64,000 nt of DNA from Globisporangium splendens (Eukaryota; Oomycota; Peronosporomycetes; Pythiales; Pythiaceae): contig VFIW01000056.1 in assembly GCA_006386115.1 (NCBI GenBank), forward strand, positions 186,001-250,000, written 5' to 3'. How positions within the stretch are numbered: the first letter of the stretch is position 1; every line of letters begins with the position of its first letter. Positions 1 through 64,000 of the stretch are shown here, one piece after another. The notes beneath the pieces were generated by a model, which was not told where the DNA came from, searched no databases, and was given only the letters and a program-made list of their open reading frames with translations. The translations under genes were made by a program, and so were the position numbers.

Positions 1-1714
1 CCTCCTCGCTGATGCCCGCGACCCAGCGGTCGGCGTTCTCCTCCGAGTTCGGGTCGGCCCACTTCTCACCCTGCACGCGCGCAAAGTACGCGGGGATGCG
101 ATGACCCCACCACAGTTGGCGCGAGATGCACCAGTCGCGAATGTTCTCGAGCCAGCGGAACCACGTCTTCTCGTGCGATTCCGGCAGGATCGTCAGGTCC
201 TTGTTCATCACGGCGGTCATGGCGTCCTTGGCCATCTGGTCGCAGTTGATGAACCACTGCGGCTTGACGAGCGGCTCAATGATGTCGCCCGAGCGAGAGC
301 AGATACCGAGACGCATCTTGTTGTCCGTCTTGCCGTGGTACAGGTTCTTGGCCGCGAGTGCCTTCTCGATCTCGATACGCGCGTCGTAGCGCATCATGCC
401 AGCGAACTCGCCACCGTTCTCATTAATCGCGCCGTCGTCCGTGAGCACGTTGATGAACTCGAGGCTGTTGCGCTTGCCACACTCGTAATCGTTCGGGTCG
501 TGCGCTGGCGTGATCTTGACGGCACCCGTACCGAACGACATGTCCACGAGCACCGGGTCCAGCACGATCGGGATGCGGCGGCCGTTGAACGGGTGGATCA
601 CGAACTTACCGTGCAGGTGCGTGTAGCGCGGGTCCTCCGGGTGCACGGCGACACCAGAGTCACCGAGCATCGTCTCGAGACGCGTAGTTGCCACGATGAT
701 CTGCTCGTCCGAGCCTTCGACTTGGTACCCGAACGACGTGAGCACGCCGAACTCGTACTTGCGATCCGGGTTGTGGCCGGGCACCGCCATCTTCGTGCGC
801 TTCTCGATGTCAATGTAGTCGACTTCAATCTCCGAGAGCGCCGTCTTGAGACGGCAGCTCCAGTTGATCATGCGCGTCGCGCGGTAGATGAGCTTGTCCT
901 CCCAGAGCTTGCAGAACGCGTGGCGCACAGCACGCGAGCAGTTGTCGTCCATGGAGAAGTACGCGCGCTCCCAGTCGACCGAGCAGCCGACACTGCGGAA
1001 CTGGTGGTGGATGCGCGACTCGTACTGGTTCTTCCACTCCCACACACGCTTCAGAAACTCCTCACGGCCGAGTTCGTGGCGGCTCAGGTTCTCGTCCTTC
1101 ATCAGACGTTTCTCGACGACCGACTGCGTCGCGATACCGGCGTGGTCCGTGCCAGGCACCCAGAGCGTCGCGTGGCCGAGCATGCGGTGCCAGCGCGTGA
1201 GCGCGTCCTGGATGGCGACCGTGAGCGCGTGGCCCAAGTGGAGCGAGCCCGTGACGTTCGGCGGCGGGATGACCATCACGAAGCGCTCGTCAGGCTTGGC
1301 GTTCTTGATCTTGTCGTCCGAACACGCGAAGAAGCCCGACTTCTCCCACCAGTCCTGCCACGCTGACTCGACTGCCACGGGATTGTACGCGGCGGCCATC
1401 GGCGCGGCCATGTCCTTCTTCTCACCCTTGGGCGTCGTGTTCACGAACGCGGGCGTCTCGACCGCGGGCTTGGCCTCCTTCTTCTTGTTCTCCTTGTCCT
1501 TCTTGGGTGCCCAGCGATTCGGGTCCTTCTCCTTCTTCGGCTTCGGGTCCTTCTCAGCGCGCTGCAGCTTCTTGAGCGCGTTCTTGCTCAGCTTCTTCTC
1601 CTCGGGCGCGGCAGTCTCCACAGCAGGGGTGACGGCGGCGGCGGCGGTGGTGGTGGCGGGCGCCGGGGGCGGGCTGCTCGTGGGGCTCGTGGTCGTCGTC
1701 GCGGGGTCCGCCAT
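1..1714 (-). CDS. VARS1: Valyl-tRNA synthetase, cytosolic type (3' part outside window)
   Basis: Charges tRNA-Val with valine. The reverse strand is open without an intron from the ATG at 1714 to the left edge, giving 571 residues of an enzyme that is usually about 1000 or more. The N-terminus is a Pro/Ala/Thr-rich tail followed by a lysine-rich stretch (about residues 38-85), as in eukaryotic ValRS N-terminal extensions. The class I signature is plain: [15 protein letters not shown] with the HIGH-type HLGH at residues 159-162, then [13 protein letters not shown]. The editing (CP1) domain follows, with [19 protein letters not shown] and [18 protein letters not shown]. The last visible residues ([17 protein letters not shown]) lead towards the KMSKS loop, which lies outside the window. 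No targeting peptide is evident. The product call is firm; only the C-terminal half is unseen. Confidence 0.97.
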
Positions 1715-2270
1715 CTTCTTGTAGCTGCTCGTGTGCTGCAAAACGGAATCTGTGATCATTGGACTCGAGAGGGTGGATGGATCGAACGTACTGCTTCGTA
1801 GCTGTTAGAAGCGACTGAAATGGGTCAATTTATTAGAAGACTCTTTTCTGAAAGTTCTTGTGATTGAAGGTTACGAGAGGGGGTTACGTTTCAACCAAGT
1901 GATAAAGGAGGATAGATCTTGTGGTGGAGGACAGATAGGGTCGGAATATGTGACGAGAGTGGATATGGGACGATGACGGATCTTTAATTGCGATGGGGTT
2001 GTGCCCTGTCTGGCGAGCATTGTCACGTTGCTGCTGCCTACGGTACCGCTAGCACTGTCTCCCAGCCAACCAATCCGCTAGTCAGATCCTGTCGCCACTT
2101 CAACTGGGTGCTGCCTGCCACGTCAAGAGCTCACTCAATTGCCTCTCGCCATTTCGATAGCAGTTCAGTATTTGCATTGCACTAAAAACCTGTCGAGAGG
2201 GCAACGCTCATATTCGCACTCGCATTCATCGGGAGTTCATCAATTTCTGTCTGTCAGTCCATTGATTGAC
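1715..2270. other. Intergenic, upstream of the valyl-tRNA synthetase gene
   Basis: No coding sequence recognised. It must hold the promoter of the ValRS gene and the 3' end of the next gene, both on the minus strand. No distinct element was identified. Confidence 0.5.
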
Positions 2271-3887
2271 TCACTCGAGGCGCTCGACGATGCTCTCGAC
2301 TGCGTCTGCGACGGACGAAAACACCTGCACGTCGTTGCGCTCCGCCATCTCCTGCAGGTACGCGCGCGCTCGTGCCAGATCTTTGTACTCGCGGCCGCTG
2401 ACCACTTTGCCGTCGGCGCACACGATGCAGCCTTCCTCGAGCGGCTCGATGACCAGCAGCATCGCGTGCCAGCTCGCAACCAGCTCCACGGCTTCAGTCA
2501 TGGCCGCGATCGAACGTGCTTGCTTTGGGATCACGAACAGGATCAACTGCACGAATACAACACACATGAATATGAGCACATTCCACCCACAGATAGCCAA
2601 GCCGACGCAAATGCTACATACCTCGGCGCGATCTTTCTCGGCCTCGATCTCTTTCCATCGGTCGCCCACAGACATGTGCAGCTTGTCGAGCTGCCGCGAC
2701 ATCTCGAATGTGAGGTAATCCAGGTACGGAATGTAAAACGGGATGCCCGCTTTCTGCAGCAACGGGATCGCCACTTTCTCGCGCCAGCTTGTCGAGTCGA
2801 CGTTCCCGCCCAGATAAATCGATCCGCCCGTGTAGCTTCCGTACAATTTGCATCCGAGATGCTGCACAATGGACTCGGAGGACAGTTGCGAGCTGGACTT
2901 GCTCCGATTCGGATGCCCATTCTCGTCCTTGACCGAGAGCACGGCCGTGGACGACGCCGAGCGCGACGTATTGCGCCGCGGTCTGATCTGGCCCGACCAC
3001 TTGTTCAGAATGATCGACGACCGCTTGCGCAAGCGCGGCATCTCCGGGTCGCACGTCGTCAGGTTCTCGTCCAGCACCCAGTCGATCGTGCCCTCGATCG
3101 CGTCGTGGACACTGGCGTACATGCGGATACCCTTCTTGATCGCAAGGTTGCGCAGGCACTCGCGCGCGCCGTTGAGGTCCGCGAGCTCGTCGGGTGCGAC
3201 CACCGCGCCTTCGACCACTGTTTCAGGCATAATGTCGTCCACGACGAGCACGACGCGGCGTCCGCGACAAATGTACTCAACAGCCTCGTTGATGCACACC
3301 ATGGCGCGCGTCGCGTTGTCGATGACCATGAGCACGATCTTGGCTGTCTCCTTGGCGCGCGTCTCGATCTGGATCAGCTCTTCGTACCAGTCGTCGACCT
3401 GCGGGTTGTAGTACTTGACGTGCGCTTCCTCGAGCAACGGGATCGCCACGTCGCGGCGCCACGTTGTCGGGTTGCACGATCCGCCGAGGAAGACGTCGAT
3501 GTCGCCCATGCGCTCGGCACCCGCGGGCTCGACGCCTTCGCTGAAGCTCACGGCCTTGCGCGTGTGCAGCAGTCGGCCGGCGGCGAAGCGCACGTGCTCG
3601 AAGTTGGCGGCGTTATGCTTCCGCCTCCGCATCGCGAAGCTGTCGGAGACCGGGAAGAGCGTCTCTCTGTGCTGTCCCACGACGAGGTGTGGCGACGTGT
3701 ACGAGCGGTTCTTGCTGTGTGTGAGCGCATGCAGCGGCCGTTGGATGAACGTCACTGCAGTCGTAGTGGTGACAGTGTCCATGGACGAGGACGAGGACGT
3801 GGAAGACGCCGGGGACGGCGGCGGCGTGAGCACGGCGTCCGTCGGCGGCGTCAGCGCAAGCGGCGGGTCCTGCATCTGCACTTGCAT
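2271..3887 (-). CDS. Tandem double nucleoside 2-deoxyribosyltransferase-like protein (one in-frame intron)
   Basis: The ORF reads 538 codons, but 2547-2621 (75 nt) looks like an intron: donor GTATGT, acceptor GTGCAG, phase 0, no stop inside. The readthrough segment is hydrophobic and has no counterpart in the first domain. Splicing joins KDRAE to LILFVIPKQARS, which then aligns with ETAKIVLMVIDNATRA of the first repeat. The spliced product is 513 residues. It has a low-complexity N-terminus (about 1-125), then two copies of the same domain: DVFLGGSCNPTTWRRDVAIP near residue 130 and IYLGGNVDSTSWREKVAIP near residue 355. Each continues with a Y-x-P-Y/Q-x-D segment and an NEAVE/TEAVE helix. This matches the Nuc_deoxyri_tr2 family of nucleoside deoxyribosyltransferase-like proteins. 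Enzyme activity is not proven; the duplication suggests a pseudo-dimer. The ATG at 3887 is the first in frame. Confidence 0.72.
   Translation of the reverse strand: MQVQMQDPPLALTPPTDAVLTPPPSPASSTSSSSSMDTVTTTTAVTFIQRPLHALTHSKNRSYTSPHLVVGQHRETLFPVSDSFAMRRRKHNAANFEHVRFAAGRLLHTRKAVSFSEGVEPAGAERMGDIDVFLGGSCNPTTWRRDVAIPLLEEAHVKYYNPQVDDWYEELIQIETRAKETAKIVLMVIDNATRAMVCINEAVEYICRGRRVVLVVDDIMPETVVEGAVVAPDELADLNGARECLRNLAIKKGIRMYASVHDAIEGTIDWVLDENLTTCDPEMPRLRKRSSIILNKWSGQIRPRRNTSRSASSTAVLSVKDENGHPNRSKSSSQLSSESIVQHLGCKLYGSYTGGSIYLGGNVDSTSWREKVAIPLLQKAGIPFYIPYLDYLTFEMSRQLDKLHMSVGDRWKEIEAEKDRAEVCSICVGLAICGWNVLIFMCVVFVQLILFVIPKQARSIAAMTEAVELVASWHAMLLVIEPLEEGCIVCADGKVVSGREYKDLARARAYLQEMAERNDVQVFSSVADAVESIVERLE
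2547..2621 (-). other. Probable in-frame intron, 75 nt
   Basis: On the minus strand it starts GTATGTAGC and ends TTCGTGCAG. It is a multiple of three and stop-free, so an ORF caller would translate it. Removing it restores alignment of the second domain with the first. Confidence 0.75.
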
Positions 3888-4715
3888 CTTGTGTGAGGGA
3901 ATGGGGAATCAGGAATGAGAGTGTGTGTGTGGGGTGGGGTGTGTGTGGGGGGGGGGAGCAATCACTCGCCTGCGTATCAAATCTGCGTCTGTGGTCTGCG
4001 GCAAATAAGAGAAGATGAGGTGCGCTGCTTTCTTTGGTGCCCCGCTTACCTGCGTCTGGGTTCGTCCACTTGCCACAGTCTTGTGTCGAATTGTTTCTGT
4101 CGTCTGTGTTCAGAGACAAAAAGCCCCAAATAAGATCAGAACAGAACGAGGGAACTAGACGACAGAAGCCCAAACTAACAAAAAGGGGTCTGGGTTCTTT
4201 TTTATTGCTTTTTCGTTGTCTCTCCCTCAGAAATGTGTCCCGTAAAATCAAGGGGTACGCCACGATGGTTTCTACCTGGTATCAAACAATTAGCCGACTG
4301 TTTTTGTCATTCGCCATGTTATAAACTGGTACCACAGATCGCACCAGCAGTGTCGTACTTAGTCAGGTGTGCATCATCTTAGGGAGATGAGTGTTTGTTG
4401 CTGGCAGCAAATGTGGTCTTCTCAGCAGTCAAGAGAAAGAGCAGTCGTCTCTTTTGAAACGGGTCCATAAAACCTCTCTATGTCACGTTAACATTCCGTC
4501 ATCATGCACATTCACAACCGATCAGTGTCCCGAAACCCTCTTTAACAGGCGTAACGGTCGTCGCAGGCACTGCTGTTTTCTCGCGGCACCATATGGTTGA
4601 TGTAGGCCACACGAAATCCGTAGACGCATCCTTCGCAGTGTGGCGCTCATTCGAGTCAAAGCGCAATTTGCCCCCAAGAGTTCATTCCTTCCACGCGGCA
4701 CGAGCTCCACCCGCC
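3888..4715. promoter_or_regulatory. Divergent intergenic region with G/T-rich tract
   Basis: Shared upstream region of the deoxyribosyltransferase-like gene (-) and the aminopeptidase gene (+). A TG/G-rich run (about 3915-3958, ending in ten G) lies just upstream of the minus-strand start. No gene is seen; a longer upstream open frame to 4593 is not needed for the aminopeptidase. Confidence 0.45.
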
Positions 4716-7406
4716 ATGGCGTCCTCCTCCAAGCCCTTCGCGCGCCTGCCCACGAACGTCGCGCCTCGCAAGTACTACCTGGACTACCACGTCGACCTGC
4801 CCAACTACCGCTTCGAGGTGGCGCAGAAGATCGACGTGGACGTGCGCGAAGCCACGCGCGTCATCACGTGCCACGCCGTCGAGCTCTACGTGTTCAACGT
4901 GGTTGTCGAGTACGACAGTAAGAAGGTCGAGTGCGATGAGATCCGCTACTTGAAGAACGACCAGTCGATCGAGCTGCTCTTCCCCGAGACCATCCCGGCG
5001 GGCACGAAGGCGGTGATCCACTTGGAATGCCACGGCTTCCTCAACGACAAGCTCAAGGGCTTCTACCGCAGCGAGTACGAGCAGGACAACGAGAAGCGCG
5101 TCATGGCCGTCACGCAATTCGAAGCCTGCGATGCGCGCCGCGCGTTTGTGTGCTGGGACGAGCCGGCTGTGAAGGCGAGCTACGAAATCTCGATCGTGAC
5201 CGACGCCAACCTCACGGTGATCTCCAACACGCACGTCGTGCAGACCACGATCCGCCCGAAGAAGAACGCGCACATCCGCGTCAACACGCGCACGGATGCA
5301 ACCGTTGAGAAGGTGTGGAAGTTTGCGGAAACGCCGATTATGTCGACCTACTTGGTCGGAATGGTGGTTGGCGAGTTCGACGCGGTCACGGACATGACGA
5401 AGGAGGGTGTACTCGTGACCGTGTACACGCCTGTGGGCTGCAGCGAGCGCGGTCTCTTTGCGCTTGACGTGGGCACCAAGGCGCTCTCGTTCTTCACCGA
5501 GCGCTTCGGTATCGATTACCCGTTGAAGAAGCTCGATATGCTCGCGATTCCGGACTTCGCCGCGGGTGCCATGGAGAACTGGGGCGTCGTGACGTACCGC
5601 GAGACGCGCCTTCTCGTCGACGAGAAGCAGAGCAGCTTTGCGCAAAAGACTGCAACGGCGCGCACCGTGTGCCACGAACTCGCGCACCAGTGGTTCGGCA
5701 ACCTCGTGACGATGGACTGGTGGACGGGACTCTGGCTGAACGAGGGCTTTGCGCGCTTCATGGAGTTTGAGGCCGTGCACCACATCTTCCCCGAGTGGAA
5801 CGTCTGGGACACGTTCGTGCAGGAGATCACGATGAGCACGGCCATGGTCAAGGACTGCATGAAGACGTCGCACCCGATCGAGGTGGTCGTGAACCACCCG
5901 GACGAAGTGGACCAGATCTTCGATGTGATCTCATACGCCAAGGGTGCGAGCATCATCCGCATGCTCTCCGAGTACCTCGGCCGCGACGTGTTCTACAAGG
6001 GCATCCACGCGTACCTGGTCAAGTTCAGCTACCGCAACGCGCAGACCGAGGACTTGTGGAACTCGCTCGAGGAGGCGTCGGGTCAGAAGATCACCAAGAT
6101 GGCCAACTCGTGGACGAGCCAAACCGGGTACCCGGTCGTGACGTTCAACGCAGAGACCAAGGAGCTCACGCAGGAGCGCTTCTTCGCCGACAAGAGCTTC
6201 AAGGACGAGGAGAAGGACGTGGTCGTGTGGGACATCCCGTTGACGTACCTGTCGTCGGACTCGCCGTTGGCGATCCAGCAGGCGGGTATCTGGCAGGCCA
6301 AGTCCGCGCAGGAAGGCGCATGCGCGAAGACACCCGTTACAGTGGACGCTGAGACCGCGGCCAAGCTCGTGTGTCCATCGTCGGGAGATGGCGCGTGGAT
6401 CAAGGTGAACCCGAATCAGTCGGGCTTCTACCTCGTCAACTACTCGCCGCAGGGCTGGAACGCGCTGCAGAAACCCGTGCGGGAGAAGGCTTTCAACACG
6501 GTCGACCGCATGAGTCTGCTCAACAGCGTGTTCGCGTTCGCGCGCAGCGGCGTGCTCCCGGTCTCGCAGGCGCTGGACTTCAGCAACGCGTACGCGGACG
6601 AACCAGAGCACCTGTGCTGGAAGGAGATCTCGGCCAACCTGGGCTTCTACAGCGCACTCTTCAAGGAGGAGAGCTTCTACCCGCTGCTTCAGCAGTACAT
6701 CCGCAACCTGTTTGCCGGTGTCATGGCGCGCCTCACCTGGGAGGCTGTTCCTAACGAGAGCACAGTCACGGGTCATTTCCGCCGCGACGTGATCGCGATG
6801 CTGAGCCGCGGTGACGATCACGCCGTCGTCGCGGAGTCCAAGCGCTTGTTCCACGCGTACTTCGCTGACGGCCGCAAGTCGCTGTCCGCGGACCTGCGTG
6901 GCGTGGTGTTCAACATCCAGGCTTCGCGCGGCGACGCGAGCCACATGAAGCAGCTGCGCCAGTGCTACGAGGAGAGCGACTTCATCGAGGAGAAGCTCAA
7001 CTGTCTGTCGGCGATCGGGCTCTTCAAGTCGCTCGAGATCAAGCGCGAGGTGATCGAGTGGGCGCTCAAGAACGTGCGCTCGCAGGACATCCAGTACGTG
7101 TTCGCGAGCGTCGCGAGCGACATGGACGGCGCCGTGTTCGCGTGGCAGTACGTGCAGGACAACTGGGTCGCGCTCAACGCGCAGTACGCGCCGCTCATGG
7201 TCGGCCGCATTGTGCTGGCCGTGATCTCGCGCTTCCAGAGCGAGACCAAGGCGCTCGAGGTCGAGACGTTCCTGCGCGACCGCAAGCACAACTCGTACGA
7301 GCGCCTGCTGGACGCGTCGCTCGAGCGCATCCGCATCAAGAGCGCGAGCTTCCAGCGCGACCGCGACGAGCTCGCCAAGTGGCTCACGGTCACCATCTCG
7401 GCCTAG
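4716..7406 (+). CDS. NPEPPS: Puromycin-sensitive aminopeptidase (M1 family zinc metalloprotease)
   Basis: Removes N-terminal residues from peptides, typically cytosolic peptides released by the proteasome. It is a single exon of 896 residues, close to the size of animal PSA. The frame is open from 4593, but the ATG at 4716 (MASSSKPFARLPTNVAPRKYYLDYHVDL) starts exactly where the family N-terminus begins. Key elements: exopeptidase motif GAMENWG at residues 284-290; zinc site HELAHQW with His320, Glu321 and His324; the third ligand Glu343 in WLNEGFARF; and the catalytic Tyr407 in ISYAKGASI. The C-terminal half (about 540-896) is the beta-sandwich plus the helical-repeat ERAP1_C-like domain, ending in DELAKWL. 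No signal peptide or membrane anchor is seen, consistent with a soluble cytosolic enzyme. All catalytic residues are present. Confidence 0.95.
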   Translation: MASSSKPFARLPTNVAPRKYYLDYHVDLPNYRFEVAQKIDVDVREATRVITCHAVELYVFNVVVEYDSKKVECDEIRYLKNDQSIELLFPETIPAGTKAVIHLECHGFLNDKLKGFYRSEYEQDNEKRVMAVTQFEACDARRAFVCWDEPAVKASYEISIVTDANLTVISNTHVVQTTIRPKKNAHIRVNTRTDATVEKVWKFAETPIMSTYLVGMVVGEFDAVTDMTKEGVLVTVYTPVGCSERGLFALDVGTKALSFFTERFGIDYPLKKLDMLAIPDFAAGAMENWGVVTYRETRLLVDEKQSSFAQKTATARTVCHELAHQWFGNLVTMDWWTGLWLNEGFARFMEFEAVHHIFPEWNVWDTFVQEITMSTAMVKDCMKTSHPIEVVVNHPDEVDQIFDVISYAKGASIIRMLSEYLGRDVFYKGIHAYLVKFSYRNAQTEDLWNSLEEASGQKITKMANSWTSQTGYPVVTFNAETKELTQERFFADKSFKDEEKDVVVWDIPLTYLSSDSPLAIQQAGIWQAKSAQEGACAKTPVTVDAETAAKLVCPSSGDGAWIKVNPNQSGFYLVNYSPQGWNALQKPVREKAFNTVDRMSLLNSVFAFARSGVLPVSQALDFSNAYADEPEHLCWKEISANLGFYSALFKEESFYPLLQQYIRNLFAGVMARLTWEAVPNESTVTGHFRRDVIAMLSRGDDHAVVAESKRLFHAYFADGRKSLSADLRGVVFNIQASRGDASHMKQLRQCYEESDFIEEKLNCLSAIGLFKSLEIKREVIEWALKNVRSQDIQYVFASVASDMDGAVFAWQYVQDNWVALNAQYAPLMVGRIVLAVISRFQSETKALEVETFLRDRKHNSYERLLDASLERIRIKSASFQRDRDELAKWLTVTISA

Positions 7407-7430
7407 GTAGAGAGAGAGAGAGAGAGAGTA
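7407..7430 (+). repeat. GA dinucleotide microsatellite
   Basis: About ten GA units directly after the aminopeptidase stop codon, in its 3' untranslated region. Confidence 0.85.
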
Positions 7431-7583
7431 GTAGGCAACCTGGAATACAGAAAGGCATTACTGCGGTAATGCGTTTGCGAAATAGACATGTAGTGATCAT
7501 GATGACTGCCATAAAACCATTTCGGTTATAGAATTGTATGAATTCCCATTTGACGCACCCACACATAAAAGACTGCTACTTAC

Positions 7584-9214
7584 TCATCCACGCAGCTTGC
7601 GCATGGCGTAGACGACGGCGAGCACGACGGACGCCGACGTCGCGGCCTTGCGCAGCGTGCTGCTAGCGTCATCCTTGGTCGCCTGGCCTTCAAGTTGCGC
7701 TTGCGGTTTGGAGCTCCGATTGCGCAGCAAGTACTGCTGCGCGTACCGCAGCAGCGGCACCGACTGCTTCGGGAGGCTCATGTTGGTCAGCTGGAACACG
7801 CGCAGCAGGATCGCGCACGCAGCCACACACCCGAATGTGGACGTCATGAGGAACTGCAGCGTCGTGACGAACATCTGGCGGCTCTTTCGGGATGCGTAGA
7901 GCTACATATCCACCCACACATAGTTAGCCTATAAAGCATAGATTTGAGAGATCAAGACCGCCATTCGCTTTCGCTCACCTGAAGCACAAACAGCGCCGTG
8001 GACACGGACGCCGTGCGGTTGAGCGTCTTGGACGACGGCATCTGCACAAGCTGCTTGCATCCACTACACAAATGGCAGCAACAGAGTGAGTACGATCAGT
8101 ATCCAATGATAAAATACGGTAAATAGCGCAATACATACGTCCACACGCGGTTGCTGATGATGTCGACGAGCACGTCTTCGCTGGACTGCGTCGTGAGTGA
8201 CTTGGTGTCTGGACGATGGAACGCAAAGCCCGCGTCGGCCGTGCGCGGCAACTCCACTTTGCGGACCGCGACGACAGCGGTCGAATCGCTTGCACTTGCA
8301 TTGGTATTGGCGTCTGAGGAGCCACGATGCACTACCAACTGGTCACCACTGTCGTCAGACGACGGTTCTGATGGCAGCAGCGCCTTCTGAACGGACTCGG
8401 GCAGCAACGGCAGCAGCCCCGGACGCGTGAGAACGAGCTGGTTCTCCACAGGCATGCGCTCCAGCAACCGCGTCTGTTCGGCGCGCGACAGCGGCAGCAA
8501 GAACGGCAGGAACGGCTGGATCTTGTCCGACATAGTCGTGTCCGTCATCCACTCGAGCAGCGACGTGCGCAGCAGCAGCTCTTGCACAGAATCCGGAAGA
8601 AACGCGATGAGCCCCTTGGTCGTCGCTTCATCCAAGTACCATCGCCACACGGGCACGCTCCACGAGTACACGAGTCCGAGCGCGCCGTACGAGAACGCGA
8701 GCAGCGCGATCATGACGCGGCGCGAGAGGAACTCGGTCAGGATGACGGTGAGCGAGAAGCAGACCGTCAAGCAGCACGCGACACGCAGCAGCAGCAGCGC
8801 GACTTCAAGGCGGTTCACGACGCGCGAGTACGCGACGTTCCAGAGTAGCAGCCAGCCCATGGGAAGCGAGATCGCAAGGAACACGACGACGTGGTCCACG
8901 ATGAACGAATTGTACTGTCCGTAGTCGAGATAGTAGACCCACGGGAGGTACTTTTGGTAGATGTGGTAGTCGTCCTCCAGGAGCGGCGACAGGAAGTAGA
9001 GCAGACAGCTGAGCAGCATCATCGCGGACGCCACGGCGAGCGTCTGCACGCTCAGCGGGTGGCCGTACGTCTCGCGCAAGAACCTGTCGAGCACGCGCTG
9101 GTAGAACTGCGACCACGGCTGCAGCCACGCATCCAGCGACGGCGGCGACGGCGGCTTCATCTTCTGCTCTTCTTCTTTATCGCCTGCCGCGTGCGGAGAG
9201 CGCGCGTCCGCCAT
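7584..9214 (-). CDS. Unknown multi-span membrane protein, three exons
   Basis: Family not recognised. Exons read by eye are 8139-9214, 7979-8063 and 7584-7901. The introns are 75 and 77 nt (GTATGT...GTGTAG and GTGAGC...TATGTAG) and phases agree, giving 492 residues. The start chosen is the ATG of MADARSPHAAGDKEEEQ at 9214; the frame is open further upstream (to 9472) but that part looks non-coding. Hydrophobic helices lie near residues 58-80, 105-132, 138-168 and 172-196. A loop follows with repeated short 'LLPFLPLSRAEQ / LLPLLPESVQ'-like segments, then an acidic, Ser/Asp-rich stretch. Two more helices are encoded by exon 3. The pattern suggests an organelle or ER membrane protein of unknown role. 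The exon structure is well supported by phase; the function is open. Confidence 0.68.
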
Positions 9215-9552
9215 GCTTCTTCCTTCCGGCGCTGCGCTTGGCGAGTGCTGCTTTCTCGTCTGGCGCATCAACAGGCAACACGAGGAAAAGGAGGAGGAGC
9301 CCAATGTTGCAGCAACGTACGTACCGTAAACAACACCACTGTTGTCTCTCTCTACCTCGCGGTAGTGACATTGCACTAAAAGCAGAACAAACAGCAGTGT
9401 TGGCGAATGTGGGTGCGATTCTGAAAATATAGTTATGTTTGTACCTCTCTTGTGACGTGGCACAAACGACACTTTTGGATTTTGAAGGTGTGATTTTGCA
9501 TTGTTGTGAATTTACGGATGGATGCGCTTTGCTTTGCCTTGGATTTGGTTGT
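9215..9552. other. Intergenic between UFD1 3' end and the membrane-protein gene
   Basis: Both flanking genes are on the minus strand. No gene or distinct element recognised. Confidence 0.4.
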
Positions 9553-11176
9553 TTATCTCAATCGACGGCCTTCGCCCTGGAACGGCACGGGCGCCTTTGG
9601 CGCTGGCGCTGGCGCTTTCTCCTCCTTCTCCTCTTCGTCCGCAGCGACCCGGACGCGCTCACCTGACGCCGTTCGGCTCACAGACGCGCTCGAAAAGCTG
9701 CTGCTGCCACCGCCCAAGCGATTGCCTCCGAGTGTCGGCGCTGTGGTGGTGGCGCCATTCAGCGACTGACCCGTGCCGTGGAAGGACTCGTACTTGCGCA
9801 GACGAGCGGCTCGCAACGCCGCCGCATCCGTCGAACTCTGTCCGCCTGACTTCTTGTTCAGTCGTAAGCCGCCGCCGCCGAGTCCGCTTTTGCCACGCGT
9901 CAACTTTCCGACATCCGCTGAAGAGACCGTCGACACGCCGCCATATGGAGCATCCGAGTTGACTGGCGCTGCTGCTGCTGGCTTTACGGGCGCAGGAGGC
10001 GGTGGCACATAGTCCGCGGGTGCCTCAAAGTCCACTTCGCAGTCCGTCTCGATGATACACGCGGCAGGCGCCGGACGCACTTCGCGCACGTCCAACAGAA
10101 AGTTCTTGTTGTTGTACTTGAGGCAGATCGTGTCGCCGATGGTCAGACAGGAGAACTTGCGCAGCGAGGCTTCCAGTCTGAGCAGCAATATCGATTCAAT
10201 CCAATGGCATGTTTAGGATTTAGATAGGACAGATAGGATAGATACGTACACGGCACGCGGGTTCGTGATGTCGAGGAAATCCTGGGACTGTGGACGGATC
10301 TTCACGAACGTGGCCTTGGGGAGCGAGATGTTCTGGATGTTGATGATGCCGCCCTCTTTCACAAACAGGTTTTGCATCATCTACACACACAAATGCTCGC
10401 ATCGTTAGTGCTACAGGCTGTCCGGAAGCGCCGTGCCAATGAACGATTGCCCTACCCAGTACGGCATGAAGCAGCTGCCTTCGGGAGCACTAAACTCGAG
10501 CACACCGCAGTGCGAATGGCGGTTCGCGCCTTCGTTGATCACTTTGAACAGCATCGGGTACTCAATGTGCAAGCGCGCTATAATAGAGGAAACGATCATA
10601 TCGAAGAGAGGGAGAGGCATATTGATCAGCAGCCAGGACTTGTCGACCATGAGTCTTCGTGCAGGATCGTACCTAGCGTTTCCAGCGCGGATGGCGGCAA
10701 CAGAACTATCCAAGACAAGCGCATACACAAGCACAAGTGAGTCGCAATAAGCGCAATGATAAGCACGAGGCTGTGTGTATGGAAGAATCACGCACTCTTG
10801 TCGCCATCTTCCAAGTGCGCTTTGTCGCAGAATGACACCGGGTACACGCGATAGTGCTCATCAAAGCTACGAAAAAACATCAACACATATGAGAATACTA
10901 TCCGCACTAGTCGAGCGCTTCTAACGGCGCCACCGTTCAGCTACAGGAGCGTTTATCTTACCGTTCTGGGAAGTCCCCAAAGTTGAAATTCACGCCGAAC
11001 GGGTTGCCGTCGCCGCCAAACCCACCAAACTGCAGCAATCAAACGCACAGGCACACACACATACAGAGTATGCGCACATACAGGACACGTAGAGGCGTCA
11101 GTATCCCCACTCTGTCGTCCACAGCATGCACACACACAGGGAGAGAGACAGACGCAAGCGCATGCCGCGTTACCAT
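9553..11176 (-). CDS. UFD1: UFD1, ubiquitin-binding cofactor of the p97/Cdc48 segregase (seven exons)
   Basis: Partner of Npl4 and p97/Cdc48 in extracting ubiquitylated proteins, for example during ER-associated degradation. Exons by phase and splice sites: 11174-11176, 10962-11029, 10796-10866, 10673-10705, 10456-10577, 10250-10380 and 9553-10177 (1053 nt, 350 residues). The introns are 72-144 nt. The assembled protein has the family landmarks in order: [40 protein letters not shown]-type [32 protein letters not shown], and [19 protein letters not shown], which together form the UT3 double-psi barrel. The C-terminus is a Pro/Ala/Gly-rich tail with two SHP-type p97-binding boxes, FHGTGQSL and FQGEGRRL; the second sits at the very end. 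The first exon appears to consist of only the start codon before a GTAACG donor. It shares a 148-bp upstream region with the sirtuin gene. Confidence 0.9.
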
Positions 11177-11324
11177 CGTGTCGTTGCTTTGCTCTCGCTT
11201 TGTTCTTCTCGCACACTTTGTCAACCAGAATCCAAATCTCGGACGCAAAACGACGATTGGCTAAAAATGCCGCCAGTCACAACAGCATCCACCAATTGTG
11301 CCATTTCGTGTCGCACAAAGCGCA
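11177..11324. promoter_or_regulatory. Short bidirectional promoter region, UFD1 / sirtuin
   Basis: Only 148 bp separate the two divergent start codons, so both promoters must overlap here. No named element was identified. Confidence 0.5.
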
Positions 11325-13100
11325 ATGGCAACAGCAGCTCCAGACTCGCGCGCGTTATGGCGTGACGCAGCAGGTGCCAACACAAAGAGAGAGATGGCGG
11401 TCATAGCGGATAATGAGAGTGCTAACTGGTTGTGTGCTCTGCCTGTACGCGCGTGCCCAAAGAGAAAATCGCGGCCGCGGATTTCCTGCTGGTCGCCGCC
11501 GGCGCCGGATTCTCAGGTTTGAAATGGAAGGATGCGTCATGCCCAAAGGACCAAACGACTCGTTATAACAATGTGCGTCTTTGTATATTTCGCGTGACAT
11601 AGCCGACTCGGGTCTTCCTGTGTACAAGTACGTGTGCAGTAGACAGCAATGAGATGGCTGCACGCAGCGTTCAAGTACTTACTGAGTGTGTGCGTCGCAA
11701 TGCAATGTCGCAGAGATGTTGCGTCCATGCAGGCGTATGAAGAGCTGGGCGTCGACTACCAGGACCTCTGCGATCCGTACTGGGTATGTCGGCATACGTG
11801 TAGTTTGGTCCTGGCATTTGTCGTGATGGTGCTATGTGAGTTTGTATCACAGTTGGAAGAAGACGACCGAGTGTTCTATGGTTTCTGGGGAAGCTGCTTC
11901 AACGCGTATCGTGACACGAAGCAGCACCGCGGGTAACACGTGCATAATCTCATTATACATCACATATGTGTGTGCCAATGATGCTCATTGACTATGGTTC
12001 GTTGTGTGCAGCTACGACATTCTGCGCAAGTGGAAGCAGCACTTGGCGGCGAAACGTGGCAGCGACCACAAGTCCGCCTTCCAGACCACCTTCGACCACC
12101 TGCGGCTGCGTGGCGACCTCCCAGAGGCCGTGTCTGTGGGCTCCGTCACGAACGACCCGTTCTTCGTCTACACGTCCAATGTAAGCGTCCGTCGTACGTC
12201 GCTGTGCCCTCTCACAATCTCACACTACGCCAATTGCATGTACCATGAGACAGGTGGACGCACATTTTCTTCGCGACTTCAAGAGCGACGAGGTCTACGA
12301 GTTGCATGGCAACGTCGAGCGCTGGCAGTGCGCTGGCGCGTTGGGTCACACGGCTGCTTTGAGACAACCGTGTGACGAGCTGTGGGATGCAAGAGCCGAG
12401 TTCCGCTTTGCAGTCGACACCACGACCATGCGCGCCGAGGGCAACGAAGCGCTCACCACATGCGCGCAGTGTGGCGGCAAAGCGAGACCCAATGTGCTGA
12501 TGTTCCACGACAAGACGTGGATTCCCAACGTCGATCATGAGGTACGATGGTTTGCTCTATGTGGTCTCACTGTGGACATGAAACTAATGCATTGTGGTGT
12601 GGGCACTGTGGCAGCATCGATACGTTGCCTGGGAAGCAGTCGTAGAAGAGGTGCGTCTTAACCAGCCTAAGTGAACCCTTGCTTTGGGAGCAAGAGATCC
12701 TTCGAATGAACGAATTGCTAAGATGTTGTGTAGATGCTGCAAGAAAATCCGTCGCTGAAGCTCGTGGTCCTTGAAATCGGTTGCGGCACCAGAGTACGAG
12801 CTGCTTTGCTCTGAGAACTCAAACCACCATCCACGTTTGTTGCTCATGCTCTCCTCTCGTTTTGTCCGTGCTATTTCGTAGGTCCCATCGGTGCGCAAAG
12901 AGTGTGAAATGGTCGTGAGCGATCTCTTTGAGCGCTGTGGCCGAGCTCAGGCGTCGCTTGTCCGCATCAATCCGGACTTCCCACACTGCGACGACGATGT
13001 TCTCACTGCCAATGACCTCGTCCTGTCGGTACAGTCGAAGGGGTTAGAGGCGCTGGAGGCGATTGACGAGCTGCTCTCGCAGATGAAAGCGGCGAAATAA
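11325..13100 (+). CDS. Sir2-family NAD-dependent deacylase (sirtuin), ten exons
   Basis: Removes acyl groups from lysine using NAD. Exons: 11325-11373, 11463-11516, 11603-11627, 11714-11783, 11853-11932, 12012-12180, 12254-12541, 12615-12650, 12734-12793 and 12882-13100 (1050 nt, 349 residues). The nine introns are 69-89 nt and all phases agree. The spliced protein shows GAGFSADSGLPVYKD (residues 30-44), the usual GAGxSxxSGIPxxR NAD loop with a Tyr-Lys variation. It also shows FYGFWGSCFNAY, YTSNVDAHF (147-154, matching TQNID), catalytic His167 in ELHGN, and four zinc-ligand cysteines (175, 189, 219, 222). RPNVLMF then stands where sirtuins have RPxVVxFGE. The first exon (MATAAPDSRALWRDAA) is the least certain junction. 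The zinc module is long and the GTS segment is altered (EIGCGTR), so it belongs to a divergent sirtuin class. The gene ends 87 bp from the convergent kinase gene. Confidence 0.87.
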
Positions 13101-13187
13101 CGAGACCAAAGAGGTTCTGTGGATAGAAGCAACGACGCAGCAACAACATGTAAGGAACAAGAAAATCAATCTACTATTGGGGTTGGA

Positions 13188-14336
13188 CTATGTTGTGGGG
13201 TTAACCGTAGGCGAGATCGCGGTGTTGAATTCAAAACCGGCAAACCTGGCTTGGTCCTCGGGTTTCACGCGCTCCGACGACGGACCGGAGCTCTGCTCCA
13301 GCACATCGTCAAAGTCGACGGCTGCAGTGTTGCAATTCGCTTTGCTTTCGTCCACGACGGGCTTGAACGGCGCCTCGAGCTCCTGCTTGGCGTACGCGTC
13401 CCAGTCAAAGCCGTCGAACCAGGCGTGCGCCATGATCTCGCTCGCGCCGTTGTATCCGAGTCGAGAGGCTTCCATTGGATGCAGCAATCCGCGCAGCATT
13501 GGCCGACACTCTGGTGAGAGCTGCTTGCTGTTGACGCTGCTGCTATTGCTCGTCAAGTCGAACATGTCGGATGTGTAGTAGTGAATGCACCAGTCTTCGG
13601 GGAAGTCCGTCAGGTCCTTGACGTCCGTGTTCTCGAGTCGCGCTTGCACGTTTCCCGTCCAGGGCTTTTTCCCAAACAGGAGTTCGTGTGCCAAGATCCC
13701 GAGCGAGAAGAAATCGGCCGCGATGCCGTGTTCGTGGTGGTTCCCCAGAAAGAGCTCGGGTGCCATGTACGGCGTCGTGCCGCTGTTGCCACGGTATCGA
13801 AGGTTGTCGGCCTGCACCGAGACGCCCAGGTCCGTTAGCCGTGGGTAGCCTTTGTCGTCCAGAACAATATTCTCGGGTTTGACGTCGCGGTGCAGGATGA
13901 CCTTGGTGTGCAGATACTGGAGCGAGAGCAGCGTACCGGCAACGTAGAATCGCGCGTGGAGCTCGTTGAAGCCCGTTTTGTACGTGCCTGTCAAGTGAAA
14001 CTTGAGGTCGCCGCCGAGCAGCAGATCCATGACCATGTAGCAATTGTACGCGTCCTGGAACGCGTGGTGCATCTGTACGATGTAGGGACTGTTGTTGAGA
14101 ATCGTGAGCAGGTTGCGCTCGTTCCAGATCATGTTGACGCAGTTTTTCTCGACCACGACGACCTTGGAGAGCGTTTTCACGGCGAACCACTGCAGTGGTC
14201 GCGTTTTCTTGCGGATCACAGCGTTCACCTTGCTGAAGCCGCCCTTGCCCACGACGCGGTGGATCTCAAAGTGCTTGAGCGAGAACACATTCGGGTCATC
14301 GTGGCTCGACGAGAACACGCTCAAGCCTGAGCCCAT
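13188..14336 (-). CDS. AGC-type serine/threonine protein kinase, probably N-myristoylated
   Basis: Single exon of 382 residues. The start chosen is MGSGLSVFSSS at 14336, which places Gly2-Ser-Gly-Leu-Ser as a myristoylation-type N-terminus and lies just before the kinase fold. Kinase elements: Gly-rich loop VVGKGGFSKV (about 28-37), Lys54 in FAVK, alpha-C Glu73, MVMDLLLGGDLKFHL hinge, catalytic HRDVKPEN (149-156), and metal-binding DLG at 169-171 (Leu instead of Phe in DFG). The activation segment ends TTPYMAPELFLG. The overall pattern resembles the STK32/YANK branch of AGC kinases. The C-terminal tail (about 320-382) carries an FDGFDWDAY segment, then an acidic, Phe-containing stretch. All catalytic residues are present, so it should be active. 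The substrate is unknown; membrane attachment is inferred only from the N-terminus. Confidence 0.85.
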   Translation of the reverse strand: MGSGLSVFSSSHDDPNVFSLKHFEIHRVVGKGGFSKVNAVIRKKTRPLQWFAVKTLSKVVVVEKNCVNMIWNERNLLTILNNSPYIVQMHHAFQDAYNCYMVMDLLLGGDLKFHLTGTYKTGFNELHARFYVAGTLLSLQYLHTKVILHRDVKPENIVLDDKGYPRLTDLGVSVQADNLRYRGNSGTTPYMAPELFLGNHHEHGIAADFFSLGILAHELLFGKKPWTGNVQARLENTDVKDLTDFPEDWCIHYYTSDMFDLTSNSSSVNSKQLSPECRPMLRGLLHPMEASRLGYNGASEIMAHAWFDGFDWDAYAKQELEAPFKPVVDESKANCNTAAVDFDDVLEQSSGPSSERVKPEDQARFAGFEFNTAISPTVNPTT

Positions 14337-14543
14337 GATGCGCACCAGGCACACGTAATGAAGCCTTTGCAGGTCGATGCTGGTTGAAGCGCGTGTGCTG
14401 TGAAGACAGAGCACCAGCAACGGTCATGAGTGCAAACGTGGAAATGGTGCGAGTCCTCCCTAAAAATACTCAACGCAGAGACGATTAACGATGCCATCTA
14501 TTCCCATGCTGCCTTCTTTTCTCAAAACGAAACTACCGAGTTC

Positions 14544-16238
14544 TTATGAAAGGCTGCCGTTAATTGTTGCCAATTGACGTCGCCACGATGCCGCGAGGTC
14601 GTTCACCTCGTCCTGTTTGTAAAGCCATTCGTGCACTCATTAGACCAAGCAAAAACGACAGAGGTTGCCCCAGGAAAGAGAAGAAAAGCCGTACCTCAGA
14701 GAGCGAGAGTTCGGTCTCGAGAATGCGCGCATATTGGTCCTGCGTTAATTCGTTGAACGTCTTCTCGTCTCCAGCAATCACGAGCCCCGCAAGCTCTGCG
14801 ATAGCAAAGCGGAGACCGCCACTAGACGATGCAGTCGTCATAGTGACATCTCCACCCTGCTCTACCGGAGCAATCCCACTTTCACGCTGAAGTTGACGCG
14901 GAAACACGATCACAAGCGGAAAACCTGACTCGTCGTGGCCAATGAGCACGTTGTGTGCTACGTGCCGAGCCTGGAGGAGCTCAACGAAGCACCACACGGC
15001 GTTTACAAGTGTCTCACGCTCACGCGGATCCACTGACTTCTGCTGGGTCGTCGAAGTGTCGATGCCCACAGCGTAGCAATGAACGGGCCAGAACGGGAAG
15101 TCGTACACGACCACGTTGCCGAAACGGAAGCGCTCGCTGCGCTGCTGATTGAGGATGGAGAATCTCTTGGGGCTTTCGGAAGGGAGGTCGTGGAGCTCGT
15201 CTGTGAAGAAACCTTGCAGGTGGAAGTGGTTCACGGACGACCACGCGCCTGAACTATTGAAGCCTGGAGTTTACAAGATGGCCAAAGAGTTAGTCCAGTG
15301 ATATTGTGTTGAGAGCTTTGCGATAGGGTCAACGCACCGAGGACAAAGTGAGGCTCGTGCATCGCGTCAACGATCTCGATGCTGTACTGGAGAAGCTTCC
15401 TGTCGAGTCGCTGGGGTTTGAGGAGCGGCAAGTCGAACACAAACAATGAATGACCGCGCATCTAACAGCGAATCACAACACCGTCAACCAGTCAGGTCAA
15501 ACGTACCAACTTCCTCGCCGTGGTGTCCACGTTTGCGGCAACCAATAACTTACAAGAGGCGATACGTTGATGAGAGCTGCATGTTGCGGCAAGGCTTCCG
15601 AGGCGGGCGCATCGAACCGCAGCTGCTCAATGCCCTCGTTGTCCTCGGTATCGTCGCCAGGGAAGCGTAGTTCACAGAGAACCTCATCGTGGCTGCACAC
15701 GCGTGGCAGTAAGTATGCACGCACAGTTAGCGCATACTAGGTAAACATCTACAGAATGAGCAGCTCTTCATTTCTGTATGGAGTATTTGTCGCAGCTCAC
15801 CTGATCTTGGTAAAGTTAAACGCACTCGCTGCTGCTGTCGTTGCTATCGGCGGGTTTAAAGGCATCGGCGGTGGGTTTGCTCCCGTCTGAAGAAGCTGCG
15901 GATCGACAGGCCGCTTTTTCTAGCCAATGCACAATTACAAAGCCTCCTGCACAAGTCAGTCTCAAGCACAGCGACAGAGTGAGGTGCACACAACGCACAG
16001 CGACATGGGCGGGATTGTACTGAACCAGGAGCTGGAGAGATCCGTCCAGGGATCGACACTGCGCCTCGGACGGCGACGAGCGCAGCACGCCTGCCATGTC
16101 ATGCACACACGCATGAGTGTCACAGAGAGTTGGTTAGCGGCAACACACGCACCAAGGCCATCTCTCTAACGCTGCTTTACCTGCCGTCGCCGCGGCGGCG
16201 TCCCATTTGCCCAGGAGGAACGTGCGGAAGTCGCTCAT
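14544..16238 (-). CDS. GDP-hexose phosphorylase of the VTC2/GDPGP1 family (HIT superfamily), seven exons
   Basis: Members split GDP-L-galactose or GDP-D-glucose with phosphate. The first reaction feeds plant ascorbate synthesis; the second removes mischarged GDP-glucose. Exons: 16181-16238, 15999-16090, 15801-15919, 15554-15692, 15338-15461, 14695-15263 and 14544-14612 (1170 nt, 389 residues). Introns are 74-108 nt with consistent phases. Family landmarks: MSDFRTFLLGKWDAAAATAGVL at the N-terminus, LLVQYNPAHVAKKRPVDPQ, SAFNFTKI, EVLCELRF, INVSPLMRGHSLFV, PQRLDRKLLQYSIEIV, PHFVLGFNSSGAWSSVNHFH, and the HIT-type HxHxQ at His190-Phe-His192-Leu-Gln194. The last exon is chosen because it ends in a natural-looking DEVNDLAASWRRQLATINGS; reading through intron 6 (14613-14694) gives an unlikely tail. 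Which GDP-sugar it prefers cannot be told from sequence alone. Confidence 0.87.
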
Positions 16239-16446
16239 TTCGGCGTGTGTGCTGAAGAGCCTGAGTCCTCCCGTAGAGTGATGGTCGCGTGTGCATTCGA
16301 GGTATGGTCAAAAGAGGGTGCATATGTAGAAATACTGACACAGATGGGAAGCTTCATGCACTTGTTGGTTCGTTCAAATTGCCAGCAGGAAGCTGCAAAA
16401 CGAGAGGATACCTGTAGTCATTTCCGTAGCCACAGCTAGAAGGAAG

Positions 16447-17363
16447 CTAGAGCTTGGCGCCCATGATGGTCTCGGTCGCGTACGCGTGACCGCCGTCGGA
16501 CGCGATCACCTCGCCCGTGATCCACCCGGAGCCCTTGGACGCCAAGAAGAGCGCGAGTGCCGCCATGTCATGAGGGTGTCCGTACGTCTCAAGCGGGATG
16601 TGTGTCGCCAGCTTGTCGAACGTGCTCTTGACCGCGTGCGCGATGCCCTTGGACATCTTGCTGGGTACGAGACCGGGTGCAATGGCGTTGACGAGAATGT
16701 GACCCCCGTTCGGGCGACGCGCGAGCTTCGCCGCCAAGACACGCGTCAAGTGGTGAATGCCCGCCTTCGAGGTGTCGTACGCGATCGTGTAGATCTCCTG
16801 TGGACGCAAACCACCGATGGATCCGATATTGATCACACGAGCGCCGCCTTCGGACGTGGCAGCGGCGTCCAAAAGCGGCAGTAGCGCGACCGTGAGGAAG
16901 AACGGCGCCTTGAGGTTGACCGAGAGCACGCGCTCCCACGCTGTTAAACCCGAACATCACACATAGACGATTAGTTACCAGACGCATGCGCCAACATTGC
17001 TATCTACATGGCAGTCGTACATCGTTCGCCGTGGTTGTTCAAGTCGCCTCCCCACGCAGCACCCGAGTTGTTGACGAGCACGTCAACGCGGGTCTCATGT
17101 TTCGCGATCTCCGCTGCCAGTGTCCTGCACGTGGCTTCAGTCGACAGATCCGCCTGCATTGCGACGCACTTGCCCGGTCCCTTGGCGTTGAGCTCCGCGG
17201 CCGTGGACTCACACGCCTTGAGGTCGCGCGACGCGATGTACACCTTGGCGCCGTTCTGCACGAAGCCCTCGGCGATCATCTTGCCGATGCCGCGACCGCC
17301 GCCCGTGATGACGACCACCTTGCCCTGCACGCCGAAGAGGTTCTCGAGAGAGAGAGACGCCAT
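16447..17363 (-). CDS. RhlG-like short-chain dehydrogenase, array copy 1
   Basis: Classical SDR using NAD(P)H. Exons 17021-17363 and 16447-16940 flank an 80-nt intron (GTACGA...AACAG); 278 residues. Cofactor motif TGGGRGIGKMIAEGF is at residues 20-34, then NNSGAAWGG, the Ser-bearing VINIGSIGGLRPQ, and the Tyr-x3-Lys pair in YDTSKAGIHHLTRVLA. The C-terminal segment is GSGWITGEVIASDGGHAYA. The overall pattern (MIAxGF, DLSxEAxxxxLA, NNSGxxWG, HxLTRVLAxxLA, PSxMSKGI) resembles bacterial RhlG-type 3-oxoacyl reductases. It is the first of four tandem copies in the same orientation. All four share the intron at the same codon, so they arose by duplication after that intron was gained. The catalytic set is complete; the substrate is unknown. 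Confidence 0.88.
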
Positions 17364-17674
17364 GTTGCTATTGCGGATGGAGAGTGTGTGTGCTTACAGA
17401 ATGACAGCAGATTCGCAAATGAGCCGTTCGATCAACTGAGTCAGGGGCATTCATTTGCTAGTTGACGCCATCTTGAACAACATGTCAACCCTCTCGAATA
17501 GCATACTCAGACTGATGCTATCAATTTAGTCATTCAATTGCGAACGTGATGCTCTGCATTAAGTATGGGATACTGTCAACAAATACAGAAGTTGAGAAGG
17601 CGGGCACTCATATTCATTTTTAACCCGTAAAGGAACAACCGAACAATCAAGAACGTCGACAAGAATGATATTCT
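17364..17674. other. Intergenic within SDR array
   Basis: Holds the promoter of SDR copy 1 and the 3' end of copy 2. AT-richer than the genes. No other feature seen. Confidence 0.4.
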
Positions 17675-18610
17675 TCACAGCTTTGAGCCCATGACGGTCT
17701 CCGTTGCGTTGGTGGTGCCGCCGTCGAGAGTGACGACTTCACCCGTGACCCATCCGGAGGCTCTCGATGCCAGGAAGATCGCGAGACCCGCGGTGTCGTG
17801 TGCGTGGCCGTACTGCTCAAGCGGAATGCCGAACGCGGCGATCTCCTCGAAGCTCTTTCGGAACACCTTGACCAGCCCCATGGACATCTGACTCGGCACG
17901 AGCCCCGGCGCAATGGCGTTTACGAGGATGTGGCCGCCATTGGGGCGACGCGCGAGCTTCGCCGCCAACACGCGCGTCATGTGGTGCAGCGCCGCCTTGG
18001 ACGTGTCGTACCCCGTCGACGCAATGGGCTGCGGTCGCAGTCCAGCGATTGAGCCAATGTTGATCACGCGCGCGCCACCGTCGGTAGAATTTGCTGCTGT
18101 GTCGAGAAGCGGCAGCAACGCGACCGTGAGGAAGAACGGCGCCTTGAGATTGATCGCGAGCAGCTTGTTCCAGACTACCGTTCATAGTCATACCAAAGCA
18201 CATCGAATGAGGTCTGAGGTCACATGTATGTACCAATAAATACATTAGAGCATGGTCATACCTGCGTCTGGGTGGTTTTCCAATTCGCCACCCCAGCCGT
18301 TGCCCGAGTTGTTGACGAGGACGTCGACACGGCTCTCGTGCTTCGCGATCTCGATCGCCAGTGCTTTGCACGCAGCTTCCGTCGACAAGTCCGCCTGGAT
18401 GAAAATGCATTTGCCAGGTCCCTTGGTATTTAGCTCAGCCGCTGTGTTCGTCAGGTTCGTGAGATTGCGCGACGCGATGTACACCTTGGCACCATTTTGG
18501 ACAAAGCCGTCGGCGATCATCTTGCCGATGCCGCGGCCGCCACCCGTGATGACGACCACCTTGCCCTCGACGCCAAAGAGGTTCTGCAAGGAGAGAGATG
18601 ACGACGCCAT
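17675..18610 (-). CDS. RhlG-like short-chain dehydrogenase, array copy 2 (most divergent)
   Basis: Exons 18262-18610 and 17675-18174 with an 87-nt intron (GTATGA...GGTAG); 282 residues. The start is the ATG of MASSSLSLQNLFGVEGK; the open frame further upstream is ignored because the copies align from here. Motifs are kept: TGGGRGIGKMIADGF, NNSGNGWGG, VINIGSIAGLRPQ, YDTSKAALHHMTRVLA, GWVTGEVVTLDGG. It differs most from its neighbours: RNLTNLTNTAAELN in place of RDLKACESTAAELN, and a longer VFRKSFEEIAAFG segment in the substrate-loop region. That divergence suggests an older duplicate, possibly with another substrate preference. Confidence 0.87.
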
Positions 18611-18957
18611 AGCCCACTGACTGCTGTGGGTAAAGAATTCGAGTGCTGCGTCGAGCGCAGATTCGCGAGTGCGACCTTCTCGCAAGCTCTGGGAGAATGC
18701 CTTTGTGTGTATGGCGTGGCGAACCCATCACCATTTCGAGTTTGAAGGAAGCGCGGCAGCCACAAATCAGGTTGAAAATCAGGAAACTGGCCGACGCAAC
18801 CAGATTTTGCCCCCTCAGACGACGAGAAAGCTTTCACAGAAAAGATTCTTTTATTCATGCTTTCCTTATACAGTGCCTTACCATTGAACGTGAAGAGCTG
18901 CAGTCAATGCGCGCTTTATCTTTACCAGCAAACTCGCCACACATACACACACGCTGC
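18611..18957. other. Intergenic within SDR array
   Basis: Upstream region of copy 2 and 3' flank of copy 3. No gene recognised. Confidence 0.4.
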
Positions 18958-19896
18958 CTAGAGCTTGGAGCCCATGACGGTCTCCGTGGCGTAGATCTGG
19001 CCGCCGTCCGACGTGATCACTTCGCCGGTGATCCAGCCCGAGCCGCGCGACGCCAAGAAGATCGCGAGTCCCGCCATGTCGTGTGCGTGGCCGAACTTCT
19101 CGAGCGGGATGCCCTTGGCCAAGTCGTCGTAGCTGCTGGACGTCACGACCGAGATGCCCTTGGACATCTTGCTTGGCACGAGACCCGGTGCAATTGCGTT
19201 CACGAGGATGTGGCCACCGTTCGGACGGCGCGCGAGCTTGGCCGCCAAGACACGCGTCAAGTGGTGGATCGCGGCCTTCGAGGTGTCGTACGCGGTCGCA
19301 TTGATGCTCTGTGGACGCAAGCCAGCGACCGAGCCGATGTTGATCACGCGCGCGCCACCAGCAGACTTGGCCGCGACGTCCAAGAGCGGCAAAAGGGCAA
19401 CGGTCAGGAAGAACGGCGACTTGACGTTCACAGCAAGCACCTTGTCCCACGCTATAACACAGAGTAAATATATGGCACAAAAGAGGAAGGACACGTTCAG
19501 CATCCTGGTCGAGCGAACACAAAAAACAAGCATACAGCAATTCTTGTGCGCACCTTTTTCTGGGTGGTTGTTGAGGTCGCCGCCCCACGCGACGCCCGAG
19601 TTGTTGATGAGCACGTCGACTCGCGACTCGCGCTTGGCGATCTCCGCCGCGAGCGCCTTGTTGCCCACCTCGCTCGTCAGGTCCGCCTGCAGCCCCACGC
19701 AGCTGCCGGGACCCTGTGCGTTGAGCTCGGCGGCCGTGGACTCGCACGCCTTGAGGTCGCGCGACGCGATGTACACCTTGGCGCCGTTCTGCACGAAGCC
19801 CTCGGCGATCATCTTGCCGATGCCGCGACCGCCGCCCGTGATGACGACCACCTTGTCCTGCACGCCGAAGAGATCCTTGATCGAGAGAGACGACAT
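18958..19896 (-). CDS. RhlG-like short-chain dehydrogenase, array copy 3 (in-frame intron)
   Basis: The reading frame runs 312 codons unbroken, but 19452-19553 (102 nt) is an intron at exactly the site used by the other three copies. It starts GTGCGC and ends GTTATAG, is a multiple of three and lacks a stop. Spliced exons 19554-19896 and 18958-19451 give 278 residues, the same length as copies 1 and 4. TGGGRGIGKMIAEGF, NNSGVAWGG, NIGSVAGLRPQ and YDTSKAAIHHLTRVLA are intact. Exon 1 is nearly the same as in copy 4 (SSLSIKDLFGVQ-K, ADLTSEVGNKALAAEIAKRE), so these two are the youngest pair or have exchanged sequence. A predictor that relies on open frames would wrongly keep the hydrophobic intron translation. 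Confidence 0.88.
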   Translation of the reverse strand: MSSLSIKDLFGVQDKVVVITGGGRGIGKMIAEGFVQNGAKVYIASRDLKACESTAAELNAQGPGSCVGLQADLTSEVGNKALAAEIAKRESRVDVLINNSGVAWGGDLNNHPEKGAHKNCCMLVFCVRSTRMLNVSFLFCAIYLLCVIAWDKVLAVNVKSPFFLTVALLPLLDVAAKSAGGARVINIGSVAGLRPQSINATAYDTSKAAIHHLTRVLAAKLARRPNGGHILVNAIAPGLVPSKMSKGISVVTSSSYDDLAKGIPLEKFGHAHDMAGLAIFLASRGSGWITGEVITSDGGQIYATETVMGSKL

Positions 19897-20545
19897 GTTG
19901 CTAGGTGTGTGTGTGTGTTCAAAGAGAGAGAGAAGCTGCGTGCGCGGTCCTGAGCCAATTCGCTTATGATCCCGCTGTCAAACGAGCAGCTCCGAAAATG
20001 CAGCAGCCCTCTTTGTTGAGTAAAACCATAGCTTGCCTGTGGAACAGCATGCGATAAGTAAATAGTAAATCAGGAATTTCACGAAACTACTGAGTGCTTT
20101 TGGACAGCAAGATGTGCTACAAACCAATTTCTACAAGATATAAGTTTGAAGGAAATATGAAGGAAGGGCAGAAACGGGTGCTGGGGTTTCGTAAACAGAG
20201 CCCCAAACTTCAACAGCGCGCAATCTGCAGATCAAAAGCAGACTGCAACCACATGGAGAAACGAATGAGCAAATGAGCCGATCAATGGGGGGAAGACGCC
20301 ATACGAAAGGGGGCATCAGCGGCCAGGAGTGCCTCTCATTGCGACGCATAGAGAGTATGTATCCTCTAGAGCATAAGAGCAGCACGGATTCAAAACACAG
20401 CGGAGCAAAAGAGCATGCAACTACACTTTTTTGTTTTTCTTTTGCTTATTCTGGGTAGTTTATACAGTCACTTTTGCATATCATGCACGCGAATTTGCAG
20501 CGCAAGACATGCTATAAAGAGCACACTTCAGGTCTCTTTCTGAAT
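19897..20545. other. Intergenic between SDR copies 3 and 4
   Basis: 649 bp, the longest gap in the array. There is a TG repeat next to the copy-3 start (about 19904-19918). No gene is recognised in the rest. Confidence 0.4.
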
Positions 20546-21476
20546 CTACAGCTTGGAGCCCATGACGGTCTCCGTCGCGAACACGAGACCGCCGTCAGAC
20601 GCCACCACTTCGCCCGTGATCCATCCGGACGCGCGCGACGCCAGGAAGATCGCGAGCCCCGCCATGTCGTAGTCGTATCCGTAGCGCTCGACCGGGATGT
20701 ACGACGCCAAGTCTTCGAGCGACATGCCCGTGGTGACGGTGATGCCCTTGGTCATCTTGCTCGGCACAAGACCCGGTGCGATGGCGTTCACGAGGATGTG
20801 GCCGCCGTTCGGACGACGCGCAAGCTTCGCGGCCAACACGCGGGTCAAGTGGTGCACAGCGGCCTTGGACGTGTCGTAGGCGGTCGCTGGCACGTCCTGA
20901 GGGCGGAGACCGGCGGTGGAGCCGATGTTGATCACACGCGCGCCGCCTTCAGACTTGGCGGCCACATCCAACAGCGGCAGTAGCGCCACCGTGAGGAAGA
21001 ACGGCGACTTGACGTTCACCGACAGCACGCGGTCCCAAGCTACAAGGACCAATAGAGTCACATCATCAGCGAGACATTCGAGAGCAAGCATCGTTCAGAC
21101 TGCCATCGAGTACAGTACACAATCGCTCCTTACCTTTCTCGCCGTGGTTGTTCAAGTCGCCGCCCCACACGACGCCCGAGTTGTTGATGAGCACGTCGAC
21201 TCGCGACTCGCGCTTGGCGATCTCCGCCGCGAGCGCCTTGTTGCCCACCTCGCTCGTCAGGTCCGCCTGCAGCCCCACGCACTTGCCCGGTCCCGTGGCG
21301 TTGAGCTCGGCGGCCGTGGACTCGCACGCCTTGAGGTCGCGCGACGCGATGTACACCTTGGCGCCGTTCTGCACGAAGCCCTCGGCGATCATCTTGCCGA
21401 TGCCGCGACCGCCGCCCGTGATGACGACCACCTTGCCCTGCACGCCGAAGAGATCCTTGATCGAGAGAGACGACAT
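20546..21476 (-). CDS. RhlG-like short-chain dehydrogenase, array copy 4
   Basis: Exons 21134-21476 and 20546-21039 with a 94-nt intron (GTAAGG...TTGTAG); 278 residues. The NAD(P)-binding TGGGRGIGKMIAEGF, NNSGVVWGG, NIGSTAGLRPQ, catalytic YDTSKAAVHHLTRVLA, and terminal GWITGEVVASDGG are all present. The substrate-loop segment (MTKGITVTTGMSLEDLASYI) differs from copies 1-3, so variation among the copies is concentrated there while the cofactor half stays constant. That pattern fits duplicated reductases adapting to different carbonyl substrates (inference). Confidence 0.88.
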
Positions 21477-21752
21477 GTTGCTTTCCGTTGATTTTTCAAT
21501 ACTGATGCGAGGGTTTAGGAGGTAACTATTGGTCCCGAAATTGAAGAATAGAACGGGGGACAGTGCGTCCCCAAGTTCAATTTGAGTCAACATGGTGCGT
21601 GGACCACATGAAGAGCTACAACTGCACCTGTTAACTTGAATCAGTATCCCATCGTGTAGCCATTTTGATCAGAAAAAGGCACCAATTTGCTTTATGCATG
21701 CGCATTTATCCACACGTAGCGGGATGCAACTTATAGACGCCAAACAGTGCAG

Positions 21753-23634
21753 TTAAAAGTCCACGGTAGGATACGCGTAGACACGGTCGTTGGGTGAGAC
21801 TGCATCAAATGGATGCGCCAGCAGCCCCACGATGTGCGCCACCAGTTGGTACTCGCCTTCCCGCGCGCACTCGACTGCTTTCTGCACAACATGGTCGCGC
21901 AGCACCACCGCTGGGTTCGTGCGGTGCATTTGTGTCAGGCGATGCATCGCGTTTGCAGCGTCAGGCACACTGTCGCTCTCTTCCTTCAACCTGTTTGCGT
22001 ACACGCGAACCCATCCGGTCCAAGCGAATCGTATCGCTTCATGGCGCTCGGCGTCGGTCTTCGCTGGTGGCGGCAAGTTCATCCGAGCCGCTCGTCGCTT
22101 TGCTTGATCCAGACTTTGCGACAGCCCCACAAGTTCACCCACCACCATCAAATGGGAGCGTGCATCAAACGGAGTCACACCGATCAGTGAGCGGAAGGCG
22201 CGTGTGAAATCCGTGCCAGTCTCAGTGAGCACTTTGGTAAGATCGTCAACAAGCGCCTTGTCTTCGATCGGAAAGAACTTGTGCAGCAGCCCGAGCTTCT
22301 CACGCATCAGACGATAGAATTCCTGCGAGAACACGTCATCGAACGCGCTCAACTCCTGCTCGAGCTCTTGTCGCGGTACCACTAGAGCGAGTTGGTCTGC
22401 CAGCACGCACAAGTTCTCTTTGCACACATTGGGCTGATTCTCGTATCGGCATCGTCCACAGCTCTTGTCTGCTGCTTCAGCATCATTGTAAAGGAATGCT
22501 GGGTCGTAGTGCTCCATGAATTCAAACGCACCGTCCTGGAGCGTGTCACCAAGTATACTCATGTGGTTCGTATCTAGCTCGCCGTGGCAAAACCCGATGC
22601 TCTGCCATTTCGCGACCAGATGCGCTGTGCGCTGCACCAACTCCTTGAAAAAGATTCTGTACATGGCTTCAGGTGACATGTTTTCCGTTGTCCACACTTC
22701 AGGATAGTAGTGCTTGATCGTAAAATCAAGAAGTCGACGCATCATCTCGGCGTTATGATTCTCGCTGTTCGAGTCCAGCCTGGCAGCTGACTTTGTCACA
22801 TTGAAAATCTCAAATGAGCCAAAACTAAGGAAACTCCTGGCAACGCACATCACAATTGCGCTTGGTTCCGCCTTCGTAGCTGTTGCATCATTAGCGTTGG
22901 GGGCTTCGTTCGGCACGGCGACAACACTCGCAGCGCGAGTCGTAGGGATGCCAAGCGCATTCAAGTGCTCGCTACCCAGGAACTCGCGCAGCGCCAAAGT
23001 CTGCACCTCGCCATTCACAAAAGGAAGAAGCATTCTTAGTTATACTAATGTCAGCGATGCTCATCCGCGTAAATATACGTACCAGTCCTGACGCTTTTCG
23101 CTCCTCATTGCAAGGACATAATGCTGGACCAGCGCCTTCAAAGTGAACCTCCCAGCGAACGCTGGCACCATCCTCGTCGTCAGTTGGTGTATTCAAATAG
23201 CTCGCAATGCCATCGCCAACGTGGTCCGCAAATGCGTCGCACTGATGGCGACAGTAGAACTGAGCAGCAGGTTCAGACTCTGGGATCGGCGTATTGCTCG
23301 CCAAGATCGGCACTAGCCCGTCAATCAAGGTGGCTTTGCGTTCTTCAAATTGTGCGTCCTCATCTTCTTTATGCTCGTCAGCACGAAGTCCGGCGAGTTG
23401 TAGCGCGCCTTTCGAGACGACCACGAGCTCTGGGTTCTTTATCTCCAAATTTTGAAAGCTGACACGTGACTTCAGGTACTTGGCACCGACGATCGCGCAC
23501 GTGTCCGTGTCAACGAGGTGGTGCTTTGCTGAAGCGTTGAGACCAGGAATCACGAGCGGCATGGCTTTGTGGACGTAGACGCTGGTGGGAGATGCTTGTC
23601 GACAGGCTTTTGCGTTGTGCCGCGTCGAGGTCAT
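21753..23634 (-). CDS. SelO-like protein with degraded active site (pseudo-AMPylase paralogue)
   Basis: Active SelO proteins are kinase-fold enzymes that AMPylate proteins. Exons 23083-23634 and 21753-23006 with a 76-nt intron (GTACGT...GGCGAG) give 601 residues. It aligns along its length with the intact SelO at 32359-34371: LREFLGSEHLNALGIPTTRA, ARSFLSFGSFEIF, AKWQSIGFCHGELDTNHMSI. But the nucleotide-binding Lys of QLKGAG is Glu (HFEGAG). The metal-binding Asn of NTDNMS is His (DTNHMS), and the DYGP Asp region reads LQDGAF. The C-terminal Cys/Sec motif is absent (ends AYPTVDF). The frame is nonetheless open throughout, so the protein is probably made but catalytically changed or inactive. 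A weak ER- or mitochondria-like N-terminus cannot be judged. Confidence 0.8.
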
Positions 23635-23817
23635 GAGAATTGCTGCGAGTCTCAGTTAAAACTCTCAACTACCACTTGAACCAGCATCTATGCGACATTC
23701 TCAAAAAATAACACAGATACTCAAAAGTGCCTTCAGCGTGTATCATTTGCTCAGCCGGCATCACGGAAACTCAAGAGCCGTTTGGTTACTGGTGATCTTG
23801 ACGATCCAAATCGCTCC

Positions 23818-24351
23818 TCATTTGAGAGTCTTCGTGGAATTGTCGTGGCCGTAGATCTCTTTCAGCTGCGCATCGTACCACTCACGGTTCTCAATGCGAT
23901 CGTAGACATCTCGATCCACTACTTCGCGCTCGAAAAACATGGCACGAGTGTGCACGTGGAACTCGGCATTGATTTCAGTTTCCTCGGCGTGCAGTTTGAT
24001 GAACCGCTTCGGTGGCTTCTTTGGGTTGTATGTATCGGGACTGTCGCTGTAGTAGTCGTTCGGGATCCGCAGAGCTGCACGCAGTGCCGCGACTCGTTCA
24101 CCGTGAATGCGCTTCGAGTAGCGATGCCACACTTGCGAAGGTGGCATCAACTGAGGAGCAGCCGCTCTCGCTCCCACTCCAGGTGGTTTCACTGGCGAGG
24201 TCTTGCTAGCAGGCATCGCGTTGGTTTGTTGTTTCTTGGGCATCGAGAGCTTCCGCAGCGCGAAAAACTTCTCCATTGTGGTCATACCCTTCGTCGTCGT
24301 CGTCGTCACCGTAGCGTCTGCCTTCGCTTCCTCATGCTGTTCGCTCGCCAT
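23818..24351 (-). CDS. Conserved-looking hypothetical protein, 177 residues
   Basis: Family not recognised. The start used is MASEQHEEAKADATVTTTTT at 24351; the frame opens a little earlier (24390). The first 60 residues are polar and low-complexity. The C-terminal 110 (from PSQVWHRYSKRIHGERVAAL) are Arg/Tyr/Glu-rich and look folded, with aromatic clusters such as PNDYYSDSPDTYNPKKPPKR and ENREWYDAQLKEIYG. No signal peptide or membrane helix. It lies downstream of a run of unknown genes on the same strand. Confidence 0.6.
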   Translation of the reverse strand: MASEQHEEAKADATVTTTTTKGMTTMEKFFALRKLSMPKKQQTNAMPASKTSPVKPPGVGARAAAPQLMPPSQVWHRYSKRIHGERVAALRAALRIPNDYYSDSPDTYNPKKPPKRFIKLHAEETEINAEFHVHTRAMFFEREVVDRDVYDRIENREWYDAQLKEIYGHDNSTKTLK

Positions 24352-24492
24352 CGTGCTCCAAGCGAACGAAGAAACTTTAGAGGACCACACTGAGTGAGAG
24401 TGAGCTAATTGCGCCTGCAGTCTAAACGACGCCTCCTGTTTTTTTCTCTCGTAAATGAAACTCCAGACTGCTGCTCGCTTTCTGGAAACAAA

Positions 24493-25458
24493 TCACGACG
24501 CCTGACGCTGGGAGATGACAGCCGAGATGCGCAATTGCGCTGTCTGCTGCAACATATTGAAGAGATGCTTGGGTGCTACAGCCAAGTGCGCTGTAACGAA
24601 GCGAACTTCCTCGGGGTACATGTCGAGCCACTCCAATCGATGGTAACTGCGCACATCGATGAACTGCTCGTAAATGCGACCTGCGATCTCTTTCCGCTTC
24701 GCTTTCAGCGTTGCTTCGTCCATGATGAGGATCGAAGCCGAAGCACCCACGGCTTTAAAGCCTTCCACTGCGCTCCAGAACTTTTTGTCCTGTTCAAGAG
24801 AGTTCTGTTTCCCGCTGCGCTGCAACTCGGCGATCGAGCGCTGCCGAAGGTCGCTATTCACTGTGCCTCCATGATGCACCAAGTCTTTGTCCTTTTGCTT
24901 GACTGGTGTATGCTGTGAAATGGCGGTGTGAAGACTATCATCGGATACAGCACTCGATAGCTCTGCGATAATCCCTTTGGTCTTTGCCTCCTGAGTCATC
25001 GACGCCGCACTCGATGTAGTCGCCACCTCTGAAGAGACTGGAGTGTACATGTGCGGATAGAGCACAGCGTACGCATTTTGAACACTGTCCGAGAGCTGTA
25101 AGGACGCAAAGTCGTCCCACACTCGCTGCTTCTGCTGCTTCGAGAGCTTGATTGGAGTATCTTCGCACACGTCGCCATTATGCTTCTTGGTCACATGGGT
25201 CGCGCTCTGAGATTTGGACATTCCCTTCGTTGTTTGCATTTTCGTGCCATCGAGCTGAAGGTCTGAAAGGTTCACGTCAGAGCGCTGGCGTGTCAACGCA
25301 GTGGTTTGACGTTGCGGCTCTTGGAACAACCACTTTGGATGGCTCTTGAGCGCTTTCTCCCGTGGTTTCTTAATACCTGGAGATGTTGCCGCAGCACTGC
25401 TACTTCTCGTAATTGCTGGGCTTGATGCCATTCCTCGGCCTTCAAGCTCAAGCAGCAT
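24493..25458 (-). CDS. Hypothetical hydrophilic protein, 321 residues
   Basis: Not recognised. It starts at a true ATG at 25458 (MLLELEGRGMASSPAITRS), with an in-frame stop a short way upstream. The protein is mostly disordered (Ser/Thr/Lys/Gln) up to about residue 220. It then has a helical C-terminus: KKFWSAVEGFKAVGASASI, LKAKRKEIAGRIYEQFIDV, and a leucine-rich end. It overlaps by 166 bp the end of another frame on the same strand (25293-25850), which is unusual. Either the two are parts of one broken gene, or one frame is non-coding near the overlap. Confidence 0.55.
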   Translation of the reverse strand: MLLELEGRGMASSPAITRSSSAAATSPGIKKPREKALKSHPKWLFQEPQRQTTALTRQRSDVNLSDLQLDGTKMQTTKGMSKSQSATHVTKKHNGDVCEDTPIKLSKQQKQRVWDDFASLQLSDSVQNAYAVLYPHMYTPVSSEVATTSSAASMTQEAKTKGIIAELSSAVSDDSLHTAISQHTPVKQKDKDLVHHGGTVNSDLRQRSIAELQRSGKQNSLEQDKKFWSAVEGFKAVGASASILIMDEATLKAKRKEIAGRIYEQFIDVRSYHRLEWLDMYPEEVRFVTAHLAVAPKHLFNMLQQTAQLRISAVISQRQAS

Positions 25459-25850
25459 GTTTCCACAGATGCTGTTGTTTCTCTATCAACCATCTTCTCA
25501 TCAGTGACTAATTTAGGATCCAAAGTTGTCTTTTGGTCATGTGACTCCACGTCCCGTGGTTGGCTCACAGACACAACGATCCGTGAAATTGTGCGAGCCA
25601 TGGTGTCCTCGTCATCCCCATTGTCTGCTAGCATGACTGCATCCAAAGAGGAGCTCGCATCGCCGCCACCTTTGTCGCAGCCTTTCTTCCATTTTGCTGT
25701 CATCAACGCAGTCGTGCCGTGCAGAGAGATACCGCTTGGATCTTCAATCGTTGACACAGTTGAAGAGGATGCTAGTGCCGTGTCCGTGTGGAAATGCGTC
25801 ACATTGCCTGCTGCTTTCGGCTTCTGCTTTTTCTTCTTCTTAAATGCCAT
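25293..25850 (-). pseudogene. Frame-shifted segment between two hypothetical ORFs
   Basis: From MAFKKKKKQKPKAAGNVTHF a second frame takes over from the ORF 25799-27097 and runs to 25293. Its composition (Asp/Thr/Ser-rich, MARTISRIVVSVSQPRDVES) looks coding up to about 25450, then degrades into low-quality sequence overlapping the next ORF. A weak 83-nt intron (GTTGTA...GCAGCAG, about 25810-25892) could join it in phase to the upstream ORF. A one-base indel in the A-rich KKKKK stretch would do so as well. I cannot decide between them. Confidence 0.4.
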
Positions 25851-27097
25851 TTGCGCATTTCGGACATCTCGCTCGCCTTGCGTGTACAACCCGCGCGGAG
25901 AGGCAGGATCTTGGAGATGCGGGGAATAGGACCCAAAGTCTCATTGACTGCCGCATCTTTCTTCTCCCACTTGATAAAAGCCGAAAAGCGACTCCCAGAA
26001 AACATGTCCTGAGGGTTGTTTTCTTCCTGAGGCTTTGCGTGCCGCTCGTGCTGCTTCTGGTCTTTTGCTGTGGCGGAGACGCTGCGTGCGTCTACAGCCG
26101 GCACGACGACGGGGGCAATCAGTGCGTCGTGCATGGACGCAGTGGTGCGAATTCGCAAAAAGTACTCGTCCAATGCCTCCTCTTCTGTCGCTTTCGTGTC
26201 TGTCTCGGCAGCCATTTCTTCATTCGAGGTGTCAGTCTTAGGCTGAGGCTGCACTGTACTGATCTCATTCTCCAACACTTGAGGAGACTCAAGTGCTTCC
26301 TCTCTCTCGACATGCTCTTCACCTGTTCCCTCGACGTCTTGGTCTGCCGCTGGCAGCATTAGCGTATCAGCATCGCCGTCGCTTTCTGCTTCGCGCGCGA
26401 TACAGCTCTCCACAACAGTGGAAAACGTGATCGCAGAGCCCGGTCGATCGCTAAATTCCATCGCGATATTTGTCGCTCCTGGCTGCACCATACTCGTTCT
26501 TTGAATAGACTGGGTGTGCCTGACATTATCATGTTGTTCGAACTCAGTCGGGGTATGTTGTTGCGGTGTCGTCGGTTTCGTTGTTTTCCCTGCTGACTGC
26601 TGTCGAGACGAAGGCTGTCGGTCTCGAGACGCGCTGAGCACCCGGAACGAATCGTTAAACGCAGAATCGTCTTCCGCAGACGTGAAAATGTCGGATGGGG
26701 GCTTGGCGGCCAGTACTACACCATGCTCACTGGTTTGCTTGGAGCCACGCTTCCACATCGACTCTGCATTCCGTACATGGTATGCTGCAGCGCTGGGAGA
26801 ACGACCGTTGGCTGCCACAGACAAATCAGAGGCAGGGTCCTCAGAAGTGTTCAAGGTGGCAGTACTCGACACAAAGTTCCCAAACTTGACGCTCGTGCTA
26901 TGGATTGACGGAAGCAGCGAGCGCTTGTCACTCGATCTATTAGCTTCTCCATCCTCATCGTCTCCGTCATTTGTGATTCGATACCCAGGTGTCATTCGCC
27001 TCAGCTGGTGCTCTACGATCGCCTTCCGCAACTCTTCGCGTTTGCGATTGCGACGAACTGGTGCGTCGAGATTATCGTGTGGAAAATCCATATTCAT
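25799..27097 (-). CDS. Hypothetical disordered acidic protein, about 430 residues
   Basis: Not recognised. The first ATG in frame is MNMDFPHDNLDAPVRRNRKR at 27097, only about 30 bp past the stop of the large IQ/ankyrin gene on the same strand. Content: a basic N-terminal helix (RRNRKREELRKAIVEHQLRR), long Ser/Thr/Glu-rich disordered regions, and a more ordered GSRFSAFIKWEKKDAAVNET near the end. The final 20 residues in this frame (RRRKSRSRKQQAM) are low complexity, and the coding signal appears to move to another frame there. Confidence 0.5.
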   Translation of the reverse strand: MNMDFPHDNLDAPVRRNRKREELRKAIVEHQLRRMTPGYRITNDGDDEDGEANRSSDKRSLLPSIHSTSVKFGNFVSSTATLNTSEDPASDLSVAANGRSPSAAAYHVRNAESMWKRGSKQTSEHGVVLAAKPPSDIFTSAEDDSAFNDSFRVLSASRDRQPSSRQQSAGKTTKPTTPQQHTPTEFEQHDNVRHTQSIQRTSMVQPGATNIAMEFSDRPGSAITFSTVVESCIAREAESDGDADTLMLPAADQDVEGTGEEHVEREEALESPQVLENEISTVQPQPKTDTSNEEMAAETDTKATEEEALDEYFLRIRTTASMHDALIAPVVVPAVDARSVSATAKDQKQHERHAKPQEENNPQDMFSGSRFSAFIKWEKKDAAVNETLGPIPRISKILPLRAGCTRKASEMSEMRKWHLRRRKSRSRKQQAM

Positions 27098-27127
27098 TTG
27101 CGATGCTCTGTCTGACACTCCGACGGA

Positions 27128-30100
27128 CTAAACGTCAAGAAGGTGCTTCGGGGGCTCTTCGGGCTGTCCTGTGATCGGGTTCATTTCCTGAATCGTTGGA
27201 ACGATGCAATTTTCTTGTTCCTGTCGCTGTTTTTCCTGTTCTTGAATCGCAGCTCGCTCCATTTCAAAGAGCAAGTCGCCACTGGACGCATACGTCTCTT
27301 TCATCAAAGCCGCTAAGCGCTCCCCGGCTTCAGTGACAATCGAGCCTCGATGCAGGGTCTCGAAAACCTTTCTCGCATTGCTCACGCTACTTCGTCGTCG
27401 CATCATCGACGCATTCCGTGGTAACAAAGGGTTCTTTTCGTGCTCGATTGCCGATGCGGACGCAGCCTCATCGGCTTCGTCTTCTGCTTTATCTGGTGGT
27501 GTCATATTCTCTGCGAGCCAGCAACAGGAACAACGAAACAAATTCGCGACAAACAAAACATGCAGTGCCGCTTTAGCTCTCTTGAAAAGTTGTCGAGCCT
27601 CGAGGCATTGGCTCTCGGTCTCCCTGTTGTTGGCGTCTTTGCTATGGTGCGCAATAAGATCGTTGTTGCGAAAGAGCTGCGTGCATCTTGCGCATTCTTC
27701 CTCAAGCAAATGCGTCGTCTCCGTGACTAGTTCCAGTGTATCCAAGCCATTCGCGCTCCGCTGGAGCTTGTCTAGATTACCACTCACGAGATGCCCCTTC
27801 ATCGTCTCGAGGTCTGCGATCGCACTCTCAAGCTCGCTGTGCTTCAGCAGCAATGCAGTCATTTTTAACTTTGCACTTTCCACCACGAACTGCGCGGTGC
27901 TGATCTCTCTCACGCTCCGAGTCGCCGAGACCAGTGTTGCGCGGTATCGGGACTCGGATGCCATGAGATGCTCTTGCAACGCAGTCTTCTTCTTTTCAAT
28001 CTTGCGCATCTTTCGCTGGAATTTGGTCAAAAGCGTCCCCATTTCCTTGATCAGTGCGTCTCGCTCACATTCAATGTCAGCGTCTCCGGTGCTACTCACA
28101 TCGCCGTGATCTTTGTCTTTATCAACGTTTTCGAGCGAGGTCGATACTGGTGGTGGATCTACTCCCGCACTCTTTCTTTCGTGCTTGAGAAGCAAACGAT
28201 CGACGTGAAGCACGAAAAGCTGCCTTCCAAAGAAAATATCCATCTCAAACTCACTGGAGAAGCAGCACAACAACGACGGATCCATCGGGACCTTTGCGGT
28301 GTCGTCACTGAGAGCGAGAATCTTCCACTTCGCGCGCACAAGCTGTTCATGGAGGGTCCATACTTGGTGCTCAAGGGTAGCACACATGTCTTCGCGTCGG
28401 AATGCTTCGACAAGAACATCGTCAACGCTGAACTCGAGCGAGAACAGCACGCCTACAAAACTGTGCACCAGTGCGCGCTCTGCGGGTTCACAGTCCAACG
28501 TTGGTGTGAGCAAGAACCGAGCGTACGGCTCGAGCTCACCAAGTGACGCAGCGCGGTGATTTCGTTCGGTCTCGTCTTGACTTAGCTTGGTGAACGCATC
28601 GCGATCGGTAGCCTCGACGATGCGCGTCAACATACTCACGTATTGTTGGCCTCGCAAGGAGCCCCTCGAGTGCAACGCTCGCGACTGGTCTTGCCGCACC
28701 GGAAGTGGCTTCGACGCATCATGTGCAGCTTCGTCACTCGTCTGCGTACCTGGCGAGGCACGCAGTGCTTTCTGGATTTGTTGTTGTAGAATATGCGGCG
28801 CACTTCGCGTGAGCTTCTTCTTCATACCGTTGAGAAAAGCCCGGCATCGCAGAATCGCAGGCGAAAACTCCGACGTGGACGCAAAGATCATGCGCTCTTG
28901 GCGCAACCAAAGCTCTTCTTTCAGCACACTGTGCCATTCGCGAACCTTGATATCGCCCGCGATGCGAAGCCCGCAAACCCACTCGCTGGACAGCAGAGTG
29001 ACCATGCACCACATGAGTCGCTGCTCACCTGACATCGTTCCTATCCTGTCAGGTTCTCTCGAAGAACCTTGTGGTGGATCCACGGACTTGCGATCGACTT
29101 CAGCACGACGTACTTGTGTCGCGTAGAATGCATAAATGCCCTGCTCCAGAAGCTGGGTCGTGTCGGTATCTGGGGCCAATTGCTTCAGAGTGAGTCCATG
29201 GCGATTGGGACAATTCCACGTAACTACTCCTTCGCTTAGCAGCAAACTCAATATATCGATGCGATGCGAGTAGTCCTCGACGCTCATCACGACGTGCAGC
29301 GGCGTATTTCCCGACACGTCGTCGACAGCGTTGACCAAATGGTTGGATCGCAATACCGTGTTCCGCACCTCGAACACACTTCCCTGCACGAGGATACTTT
29401 GGAATTGTCGAATGCCGACACTGTTGTACGGTAGCTTTACGGCAACCGTGTCATCCTTCTCGTCATCATCGTTACCACGTTTGGTCTCGACGCCACCGAA
29501 AATCGCGGCGGCATCGGAGTAGCATCCATAGAACAGCTTGGGGAAAAACGGAGAGAGCTCTTCGTACGCATCCCAGGCACCGAGTTGGAGCCGATCTTCG
29601 AGAAACTTGTCTTCCTGCTTCCACACAAACGCTTTCCACGCATTGAAAATCCCGAGCAGCAAATGGCGCTTGCAGACCTTCTCGCAGTGGAATCGGAGCG
29701 TCTCGAAGAGCCGACGCTTCTTGCAGTAGTTTTTCCACGTGTCAAATGTTTTCCACCGATTCACGAGGCGCTTGACGTCCATCCAGATGTAGATGATGCG
29801 GTGCACTTTGGCGCGCCATTGACTCTGTTCGAGGCGAGATACATTGAGTTCCCACTTGAAGAAACTGCGCACATGCACACTCTTCCACGCGCGCCACGCT
29901 CGACCAAAATCCCGCAATCGCTTGCTTCGTAGCACGGCCTGCTTGCGAGGACGCAGCGTCACTTTCACGCGCGCGTAATCATGTAATTTCGCCAACACAA
30001 ATCGACAAAGCCTCTTGTTGGCTGCTGGCTCAGCGATCTCGTCGCGCCAGTTGCGCAGGATCACTCTCGTGATCTTTGTGACGTAATGCCGCGTCGCTTT

Positions 30101-31954
30101 CTCCATGTGCTCGCGTTTCTCGATCGATCGATCGCTAAATGTATGCAGGCGACGGAAGAATCGGCGCATGCGCGCCAACGGGGCTTTGGTCGTAGCTTTC
30201 ACTTTCCGGATCTCCCGCTCTTGGTAATTGTGTACCCAGATGTCCCACTGTGGCAGCGCCTGCGTGTATTGCGGAAGTGGACGTCCTGACCGCTTGCATC
30301 GAGTAAACGTTGCGTATCGACACCAGATGCCGAAGACGAGCAAGAGTTTTTCACCGGCCCACACGGGCCGCGACCCGAATGCCAGTCGCGCTTGATGCAC
30401 AATTGCGCGTTCAGCCCAACGCGTTTGCTTTCTTGATGCACTTTCTTCCACAGTAGGAACATTCTCTGCACGATCTTTTTCGCGATCGCATCGCATGCTT
30501 TCATGTGTTGCAAGCGCATGCGTTGCACACGGCCACGGTGGCTGTCCGGGACTTGCACGACACTGGCAAACGCTGAATTGAAGAACTTCCCGCGGGTTTG
30601 CTGCTGCGCGAACACGCGCTGAATCGATTTTCGGCTCGCGCCATCCTGGTCAGTCGACGTGAGCACCAAGTTCACAACAAGCTTGGGCAGCTCAGACTGC
30701 GTCTCGGCGTCGTGAAATAGTTTGAACTCGATCTCGCGCAGCTGAATCGCCGCTCGCACTTCTTCGCGCCACGCCAGCAGGTACTTACGCGCGAGTGCAG
30801 TGCGCGCTTTGCTGCGAAGGCGATGCGCCAGACACCATTTCTGGAAACAGTTCCGCAGGCACTTGACACGACGCCGCCCCCACCGATTGTACATACGCTT
30901 ACGCAAGTACATTCGCCACGTCGCTTGGATTTTCGCCGCGTAAAAGTGCTGTCTCCGCTGTTTGGATACCGCAAATGACACATAGGTAAAAGCTAGATGA
31001 CTTGAGTGTGTCGTTGGTAAACGGCGATATCAATTTCACGCAAATACTTACTTTGCGGCGGTGAAGCGTGAGGAATTGCTCCATTTCGACTGCATCCTCT
31101 GCGCCTTCGTCGACGGCATGCAGCTGATTCAGCGACATGCAATTCCGCAAATTGACGCCATGGTTATGGACTTCGTTAGCTGCAACATCGCGAAGACGAC
31201 TTTGGTTAGTCCGTTGTAATTGCTGCTGATACCCCACGGATACATGGCTCGCAGAACGGCCAAACGCCTGCTGCGGTGCGTGTTCGTCTCGTAGTGGTGC
31301 TAGTTGCTCTCTGCTCGGTCGTCTCTTGTGGATTACCATGTTGCTGCGCTTGTGACGCACGACACTCGGCGAAAACTCTGACGTGGCTACGTGACGCTCG
31401 ACGTACAAGACTTTCTGCTTGAGATCGTTCATCTGCTTGACCAATGCGAGTGCAAACGATTCGCGCGCTTCCTCTTCCAGCGCTCGCTGCTGTTCAGTGA
31501 CGTGATTGTTGCTCTCGGCAGACCCAAATGCACCAAACAGCGGGTGAACCTCTGTTGATTCCGACGATGGCGGGTGCCAGTTCAGCACGCCTTTCATCCG
31601 CTCTCGACTGCGCTTCTTGCTCGTCCATTCACGTCGCTTGAGCATCGCGGGGTCTGGGATCCACGCGCGCATCTCGAGCTTCCGTGCCTCGCGTTCCGCT
31701 TCGCGCTCGACGAGCCGCTTTTCCTCGGCAGAGGTGTTCTGTTGCTGTTTCGCCTCGCGCTCCGTTTTCTTTTTCTTTTCGGCTTTGCGTGCACGGAACC
31801 TCTGCTCATACTTGTTGAGGAAATCGGATCGTGCCGAGCGCGAGTCAAAGGATCCACCTGACTGGGACGAAAACGACAGAACCGAGCTCGTGCTGTTACC
31901 AAAGCGACTCGTGCTCAGTCCGTCTTCCGAGCACTCGCTTCGGAACGTCTCCAT
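27128..31954 (-). CDS. Large IQ-motif, ankyrin-like and coiled-coil protein (frame broken once near 30.4 kb)
   Basis: Exon 1 (31052-31954) starts METFRSECSEDG and encodes 301 residues with a strongly charged coiled coil (KKKKTEREAKQQQ, EAEREARKLEMRAW). An intron with donor GTAAGT begins at 31051; the acceptor is at 30958 or 30949, both in phase. Exon 2 opens with RRQHFYAAKIQATWRMYLRK, an IQ-type calmodulin-binding helix, followed by many W/R-rich IQ-like helices (for example KYLLAWREEV, FGRAWRAWKSV). Around 30410-30440 the coding frame shifts by one base, and the remaining 1100 or so codons run to 27128. Later parts include an ankyrin-like GNTPLHVVMS...LLLSEG (about 29.2-29.35 kb) and long C-terminal coiled coils. 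The mix suggests a cytoskeletal or flagellar scaffold (inference). The break is either a sequencing indel or real decay. Confidence 0.6.
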
Positions 31955-32358
31955 AACGACGACGATGCGGCTTGACACACGCGCCTGGGATTTGCGGAGA
32001 AAATGCCAGCAGTGGTGTCTGTGTCCCAAAGGCACAACACGTCAGGACTGGAGGTAAAGCAATCCGTAACTTGGTTTCAGTACCAGCAGCAGGCGGAAAC
32101 GGCGCGAGGTCGAGTCAACGGACGGCTGGACATGTTATTCTTGTATCTTCTGCCGATATTGGGGAATTAAAGTTGACCCCTTTAGGAAAATTCTTTACCG
32201 AAGGATGCACGCTAGACGACGAACTAGTGCGCAGGAAACTTGGAGGGCGACAGGCTTCAAACATTCGATAGTATTAGAAATATGTGCAACTGTAGCATCA
32301 ATGCCACAAAAACAACGCTGAGCATCGAAAACGATTTGGAGGCAAACAACCCGCTTAC
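31955..32358. other. Intergenic between SelO and the IQ/ankyrin gene
   Basis: About 400 bp, AT-richer than the genes. It is the upstream region of the IQ/ankyrin gene and 3' flank of the SelO gene. Nothing else recognised. Confidence 0.4.
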
Positions 32359-34371
32359 TTAGGACGAGCACGAGACGCAGAGCGGCGCCACCGACGAATC
32401 TTCTGGACGCGCGTACACGAGATCGTCCTCCGAACCTTCGTCGAACGGATGCGTCAGCAGGTTGAAAATTTGCTGCACACCGATGTAATCACCGTCCGCA
32501 GCAAAGTCGATCGCCTTCTGCGCCACGTGGTTGCGCAGGATGAACTTTGGGTTCGTTTGCTGCATCTGCACGCGTCGCTGCGCATCCTTTTCGGCATCCG
32601 GCGTACAGTCGGTCTCCTCTTTCAATCGGTTCACGTACTTGTCAATCCATTTGGCCCACGCTGCGCGCACATTGTCGCGACGATCGACATCCGTAGATTC
32701 GTCCAGCTTTTTCCGCAACTCACGCTCCGCGGTCATCTGCTTGAAATTCTCGTCCGTGATGCCGTACATGCGCGCTTGCATCGGATTCTCCCTCAGCAGC
32801 AGTCTCACCATTTCATACTGCGCATCGGTGAACGGCGACACGCGGCGCTTGACCTGCTCCAGCGTCTCTGAGAACTCCACCAATTGATCCAGCACCGCTG
32901 TATGCGAAGACTCGTCAAATGGCTGAATATCCGCAAGCGCGCGGAACGTGCACGTGAAATCGGACCCGGTCTCCGTCAGCACATCGAAAAGCGCGTCAGT
33001 CAGTGCGCGGTCCTCGCTTGGGAAGCTCTTTTGGCTCAAACCCAGTTTCGCACGCAGCAGGTGCGACAACTCCTGACTGAACGTGTCGCTGTACGTCTCG
33101 AGCACCGACTCCAGGTCCTTTCGGTCAAGGACGAGCGCGAGCTGGTCGGCAAACACCGACAGGTTCCACTTGCAGATGTCGGGTTGAGCCTCGTACCGGT
33201 ACCGTCCACTGTCATCCGATGTGTTGCAAATATGTTCGGGGTTGAAATGCTCCATGAAGCCGTACGGACCGTAGTCGAGGGTGTCCCCGACGATGCTCAT
33301 ATTGTCGGTGTTGAGCACGCCGTGGCAAAACCCGATGCTCTGCCATTTCGCCACCAGACGCGCAGTGCGTTGCACGACTTCCTCGAAAAAGCGAACGTAC
33401 TTGACTTCTTGTGACGCGTCCGGAGTCGCCCACACATCTGGAAAGTACTGCTTGATCGTGAAATCGAGCATTTGGCGCATCATGTCCGCTTTGCTTGGAA
33501 GGTGCGCACTCGGACCTGCGCGGCCCGTCTGTGGATCCTTCTCCTTGAAGATCTCAAACGAACCGAAGCGCAGGAAACTCTTGGCGATGCGCATCACGAC
33601 GGCCGTCGGTTCTCGTTTCGGGTTGCCGTCGTAGAACATGTCACGGACGACCGTCGTGTCGCGGGACACCACCACGCTTCCTGCGCGCGTGGTTGGCACG
33701 CCAAGCGCATGCATGTGCTCACTGGCCAGGAACTCGCGCAGCGTCGAGCGCAGCACTTTTCTTCCGTCCGCTGTGCGCGAGTACGGAGTCAGCCCCGCAC
33801 CCTTCAGCTGCACTTCCCAGCGCTCATTGTCATTATTGATGACCTCACCCAAGTAAATCGCTGCGCCATCACCGAGCTGACCGGAGAAATACCCGAACTG
33901 GTGGCCACAGTAGCACTGCGCGGCCGTTTCCGAACCGGGAAAGATCTCATTGCCCGCTAGAAACGGCACGAGTTCGTCAATTGACACCAACTCGTGCTCG
34001 GCGCTCTCGTCGTCCACGTCGCTTTCGTGTCGATACACTTCGATGCCCGCATGTCTGATCGCGTCTCTGGCAACGATCACGAGCTCGGGCTTGACGATCG
34101 GCGTCGGCGAGATGCGCGAGAAGCACGCGCCGGGAACAGCGCTGCGCACGTAGTTTTGCGGCTCCGGGTCGATCGGCAGCTCGCGCAGCACGGCGTTGTC
34201 GAATCGGCTCGGCGCGGGCGTGCTCTTGCGCCAGACGCCGCGGTAAAGGCTCGCGTTAGTGCTGCTGCTGTGCGCCATGCTTGGATTACTGGAGACGGAG
34301 AAGCAGGCGACGGCGGTGGTCGGGAGCAGATGCCGGCGCGTCGTCTTCAGCGCCGCTTGCAGAATGGGCAT
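32359..34371 (-). CDS. SELENOO: SelO protein AMPylase, Cys-containing mitochondrial form
   Basis: A pseudokinase-fold enzyme that transfers AMP to Ser/Thr/Tyr of proteins in mitochondria. The start at 34371 gives 670 residues, essentially the length of animal SelO (669). It begins MPILQAALKTTRRHLLPTTA, a basic, Ser-rich mitochondrial presequence. The open frame upstream to 34590 is taken as untranslated. Active-site residues are in place: Lys190 in QLKGAGLTPYSR, Glu213 in LREFLASEH, Asn357 in NTDNMS, and Asp366 in LDYGPYGFM. The last residues are LCVSCSS: Cys668 stands two residues from the end where animal selenoprotein O has selenocysteine, giving CxxC instead of CxxU. The codon is TGC, so no recoding is needed. 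A catalytically altered paralogue lies 9 kb away (21753-23634) on the same strand. Single exon. Confidence 0.93.
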   Translation of the reverse strand: MPILQAALKTTRRHLLPTTAVACFSVSSNPSMAHSSSTNASLYRGVWRKSTPAPSRFDNAVLRELPIDPEPQNYVRSAVPGACFSRISPTPIVKPELVIVARDAIRHAGIEVYRHESDVDDESAEHELVSIDELVPFLAGNEIFPGSETAAQCYCGHQFGYFSGQLGDGAAIYLGEVINNDNERWEVQLKGAGLTPYSRTADGRKVLRSTLREFLASEHMHALGVPTTRAGSVVVSRDTTVVRDMFYDGNPKREPTAVVMRIAKSFLRFGSFEIFKEKDPQTGRAGPSAHLPSKADMMRQMLDFTIKQYFPDVWATPDASQEVKYVRFFEEVVQRTARLVAKWQSIGFCHGVLNTDNMSIVGDTLDYGPYGFMEHFNPEHICNTSDDSGRYRYEAQPDICKWNLSVFADQLALVLDRKDLESVLETYSDTFSQELSHLLRAKLGLSQKSFPSEDRALTDALFDVLTETGSDFTCTFRALADIQPFDESSHTAVLDQLVEFSETLEQVKRRVSPFTDAQYEMVRLLLRENPMQARMYGITDENFKQMTAERELRKKLDESTDVDRRDNVRAAWAKWIDKYVNRLKEETDCTPDAEKDAQRRVQMQQTNPKFILRNHVAQKAIDFAADGDYIGVQQIFNLLTHPFDEGSEDDLVYARPEDSSVAPLCVSCSS

Positions 34372-34992
34372 GAGGCGTTCGTTGGGCAATGAAGCGCGCC
34401 GTCGAATGCGAATGCGGAAAAGGTGTCCGACCCAGCATTGGCGAGCACACAAGACGAAAATATTCTGTTTGAAAGGGTTGTCAAACGATACCAGTAGTGG
34501 ACGAACGGGGATGCGAGAGGGGAATGGTGGGGTCTGCAGGCTGTTTGGCAGGTTAGAAAGTGACTGTGAGTTCGTCGTCATTGTGCACAATCATTCCTCA
34601 CGACTCTGACAAATGACACGCATCGCCAGCATGTGATCCATGCGCAGTTAATGCGCTGCCATCTCATATCCAGTGGTAAACTCTCTCCCTCTCCATGTTC
34701 GCAAGTGCATCAGCGCGCCGCCTATTGCAGTTGGAGCACACGAGCAAATCAGTGATTGCGGCAGTGGGCAGGAGGTCGATGCGGTTGAAGATCAAACCAT
34801 CGTGGCTTTGTGACTCGAATCTTCTTGTGAGGCACGCGTGTGTGTGGCGTGTGTGTCGCGTATGCCGCGGAATGGTAGGTACATACGCCATCTTCCTGTT
34901 AAAAGAGCGCTGATGAGGCACGTGGCTCTTGAGAGCACAAAGGCGCCCATTCGCGATTTCGCAGACGACTGCAGACGTTGACATAAAGCGTC
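34372..34992. promoter_or_regulatory. Divergent intergenic region, SelO / phosphoglycerate mutase-like 1
   Basis: 620 bp between the start codons of SelO (-) and the first mutase-like gene (+). A TG-rich run (about 34836-34862) is present. No gene recognised. Confidence 0.45.
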
Positions 34993-35805
34993 ATGACGAC
35001 GATCCGTGCGCTGCCTGGGTACTTCGCGCGCGTGACTGAAGGAGACGGCGCCAACGCAGCGTCCTCGCTGCCACCCCTCTTCAAGAAGTTTCGGCTCGCG
35101 ACGAGCTCATGGGCCGCGCTCGACGCGAAGCTCACGGAAGCGCGCGCAGCTGACCGCGACGTCAAAGTCGTGTACTTGGTGCGCCACGCAGAGGGGATCC
35201 ACAACGCAGCGGAGCGGGAGTTCGGCACCGACGTCTGGGAAAAGGAGTATGCGAAGACCGAAGCGTATCTGGATGCTGACTTGACGGAGTTCGGCTGTAA
35301 GGATGCGCTCGAGAAGGGTCCGCCGGCGCTGGACGCCGAGCGTGCCAAGGGCATGCCGACCATCGAGCGCGTCGTGGTGTCGACGCTCTCTCGCGCGATC
35401 CACACCGCGCAGCTCTTTTTCTCCAAGTACGACGTGCGCTCCCCGCAATTCGTCTCGATGGAGCTCTGTCGCGAGATCATGGGCGTGCACACGTGCGATA
35501 AGCGCGTGTCGCTCACGCAGCTCAAGAAGAAGTTTCCTGGCGTGGACTTTGCATTCAAAGGGGCCGCTGTGCTGGACGAAGACGATGTGCTCTGGTCGCC
35601 GACGCACCGCGAGACCGACGCGGAGATCCAGGCGCGCGCGATGCGGTTCCTCAACCAGTTTTTCCACGCCATCCCGGACAAGTACGTCGCGGTGGTCGCG
35701 CACTCCAAGTTCATCCGGTCGCTCTACGAGGTGCTGCTTCCCCACGAAGCCGACGTGTTCCCAAGTAACTGTGAAGTCATCCCGATCGTACTCGAGCGCG
35801 CATAG
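34993..35805 (+). CDS. Histidine phosphatase (phosphoglycerate mutase-like) 1
   Basis: Single-exon protein of 270 residues from the histidine phosphatase superfamily, branch 1, which acts through a phospho-His. The catalytic RHG-type motif is YLVRHAEGIHN (about residues 58-68). It continues with VVVSTLSRAIHTAQLFF and SMELCREIMGVHTCDKR, and the second histidine is in VAVVAHSKFIRSLYEV near the C-terminus, so the catalytic set is complete. The family resembles the plant/fungal mutase-like phosphatases rather than the glycolytic enzyme. The start MTTIRALPGYFARVTEGD is supported by the similar start of the next gene (MPTIRALDGFFVRRDTAT). It lies outside the palindrome. Confidence 0.87.
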   Translation: MTTIRALPGYFARVTEGDGANAASSLPPLFKKFRLATSSWAALDAKLTEARAADRDVKVVYLVRHAEGIHNAAEREFGTDVWEKEYAKTEAYLDADLTEFGCKDALEKGPPALDAERAKGMPTIERVVVSTLSRAIHTAQLFFSKYDVRSPQFVSMELCREIMGVHTCDKRVSLTQLKKKFPGVDFAFKGAAVLDEDDVLWSPTHRETDAEIQARAMRFLNQFFHAIPDKYVAVVAHSKFIRSLYEVLLPHEADVFPSNCEVIPIVLERA

Positions 35806-36459
35806 AGGTAGAAAGAAGAGAGGACAATTCATAGGATCGCACATCTGTTGTAAAGTTCAATGCACACACAGTCACCATGCCATCCACACCATCAATCATA
35901 CGGCCATTCGTGCTCCCTGTCTGTCTGGGAAACCGTTACTGACGCAATCAATGGGGATCAGCCACGGTCCGAATGGGCACACATGATGCATGTAGCGTCC
36001 CATTTCAGCCACGGCGCTGCGCCGTCAACCATGCATTAAGAGTCGTCAGGTGGTAAACAGTGGTCCGGCCGAAGTTCATAATCCGACAAGCGCGTGCGTT
36101 CTTTTCTCGTTCTTTCTTTGCACGTGGGAGGTTTCCAAGAGATCCTGTGACGCATAATTGCCTTTATAAAACGCATAAATGCGAGAAAGAGCCGATGCTG
36201 TTCAATGCCTTAAAGATCCATTTCTATTTCTCATTACCTGTATAAATAAATGTCTGATCTGCTCGCTCGACCTTCATTCAGGAATCTGTTGCATGCCAGA
36301 CGGGGCAGGTGTCAAGGAGAACACACCAAGCAGCACCCAACAAAGGAATCCTTCCTCCTCCTTCGTCCGTGGCTCTCGGCAGTCGCTCCTCCCTGCTTCA
36401 GCATTTCCGAATTGGCGCCATCACCCACACTGCAGCTTCACAGCATCACCCACTGCACA
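35806..36459. other. Intergenic between the two mutase-like genes
   Basis: 654 bp with AT-rich patches. Upstream region of mutase-like gene 2. An open frame from 36250 joins it but lacks similarity to gene 1, so it is not counted as coding. Confidence 0.45.
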
Positions 36460-37293
36460 ATGCCGACGATCCGCGCACTCGACGGGTTCTTCGTCCGCCG
36501 CGACACCGCCACCTCGGAGAAGGAGGAGCAGAACAATGCATCGATTCCTCCGCTGTTCAAGAACTTTCGCCTCTCGATGCGCGACTGGGCCGATTTCGAG
36601 GCCAAACTCGCCAAGACGGTCAACGCCACGACACCGCCGCGTGACATCAAGGTCGTGTACTTTATTCGCCACGGCGAGGGCGTCCACAATGAGATCGAGA
36701 AGGCGTACGGCGACGAGTGGTGGGACACTGAAGAGTCGAGAAGCGAGAAGTACCTCGACACGGGCCTCACTGAGATCGGCATCAACGACGCGCGCAGCAA
36801 GGGACCTGCTCCACTTGCAGCTGAGCGCGCCAATGGCATGCCCACGATCGAGCGCATCATCGTATCCACGCTCTCGCGCACGATCCAGACAGCGCAGAAC
36901 TTTTTCGAAGGCTACCCAGTCGTGTCGCCTCAGTTCGTGAGCATGGAGCTCTGTCGTGAACGCCTGGGGATGCACACGCCGAACAAGCGCACGACGCTTA
37001 CAAAGCTCAAGACCAAGTTCCCGACGGTGGACTTTGCGTTCAAAGGTGCGGAAATTCTGGACGAAGAAGACGTGCTGTGGGACCCGAACCACATGGAGAC
37101 CGACCCCGAGATCCAGGTGCGCGCCGTGCAGTTCTTGGAGCAGTTTTTCGACGTGATCCCGGACACGCACGTCGCGGTTGTGGCGCACTACAAGCTCATC
37201 TGGGGCATGTGGGTGGCGATGCGTCCTCAAGACACGGAAGTGACGCCAGACAACTGCGAAGTCGTCCCCATCGTATTAGAGCGTGTACACTAG
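36460..37293 (+). CDS. Histidine phosphatase (phosphoglycerate mutase-like) 2, spanning the palindrome edge
   Basis: 277 residues, same family as the gene at 34993. Motifs: YFIRHGEGVHNEIEKAYGDE (catalytic RHG), STLSRTIQTAQNFF, SMELCRERLGMHTPNKR, and the second His in VAVVAHYKLIWGMWV. The ATG at 36460 (MPTIRALDGFFVRR) matches the start of gene 1. The left arm of the palindrome begins inside this gene at 36643 (codon 62, just before the RHG motif). From there to the stop the sequence is repeated in inverted orientation at 50094-50744. The gene itself looks intact and functional; the other copy has lost its true 5' end. Confidence 0.86.
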   Translation: MPTIRALDGFFVRRDTATSEKEEQNNASIPPLFKNFRLSMRDWADFEAKLAKTVNATTPPRDIKVVYFIRHGEGVHNEIEKAYGDEWWDTEESRSEKYLDTGLTEIGINDARSKGPAPLAAERANGMPTIERIIVSTLSRTIQTAQNFFEGYPVVSPQFVSMELCRERLGMHTPNKRTTLTKLKTKFPTVDFAFKGAEILDEEDVLWDPNHMETDPEIQVRAVQFLEQFFDVIPDTHVAVVAHYKLIWGMWVAMRPQDTEVTPDNCEVVPIVLERVH

Positions 37294-38078
37294 AGAAAGA
37301 GAGAGAAGCGAAGACGCAATTGTTTGGATTTTAATCTCCCTAAAAGAAATGTTCTTCGCGACAAACCTGCCCTCGCAATTTCGCTATTATTGGTACTTGT
37401 TGCACACCGCTGCCGCTGCCTTCACAGAAGACCCAGACGACAACGACAACGACAACGACAACACCAGTGCAAATGAGTCGGAGGAATCGAAGAAGAAAAG
37501 TGACGACCGCAAAGAGAAGAAAACACGGCAGGGAGGACCACCGACGTGGAGTCCCGCATCATGCCGCATGCGACGTCGGGGCACTCCACGCAACGTTGAG
37601 CAGTGAGTCAAGAGCGTCGAACACGACTCGAGACCCTACGACGGATGGTCCTCTCCACCGCGTCTTCTTTTTCATACTCATTCTTCGAGTATTCCGACTC
37701 GATCGTACTAGCGTTGTCGCTTTCGTCTGGCTGATTTATGGCAGCGGTGCTAGTCTTGTGGGCTTCTGTGGCACCCATGAGCGGACGCGTGCCGCTGATT
37801 CTTTATCTTCTTCCTCCTCCTCATCGCTCGCAGCGCACTCATCGTCTTCGTTGCTCGCAGCATCTTTGTCCTTATTGTCGTCGTTGCTAATCAACAAGTT
37901 GAACCCAGAGGACGCGACGAGACCAACAGCGAGCGAGGCTTCTTGGCTGCGCTACTGCCTGGCACCACTCTCTTTCTTGCAAAGTGTGCGTGAGCGCGAA
38001 TGCACGACAGAGTCGCGCTGTGCATGTCTGAGTAAGTGCATGCATGCAGAGTGATGGACAAGCAGCAGCAATGAGCAT
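37294..38078. other. Left arm, non-genic stretch with simple repeats
   Basis: Contains a (CAACGA)-type repeat at about 37437-37463. On the minus strand there is an acidic, Asp/Glu/Ser-rich frame (about 37790-37900) that I do not recognise and that ends early. No intact gene. Confidence 0.4.
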
Positions 38079-38558
38079 GTGTACACAGGCATGCATGCGA
38101 CAGCTCGCACGTACGTACCGCGGGACTGGCGGGGTCTCATGCAGTCAGTCAGATACGCACGCGAGCACAACTGCGAACCCCTGCACGTAGCAGGAGATAG
38201 CAGCATGATCATCCGCCAGCAATGGAATCACAAGGCGCCGCGGAACGCGCGGCTCAAGAGGCTTTTCCAAAAGACACAGCAACTGGCGAATAGTATGTGC
38301 ATCCGCACATGGACGCATCATCTTCGAGCTTATAACAAGATGGCCGATCTGGCAGCGAATCACGCAATGGACAACGCGGCTTCGAGGCAGTACACCTTTC
38401 CAACCACATGCGCCGACGGACATGCCATCCAACAGCACGTCGAGAACGATGTAAGCCACTGGTTTATCCAGCATCAAAGGAATAGCAACAACGATTGGTT
38501 GAGCACCTCCGTCGTGTCCCGCAACGTGAGATTCTTCCTCCACCACACCTCGGGCTGA
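38079..38558 (+). pseudogene. Retroelement RNase H domain relic (left arm)
   Basis: The frame resembles the RNase H1-type domain found at the end of oomycete LINE-like elements. HVAGDSSMIIRQQWNHKAP carries a catalytic-type Asp, and after a spacer comes WTHHLRAYNKMADLAANHAM, the R-x-x-N-x-x-AD-x-x-AN signature. The N-terminal strand with the first catalytic Asp and Glu is missing, and the reading frame upstream is unrelated, so it is a fragment. The frame ends FFLHHTSG. It is cut off from any reverse transcriptase. An identical copy lies in the right arm. Confidence 0.62.
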
Positions 38559-39167
38559 GCGCCAGAGGCGCACCGCAGGTGACTCTCGTAGTCGAAATTA
38601 CTAAAGTAGTGTAGCTATGAGCAAGGGTACTTCTGTTCGGGTAAACGTAACGAAATATACCTCACTTTGTCTGTCTGTCATGCAGTCAGTCAAGTCGCCT
38701 CGGGCTCCGTTGTTCGGCGAATGCCAATGCCATCGTGCCCTAGAGATGCGCTGACCCAGAGCCCGCTAGAACTCTCGTTCTGCTGCTCTCTTCTCTGCTG
38801 TCATGTCTTCTTGCTGTTGTCCAGTCACACGTTGAAGCTGACAAGGGCGCATATCATTGGCCAAAAATACGCACATCAACGATTCGGCCATCACTCTCAA
38901 ATGTATCCATGTTGAAGTGAGTTTGCAGCTGCATGTGCGCTGAATCACAACAGAAAGACGAGACCACAAACAGTTTTGCATTTTTCCATATCGAGCAAGC
39001 CGCTGCGCAAATCTGTAACAAGCTCACTATACTACACTGCTATACTTTTCCTGCGTAGGATAGTAGCAGAGCGATCCGTTCTCCTTATCACGCGAACGTT
39101 TGTGCTCAGAAGACATGCCTAGTTCAGCGAAGGCACGAGGTCTGGGAGCACGACGCCAGCAGCAAGC
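38559..39167. other. Left arm, no gene recognised
   Basis: Between the RNase H relic and the 3' end of gene A1. Nothing recognised. Confidence 0.4.
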
Positions 39168-39644
39168 CTAACAGTGGACGTGTCCCGTGACCTGGCAGTT
39201 GGTCACCGAGAAGCTCGAGCCGTCGGCGCACTTACCACTCGCAATCGTCTGGACCTGCGTCACGTCGGTTCTCACGCGCCAGTAGCGAACCCACGCGCCT
39301 TGATTCCCGTGGCTTTCGACTGTGTACCCATCGCGTCCCTGGAAAACCTGGCTCTGGACTTCGTCGGCTGCCTTCTGGTAGCATTTGCCGTTGCTGACCC
39401 AACACGCCACTTGATGGCACTGCTTGTGGTTCTTGAATAGACCCCCGATAAGAGGAACCAAGACCGCAGCTAGTTCGAAACTCGCCACGGCGATTTCGCC
39501 AGGTCCAGTTGCTGCACCCAGAGCGACGACTCCCGCTCCGACGCCGACAGCAGTTCCGATTGCAGACTCCTCTTCGGCACGAACGACAGCGTTCGATTGC
39601 GCGGCGGCGACGACGAAGAGACTCAGAAGCGCGGTCTTGATCAT
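39168..39644 (-). CDS. Small secreted six-cysteine protein A, copy 1
   Basis: 158 residues; family not recognised. A clear signal peptide (MIKTALLSLFVVAAAQSNAVVRA, cleavage expected before EEES) is followed by a Gly/Ala/Val-rich insert (GTAVGVGAGVVALGAATGPG, absent from protein B). Then comes a hydrophobic LVPLIGGLF helix and a domain with six cysteines: QCHQVACW, GKCY, GKCADGSSF, NCQVTGHVHC-end. The middle is rich in aromatic and polar residues (FQGRDGYTVESHGNQGAWVR, YWRVRTDV). The even cysteine count and small size fit an extracellular disulfide-stabilised protein. It is divergently arranged with gene B1, 1489 bp away, and an AG repeat lies just before the start codon. Copies: 47743-48219 and, partly, 63959-64000. 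Confidence 0.78.
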   Translation of the reverse strand: MIKTALLSLFVVAAAQSNAVVRAEEESAIGTAVGVGAGVVALGAATGPGEIAVASFELAAVLVPLIGGLFKNHKQCHQVACWVSNGKCYQKAADEVQSQVFQGRDGYTVESHGNQGAWVRYWRVRTDVTQVQTIASGKCADGSSFSVTNCQVTGHVHC

Positions 39645-41133
39645 TGCGAACGAGGTGTTGGGAAGCGAGAGAGAGAGAGAGAGAGAGAGAGAGGAAGTTT
39701 GCGCTTGAGACGCTGAGGTCGAGTTTGAGAATGACAGACCGAGACACTGCGGATGGTCTTCTTGGCGAACTGAGGGAGTACGAACACTCGGTCTTAGGCA
39801 CTGATGTGCTCACTCCTAGTCCAGTAGACAGTGCCGAGGAACAGAGACGGGAGGGGACAGTACACCTTTTCTGGGAACTGTGCGCTCAGTTCATGATGAC
39901 ACTCTTTGTATAGTCGATCCTCCATTTTCAGCCACCACTCCCTTGGCATAGCCTTTGAAATCAAATCACATCATATGAACGTGGTAGAGTTGGAAAGCAG
40001 TACAAATGCGCAACACTGATGATGAGCAGTGTCGGAGAAGGTGTCACGTGCACCCTCTCATACCCGATGGTACCACTGTGGCTGAAAATGGAGGACAGAC
40101 TGGATTATTACATAACGCTACCCATCGTGCTCGGTTCATGATCCTAAACGGTGATTTGCATCAGAACAGCAAGCTTTCATTTCAATCTTCACCTATGGTA
40201 CACGAAGAGTGAGGAGAGCAGCACCTTCTTATGACTCAAAGTACTGAGCATTCGGACACGACTTGCGATACATATGAATTGCTTTTGCCGAGCCTCGAGG
40301 ATGAAGCGAGACTGTACTGATTGATCTTCCTCCGTCCGCTGGCGAGGCGCAACTTGATTACCAGTAAAAGAATGATAACTCGTGATCACCTGTAGATGTC
40401 TTGGCGTATTGAAGAAGTGTCAAAGAGGGACACTTAGGACGCACGAAGCCATCCGGCTGAGTCCAGTCAACGATTGCCCTGAGACAAGGATTCTCGCCGT
40501 TTTCAGTAAAGCTCTTATGCGTTCCACTCAGAACGCGGAGCATTGAGGACACAATAAGACAGCGAATAAGTGAATGGGTCCGGCCACGTCCGTTTGCGCT
40601 GCGGCGGCAGTGCACCGCCAGCTCATAAACGAGAGTACTCGTTTGTATCAATTTGAATGCAAATCACCATTCGCGATCACCAGTGATGACGAGAGAAAGG
40701 ACGACATGAGTTGGTCGTCCGGTGTTTATTCCACCTTTTTGCGGCTTGGTAATCTTATGTTCACTACAACGTGGTACGACTGAAAACTCGGAGGTACATC
40801 GATCGTCGCAGTTTGAGAAGGATGCTGGTATCCAGATAAGGAAGCAACTCTCTCGTTCATACTGTCGTATAGGCTTGTGCAGGTCACACATTTGTGCACT
40901 CTTTCGACGACGGTGTGTGGGTGAACTGGCGCCGACGAAACAAACGCAATCTTTATCATTGGGATGGGCAAGCGCGTGAGGCGCCCTGCTCACACATGGG
41001 AGGACACTCGCTACTCCAGCTCGACGAGGGTGCACACTCGGCACGCTTTCGATATGTCATTCATTTCCCATTTCGACTTCCAAGTCCCAAGTCCCCAAGC
41101 CCCACCTCGTCCCCAAACGCCCTCCCTTCCACG
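39645..41133. promoter_or_regulatory. Divergent intergenic region between secreted genes A1 and B1
   Basis: 1.49 kb repeated four times in the window in whole or part. It begins next to gene A with an AG/CT microsatellite (about 39666-39694). Several short open frames are conserved among copies only because the DNA is nearly identical; none resembles a known protein. It must hold both promoters. TCCACC-type pyrimidine tracts precede the ATG of gene B. Confidence 0.5.
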
Positions 41134-41553
41134 ATGATCAAGACCGCTCTCCTCAGCGTTTTCGCCATCGCCGCCGCGTACTCGACCCCCGCTGTCCACG
41201 CTGAAGAGGAAGCGGGCAAGGCCGACATCGTGCTCGCCGGTTTCCAATTGGCTTCGCAGATCGTCCCGCTCATCGGTGGGCTCTTCAAGAACAATAAGGA
41301 GTGCCAGCAAGTGGCTTGCTGGATCTCGACGCCAAAGTGCTACCTGCAGGCAGCTGACAAGGTCCAGAACGATATCTTCCAGGGACGTGATGGCTACCGC
41401 CTGGAGAGCCACAACAACCAGGGCGCGTGGGCTCGCTACTGGCGCGTCAGGACCGACGTGTCGACGATCAATACGATTGCGTCCGGCAAGTGCGGTGACG
41501 GCTCGAGCTTCACGGTGTCCAACTGCCAGACCACGGGACACGTCCACTGCTAA
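41134..41553 (+). CDS. Small secreted six-cysteine protein B, copy 1
   Basis: 139 residues, paralogue of protein A. The signal peptide MIKTALLSVFAIAAAYSTPA(VHA) has cleavage expected before EEEAG. The mature protein is about 116 residues with cysteines at 57, 62, 69, 120, 131 and 139, the last being the C-terminal residue. The conserved core is shared with A: PLIGGLFKN, C-x4-C-W, KCY-x2-AADxVQ, FQGRDGY, NQGAWxRYWRVRTDV, GKCxDGSSFxVxNCQxTGHV. The open frame extends upstream to 40894, but the signal peptide marks the real start. No RXLR- or crinkler-type motif is seen after the signal peptide. Function unknown; an apoplastic or surface role is inferred from secretion and disulfides only. Confidence 0.8.
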   Translation: MIKTALLSVFAIAAAYSTPAVHAEEEAGKADIVLAGFQLASQIVPLIGGLFKNNKECQQVACWISTPKCYLQAADKVQNDIFQGRDGYRLESHNNQGAWARYWRVRTDVSTINTIASGKCGDGSSFTVSNCQTTGHVHC

Positions 41554-42159
41554 TTGTGCTGGCTTTCCGTGTGTTGCCGGACCTCCCGTGTCGACGCTTA
41601 ACGCGCAAGGTTAAACATACGATGCATGTCTTCTAAGTACAAAATACATTCATCGTCCACAACTTGTGGATGTGTCTTCAGTGTGCCTCTGCATCATTAG
41701 ACTCAGTCAACATTCATGTCTGGCGATGCAACTTGAATGTTGACCCAGGCTCGAAATTAATAATAATAGCTACCATTCAGTGATGCATGTCCAGTTTTTG
41801 ACCCCAGGATCACTATGCGCGCATAGGTTTTGACGAGCAGTCCAAGGTGCCATTGCAAGCGCACGGAAGGAGAGAGATCCCCTGGAAGGCCAACATGAGG
41901 CTAGAGGACGGTCCCTCCTCAGAGCGCCGCAAACTTCGACTCACGGGAATAGCGGTAATGCTGCAGGAGACGCCGCAGCAAAAATGCTGTCCGTTGCCGT
42001 CCGTGACTACGAAAAGATCATGTGTTGCTTGGTTGTTTCGCGTTGCGCGTCAAGTCCGAGCTGTCGTTGAAGGGAGATTGATGCGGCGACGTGATTGGCT
42101 ACAAACACTGGAATAGCGCATTCTAGTTGGTCAAGATCGCATGGTATCTTCCCATTCTG
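41554..42159. other. Left arm, 3' flank of gene B1
   Basis: Non-coding. It holds a 15-nt palindrome (TCCACAAcTTGTGGA, about 41658-41672) and the 11-bp hairpin listed separately, then runs to the spacer edge. Confidence 0.5.
41706..41744 (+). repeat. Hairpin downstream of gene B1
   Basis: Perfect 11-bp inverted repeat GTCAACATTCA...TGAATGTTGAC with a 17-nt loop, about 150 bp after the B1 stop. The same hairpin follows every copy of gene B. It could act in the transcript 3' end, but no function is shown. Confidence 0.7.
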
Positions 42160-44290
42160 TTGCGATGCTTGACTTAATGAAGGCTTACGACACGCTGGAC
42201 AGAGACTTTCTGTACCTTGTGCTGAGCAAGTTCGGCTTTGGGCGACAATTTGTGGATTTAGTACGTCGAATGCACTCGGACACTACGGCGCAGTACCTAG
42301 TGAACAATGAACTGTCGAGAGGATGGGAGGTCAAGTCGGCATTCGTCAAGGCTGCCCCCTCTCCCCTCTGCTGTTTATTGTTGCCGCGGAGATTCTCGCT
42401 CTGGCAGCACAGCAAGACCCCCATCTGGTAGGAATTCGTGTGACCTAATCCGGAGCAGAACCCCATCTTATTTCGACCTTCGCCGACGACTCCGCCGTCT
42501 TTTTGAAACAAGGGGAACAGCTGCCTCGACTGATGCAGCTGCTGTCCGAGTTCGACCAGCAATCAGGTCTGCACGTGCAACCAACGAAAAGCAGCTATAT
42601 CTGTCTCGACACAGCAGCAGACCAGAAACAAAGATGCGGCATTCCAATCCTGAAGCATGGAGAGACGGTGAGGTACCTTGGCATCCAAATAGGAACCGGG
42701 GACATCACGCAAGCTAATTGGGAGGACCGCCTGCAAAAGCTCCGAACCAGATTGATCATCGCGACCAAAGTCTCCAACAGTGTGATGGGGAGAGTGCTTA
42801 TACTGAATTCGGTCTTGCTGCCGTCGATTCTGTTCACTGCCGGCTACATCAAGCTCCAGCGAAAGTTGTGGACCAGCTAGTGAATCTACAAAAGCAATTT
42901 TTGTGGCAATCGACACTCGGCACAGACGGCACTCGGCACAAGGTGTGTCCTTCCCTGCTCTACTTGCCGGTCAAGGAAGGAGGCATAGGTCTCTATTCAA
43001 TACCTCTTGCAATAAAGCGACAAGCGATGCGGCGGACAACTCGGTGGCTACAGCGAGCGCGAGACAAGTACACAGAAGCATGGCATGACCAGGTTCATCA
43101 GGACATAAGTCAAAACTGGGGATGTTGCGCAATTTCACCCAAGGAGCGAAGCCAGCACGCACAGACAAGGCTGTACCAGACGAACAATATCCACAGACTC
43201 GGGTGGGAGTATCGTTGTGAAGACCTGGTGGCTGCAGAGGGACGCAATCTCGCGTGGAAAGTCGATCCGAAGCGGCAGATGGAATCCTTGCTACCGACCC
43301 TGGACCTCGAGTGGAGATCAGACGGACGTGCAGGTGTGTATTTTGGGAGAAACCTGAGCAGACGATTCATCAACTATCAGAAGAGACTCGAGCCTTCTGG
43401 CCATCCTTTCAGTGGAACGATAACCCCTGGATAATCGACAGTCAAGGCGAGCAGTATACAGTCAAAACGGTTCCTTTCCTGAAGGAATGCAATTTGGCCA
43501 GCTTCAACGTGAGACGGGAAGAAGAGCGAGTGTTCTCCGTGCGGCTACCAACCATGACGGCGACTCTCACGTTCAAACGAATGACCGCCCTGAGAAAACT
43601 CGTAACCAGCATCATTCTGTGCTCACTGGAGATAGAAGACGATGCAAGCAATCAGCTAAACAGTCAATAGGAGCCGTGGAGCAGGAAACACACAAAACGA
43701 GAGTACAAGTGGATCAGCAACGGCATGGGAACCATCGTCGCGGTACCAGTGTCGGAGAGGAGCCACACGGACTACATTCAGATGCAACGGCAAGCAAACG
43801 GAGTTCTCTGGACAGTGACCGACTGGGCCGGGGATGCTACTTGTCAACAAGACGTTGCAATGATCGAAGAAGAAATAAAAACCACAGGGTGGACATCCAA
43901 ACCGCACCCGCTCACGACTCACTGTCCGTGGCTGGTGCATGAGCGTACTCCCCCAAACAGCATCCAGAAGACAATTGACCGAGCACGAACACGGAGGCTG
44001 CACAGCAAGTTGTATCAAGGTCTCGGAGGACTTATAGACAAACTTAACGGTAGTTCTATCCTTCCTGGGGACAACGTATTTGGCCGATCTTCTCGCCAAC
44101 ATGTCTGTGAACTCCGAGAATGCGAAGATACTCACCGACGAATCGCGGGGAAGTGATCAAGCTCTTATGTCCCAAGTCGTAGCTCTACTCGACAATGATA
44201 TCGGTGCCACACCGTCAAAAGTTAGAAACACCTCACTCTCAGCAGTGTTAATGAGGCTCAGGAATTCTTCAACTGTATGTAGATCATAAG
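42160..44290 (+). mobile_element. 5'-truncated LINE-type retrotransposon relic (reverse transcriptase) in spacer 1
   Basis: The sequence enters a reverse transcriptase just at the spacer edge: motif A is MLDLMKAYDTLDRDFLYLVL. In a shifted frame come GIRQGCPLSPLLFIVAAEIL (motif B) and then a TAA at about 42446. A third frame gives STFADDSAVFLKQGEQL (motif C, FADD) and the thumb region (KYLGIQIG-like RYLGIQIGTGD, RLIIATKVSNSVMGRVLIL). Downstream frames (WLQRARDKYTEAWHDQ, WNDNPWIIDSQGEQ, WLVHERTPPNSIQ) are the C-terminal part, broken by several frameshifts. The endonuclease and the 5' half of RT are missing. It is dead as read. RNase H sequence is not contiguous with it. Confidence 0.8.
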
Positions 44291-45203
44291 TTAAATAGAA
44301 TTACCTTCTCACTCTCTCTCTCTCTCTGAGCGGCCATGAACCTCAACGTGATTGCGCTTCATGACTACGTAAATGTCAGCGGAAAGGCAGTTTAATTGAC
44401 ACTGTCAGCTCTTGGAGTATCACGACGAAGAGCAGCGATATAAGCAAACACAAGCAGCAAACTGCGGACGCCTCGTGAAGAGAGATCACGTGGGTCTTTG
44501 CGAAATGCGTCCTTGTAAGTGCCAGTCAGAAGATCCATTGACAGCCATTCGAATCTTTGACTCACGATGGCTTGTATTTGTTGTGTTGAGAACACAAGGC
44601 GAATACGTTAATCGAACCGATTTACTGCATAGCACAAGACAAACGTCCGATTTTGCTGATGGGAAGCTGGCCAGTAAAAAACAATCGTCCCCATGTCGGA
44701 AAGTCGTCTTAAATGTTGTTGCTGTGCACTCACCAGACTCGGTCTCAGGGACCTGACTGCACTGTTACAAGAGCAAGTCACGCGCATCAATCGTACACTT
44801 CACGACCTTCGCTATTCCTCGGATGAAGATGACGACCATACTGCCAACGTGACACCACTGTCATAGCGTCAATGCAATAGTGCAAACATAAAGAAGATAC
44901 ATTGCACACTCACACCAGGGGAGAGCAGCAAGAACTGCAGCAGCCGAGCCTCAGTCTCATCGAATTGGAGGCGCACGAGGTCGTCCGAGCATGCACTTCG
45001 GCCATCAGACCAGACTCTGGTCGGGGCGCTGGCGGTATCACAGAGCGAGCTTGGGTGCTCACGTGCGCCGTGATGAGGGGTCTGCTGTTTTGAAGACTGG
45101 ATTGGACAAGACAGACATGGGTCATCAAAGACACTTGGGCAATGAGCACACGTTACTGCTGCTACTACTGCTACTGCTTGGGCAATGAGTGATGATCTGT
45201 TCT
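42160..45203 (+). other. Palindrome 1 spacer (3044 bp), orientation 1
   Basis: Unique centre of palindrome 1. It holds a 5'-truncated LINE (to about 44290), then about 0.9 kb without a recognised gene (a CT repeat at about 44310-44330; a CTG/CTA triplet-rich stretch at about 45155-45180). The same segment is at 57852-60898 in the opposite orientation. Confidence 0.9.
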
Positions 45204-45373
45204 CAGAATGGGAAGATACCATGCGATCTTGACCAACTAGAATGCGCTATTCCAGTGTTTGTAGCCAATCACGTCGCCGCATCAATCTCCCTTCAACGAC
45301 AGCTCGGACTTGACGCGCAACGCGAAACAACCAAGCAACACATGATCTTTTCGTAGTCACGGACGGCAACGGA

Positions 45374-45425
45374 CAGCATTTTTGCTGCGGCGTCTCCTGC
45401 AGCATTTTTGCTGCGGCGTCTCCTG
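45374..45425. repeat. 26-bp tandem duplication specific to the right arm
   Basis: CAGCATTTTTGCTGCGGCGT plus CTCCTG occurs twice in tandem here but once in the left arm and in palindrome 2. It marks this arm as distinct from an exact read artefact of the other. Confidence 0.85.
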
Positions 45426-45644
45426 CAGCATTACCGCTATTCCCGTGAGTCGAAGTTTGCGGCGCTCTGAGGAGGGACCGTCCTCTAGCCTCATGTTGGC
45501 CTTCCAGGGGATCTCTCTCCTTCCGTGCGCTTGCAATGGCACCTTGGACTGCTCGTCAAAACCTATGCGCGCATAGTGATCCTGGGGTCAAAAACTGGAC
45601 ATGCATCACTGAACGGTAGCTATTATTATTAATTTCGAGCCTGG

Positions 45645-45683
45645 GTCAACATTCAAGTTGCATCGCCAGACATGAATGTTGAC
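45645..45683 (-). repeat. Hairpin downstream of gene B2
   Basis: Same 11-bp inverted repeat and 17-nt loop as after B1. Confidence 0.7.
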
Positions 45684-45835
45684 GGAGTCTAATGATGCAG
45701 AGACACACTGAAGACACATCCACAAGTTGTGGATGATGAATGTATTTTGTACTTAGAAGACATGCATCGTATGTTTAACCTTGCGCGTTAAGCGTCGACA
45801 CGGGAGGTCCGGCAACACACGGAAAGCCAGCACAA

Positions 45836-46255
45836 TTAGCAGTGGACGTGTCCCGTGGTCTGGCAGTTGGACACCGTGAAGCTCGAGCCGTCACCGCACT
45901 TGCCGGACGCAATCGTATTGATCGTCGACACGTCGGTCCTGACGCGCCAGTAGCGAGCCCACGCGCCCTGGTTGTTGTGGCTCTCCAGGCGGTAGCCATC
46001 ACGTCCCTGGAAGATATCGTTCTGGACCTTGTCAGCTGCCTGCAGGTAGCACTTTGGCGTCGAGATCCAGCAAGCCACTTGCTGGCACTCCTTATTGTTC
46101 TTGAAGAGCCCACCGATGAGCGGGACGATCTGCGAAGCCAATTGGAAACCGGCGAGCACGATGTCGGCCTTGCCCGCTTCCTCTTCAGCGTGGACAGCGG
46201 GGGTCGAGTACGCGGCGGCGATGGCGAAAACGCTGAGGAGAGCGGTCTTGATCAT
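45836..46255 (-). CDS. Small secreted six-cysteine protein B, copy 2
   Basis: Translation identical to copy 1 (139 residues: signal peptide MIKTALLSVFAIAAAYSTPA, six cysteines, C-terminal Cys). It lies in the right arm in opposite orientation, paired divergently with gene A2. The 3' hairpin and 5' pyrimidine-rich leader are conserved, so it should be expressed if copy 1 is. The absence of any amino-acid change implies very recent duplication or ongoing gene conversion between arms. Confidence 0.8.
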   Translation of the reverse strand: MIKTALLSVFAIAAAYSTPAVHAEEEAGKADIVLAGFQLASQIVPLIGGLFKNNKECQQVACWISTPKCYLQAADKVQNDIFQGRDGYRLESHNNQGAWARYWRVRTDVSTINTIASGKCGDGSSFTVSNCQTTGHVHC

Positions 46256-47742
46256 CGTGGAAGGGAGGGCGTTTGGGGACGAGGTGGGGCTTGGGGACTT
46301 GGGACTTGGAAGTCGAAATGGGAAATGAATGACATATCGAAAGCGTGCCGAGTGTGCACCCTCGTCGAGCTGGAGTAGCGAGTGTCCTCCCATGTGTGAG
46401 CAGGGCGCCTCACGCGCTTGCCCATCCCAATGATAAAGATTGCGTTTGTTTCGTCGGCGCCAGTTCACCCACACACCGTCGTCGAAAGAGTGCACAAATG
46501 TGTGACCTGCACAAGCCTATACGACAGTATGAACGAGAGAGTTGCTTCCTTATCTGGATACCAGCATCCTTCTCAAACTGCGACGATCGATGTACCTCCG
46601 AGTTTTCAGTCGTACCACGTTGTAGTGAACATAAGATTACCAAGCCGCAAAAAGGTGGAATAAACACCGGACGACCAACTCATGTCGTCCTTTCTCTCGT
46701 CATCACTGGTGATCGCGAATGGTGATTTGCATTCAAATTGATACAAACGAGTACTCTCGTTTATGAGCTGGCGGTGCACTGCCGCCGCAGCGCAAACGGA
46801 CGTGGCCGGACCCATTCACTTATTCGCTGTCTTATTGTGTCCTCAATGCTCCGCGTTCTGAGTGGAACGCATAAGAGCTTTACTGAAAACGGCGAGAATC
46901 CTTGTCTCAGGGCAATCGTTGACTGGACTCAGCCGGATGGCTTCGTGCGTCCTAAGTGTCACTCTTTGACACTTCTTCAATACGCCAAGACATCTACAGG
47001 TGATCACGAGTTATCATTCTTTTACTGGTAATCAAGTTGCGCCTCGCCAGCGGACGGAGGAAGATCAATCAGTACAGTCTCGCTTCATCCTCGAGGCTCG
47101 GCAAAAGCAATTCATATGTATCGCAAGTCGTGTCCGAATGCTCAGTACTTTGAGTCATAAGAAGGTGCTGCTCTCCTCACTCTTCGTGTACCATAGGTGA
47201 AGATTGAAATGAAAGCTTGCTGTTCTGATGCAAATCACCGTTTAGGATCATGAACCGAGCACGATGGGTAGCGTTATGTAATAATCCAGTCTGTCCTCCA
47301 TTTTCAGCCACAGTGGTACCATCGGGTATGAGAGGGTGCACGTGACACCTTCTCCGACACTGCTCATCATCAGTGTTGCGCATTTGTACTGCTTTCCAAC
47401 TCTACCACGTTCATATGATGTGATTTGATTTCAAAGGCTATGCCAAGGGAGTGGTGGCTGAAAATGGAGGATCGACTATACAAAGAGTGTCATCATGAAC
47501 TGAGCGCACAGTTCCCAGAAAAGGTGTACTGTCCCCTCCCGTCTCTGTTCCTCGGCACTGTCTACTGGACTAGGAGTGAGCACATCAGTGCCTAAGACCG
47601 AGTGTTCGTACTCCCTCAGTTCGCCAAGAAGACCATCCGCAGTGTCTCGGTCTGTCATTCTCAAACTCGACCTCAGCGTCTCAAGCGCAAACTTCCACTC
47701 TCTCTCTCTCTCTCTCTCTCGCTTCCCAACACCTCGTTCGCA
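46256..47742. promoter_or_regulatory. Divergent intergenic region between B2 and A2
   Basis: Inverted copy of 39645-41133, with a CT dinucleotide repeat (about 47699-47720) next to the A2 start codon. No gene recognised. Confidence 0.5.
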
Positions 47743-48219
47743 ATGATCAAGACCGCGCTTCTGAGTCTCTTCGTCGTCGCCGCCGCGCAATCGAACGCTG
47801 TCGTTCGTGCCGAAGAGGAGTCTGCAATCGGAACTGCTGTCGGCGTCGGAGCGGGAGTCGTCGCTCTGGGTGCAGCAACTGGACCTGGCGAAATCGCCGT
47901 GGCGAGTTTCGAACTAGCTGCGGTCTTGGTTCCTCTTATCGGGGGTCTATTCAAGAACCACAAGCAGTGCCATCAAGTGGCGTGTTGGGTCAGCAACGGC
48001 AAATGCTACCAGAAGGCAGCCGACGAAGTCCAGAGCCAGGTTTTCCAGGGACGCGATGGGTACACAGTCGAAAGCCACGGGAATCAAGGCGCGTGGGTTC
48101 GCTACTGGCGCGTGAGAACCGACGTGACGCAGGTCCAGACGATTGCGAATGGTAAGTGCGCCGACGGCTCGAGCTTCTCGGTGACCAACTGCCAGGTCAC
48201 GGGACACGTCCACTGTTAG
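47743..48219 (+). CDS. Small secreted six-cysteine protein A, copy 2
   Basis: 158 residues. Same as copy 1 apart from one substitution (IANGKCADG here, IASGKCADG in copy 1), which creates no new cysteine. Signal peptide, Gly-rich insert, six cysteines and C-terminal HVHC are all intact. Preceded by the CT microsatellite, whose length differs from the left arm. Confidence 0.78.
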   Translation: MIKTALLSLFVVAAAQSNAVVRAEEESAIGTAVGVGAGVVALGAATGPGEIAVASFELAAVLVPLIGGLFKNHKQCHQVACWVSNGKCYQKAADEVQSQVFQGRDGYTVESHGNQGAWVRYWRVRTDVTQVQTIANGKCADGSSFSVTNCQVTGHVHC

Positions 48220-48828
48220 GCTTGCTGCTGGCGTCGTGCTCCCAGACCTTGTACCTTCGCTGAACTAGGCATGTCTTCTGAGCACAAACGTTCGCGTGAT
48301 AAGGAGAACGGATCGCTCTGCTACTATCCTACGCAGGAAAAGTATAGCAGTGTAGTATAGTGAGCTTATTACAGATTTGCGCAGCGGCTTGCTCGATATG
48401 GAAAAATGCAAAACTGTTTGTGGTCTCGTCTTTCTGTTGTGATTCAGCGCACATGCAGCTGCAAACTCACTTCAACATGGATACATTTGAGAGTGATGGC
48501 CGAATCGTTGATGTGCGTATTTTTGGCCAATGATATGCGCCCTTGTCAGCTTCAACGTGTGACTGGACAACAGCAAGAAGACATGACAGCAGAGAAGAGA
48601 GCAGCAGAACGAGAGTTCTAGCGGGCTCTGGGTCAGCGCATCTCTAGGGCACGATGGCATTGGCATTCGCCGAACAACGGAGCCCGAGGCGACTTGACTG
48701 ACTGCATGACAGACAGACAAAGTGAGGTATATTTCGTTACGTTTACCCGAACAGAAGTACCCTTGCTCATAGCTACACTACTTTAGTAATTTCGACTACG
48801 AGAGTCACCTGCGGTGCGCCTCTGGCGC

Positions 48829-49308
48829 TCAGCCCGAGGTGTGGTGGAGGAAGAATCTCACGTTGCGGGACACGACGGAGGTGCTCAACCAATCGTTGTT
48901 GCTATTCCTTTGATGCTGGATAAACCAGTGGCTTACATCGTTCTCGACGTGCTGTTGGATGGCATGTCCGTCGGCGCATGTGGTTGGAAAGGTGTACTGC
49001 CTCGAAGCCGCGTTGTCCATTGCGTGATTCGCTGCCAGATCGGCCATCTTGTTATAAGCTCGAAGATGATGCGTCCATGTGCGGATGCACATACTATTCG
49101 CCAGTTGCTGTGTCTTTTGGAAAAGCCTCTTGAGCCGCGCGTTCCGCGGCGCCTTGTGATTCCATTGCTGGCGGATGATCATGCTGCTATCTCCTGCTAC
49201 GTGCAGGGGTTCGCAGTTGTGCTCGCGTGCGTATCTGACTGACTGCATGAGACCCCGCCAGTCCCGCGGTACGTACGTGCGAGCTGTCGCATGCATGCCT
49301 GTGTACAC
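48829..49308 (-). pseudogene. Retroelement RNase H domain relic (right arm)
   Basis: Inverted copy of 38079-38558 with an identical translation: GDSSMIIRQQW and NKMADLAANHAMD. The N-terminal part of the RNase H fold is missing, as in the left arm, so the element was already a fragment before the arm was duplicated. Confidence 0.62.
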
Positions 49309-50093
49309 ATGCTCATTGCTGCTGCTTGTCCATCACTCTGCATGCATGCACTTACTCAGACATGCACAGCGCGACTCTGTCGTGCATTCGCGCTCACGCA
49401 CACTTTGCAAGAAAGAGAGTGGTGCCAGGCAGTAGCGCAGCCAAGAAGCCTCGCTCGCTGTTGGTCTCGTCGCGTCCTCTGGGTTCAACTTGTTGATTAG
49501 CAACGACGACAATAAGGACAAAGATGCTGCGAGCAACGAAGACGATGAGTGCGCTGCGAGCGATGAGGAGGAGGAAGAAGATAAAGAATCAGCGGCACGC
49601 GTCCGCTCATGGGTGCCACAGAAGCCCACAAGACTAGCACCGCTGCCATAAATCAGCCAGACGAAAGCGACAACGCTAGTACGATCGAGTCGGAATACTC
49701 GAAGAATGAGTATGAAAAAGAAGACGCGGTGGAGAGGACCATCCGTCGTAGGGTCTCGAGTCGTGTTCGACGCTCTTGACTCACTGCTCAACGTTGCGTG
49801 GAGTGCCCCGACGTCGCATGCGGCATGATGCGGGACTCCACGTCGGTGGTCCTCCCTGCCGTGTTTTCTTCTCTTTGCGGTCGTCACTTTTCTTCTTCGA
49901 TTCCTCCGACTCATTTGCACTGGTGTTGTCGTTGTCGTTGTCGTTGTCGTCTGGGTCTTCTGTGAAGGCAGCGGCAGCGGTGTGCAACAAGTACCAATAA
50001 TAGCGAAATTGCGAGGGCAGGTTTGTCGCGAAGAACATTTCTTTTAGGGAGATTAAAATCCAAACAATTGCGTCTTCGCTTCTCTCTCTTTCT

Positions 50094-50860
50094 CTAGTGT
50101 ACACGCTCTAATACGATGGGGACGACTTCGCAGTTGTCTGGCGTCACTTCCGTGTCTTGAGGACGCATCGCCACCCACATGCCCCAGATGAGCTTGTAGT
50201 GCGCCACAACCGCGACGTGCGTGTCCGGGATCACGTCGAAAAACTGCTCCAAGAACTGCACGGCGCGCACCTGGATCTCGGGGTCGGTCTCCATGTGGTT
50301 CGGGTCCCACAGCACGTCTTCTTCGTCCAGAATTTCCGCACCTTTGAACGCAAAGTCCACCGTCGGGAACTTGGTCTTGAGCTTTGTAAGCGTCGTGCGC
50401 TTGTTCGGCGTGTGCATCCCCAGGCGTTCACGACAGAGCTCCATGCTCACGAACTGAGGCGACACGACTGGGTAGCCTTCGAAAAAGTTCTGCGCTGTCT
50501 GGATCGTGCGCGAGAGCGTGGATACGATGATGCGCTCGATCGTGGGCATGCCATTGGCGCGCTCAGCTGCAAGTGGAGCAGGTCCCTTGCTGCGCGCGTC
50601 GTTGATGCCGATCTCAGTGAGGCCCGTGTCGAGGTACTTCTCGCTTCTCGACTCTTCAGTGTCCCACCACTCGTCGCCGTACGCCTTCTCGATCTCATTG
50701 TGGACGCCCTCGCCGTGGCGAATAAAGTACACGACCTTGATGTCGCACGTCGGCGTCGTGTGGTTCTTTGTCTTGGTGAGTTTGACCTTGATGTCCGCCC
50801 AGATGCCTACCACGAAATGAAAGTTCTTGAAGATGCTGGAGTGGTTGACGTCGAATGTCC
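50094..50860 (-). pseudogene. Histidine phosphatase (mutase-like) 3, 5'-truncated and chimeric
   Basis: From the stop (50094) to 50744 it matches mutase-like gene 2 through the right arm: RHGEGVHNEIEKAYGDE, STLSRTIQTAQNFF and VVAHYKLIWG are intact. Beyond 50744 homology continues only at protein level. SSIFKNFHFVVGIWADIKVK lines up with gene 2's LFKNFRLSMRDWADFEAK, so a different paralogue provides this part. Upstream of about 50860 the gene stops, and LINE-derived sequence follows in the same open frame. The first 30 or so residues, including the MPTIRAL start, are gone. It may be transcribed from the LINE side but lacks its own start and promoter. Confidence 0.75.
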
Positions 50861-50861
50861 G

Positions 50862-51060
50862 TTGCGAAGATCTGGTGGCTGCAGAGGGACGCAACCTCGC
50901 GTGGAAAGTCGATCCGAAGCGGCAGATGGAATCCTTGCTACCGACCCTGGACCTCGAGTGGAGATCAGACGGACGTGCAGGCGTGTATTTTGGGAGAAAC
51001 CTGAGCAAATCATCAACTATCGGAAGAGACTCGCGCCTTCTGGCCATCCTTTCAGTGGAA
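50862..51060 (+). mobile_element. LINE fragment, forward piece
   Basis: About 200 bp matching the reverse-transcriptase C-terminal region at about 43211-43410 in the same orientation (encodes EDLVAAEGRNLAWKVDPKR). It abuts an oppositely oriented piece of the same element. Confidence 0.7.
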
Positions 51061-51597
51061 CGACAAGCTTCTGTGTACTTGCCTCGCGCTCGCTGTAGCC
51101 ACCGAGTTGTCCGCCGCATCGCTTGTCGCTTTATTGCAAGAGGTATTGAATAGAGACCTATGCCTCCTTCCTTGACCGGCAAGTAGAGCAGGGAAGGACA
51201 CACCTTGTGCCGAGTGCCGTCTGTGCCGAGTGTCGATTGCCACAAAAATTGCTTTTGTAGATTCACTAGCTGGTCCACAACTTTCGCTGGAGCTTGATGT
51301 AGCCGGCAGTGAACAGAATCGACGGCAGCAAGACCGAATTCAGTATAAGCACTCTCCCCATCACACTGTTGGAGACTTTGGTCGCGATGATCAATCTGGT
51401 TCGGAGCTTTTGCAGGCGGTCCTCCCAATTAGCTTGCGTGATGTCCCCGGTTCCTATTTGGATGCCAAGGTACCTCACCGTCTCTCCATGCTTCAGGATT
51501 GGAATGCCGCATCTTTGTTTCTGGTCTGCTGCTGTGTCGAGACAGATATAGCTGCTTTTCGTTGGTTGCACGTGCAAACCTCGCATTCCTTGTAGAA
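51061..51597 (-). mobile_element. LINE fragment, reverse piece (reverse transcriptase thumb)
   Basis: Matches about 42560-43080 in reverse orientation (HVQPTKSSYICLDTAADQ, RYLGIQIGTGDITQ, QLVNLQKQFLWQSTLGTDG). Upstream (higher coordinates) it joins sequence from nearer the element's 5' end, so the central RT core has been deleted. Confidence 0.7.
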
Positions 51598-54500
51598 TCC
51601 ATTGTTCAGACTGTCCACGCCTCCTGCCTATTACCGATATAAAGCCGCGATTGCCTCTCGTACTTTTTTTTCAGTGATGGGTACCATCAAGTCTTGGTTT
51701 TGCGCTTCCGTGACTTTTCGAGTTTCCCGAATGTACACCAGTGCATCAAATCGTTGTTCAGCCTTGTGCGGAGGGACCGTAGCATGGCTCTGGCCGGTGA
51801 TTTGGTGCTACTCTGTCCCTGTGATGTCCGCTAGACTCGCGTTTGGAGGGTGGTACCTTCCGGGGGTCGGTTCCAATCTCGAAATTGTTTGATCCCGCTG
51901 CCATTTGGCGATCCTCCGAAAGAAGCGACGAACATCCCCCTGCATTGCTTGCATGTACTTACCGAATTCAAACTCTGCTGCCTCTCTTGCCACGTTTGCT
52001 TGTTCTTCAATCAGCTGACGCCGTGTGTGGTTTCCTGGTCGGTGCTACTGATCCTCCAACTTTTGCCGATATCTTCGTACTTGCCGCTTCTCTGCTCGAC
52101 GTACTCTCAGTATTGCTTTGATGATACGCTGCTCCAGATGGCTCCACTCGATTGATCCCTCGCTCTGCATCAGCTCCAGCTCGTGAGCAATTGCCTTTTG
52201 CACCCCAGTCCGCATTACCTGTTGCTGTCGCGCCTTTAGTACCTTGAGGGCTCGACCGAGTCCACTTCCATGATGACTTGAACCATGATCACCGATAGAA
52301 CTGACCACTCGCTGAGCTCCTCTCCACTCTTGAAGGCTGCTTTGAGTTCTATGGTTTGCTTCAATATAGTGCAGAAGTGTTCAATCGTCTCGTACAGGTT
52401 GTCTGGGTCTACGGTGTCACTGGTCCTGAACGTCTGCAGCTCCTCCTCATACATCAAGGTACAGATGATGTAGCGGCTGAGCTTCTCTTGCTGGGTCGGG
52501 TGACAAAGCCGCAGAACTTCGAGCCCACCGTACTTCATTTTTCCTAGCGTCGACCAGTCTTCCTTGGAGTTGAGTAGTGCCGCCCGTTGTTGCTTCGTGG
52601 TTGCCGTTGCAATCCTGTCAAACCAACCTGTGATCCATACCCTGGTCTTTGCCTGATCGGTGCGGTGTGCAAGACTTTTGAGCCCTTCCTCAATCACCTG
52701 TTCGCGCAGAACCTGCGTCAAGTCCACTAGCGTTGGCCCTCTGAGATGGTCCAGCACATGATGCGGCCCTGGTGACGTCTTCAACATCGCTAGGATTCGC
52801 TCCCACTCATTGAGAGCTGCCTGCGTCTATACATCATGATTGGACGAGAGCAGAGGAAAGGGGAATTTGGTTCCTTGTTTCCATTGCTCATGCAGCGTGC
52901 GCTCGAGGTCTCTGCATTTCTGCATGGAGTCTCCTTCGATCGCCAAACGCCTCGAGAGCGTTTTGGTTTTCTTGAGGGGGACATTGGGGCTGTTCAGGTT
53001 TATCGTGACGTCACCATCTTTCGCTGTGAGCATCAGGGTTTCGCCTCTATCTCGCTTCCTGGGCTGTGGAGCAACTCGGTTGCGGGCAAGTGATATTCCA
53101 CAAGCTGATTCTCCTCTGATACGAACGACTAGCCGTGTTGTCCGCTGAGCTGGTTTGGCTCAAATTTCTCTCGTCCGTCCACGGTGGAGTCCACTCTGAC
53201 CCTTCCAAATTGCCGCTCGTATCCACACTTGTTTGAGAAATTTGCTCGAATTGATGTTCCAGCTTCCATTGTTCGAGCGTCCCTCTGGATATTTGGTATT
53301 GGTTGATCCACCTCGAGATTTCGCTGGTGTTTGACATATCCACACGTCTCAGTCTTTCTTGTTAATGTTCGTTGAGTTAGTCTTATCCTGTGCTTGTAAA
53401 GGCAATTCGTTCATGCATACGTGTGAGTCCGTGAATCAGTATATCATGTAGCTGCTCTTTTTCTCCATGAGAGATCGCTGATTTGCCAAGCGCTGCTCAT
53501 ATTCCGTACCGGTCACATTTCCAATTGTAGTTGAGCCATGGTCGGTTTGGGTCGGTGATGGGAGGGGTTGATTGTTGAGTGTTTAGTTGGGAAATGTCGC
53601 TGTCCTCCATTGGGTCCTCTGTGACGGGTTCGGAATCGAATTGGCCAGATCGGTCGGTCTTGAACTCCGTCTTGCTCCACTCGGATCCTTGGATATACTT
53701 CGCTAATGAGGAGCTCGTCATATTCGGCAGTGGCGATGGGTCGTTAAGGGTTCTGAAATGCCGACTGTTGTAGTGTTCATTTGCGAATTTCATCACAATC
53801 GGTAGCGGACTGCTCGTGGCCTCTGCTTCGCTTCTGTCTTGGCGAAGCCCGTCTTCCCATTGTTTCCCCGTGCACGCATGTTCTTCGGCTGACAAAAACT
53901 GGCCTCCTGCGTGGACTTTGGGTTATGGGTTGTAAATTGCATAGCCTTTTCGGTCCCCGTAAATTGTCTCGATCAGCACGAAGATTTTCCTCTGCAGAGC
54001 TTTGGCAGTCATCCGCAATGACTCCGATCCACCCCACAGGGACCCTGGCAGAGTGGAATATCGCTGGAGGAGTTGCTTGCGATATCATTGAAATAGTTGA
54101 GAACATCTGCTTTCCTTTCTTTTGGGCTCATTTTTCGATCCCCTCTCCCCAGTGCTTCGAGTATTCCCAAATGCGTTCCTTCAGGGAATTCGAGGTCGAA
54201 GTTGAGACGTGCGGCCGCGTTCGTGCTTTGCTTGATTCTGCTCGCCGCTGCCTCGAGCAACTTCTCATTGGTCCTGTCGTCATGCGTGATTTGGAGTATC
54301 GCTTCCGTCACTGCATAAAATGGCAATTTCCGGTAGGTGCTGTAGTTGTTTTAGCATGGCCGTTGACGTCCATCACATCTTGAAGCGTGTACACCTCATC
54401 CCAGTCCATGATGTCGTTGCAATTCGGGTTGAACTCGGCTAGTCTTTCCACGTGCACCTTCATTAGCTCGTCCATATCTCGTCGAAAGCGCATTAGTTCT

Positions 54501-55694
54501 TTTGCCCACCGGATATTATCCTTGGAAATTTGGCTTGGTCCATTTTTTTGGCTTGCCTTTGGTGCGGGTCCTTTTGTATTCGCTGTTCCGCCGTTTGGTT
54601 TCACATTCGCACGCTCTTTCAGTTGACTGGTTTGAAGCACTGGAGTTCCTGTTCCCACTGTAGACAATGCATTTTTTGTTGGATTTCTGATTGGAGTTGG
54701 GTTGTGGGCTAAACGTGTTGGTCTCGTCAGGCGTCACGGGGTTCGTGTTCTCGCTCAGCATGTTTTCCCCACTGGCGTGAGGATCCTCTGCCGCGGGTTA
54801 AAGTGGCTGTTTCTGTTTGTCGATGCTGTCCAAGATAGCTTCTTTCATTTCCGCTGCACTGGTGAAATGGCTGGCTTTCTCGGAAGTTTACTCACGATCT
54901 CGTCATTTGTGTGGATACAGTTGTTAGTTGTTAGCTCCTGTTCCGTTGCCTTGCATGCTCGCGCGAAATGTCCTGCTTCCACACAGATCAAGCAGGGTGC
55001 CATTCGGTGCTTGGATGCGTGGTGGAGTATGACCGTTCACCCTCGCCAAATAGTTCGGTTAACATCGATAAGCGCTTTTGGACATGATTCCTTTTCAAAG
55101 TGAGTCTTCCATAGCTGCGAATGGTTGGATCTTGGACCGCACGCATCGAGCGTGTAGGCGTAGGATCGCTTGCCTGTCGTCTGCTTAAAGTATTCTAAAA
55201 ACACGGCCATATTCATTGAGCGAGCAGTGTTCAAAAGCTGAATTTTGTACCTGGATCTCGACTCTGCGTTCTGTAGCCCTTCCGCTCCTAATTGACTGTT
55301 CCACACGTTGTCTGCCTCCGGTCGCTCTCTGGTTGTCTCCGTCGGGTGCGCGGATATGAGGTGTATCAATTGGCATCTGAAGGAGATCGACGCTTTGTCC
55401 CATTTCGTCGCTGTGCACCTGTCAAAGAAAATGAAGTGGAGAGAGAGAGTGAGTGCTGTCATTATATTCCGCAACTTTGAGGTCTTTCAGCATCGCCATA
55501 GCTTCTTCCATTTTACCGTCTTTGCGGTATCTCGCTGCTTGCAAGATTACCTCCGCGATTCGTCCGGTTGACAGATGATCTGTGTAGACTTGCGTCGAAT
55601 CCGATAATTTGCCGACCAACTCTCCTTCCACTGAGCTGCGATGGTGATCTGGATGCGGAAGAGAGTGTCCCTATCACACGCTCGCCGTAGGAAT
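51598..55694 (-). mobile_element. LINE 5' portion: zinc-knuckle ORF and pre-RT region, decayed
   Basis: On the minus strand, from about 55.6 kb downwards, there are short broken frames of gag-like (ORF1) and pre-RT sequence. A CCHC zinc knuckle is encoded at 54953-54994 (PCLICVEAGHFARACKATEQ, spacing C-x2-C-x4-H-x4-C). It is preceded by a region with SYAYTLDACGPRSNHSQLWK and followed by Pro/Asn/Lys-rich sequence (54308-54667). Further on, frames such as WFDRIATATTKQQRAALLNS (52236-52787) and FFRRIAKWQRDQTISRLEPT (51808-51993) look like the linker preceding reverse transcriptase. Stops and shifts interrupt every frame. I did not find a convincing endonuclease domain. It supplies the element part that is missing in the spacer copies. 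Confidence 0.62.
54953..54994 (-). other. CCHC zinc-knuckle coding motif
   Basis: Cys-Leu-Ile-Cys-x4-His-x4-Cys on the minus strand, the spacing typical of nucleic-acid-binding knuckles of retroelement ORF1/gag proteins. It anchors the direction and identity of this region. Confidence 0.75.
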
Positions 55695-56825
55695 CAAATG
55701 CGCAACACTGATGATGAGCAGTGTCGGAGAAGGTGTCACGTGCACCCTCTCATACCCGATGGTACCACTGTGGCTGAAAATGGAGGACAGACTGGATTAT
55801 TACATAACGCTACCCATCGTGCTCGGTTCATGATCCTAAACGGTGATTTGCATCAGAACAGCAAGCTTTCATTTCAATCTTCACCTATGGTACACGAAGA
55901 GTGAGGAGAGCAGCACCTTCTTATGACTCAAAGTACTGAGCATTCGGACACGACTTGCGATACATATGAATTGCTTTTGCCGAGCCTCGAGGATGAAGCG
56001 AGACTGTACTGATTGATCTTCCTCCGTCCGCTGGCGAGGCGCAACTTGATTACCAGTAAAAGAATGATAACTCGTGATCACCTGTAGATGTCTTGGCGTA
56101 TTGAAGAAGTGTCAAAGAGGGACACTTAGGACGCACGAAGCCATCCGGCTGAGTCCAGTCAACGATTGCCCTGAGACAAGGATTCTCGCCGTTTTCAGTA
56201 AAGCTCTTATGCGTTCCACTCAGAACGCGGAGCATTGAGGACACAATAAGACAGCGAATAAGTGAATGGGTCCGGCCACGTCCGTTTGCGCTGCGGCGGC
56301 AGTGCACCGCCAGCTCATAAACGAGAGTACTCGTTTGTATCAATTTGAATGCAAATCACCATTCGCGATCACCAGTGATGACGAGAGAAAGGACGACATG
56401 AGTTGGTCGTCCGGTGTTTATTCCACCTTTTTGCGGCTTGGTAATCTTATGTTCACTACAACGTGGTACGACTGAAAACTCGGAGGTACATCGATCGTCG
56501 CAGTTTGAGAAGGATGCTGGTATCCAGATAAGGAAGCAACTCTCTCGTTCATACTGTCGTATAGGCTTGTGCAGGTCACACATTTGTGCACTCTTTCGAC
56601 GACGGTGTGTGGGTGAACTGGCGCCGACGAAACAAACGCAATCTTTATCATTGGGATGGGCAAGCGCGTGAGGCGCCCTGCTCACACATGGGAGGACACT
56701 CGCTACTCCAGCTCGACGAGGGTGCACACTCGGCACGCTTTCGATATGTCATTCATTTCCCATTTCGACTTCCAAGTCCCAAGTCCCCAAGCCCCACCTC
56801 GTCCCCAAACGCCCTCCCTTCCACG

Positions 56826-57245
56826 ATGATCAAGACCGCTCTCCTCAGCGTTTTCGCCATCGCCGCCGCGTACTCGACCCCCGCTGTCCACGCTGAAGAG
56901 GAAGCGGGCAAGGCCGACATCGTGCTCGCCGGTTTCCAATTGGCTTCGCAGATCGTCCCGCTCATCGGTGGGCTCTTCAAGAACAATAAGGAGTGCCAGC
57001 AAGTGGCTTGCTGGATCTCGACGCCAAAGTGCTACCTGCAGGCAGCTGACAAGGTCCAGAACGATATCTTCCAGGGACGTGATGGCTACCGCCTGGAGAG
57101 CCACAACAACCAGGGCGCGTGGGCTCGCTACTGGCGCGTCAGGACCGACGTGTCGACGATCAATACGATTGCGTCCGGCAAGTGCGGTGACGGCTCGAGC
57201 TTCACGGTGTCCAACTGCCAGACCACGGGACACGTCCACTGCTAA
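56826..57245 (+). CDS. Small secreted six-cysteine protein B, copy 3
   Basis: 139 residues, translation identical to copies 1 and 2. It retains only part of the divergent upstream region (from 55695), so its partner gene A is missing on this side. The leader, signal peptide, six cysteines and 3' hairpin are all conserved, so the gene should be intact. Confidence 0.8.
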   Translation: MIKTALLSVFAIAAAYSTPAVHAEEEAGKADIVLAGFQLASQIVPLIGGLFKNNKECQQVACWISTPKCYLQAADKVQNDIFQGRDGYRLESHNNQGAWARYWRVRTDVSTINTIASGKCGDGSSFTVSNCQTTGHVHC

Positions 57246-57397
57246 TTGTGCTGGCTTTCCGTGTGTTGCCGGACCTCCCGTGTCGACGCTTAACGCGCAA
57301 GGTTAAACATACGATGCATGTCTTCTAAGTACAAAATACATTCATCGTCCACAACTTGTGGATGTGTCTTCAGTGTGCCTCTGCATCATTAGACTCA

Positions 57398-57436
57398 GTC
57401 AACATTCATGTCTGGCGATGCAACTTGAATGTTGAC
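57398..57436 (+). repeat. Hairpin downstream of gene B3
   Basis: Same 11-bp inverted repeat with 17-nt loop as after B1. Confidence 0.7.
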
Positions 57437-57851
57437 CCAGGCTCGAAATTAATAATAATAGCTACCATTCAGTGATGCATGTCCAGTTTTTGACCCCAGG
57501 ATCACTATGCGCGCATAGGTTTTGACGAGCAGTCCAAGGTGCCATTGCAAGCGCACGGAAGGAGAGAGATCCCCTGGAAGGCCAACATGAGGCTAGAGGA
57601 CGGTCCCTCCTCAGAGCGCCGCAAACTTCGACTCACGGGAATAGCGGTAATGCTGCAGGAGACGCCGCAGCAAAAATGCTGTCCGTTGCCGTCCGTGACT
57701 ACGAAAAGATCATGTGTTGCTTGGTTGTTTCGCGTTGCGCGTCAAGTCCGAGCTGTCGTTGAAGGGAGATTGATGCGGCGACGTGATTGGCTACAAACAC
57801 TGGAATAGCGCATTCTAGTTGGTCAAGATCGCATGGTATCTTCCCATTCTG

Positions 57852-60800
57852 AGAACAGATCATCACTCATTGCCCAAGCAGTAGCAGTAGTAGCAGCAGT
57901 AACGTGTGCTCATTGCCCAAGTGTCTTTGATGACCCATGTCTGTCTTGTCCAATCCAGTCTTCAAAACAGCAGACCCCTCATCACGGCGCACGTGAGCAC
58001 CCAAGCTCGCTCTGTGATACCGCCAGCGCCCCGACCAGAGTCTGGTCTGATGGCCGAAGTGCATGCTCGGACGACCTCGTGCGCCTCCAATTCGATGAGA
58101 CTGAGGCTCGGCTGCTGCAGTTCTTGCTGCTCTCCCCTGGTGTGAGTGTGCAATGTATCTTCTTTATGTTTGCACTATTGCATTGACGCTATGACAGTGG
58201 TGTCACGTTGGCAGTATGGTCGTCATCTTCATCCGAGGAATAGCGAAGGTCGTGAAGTGTACGATTGATGCGCGTGACTTGCTCTTGTAACAGTGCAGTC
58301 AGGTCCCTGAGACCGAGTCTGGTGAGTGCACAGCAACAACATTTAAGACGACTTTCCGACATGGGGACGATTGTTTTTTACTGGCCAGCTTCCCATCAGC
58401 AAAATCGGACGTTTGTCTTGTGCTATGCAGTAAATCGGTTCGATTAACGTATTCGCCTTGTGTTCTCAACACAACAAATACAAGCCATCGTGAGTCAAAG
58501 ATTCGAATGGCTGTCAATGGATCTTCTGACTGGCACTTACAAGGACGCATTTCGCAAAGACCCACGTGATCTCTCTTCACGAGGCGTCCGCAGTTTGCTG
58601 CTTGTGTTTGCTTATATCGCTGCTCTTCGTCGTGATACTCCAAGAGCTGACAGTGTCAATTAAACTGCCTTTCCGCTGACATTTACGTAGTCATGAAGCG
58701 CAATCACGTTGAGGTTCATGGCCGCTCAGAGAGAGAGAGAGAGAGTGAGAAGGTAATTCTATTTAACTTATGATCTACATACAGTTGAAGAATTCCTGAG
58801 CCTCATTAACACTGCTGAGAGTGAGGTGTTTCTAACTTTTGACGGTGTGGCACCGATATCATTGTCGAGTAGAGCTACGACTTGGGACATAAGAGCTTGA
58901 TCACTTCCCCGCGATTCGTCGGTGAGTATCTTCGCATTCTCGGAGTTCACAGACATGTTGGCGAGAAGATCGGCCAAATACGTTGTCCCCAGGAAGGATA
59001 GAACTACCGTTAAGTTTGTCTATAAGTCCTCCGAGACCTTGATACAACTTGCTGTGCAGCCTCCGTGTTCGTGCTCGGTCAATTGTCTTCTGGATGCTGT
59101 TTGGGGGAGTACGCTCATGCACCAGCCACGGACAGTGAGTCGTGAGCGGGTGCGGTTTGGATGTCCACCCTGTGGTTTTTATTTCTTCTTCGATCATTGC
59201 AACGTCTTGTTGACAAGTAGCATCCCCGGCCCAGTCGGTCACTGTCCAGAGAACTCCGTTTGCTTGCCGTTGCATCTGAATGTAGTCCGTGTGGCTCCTC
59301 TCCGACACTGGTACCGCGACGATGGTTCCCATGCCGTTGCTGATCCACTTGTACTCTCGTTTTGTGTGTTTCCTGCTCCACGGCTCCTATTGACTGTTTA
59401 GCTGATTGCTTGCATCGTCTTCTATCTCCAGTGAGCACAGAATGATGCTGGTTACGAGTTTTCTCAGGGCGGTCATTCGTTTGAACGTGAGAGTCGCCGT
59501 CATGGTTGGTAGCCGCACGGAGAACACTCGCTCTTCTTCCCGTCTCACGTTGAAGCTGGCCAAATTGCATTCCTTCAGGAAAGAAACCGTTTTGACCGTG
59601 TACTGCTCGCCTTAGCTGTCGATTATCCAAGGGTTGTCGTTCCACTGAAAGGATGGCCAGAACGCTCGAGTCTCTTCCGATAGCTGATGTATCGTCTGCT
59701 CAGGTTTTCTCCCAAAATATACGCCTACCCGTCCGTCTGATCTCCACTCGAGGTCCACGGTCGGTAGCAAGGATTCCATTTGCCACTTCAGATCATCTTT
59801 CCACGCGGGATTGCGTCCCTCTGCAGCCACCAGGTCTTCACCGAGGTACTCCCACCCGAGTCTGTGGATATTGTTCGTCTGGTACAGCCTTGTCTGTGCG
59901 TGCTGGCTTCGCTCCTTGGGCGAGATCGTGCAGCATCCCCAGCTTTGACTTTTGTCCTGATGAACCTGTTCACGCCAAGCTTCTGTATACTTGTCTCGCG
60001 CTCGCTGTAGCCACCGAGTTGTCCGCTGCATCGCTTGTCGCTTTATTGCAAGAGGTATTGAATAGAGACCTATGCCTCCTTCCTTGACCAGCAGGTATAG
60101 CAGGGAAGGACTCACCTTGTGCCTCGTGCCGTCTGTGCCGAGTGTCGATTGCCACAAAAATTGCTTTTGTAGATTCACTAGCTGGTCCACAACTTTCGCT
60201 GGAGCTTGATGTAGCCGGCAGTGAACAGAATCGACGGCAGCAAGACCGAATTCAGTATAAGCACTCTCCCCATCACACTGTTGGAGACTTTGGTCGCGAT
60301 GATCAATCTGGTTCGGAGCTTTTGCAGGCGGTCCTCCCAATTAGCTTGCGTGATGTCCCCGGTTCCTATTTGGATGCCAAGGTACCTCACCGTCTCTCCA
60401 TGCTTCAGGATTGGAATGCCGCATCTTTGTTTCTGGTCTGCTGCTGTGTCGAGACAGATATAGCTGCTTTTCGTTGGTTGCACGTGCAGACCTGATTGCT
60501 GGTCGAACTCGGACAGCAGCTGCATCAGTCGAGGCAGCTGTTCCCCTTGTTTCAAAAAGACGGCGGAGTCGTCGGCGAAGGTCGAAATAAGATGGGGTTC
60601 TGCTCCGGATTAGGTCACACGAATTCCTACCAGATGGGGGTCTTGCTGTGCTGCCAGAGCGAGAATCTCCGCGGCAACAATAAACAGCAGAGGGGAGAGG
60701 GGGCAGCCTTGACGAATGCCGACTTGACCTCCCATCCTCTCGACAGTTCATTGTTCACTAGGTACTGCGCCGTAGTGTCCGAGTGCATTCGACGTACTAA

Positions 60801-60898
60801 ATCCACAAATTGTCGCCCAAAGCCGAACTTGCTCAGCACAAGGTACAGAAAGTCTCTGTCCAGCGTGTCGTAAGCCTTCATTAAGTCAAGCATCGCAA
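57852..60898 (-). other. Palindrome 2 spacer (3047 bp), inverted relative to spacer 1
   Basis: Begins with the reverse complement of 45203 downwards and ends with the reverse complement of 42160. Both junctions fall exactly at the inner ends of the arms (CCCATTCTG). Contents as in spacer 1: about 0.9 kb without a recognised gene (57852-58766), then the LINE relic. Confidence 0.92.
58767..60898 (-). mobile_element. 5'-truncated LINE relic in spacer 2
   Basis: Inverted copy of the element at 42160-44290, with the same RT motifs (LMKAYDTLDRDF; FADDSAVFL in a separate frame) and the same main frameshifts. In the stretch matching about 43.0-43.4 kb it carries its own differences (LAWKVDPKRQ of spacer 1 is PAWKDDLKWQ here). 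It also keeps an in-frame join FGRKPEQTIHQLSEETRAFW where spacer 1 shifts frame. It is therefore the less damaged copy in this part. Confidence 0.8.
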
Positions 60899-61306
60899 CA
60901 GAATGGGAAGATACCATGCAATCTTGACCAACTAGAATGCGTTATTCCAGTGTTTGTAGCCAATCACGTCGCCGCATCAATCTCCCTTCAAGGACAGCTC
61001 GGACTTGACGCGCAACGCGAAACAAGCAAGCAGCACATGATCTCTTCACAGTCGAGTACGGCAACGGACGGCATTTTGCTGCGGCGTCTCCTGCAGCATT
61101 ACCGCTATTCCCGTGAGTCAAAGTTTGCGGCGCTCTGAGGAGGGACCGTCGTCTGGCCTCGTGTTGGCCTTCCAGGGGCTCCCTCTCCTTCCGTGCGCTT
61201 ACAATGGCACCTTGGACCGCTCATCAAAACCTATGCGCACATAGTGATCCTGGGGTCAAAAACTGGACATGCATCACTGAACGGTAGCTATTATTATTGA
61301 GCCTGG

Positions 61307-61345
61307 GTCAACATTCAAGTTGCATCGCCAGACATGAATGTTGAC
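61307..61345 (-). repeat. Hairpin downstream of gene B4
   Basis: Same 11-bp inverted repeat as after B1. The stem is unchanged although the surrounding bases differ, which hints at constraint. Confidence 0.65.
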
Positions 61346-61497
61346 TGAATCTAATGATGCAGACACACACTGAAGGCACATCCACAAGTTGTGGACGATG
61401 GATGTATTTTGTACTTAGAAGACATGCATCGTATATTTAACCTTGCGCGTTAAGCGTCGACACGGGAGGTCCAGCGACACACGGAAAGCCAGCACAA

Positions 61498-61917
61498 TTA
61501 GCAGTGGACGTGTCCCGTGGTCTGGCAGTTGGACACCGTGAAGCTCGAGCCGTCACCGCACTTGCCGGACGCAATCGTATTGATCGTCGACACGTCGGTC
61601 CTGACGCGCCAGTAGCGAGCCCACGCGCCCTGGTTGTTGTGGCTCTCCAGGCGGTAGCCATCACGTCCCTGGAAGATATCGTTCTGGACCTTGTCAGCTG
61701 CCTGCAGGTAGCACTTTGGCGTCGAGATCCAGCAAGCCACTTGCTGGCACTCCTTATTGTTCTTGAAGAGCCTACCGATGAGCGGGACGATCTGCGAAGC
61801 CAATTGGAAACCGGCGAGCACGATGTCGGCCTTGCCCGCTTCCTCTTCAGCGTGGACAGCGGGGGTCGAGTACGCGGCGGCGATGGCGAAAACGCTGAGG
61901 AGAGCGGTCTTGATCAT
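61498..61917 (-). CDS. Small secreted six-cysteine protein B, copy 4
   Basis: 139 residues, one substitution relative to copies 1-3: Gly to Arg in the hydrophobic PLIGGLF segment (PLIGRLF). All cysteines and the signal peptide are intact. Its upstream region is interrupted by the 536-bp insertion at 62062-62597, about 145 bp before the start codon, which may change its promoter. Confidence 0.78.
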   Translation of the reverse strand: MIKTALLSVFAIAAAYSTPAVHAEEEAGKADIVLAGFQLASQIVPLIGRLFKNNKECQQVACWISTPKCYLQAADKVQNDIFQGRDGYRLESHNNQGAWARYWRVRTDVSTINTIASGKCGDGSSFTVSNCQTTGHVHC

Positions 61918-62043
61918 CGTGGAAGGGAGGGCGTTTGGGGACGAGGTGGGGCTTGGGGACTTGGGACTTGGAAGTCGAAATGGGAAATGAATGACATATC
62001 GAAAGCGTGCCGAGTGTGCACCCTCGTCGAGCTGGAGTAGCGA

Positions 62044-62615
62044 GTGTCCTCCCATGTGTGATGATAAGGAATCTATTGAACTTAAAGTTTAAGATTTCCC
62101 GGGGAAGAGAATTGGTAGGTTCTCAGCTATCATATCCTGCCGTAACACAAGCGTTCTCACACTTGCGTCCGGGGTTTTCGTGATTTTCTAGTTTTTATGT
62201 CATTTATTTTCTTCGTGTGGGGGCATCGTCACTTGTGGGTTTCATTGCGAGGGGTCTTGGTGCGGCAGAGCCGGTTGGCTTTGTCACGGGTGTCTTGAGC
62301 TGCGCGGTGTGGTGGCCGCAAACAGCGGGGGTCTTGTGCTGCGCGGTGTGGTGGCCGCAAACAGCGGGGGGTCTTGTGCTGCGTCGCTTGTTAGCGACGT
62401 TGCCGGTTCGTTGTGCTGCGTGACGATTGGTCACGTACAGCGGGTCAATAGTCGTGCTCAAATTGGTCGTGCATTCCATTCCTCACCACCCAGGGCCTCC
62501 AAGAAGGAGGGATTCTCTCCCTGGGATGGGCCGGCCCAAACTGGACCGCTGAGGCTGGAACTGGACCGCTTGTGCTTGACTTGGAATATTGGAGAATGTG
62601 TCCTCCCATGTGTGA
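62044..62615. mobile_element. 536-bp non-autonomous insertion with 18-bp target-site duplication
   Basis: The arm sequence is interrupted between two copies of GTGTCCTCCCATGTGTGA (62044-62061 and 62598-62615); only one copy exists at the matching sites in the other three arms. The insert 62062-62597 has no long ORF of recognised type and no terminal inverted repeats, and it contains a tandem repeat of about 38 bp. An 18-bp duplication is the length expected from LINE-type target-primed insertion, so a SINE-like or LINE-mobilised sequence is the likely nature (inference). Confidence 0.8.
62297..62385. repeat. Tandem repeat of about 38 bp inside the insertion
   Basis: The unit CTTGTGCTGCGCGGTGTGGT followed by GGCCGCAAACAGCGGGGGT occurs twice in tandem, with a partial third copy. 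Confidence 0.75.
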
Positions 62616-63911
62616 GCAGGGCGCCTCACGCGCTTGCCCATCCCAATGATAAAGATTGCGTTTGTTTCGTCGGCGCCAGTTCACCCACACACCGTCGTCG
62701 AAAGAGTGCACAAATGTGTGACCTGCACAAGCCTATACGACAGTATGAACGAGAGAGTTGCTTCCTTATCTGGATACCAGCATCCTTCTCAAACTGCGAC
62801 GATCGATGTACCTCCGAGTTTTCAGTCGTACCACGTTGTAGTGAACATAAGATTACCAAGCCGCAAAAAGGTGGAATAAACACCGGACGACCAACTCATG
62901 TCGTCCTTTCTCTCGTCATCACTGGTGATCGCGAATGGTGATTTGCATTCAAATTGATACAAACGAGTACTCTCGTTTATGAGCTGGCGGTGCACTGCCG
63001 CCGCAGCGCAAACGGACGTGGCCGGACCCATTCACTTATTCGCTGTCTTATTGTGTCCTCAATGCTCCGCGTTCTGAGTGGAACGCATAAGAGCTTTACT
63101 GAAAACGGCGAGAATCCTTGTCTCAGGGCAATCGTTGACTGGACTCAGCCGGATGGCTTCGTGCGTCCTAAGTGTCCCTCTTTGACACTTCTTCAATACG
63201 CCAAGACATCTACAGGTGATCACGAGTTATCATTCTTTTACTGGTAATCAAGTTGCGCCTCGCCAGCGGACGGAGGAAGATCAATCAGTACAGTCTCGCT
63301 TCATCCTCGAGGCTCGGCAAAAGCAATTCATATGTATCGCAAGTCGTGTCCGAATGCTCAGTACTTTGAGTCATAAGAAGGTGCTGCTCTCCTCACTCTT
63401 CGTGTACCATAGGTGAAGATTGAAATGAAAGCTTGCTGTTCTGATGCAAATCACCGTTTAGGATCATGAACCGAGCACGATGGGTAGCGTTATGTAATAA
63501 TCCAGTCTGTCCTCCATTTTCAGCCACAGTGGTACCATCGGGTATGAGAGGGTGCACGTGACACCTTCTCCGACACTGCTCATCATCAGTGTTGCGCATT
63601 TGTACTGCTTTCCAACTCTACCACGTTCATATGATGTGATTTGATTTCAAAGGCTATGCCAAGGGAGTGGTGGCTGAAAATGGAGGATCGACTATACAAA
63701 GAGTGTCATCATGAACTGAGCGCACAGTTCCCAGAAAAGGTGTACTGTCCCCTCCCGTCTCTGTTCCTCGGCACTGTCTACTGGACTAGGAGTGAGCACA
63801 TCAGTGCCTAAGACCGAGTGTTCGTACTCCCTCAGTTCGCCAAGAAGACCATCCGCAGTGTCTCGGTCTGTCATTCTCAAACTCGACCTCAGCGTCTCAA
63901 GCGCAAACTTC

Positions 63912-63936
63912 CACTCTCTCTCTCTCTCTCTCTCTC
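63912..63936 (+). repeat. CT microsatellite upstream of gene A3
   Basis: Pyrimidine dinucleotide run just before the start codon, as in A1 and A2, with a different unit number in each copy. Confidence 0.8.
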
Positions 63937-63958
63937 GCTTCCCAACACCTCGTTCGCA

Positions 63959-64000
63959 ATGATCAAGACCGCGCTTCTGAGTCTCTTCGTCGTCGCCGCC
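63959..64000 (+). CDS. Small secreted six-cysteine protein A, copy 3 (cut by window end)
   Basis: Only the first 14 codons are visible (MIKTALLSLFVVAA), identical to the signal peptide of A1 and A2. Position and upstream microsatellite match A2 in the right arm of palindrome 1. Whether the rest is intact cannot be seen. Confidence 0.75.
   Translation, partial: MIKTALLSLFVVAA

Follow-up and report, generated by a model that had tools for sequence, protein, structure and literature searches.

A family of small secreted-protein genes is probably held in this stretch of the Globisporangium splendens genome as nested palindromes, whose arms recombine with one another and whose spacer lies in either orientation as a by-product. 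The window, meaning the whole 64,000-nucleotide stretch analysed, is G000:C150:186001-250000 in a 53.3-Mb assembly of 195 contigs from this plant-pathogenic water mould (oomycete), and its G+C content is 54.7% by base counts, against 52.6% for the published genome (PMC7163027), a gap that may be local. Along contig C150, the order is L1 (+), spacer 1, R1 (-), LINE1/LINE2, L2 (+), reversed spacer 2, R2 (-), a third copy (+), its tail and the right flank. The structure and the homogenisation of arms within haplotypes are established here; how recombination turned the spacer, and that it still does so, is inferred. The features are as follows.

36556..42159, + strand: L1, left arm of unit 1, with a histidine-phosphatase-like gene, g1 and g2; ends CCCATTCTG
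39168..39644, - strand: g1, intact open reading frame for a small secreted, cysteine-containing protein of 158 aa
41134..41553, + strand: g2, intact open reading frame of 139 aa, a g1 paralogue
42160..44328, + strand: LINE part of spacer 1, a 5'-truncated non-LTR retrotransposon with a ~1-kb internal deletion, recognised from genome copies
44329..45203, - strand: tail of spacer 1, 875 bp, the natural continuation of the arm as seen in the LINE-free third copy
45204..50831, - strand: R1, right arm of unit 1, an inverted match to L1 carrying g2 (45836-46255, -) and g1 (47743-48219, +)
50863..51066, + strand: LINE1 remnant, its 5' junction common to the allelic contig C112
51064..55694, - strand: LINE2, an antisense LINE that has lost internal segments and adjoins L2 at its 5' end, by sequence comparison
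55695..57851, + strand: L2, left arm of unit 2, with a g2 copy (56826-57245)
57852..60898, - strand: spacer 2, the reverse of spacer 1, running from tail to antisense LINE, by self-comparison
60899..64000, continuing to 64445 beyond the window, - strand: R2, right arm of unit 2, with a g2 copy (61498-61917)
63959..64435, + strand: third gene copy, g1-type with a g2-type 3' end; an arm end and tail then follow beyond the window

L1 matches 45204-50831 in inverted orientation at 98.9%, and from 36643 inward the two arms differ by 10 substitutions and a 26-bp indel in ~5.5 kb. Unit 1 is thus a palindrome in the sense of kilobase inverted arms more than 99% alike around a non-duplicated spacer, though that spacer recurs reversed in unit 2. 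The third arm-plus-tail copy extends from 64122 to ~65930, past the window's end. Across 141.7 kb of C150, inverted matches of at least 150 bp are confined to 36-68 kb in window numbering. At the outer end of R1, the last 100 bp differ from L1. R2 contains a 536-bp insertion (62062-62597) with a flanking repeat of ~18 bp, and C112 has related DNA, 79-90% identical, in its spacer, as does C8 (90%) at 239618-240122. Histidine-phosphatase-like copies, tandem and inverted, lie at 35065-37293, 50104-50831 and, beyond the window, 66302-67039, interleaved with the secreted-protein genes; a Pfam scan of 13 selected window frames found PF00300 in 36250-37293. Elsewhere in the window, 16443-21482 holds four diverged tandem copies (72-82%), the one scanned being a short-chain dehydrogenase.

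The cysteines of the g1 and g2 proteins are conserved, and the genes are intact in all seven copies of the C150 stretch and all five of the C112 stretch. Because the gene at 63959-64435 resembles g1 but ends 3' like g2, and g2-type sequence comes after it, it is chimaeric. Besides the window's own protein, g2 has 12 homologues, seven of them named G. splendens. Outside the window, the closest relative is from G. ultimum, 85% identical, and carries the UniRef name RxLR effector protein. We do not adopt that name for the family, because no RxLR motif was seen by eye in the window's printed family proteins.

The spacers are alike in detail. As the first-pass annotation held, 42160-45203 is 57852-60898 reversed: the two (3044 and 3047 bp) differ by 44 substitutions and 3 gap columns and are otherwise identical, and at this kilobase scale chance is no issue. 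All 44 substitutions fall inside 42931-43559; in 200-bp bins, they occupy the four bins of 42760-43559 and no other, and 42560-42930 is identical at 371 of 371 positions. This patch looks like an acquisition from another LINE, as, within the extent of LINE2, spacer 1 agrees with it at 151 of 153 positions and spacer 2 at 144 of 153. Outside the patch and the gap columns the spacers are alike, yet the arms of the two haplotypes described below are ~3.5% apart, which indicates that the spacer was copied much later.

The spacer itself is a decayed LINE fragment plus tail in which we recognised no intact gene. Its LINE is of high copy number: of 147 candidates for its first 1001 bases, 40 matches were scored, two of them the window's own spacers. 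Twelve other genome copies are 93-95% identical over the first 1.6-1.9 kb and 89-95% over the final 0.14-0.25 kb; their alignments start at 42160 (42165 in one), and the DNA upstream of the LINE is not arm sequence in any of the 10 copies inspected. Among parent copies, L024 has Exo_endo_phos and RVT_1 and L023 has RVT_1 and RVT_3, which are domains of the endonuclease, reverse transcriptase and RNase H types. These domains and a variable 5' truncation, which begins at 42160 here versus the equivalent of 43213 in C112, mark the element as a LINE. The 1-kb deletion is spanned in three of 40 places scored (495 candidates), namely spacer 1, spacer 2 and the C112 LINE1, so that the deleted form is probably a single local lineage. 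LINE ends coincide with four arm boundaries (L1/R2 inner, L2 outer, cC outer and C8 right outer).

The annotation had placed the spacer breakpoints exactly at the arm-end motif, which proves correct on the LINE side and not on the tail side. All five C150 arm ends inspected (L1, R1, L2, R2 and the third copy) read CTTCCCATTCTG. Of the tail, 866 bp are identical across three copies, the third at 65066, where CCCATTCTG followed by AGAACAG recurs with no LINE between. Since this LINE-free copy contains CCCATTCTG joined to tail, that join is old continuous sequence, and the junction of CCCATTCTG with the LINE is the only one created by rearrangement. There, arm and LINE have zero bases in common. 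CCCATTCTG was also considered as a recombination site or transposon end, and was ruled out by the LINE-free copy and by the C112 arms, which stop 17-19 bp before it.

The clearest view of arm recombination comes from the allelic contig C112, which is collinear with C150 outside the locus (98% at 4593-7406, 97.6% from 65755 on and 96% at C150:280001). Its arms, cA (+), cB (-) and cC (+), follow the same order as in C150; an LTR-like spacer separates cA from cB and recurs, in the same orientation, after cC (144332-151072 versus 157510-164248, 99.3%). Within this spacer (G000:C112:146438-151537), 467-bp repeats are both direct and inverted, a layout resembling an LTR element plus an incomplete inverted copy of it. 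The unit-1 arms are ~99.5-99.8% alike within each haplotype and ~3.5% different between haplotypes. Over 4617 gap-free columns of unit-1 arm, with 618 gap columns dropped and the 536-bp insertion of R2 omitted from this and the arm-variant alignments, L1 and R1 agree with each other and differ from an agreeing cA and cB at 163 sites. The pattern that would pair L1 with cA against R1 with cB occurs at no site, nor does the crossed pattern. Differences confined to a single sequence number 6 in L1, 4 in R1, 4 in cA and 7 in cB. Given this ratio of 163 to 0, each arm is closer to its partner than to the allelic arm, and the arms therefore homogenise within each haplotype, a pattern that arm-to-arm conversion would be expected to produce. 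The earlier proposal that the arms recombine with each other is borne out by these sites, the within-haplotype likeness and the two spacer orientations.

Further comparisons extend this picture. A ~540-bp insertion near 38.15-38.68 kb, with a short flanking repeat, is in both C150 unit-1 arms and neither C112 unit-1 arm. L1 and L2 are equal at 2021 of 2021 columns, and cA and cC at 2016 of 2016, although such exact identity (0/2021 and 0/2016 differing) could have been aided by consensus collapse. The junction between the outer end of R1 and LINE1 is at an identical base in the two haplotypes, so the inverted copy probably predates the haplotype split. The outer boundary of unit 2 differs (40003 in C150 versus 40120 in C112), so that the haplotypes may not have inherited unit 2 from a common source. 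In L1 numbering, R2 matches C150 at 41101, 41146 and 41191 but has the alleles of C112 between 41575 and 42138; its four differences from cC are at 41101, 41146, 41191 and 41278, and from 41279 to 42140 there are none. This tract is what conversion from the allele would leave, though a chimaeric assembly would give the same.

Opposite spacers alone do not show flipping, because an arm-spacer-arm block copied backwards looks identical. The arm variants bear on the history of the spacer, and there the annotation's readings were sound. The left arms do share their variants: 40003-42159 of L1 and 55695-57851 of L2 are identical at 2157 of 2157 positions. The 26-bp duplication is absent from L2 and present in R1, which has it in common with the third copy. 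The Pro/His difference near 40.4 kb is real (Pro in L1 and L2, His in R1), although it sits in a putative short frame whose status as a gene is unsupported. Over the inner 2157 bp, R1 differs from L1 and L2 by 5 substitutions and the 26-bp duplication, which lies 203 bp from the spacer, and L2 is L1-type at all six. Among the listed columns variable in sequences other than the third copy, and judged against C112, R2 and that third copy, only R1 has changed at 40428, 41655 and 41705, and L1 and L2 together appear changed at 41686 and 41775.

What the annotation took for the simplest history, direct duplication of the unit followed by inversion of the spacer through crossover between arms, is not clearly so; if flipping continued, orientation would be mixed among nuclei or isolates. 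A crossover inverts the inner arm ends along with the spacer, so the tail-side arm end of a flipped unit should keep R1-type variants. With L2 L1-type at six of six differences, a plain flip would need a crossover within the last 203 bp (203/2157, 9% of L2) or a later conversion. Nearly identical arms do make good substrates for crossover, L1 equals L2, the C112 units are direct copies with like-oriented spacers, and the principle is seen in the yeast flip/flop region in the excerpted parts of PMC9731477. Against this stands the human Y palindrome P6, in which, according to excerpts of PMC3723533, inversions are much rarer than conversions (3 versus 56 in 83 phased chromosomes). We regard this history, with flipping still going on, as unlikely, and continued flipping in itself as plausible. 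Somewhat easier to entertain, if still doubtful, is a whole inverted copy, in which unit 2 arose by fold-back or template-switch duplication, its spacer never flipped within the unit and L1 later converted L2. Template-switch rearrangements give copies of alternating orientation, and the copies here do alternate (+ - + - +). The reverse-complement match of 40990-47386 to 62061-55695 (6400 columns, 98.2%) is moreover unbroken at the spacer edges. The arm variants, which the annotation had named as the test of this history, speak against it: L2 was predicted to resemble R1, fails to do so at six of six differences and can be reconciled only through an extra, later conversion. Also against it, the two C112 spacers share one orientation. 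Both simple histories are thus contradicted by the arm variants unless one allows for gene conversion or for a crossover within those final 203 bp. The variants do not decide between them, because each needs one more exchange or else a subsequent change in R1, for which the third copy is a possible conversion donor.

Two other explanations bear on whether the inversion is real and whether it is programmed. The assembly could have laid out one real unit, or two haplotypes, twice, with spacer orientation set by chance. If it is the published draft, it is a MaSuRCA hybrid with 0.7 million PacBio reads averaging ~14.6 kb (10.2 Gb; PMC7163027); R2 mixes haplotypes, with its tract 41279-42140 identical to cC, and small indels in cB look unpolished. 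Nevertheless, unit 2 has junctions of its own (LINE2 with L2, the 536-bp insertion and the chimaeric gene ending at 64435), the same architecture occurs on two further contigs, and 11 of 12 control loci (10 kb each around LINE copies; few and non-random) are without an inverted repeat of at least 150 bp, the remaining one having a repeat of 92% over 982 columns. An artefact of this kind is improbable, although a single draft hybrid assembly could contain some errors in the consensus of its repeats and in the direction of its spacers. A phase-variation switch, with a dedicated recombinase acting at CCCATTCTG, is scarcely credible. The 9-bp motif does occur at all five C150 arm ends inspected, but short fixed sites do not bound the segment on both sides: its tail edge is ancestral, as ordinary sequence in the LINE-free copy, the C112 arms end elsewhere, and no gene role is seen for the spacer.

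These readings overlap with the one we prefer, and their probabilities do not sum to one. In the preferred reading, homologous recombination between near-identical long arms, by gene conversion with occasional crossover or break-induced copying, would homogenise the arms of one chromosome, arm to arm and unit to unit, and a spacer that travels with the exchange could end up in either orientation, because any arm can pair with any other. The opposite spacers are then most likely the trace of one arm-anchored event, either inter-unit copying or inversion, with no programmed switch. A more active role, in which invertible palindromes at several loci house the secreted-protein family, exchange and spacer inversion both homogenise and shuffle it, and orientation is polymorphic among nuclei, is rather improbable; this draws on the chimaeric gene ending at 64435 and the allele-derived tract.

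The family forms near-perfect palindromes at two loci besides this one. C8 holds nine intact members in strictly alternating orientation, with palindrome arms of 5031 bp that have one mismatch, around 1483 bp. C27 holds four members, with arms of at least 4052 bp and 8 mismatches around 1744 bp. The LINE in the C8 spacer is flanked by a 12-bp repeat with one mismatch and looks like an ordinary insertion, and the sole genome match of the C27 spacer is itself; LINE insertion is therefore unsupported as a general cause of the palindromes. Family matches also occur at C140, C4, C33, C71, C138 and C161; the palindrome analysis concerned C150, C112, C8 and C27. Eleven of these matches lie at G000:C140:754798-812541 on either strand, and some of them score equally when read in opposite directions.

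The locus is best read as gene-bearing palindromes in concerted evolution, like the yeast flip/flop region and the human Y palindromes. As described in parts of PMC9731477, the Saccharomyces flip/flop on chromosome XIV likewise has gene-family inverted repeats at its ends homogenised within the genome and an intervening segment in two orientations. There, a single locus with a 24-kb segment of 15 genes occurs in two orientations among strains, whereas here two paralogous units share one contig and a transposon remnant lies between the arms. Flip/flop is defined by such polymorphism of one and the same segment, and the likeness of the present locus is in how it works. Excerpts of PMC3723533 describe near-identical arms, arm-to-arm conversion and rare inversions in human P6 as well, but its arms are far longer and its chromosome region is haploid, unlike the locus here, which is assembled as two haplotypes and apparently exchanges sequence with its allele. 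In the portions of PMC1803023 that treat them, long near-perfect inverted gene pairs in Caenorhabditis also show symmetry that outlives sequence, in that case among species rather than between two haplotypes of one assembly. No such locus appears in the titles or abstract openings of the few papers retrieved on oomycete palindromes with gene conversion and on Phytophthora inverted repeats, gene conversion and effectors, and a word search of PMC11139960 gave nothing on palindromes or gene conversion.

In draft assemblies, loci of this type call for read-level checks of both gene sequence and copy number. With a shared palindrome and different spacers in two assembled haplotypes, arm-to-arm homogenisation is directly visible in an oomycete, in a family that includes a G. 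ultimum member labelled as an effector in UniRef. If spacer orientation is polymorphic, the locus would offer a natural test of conversion versus crossover rates in a protist.
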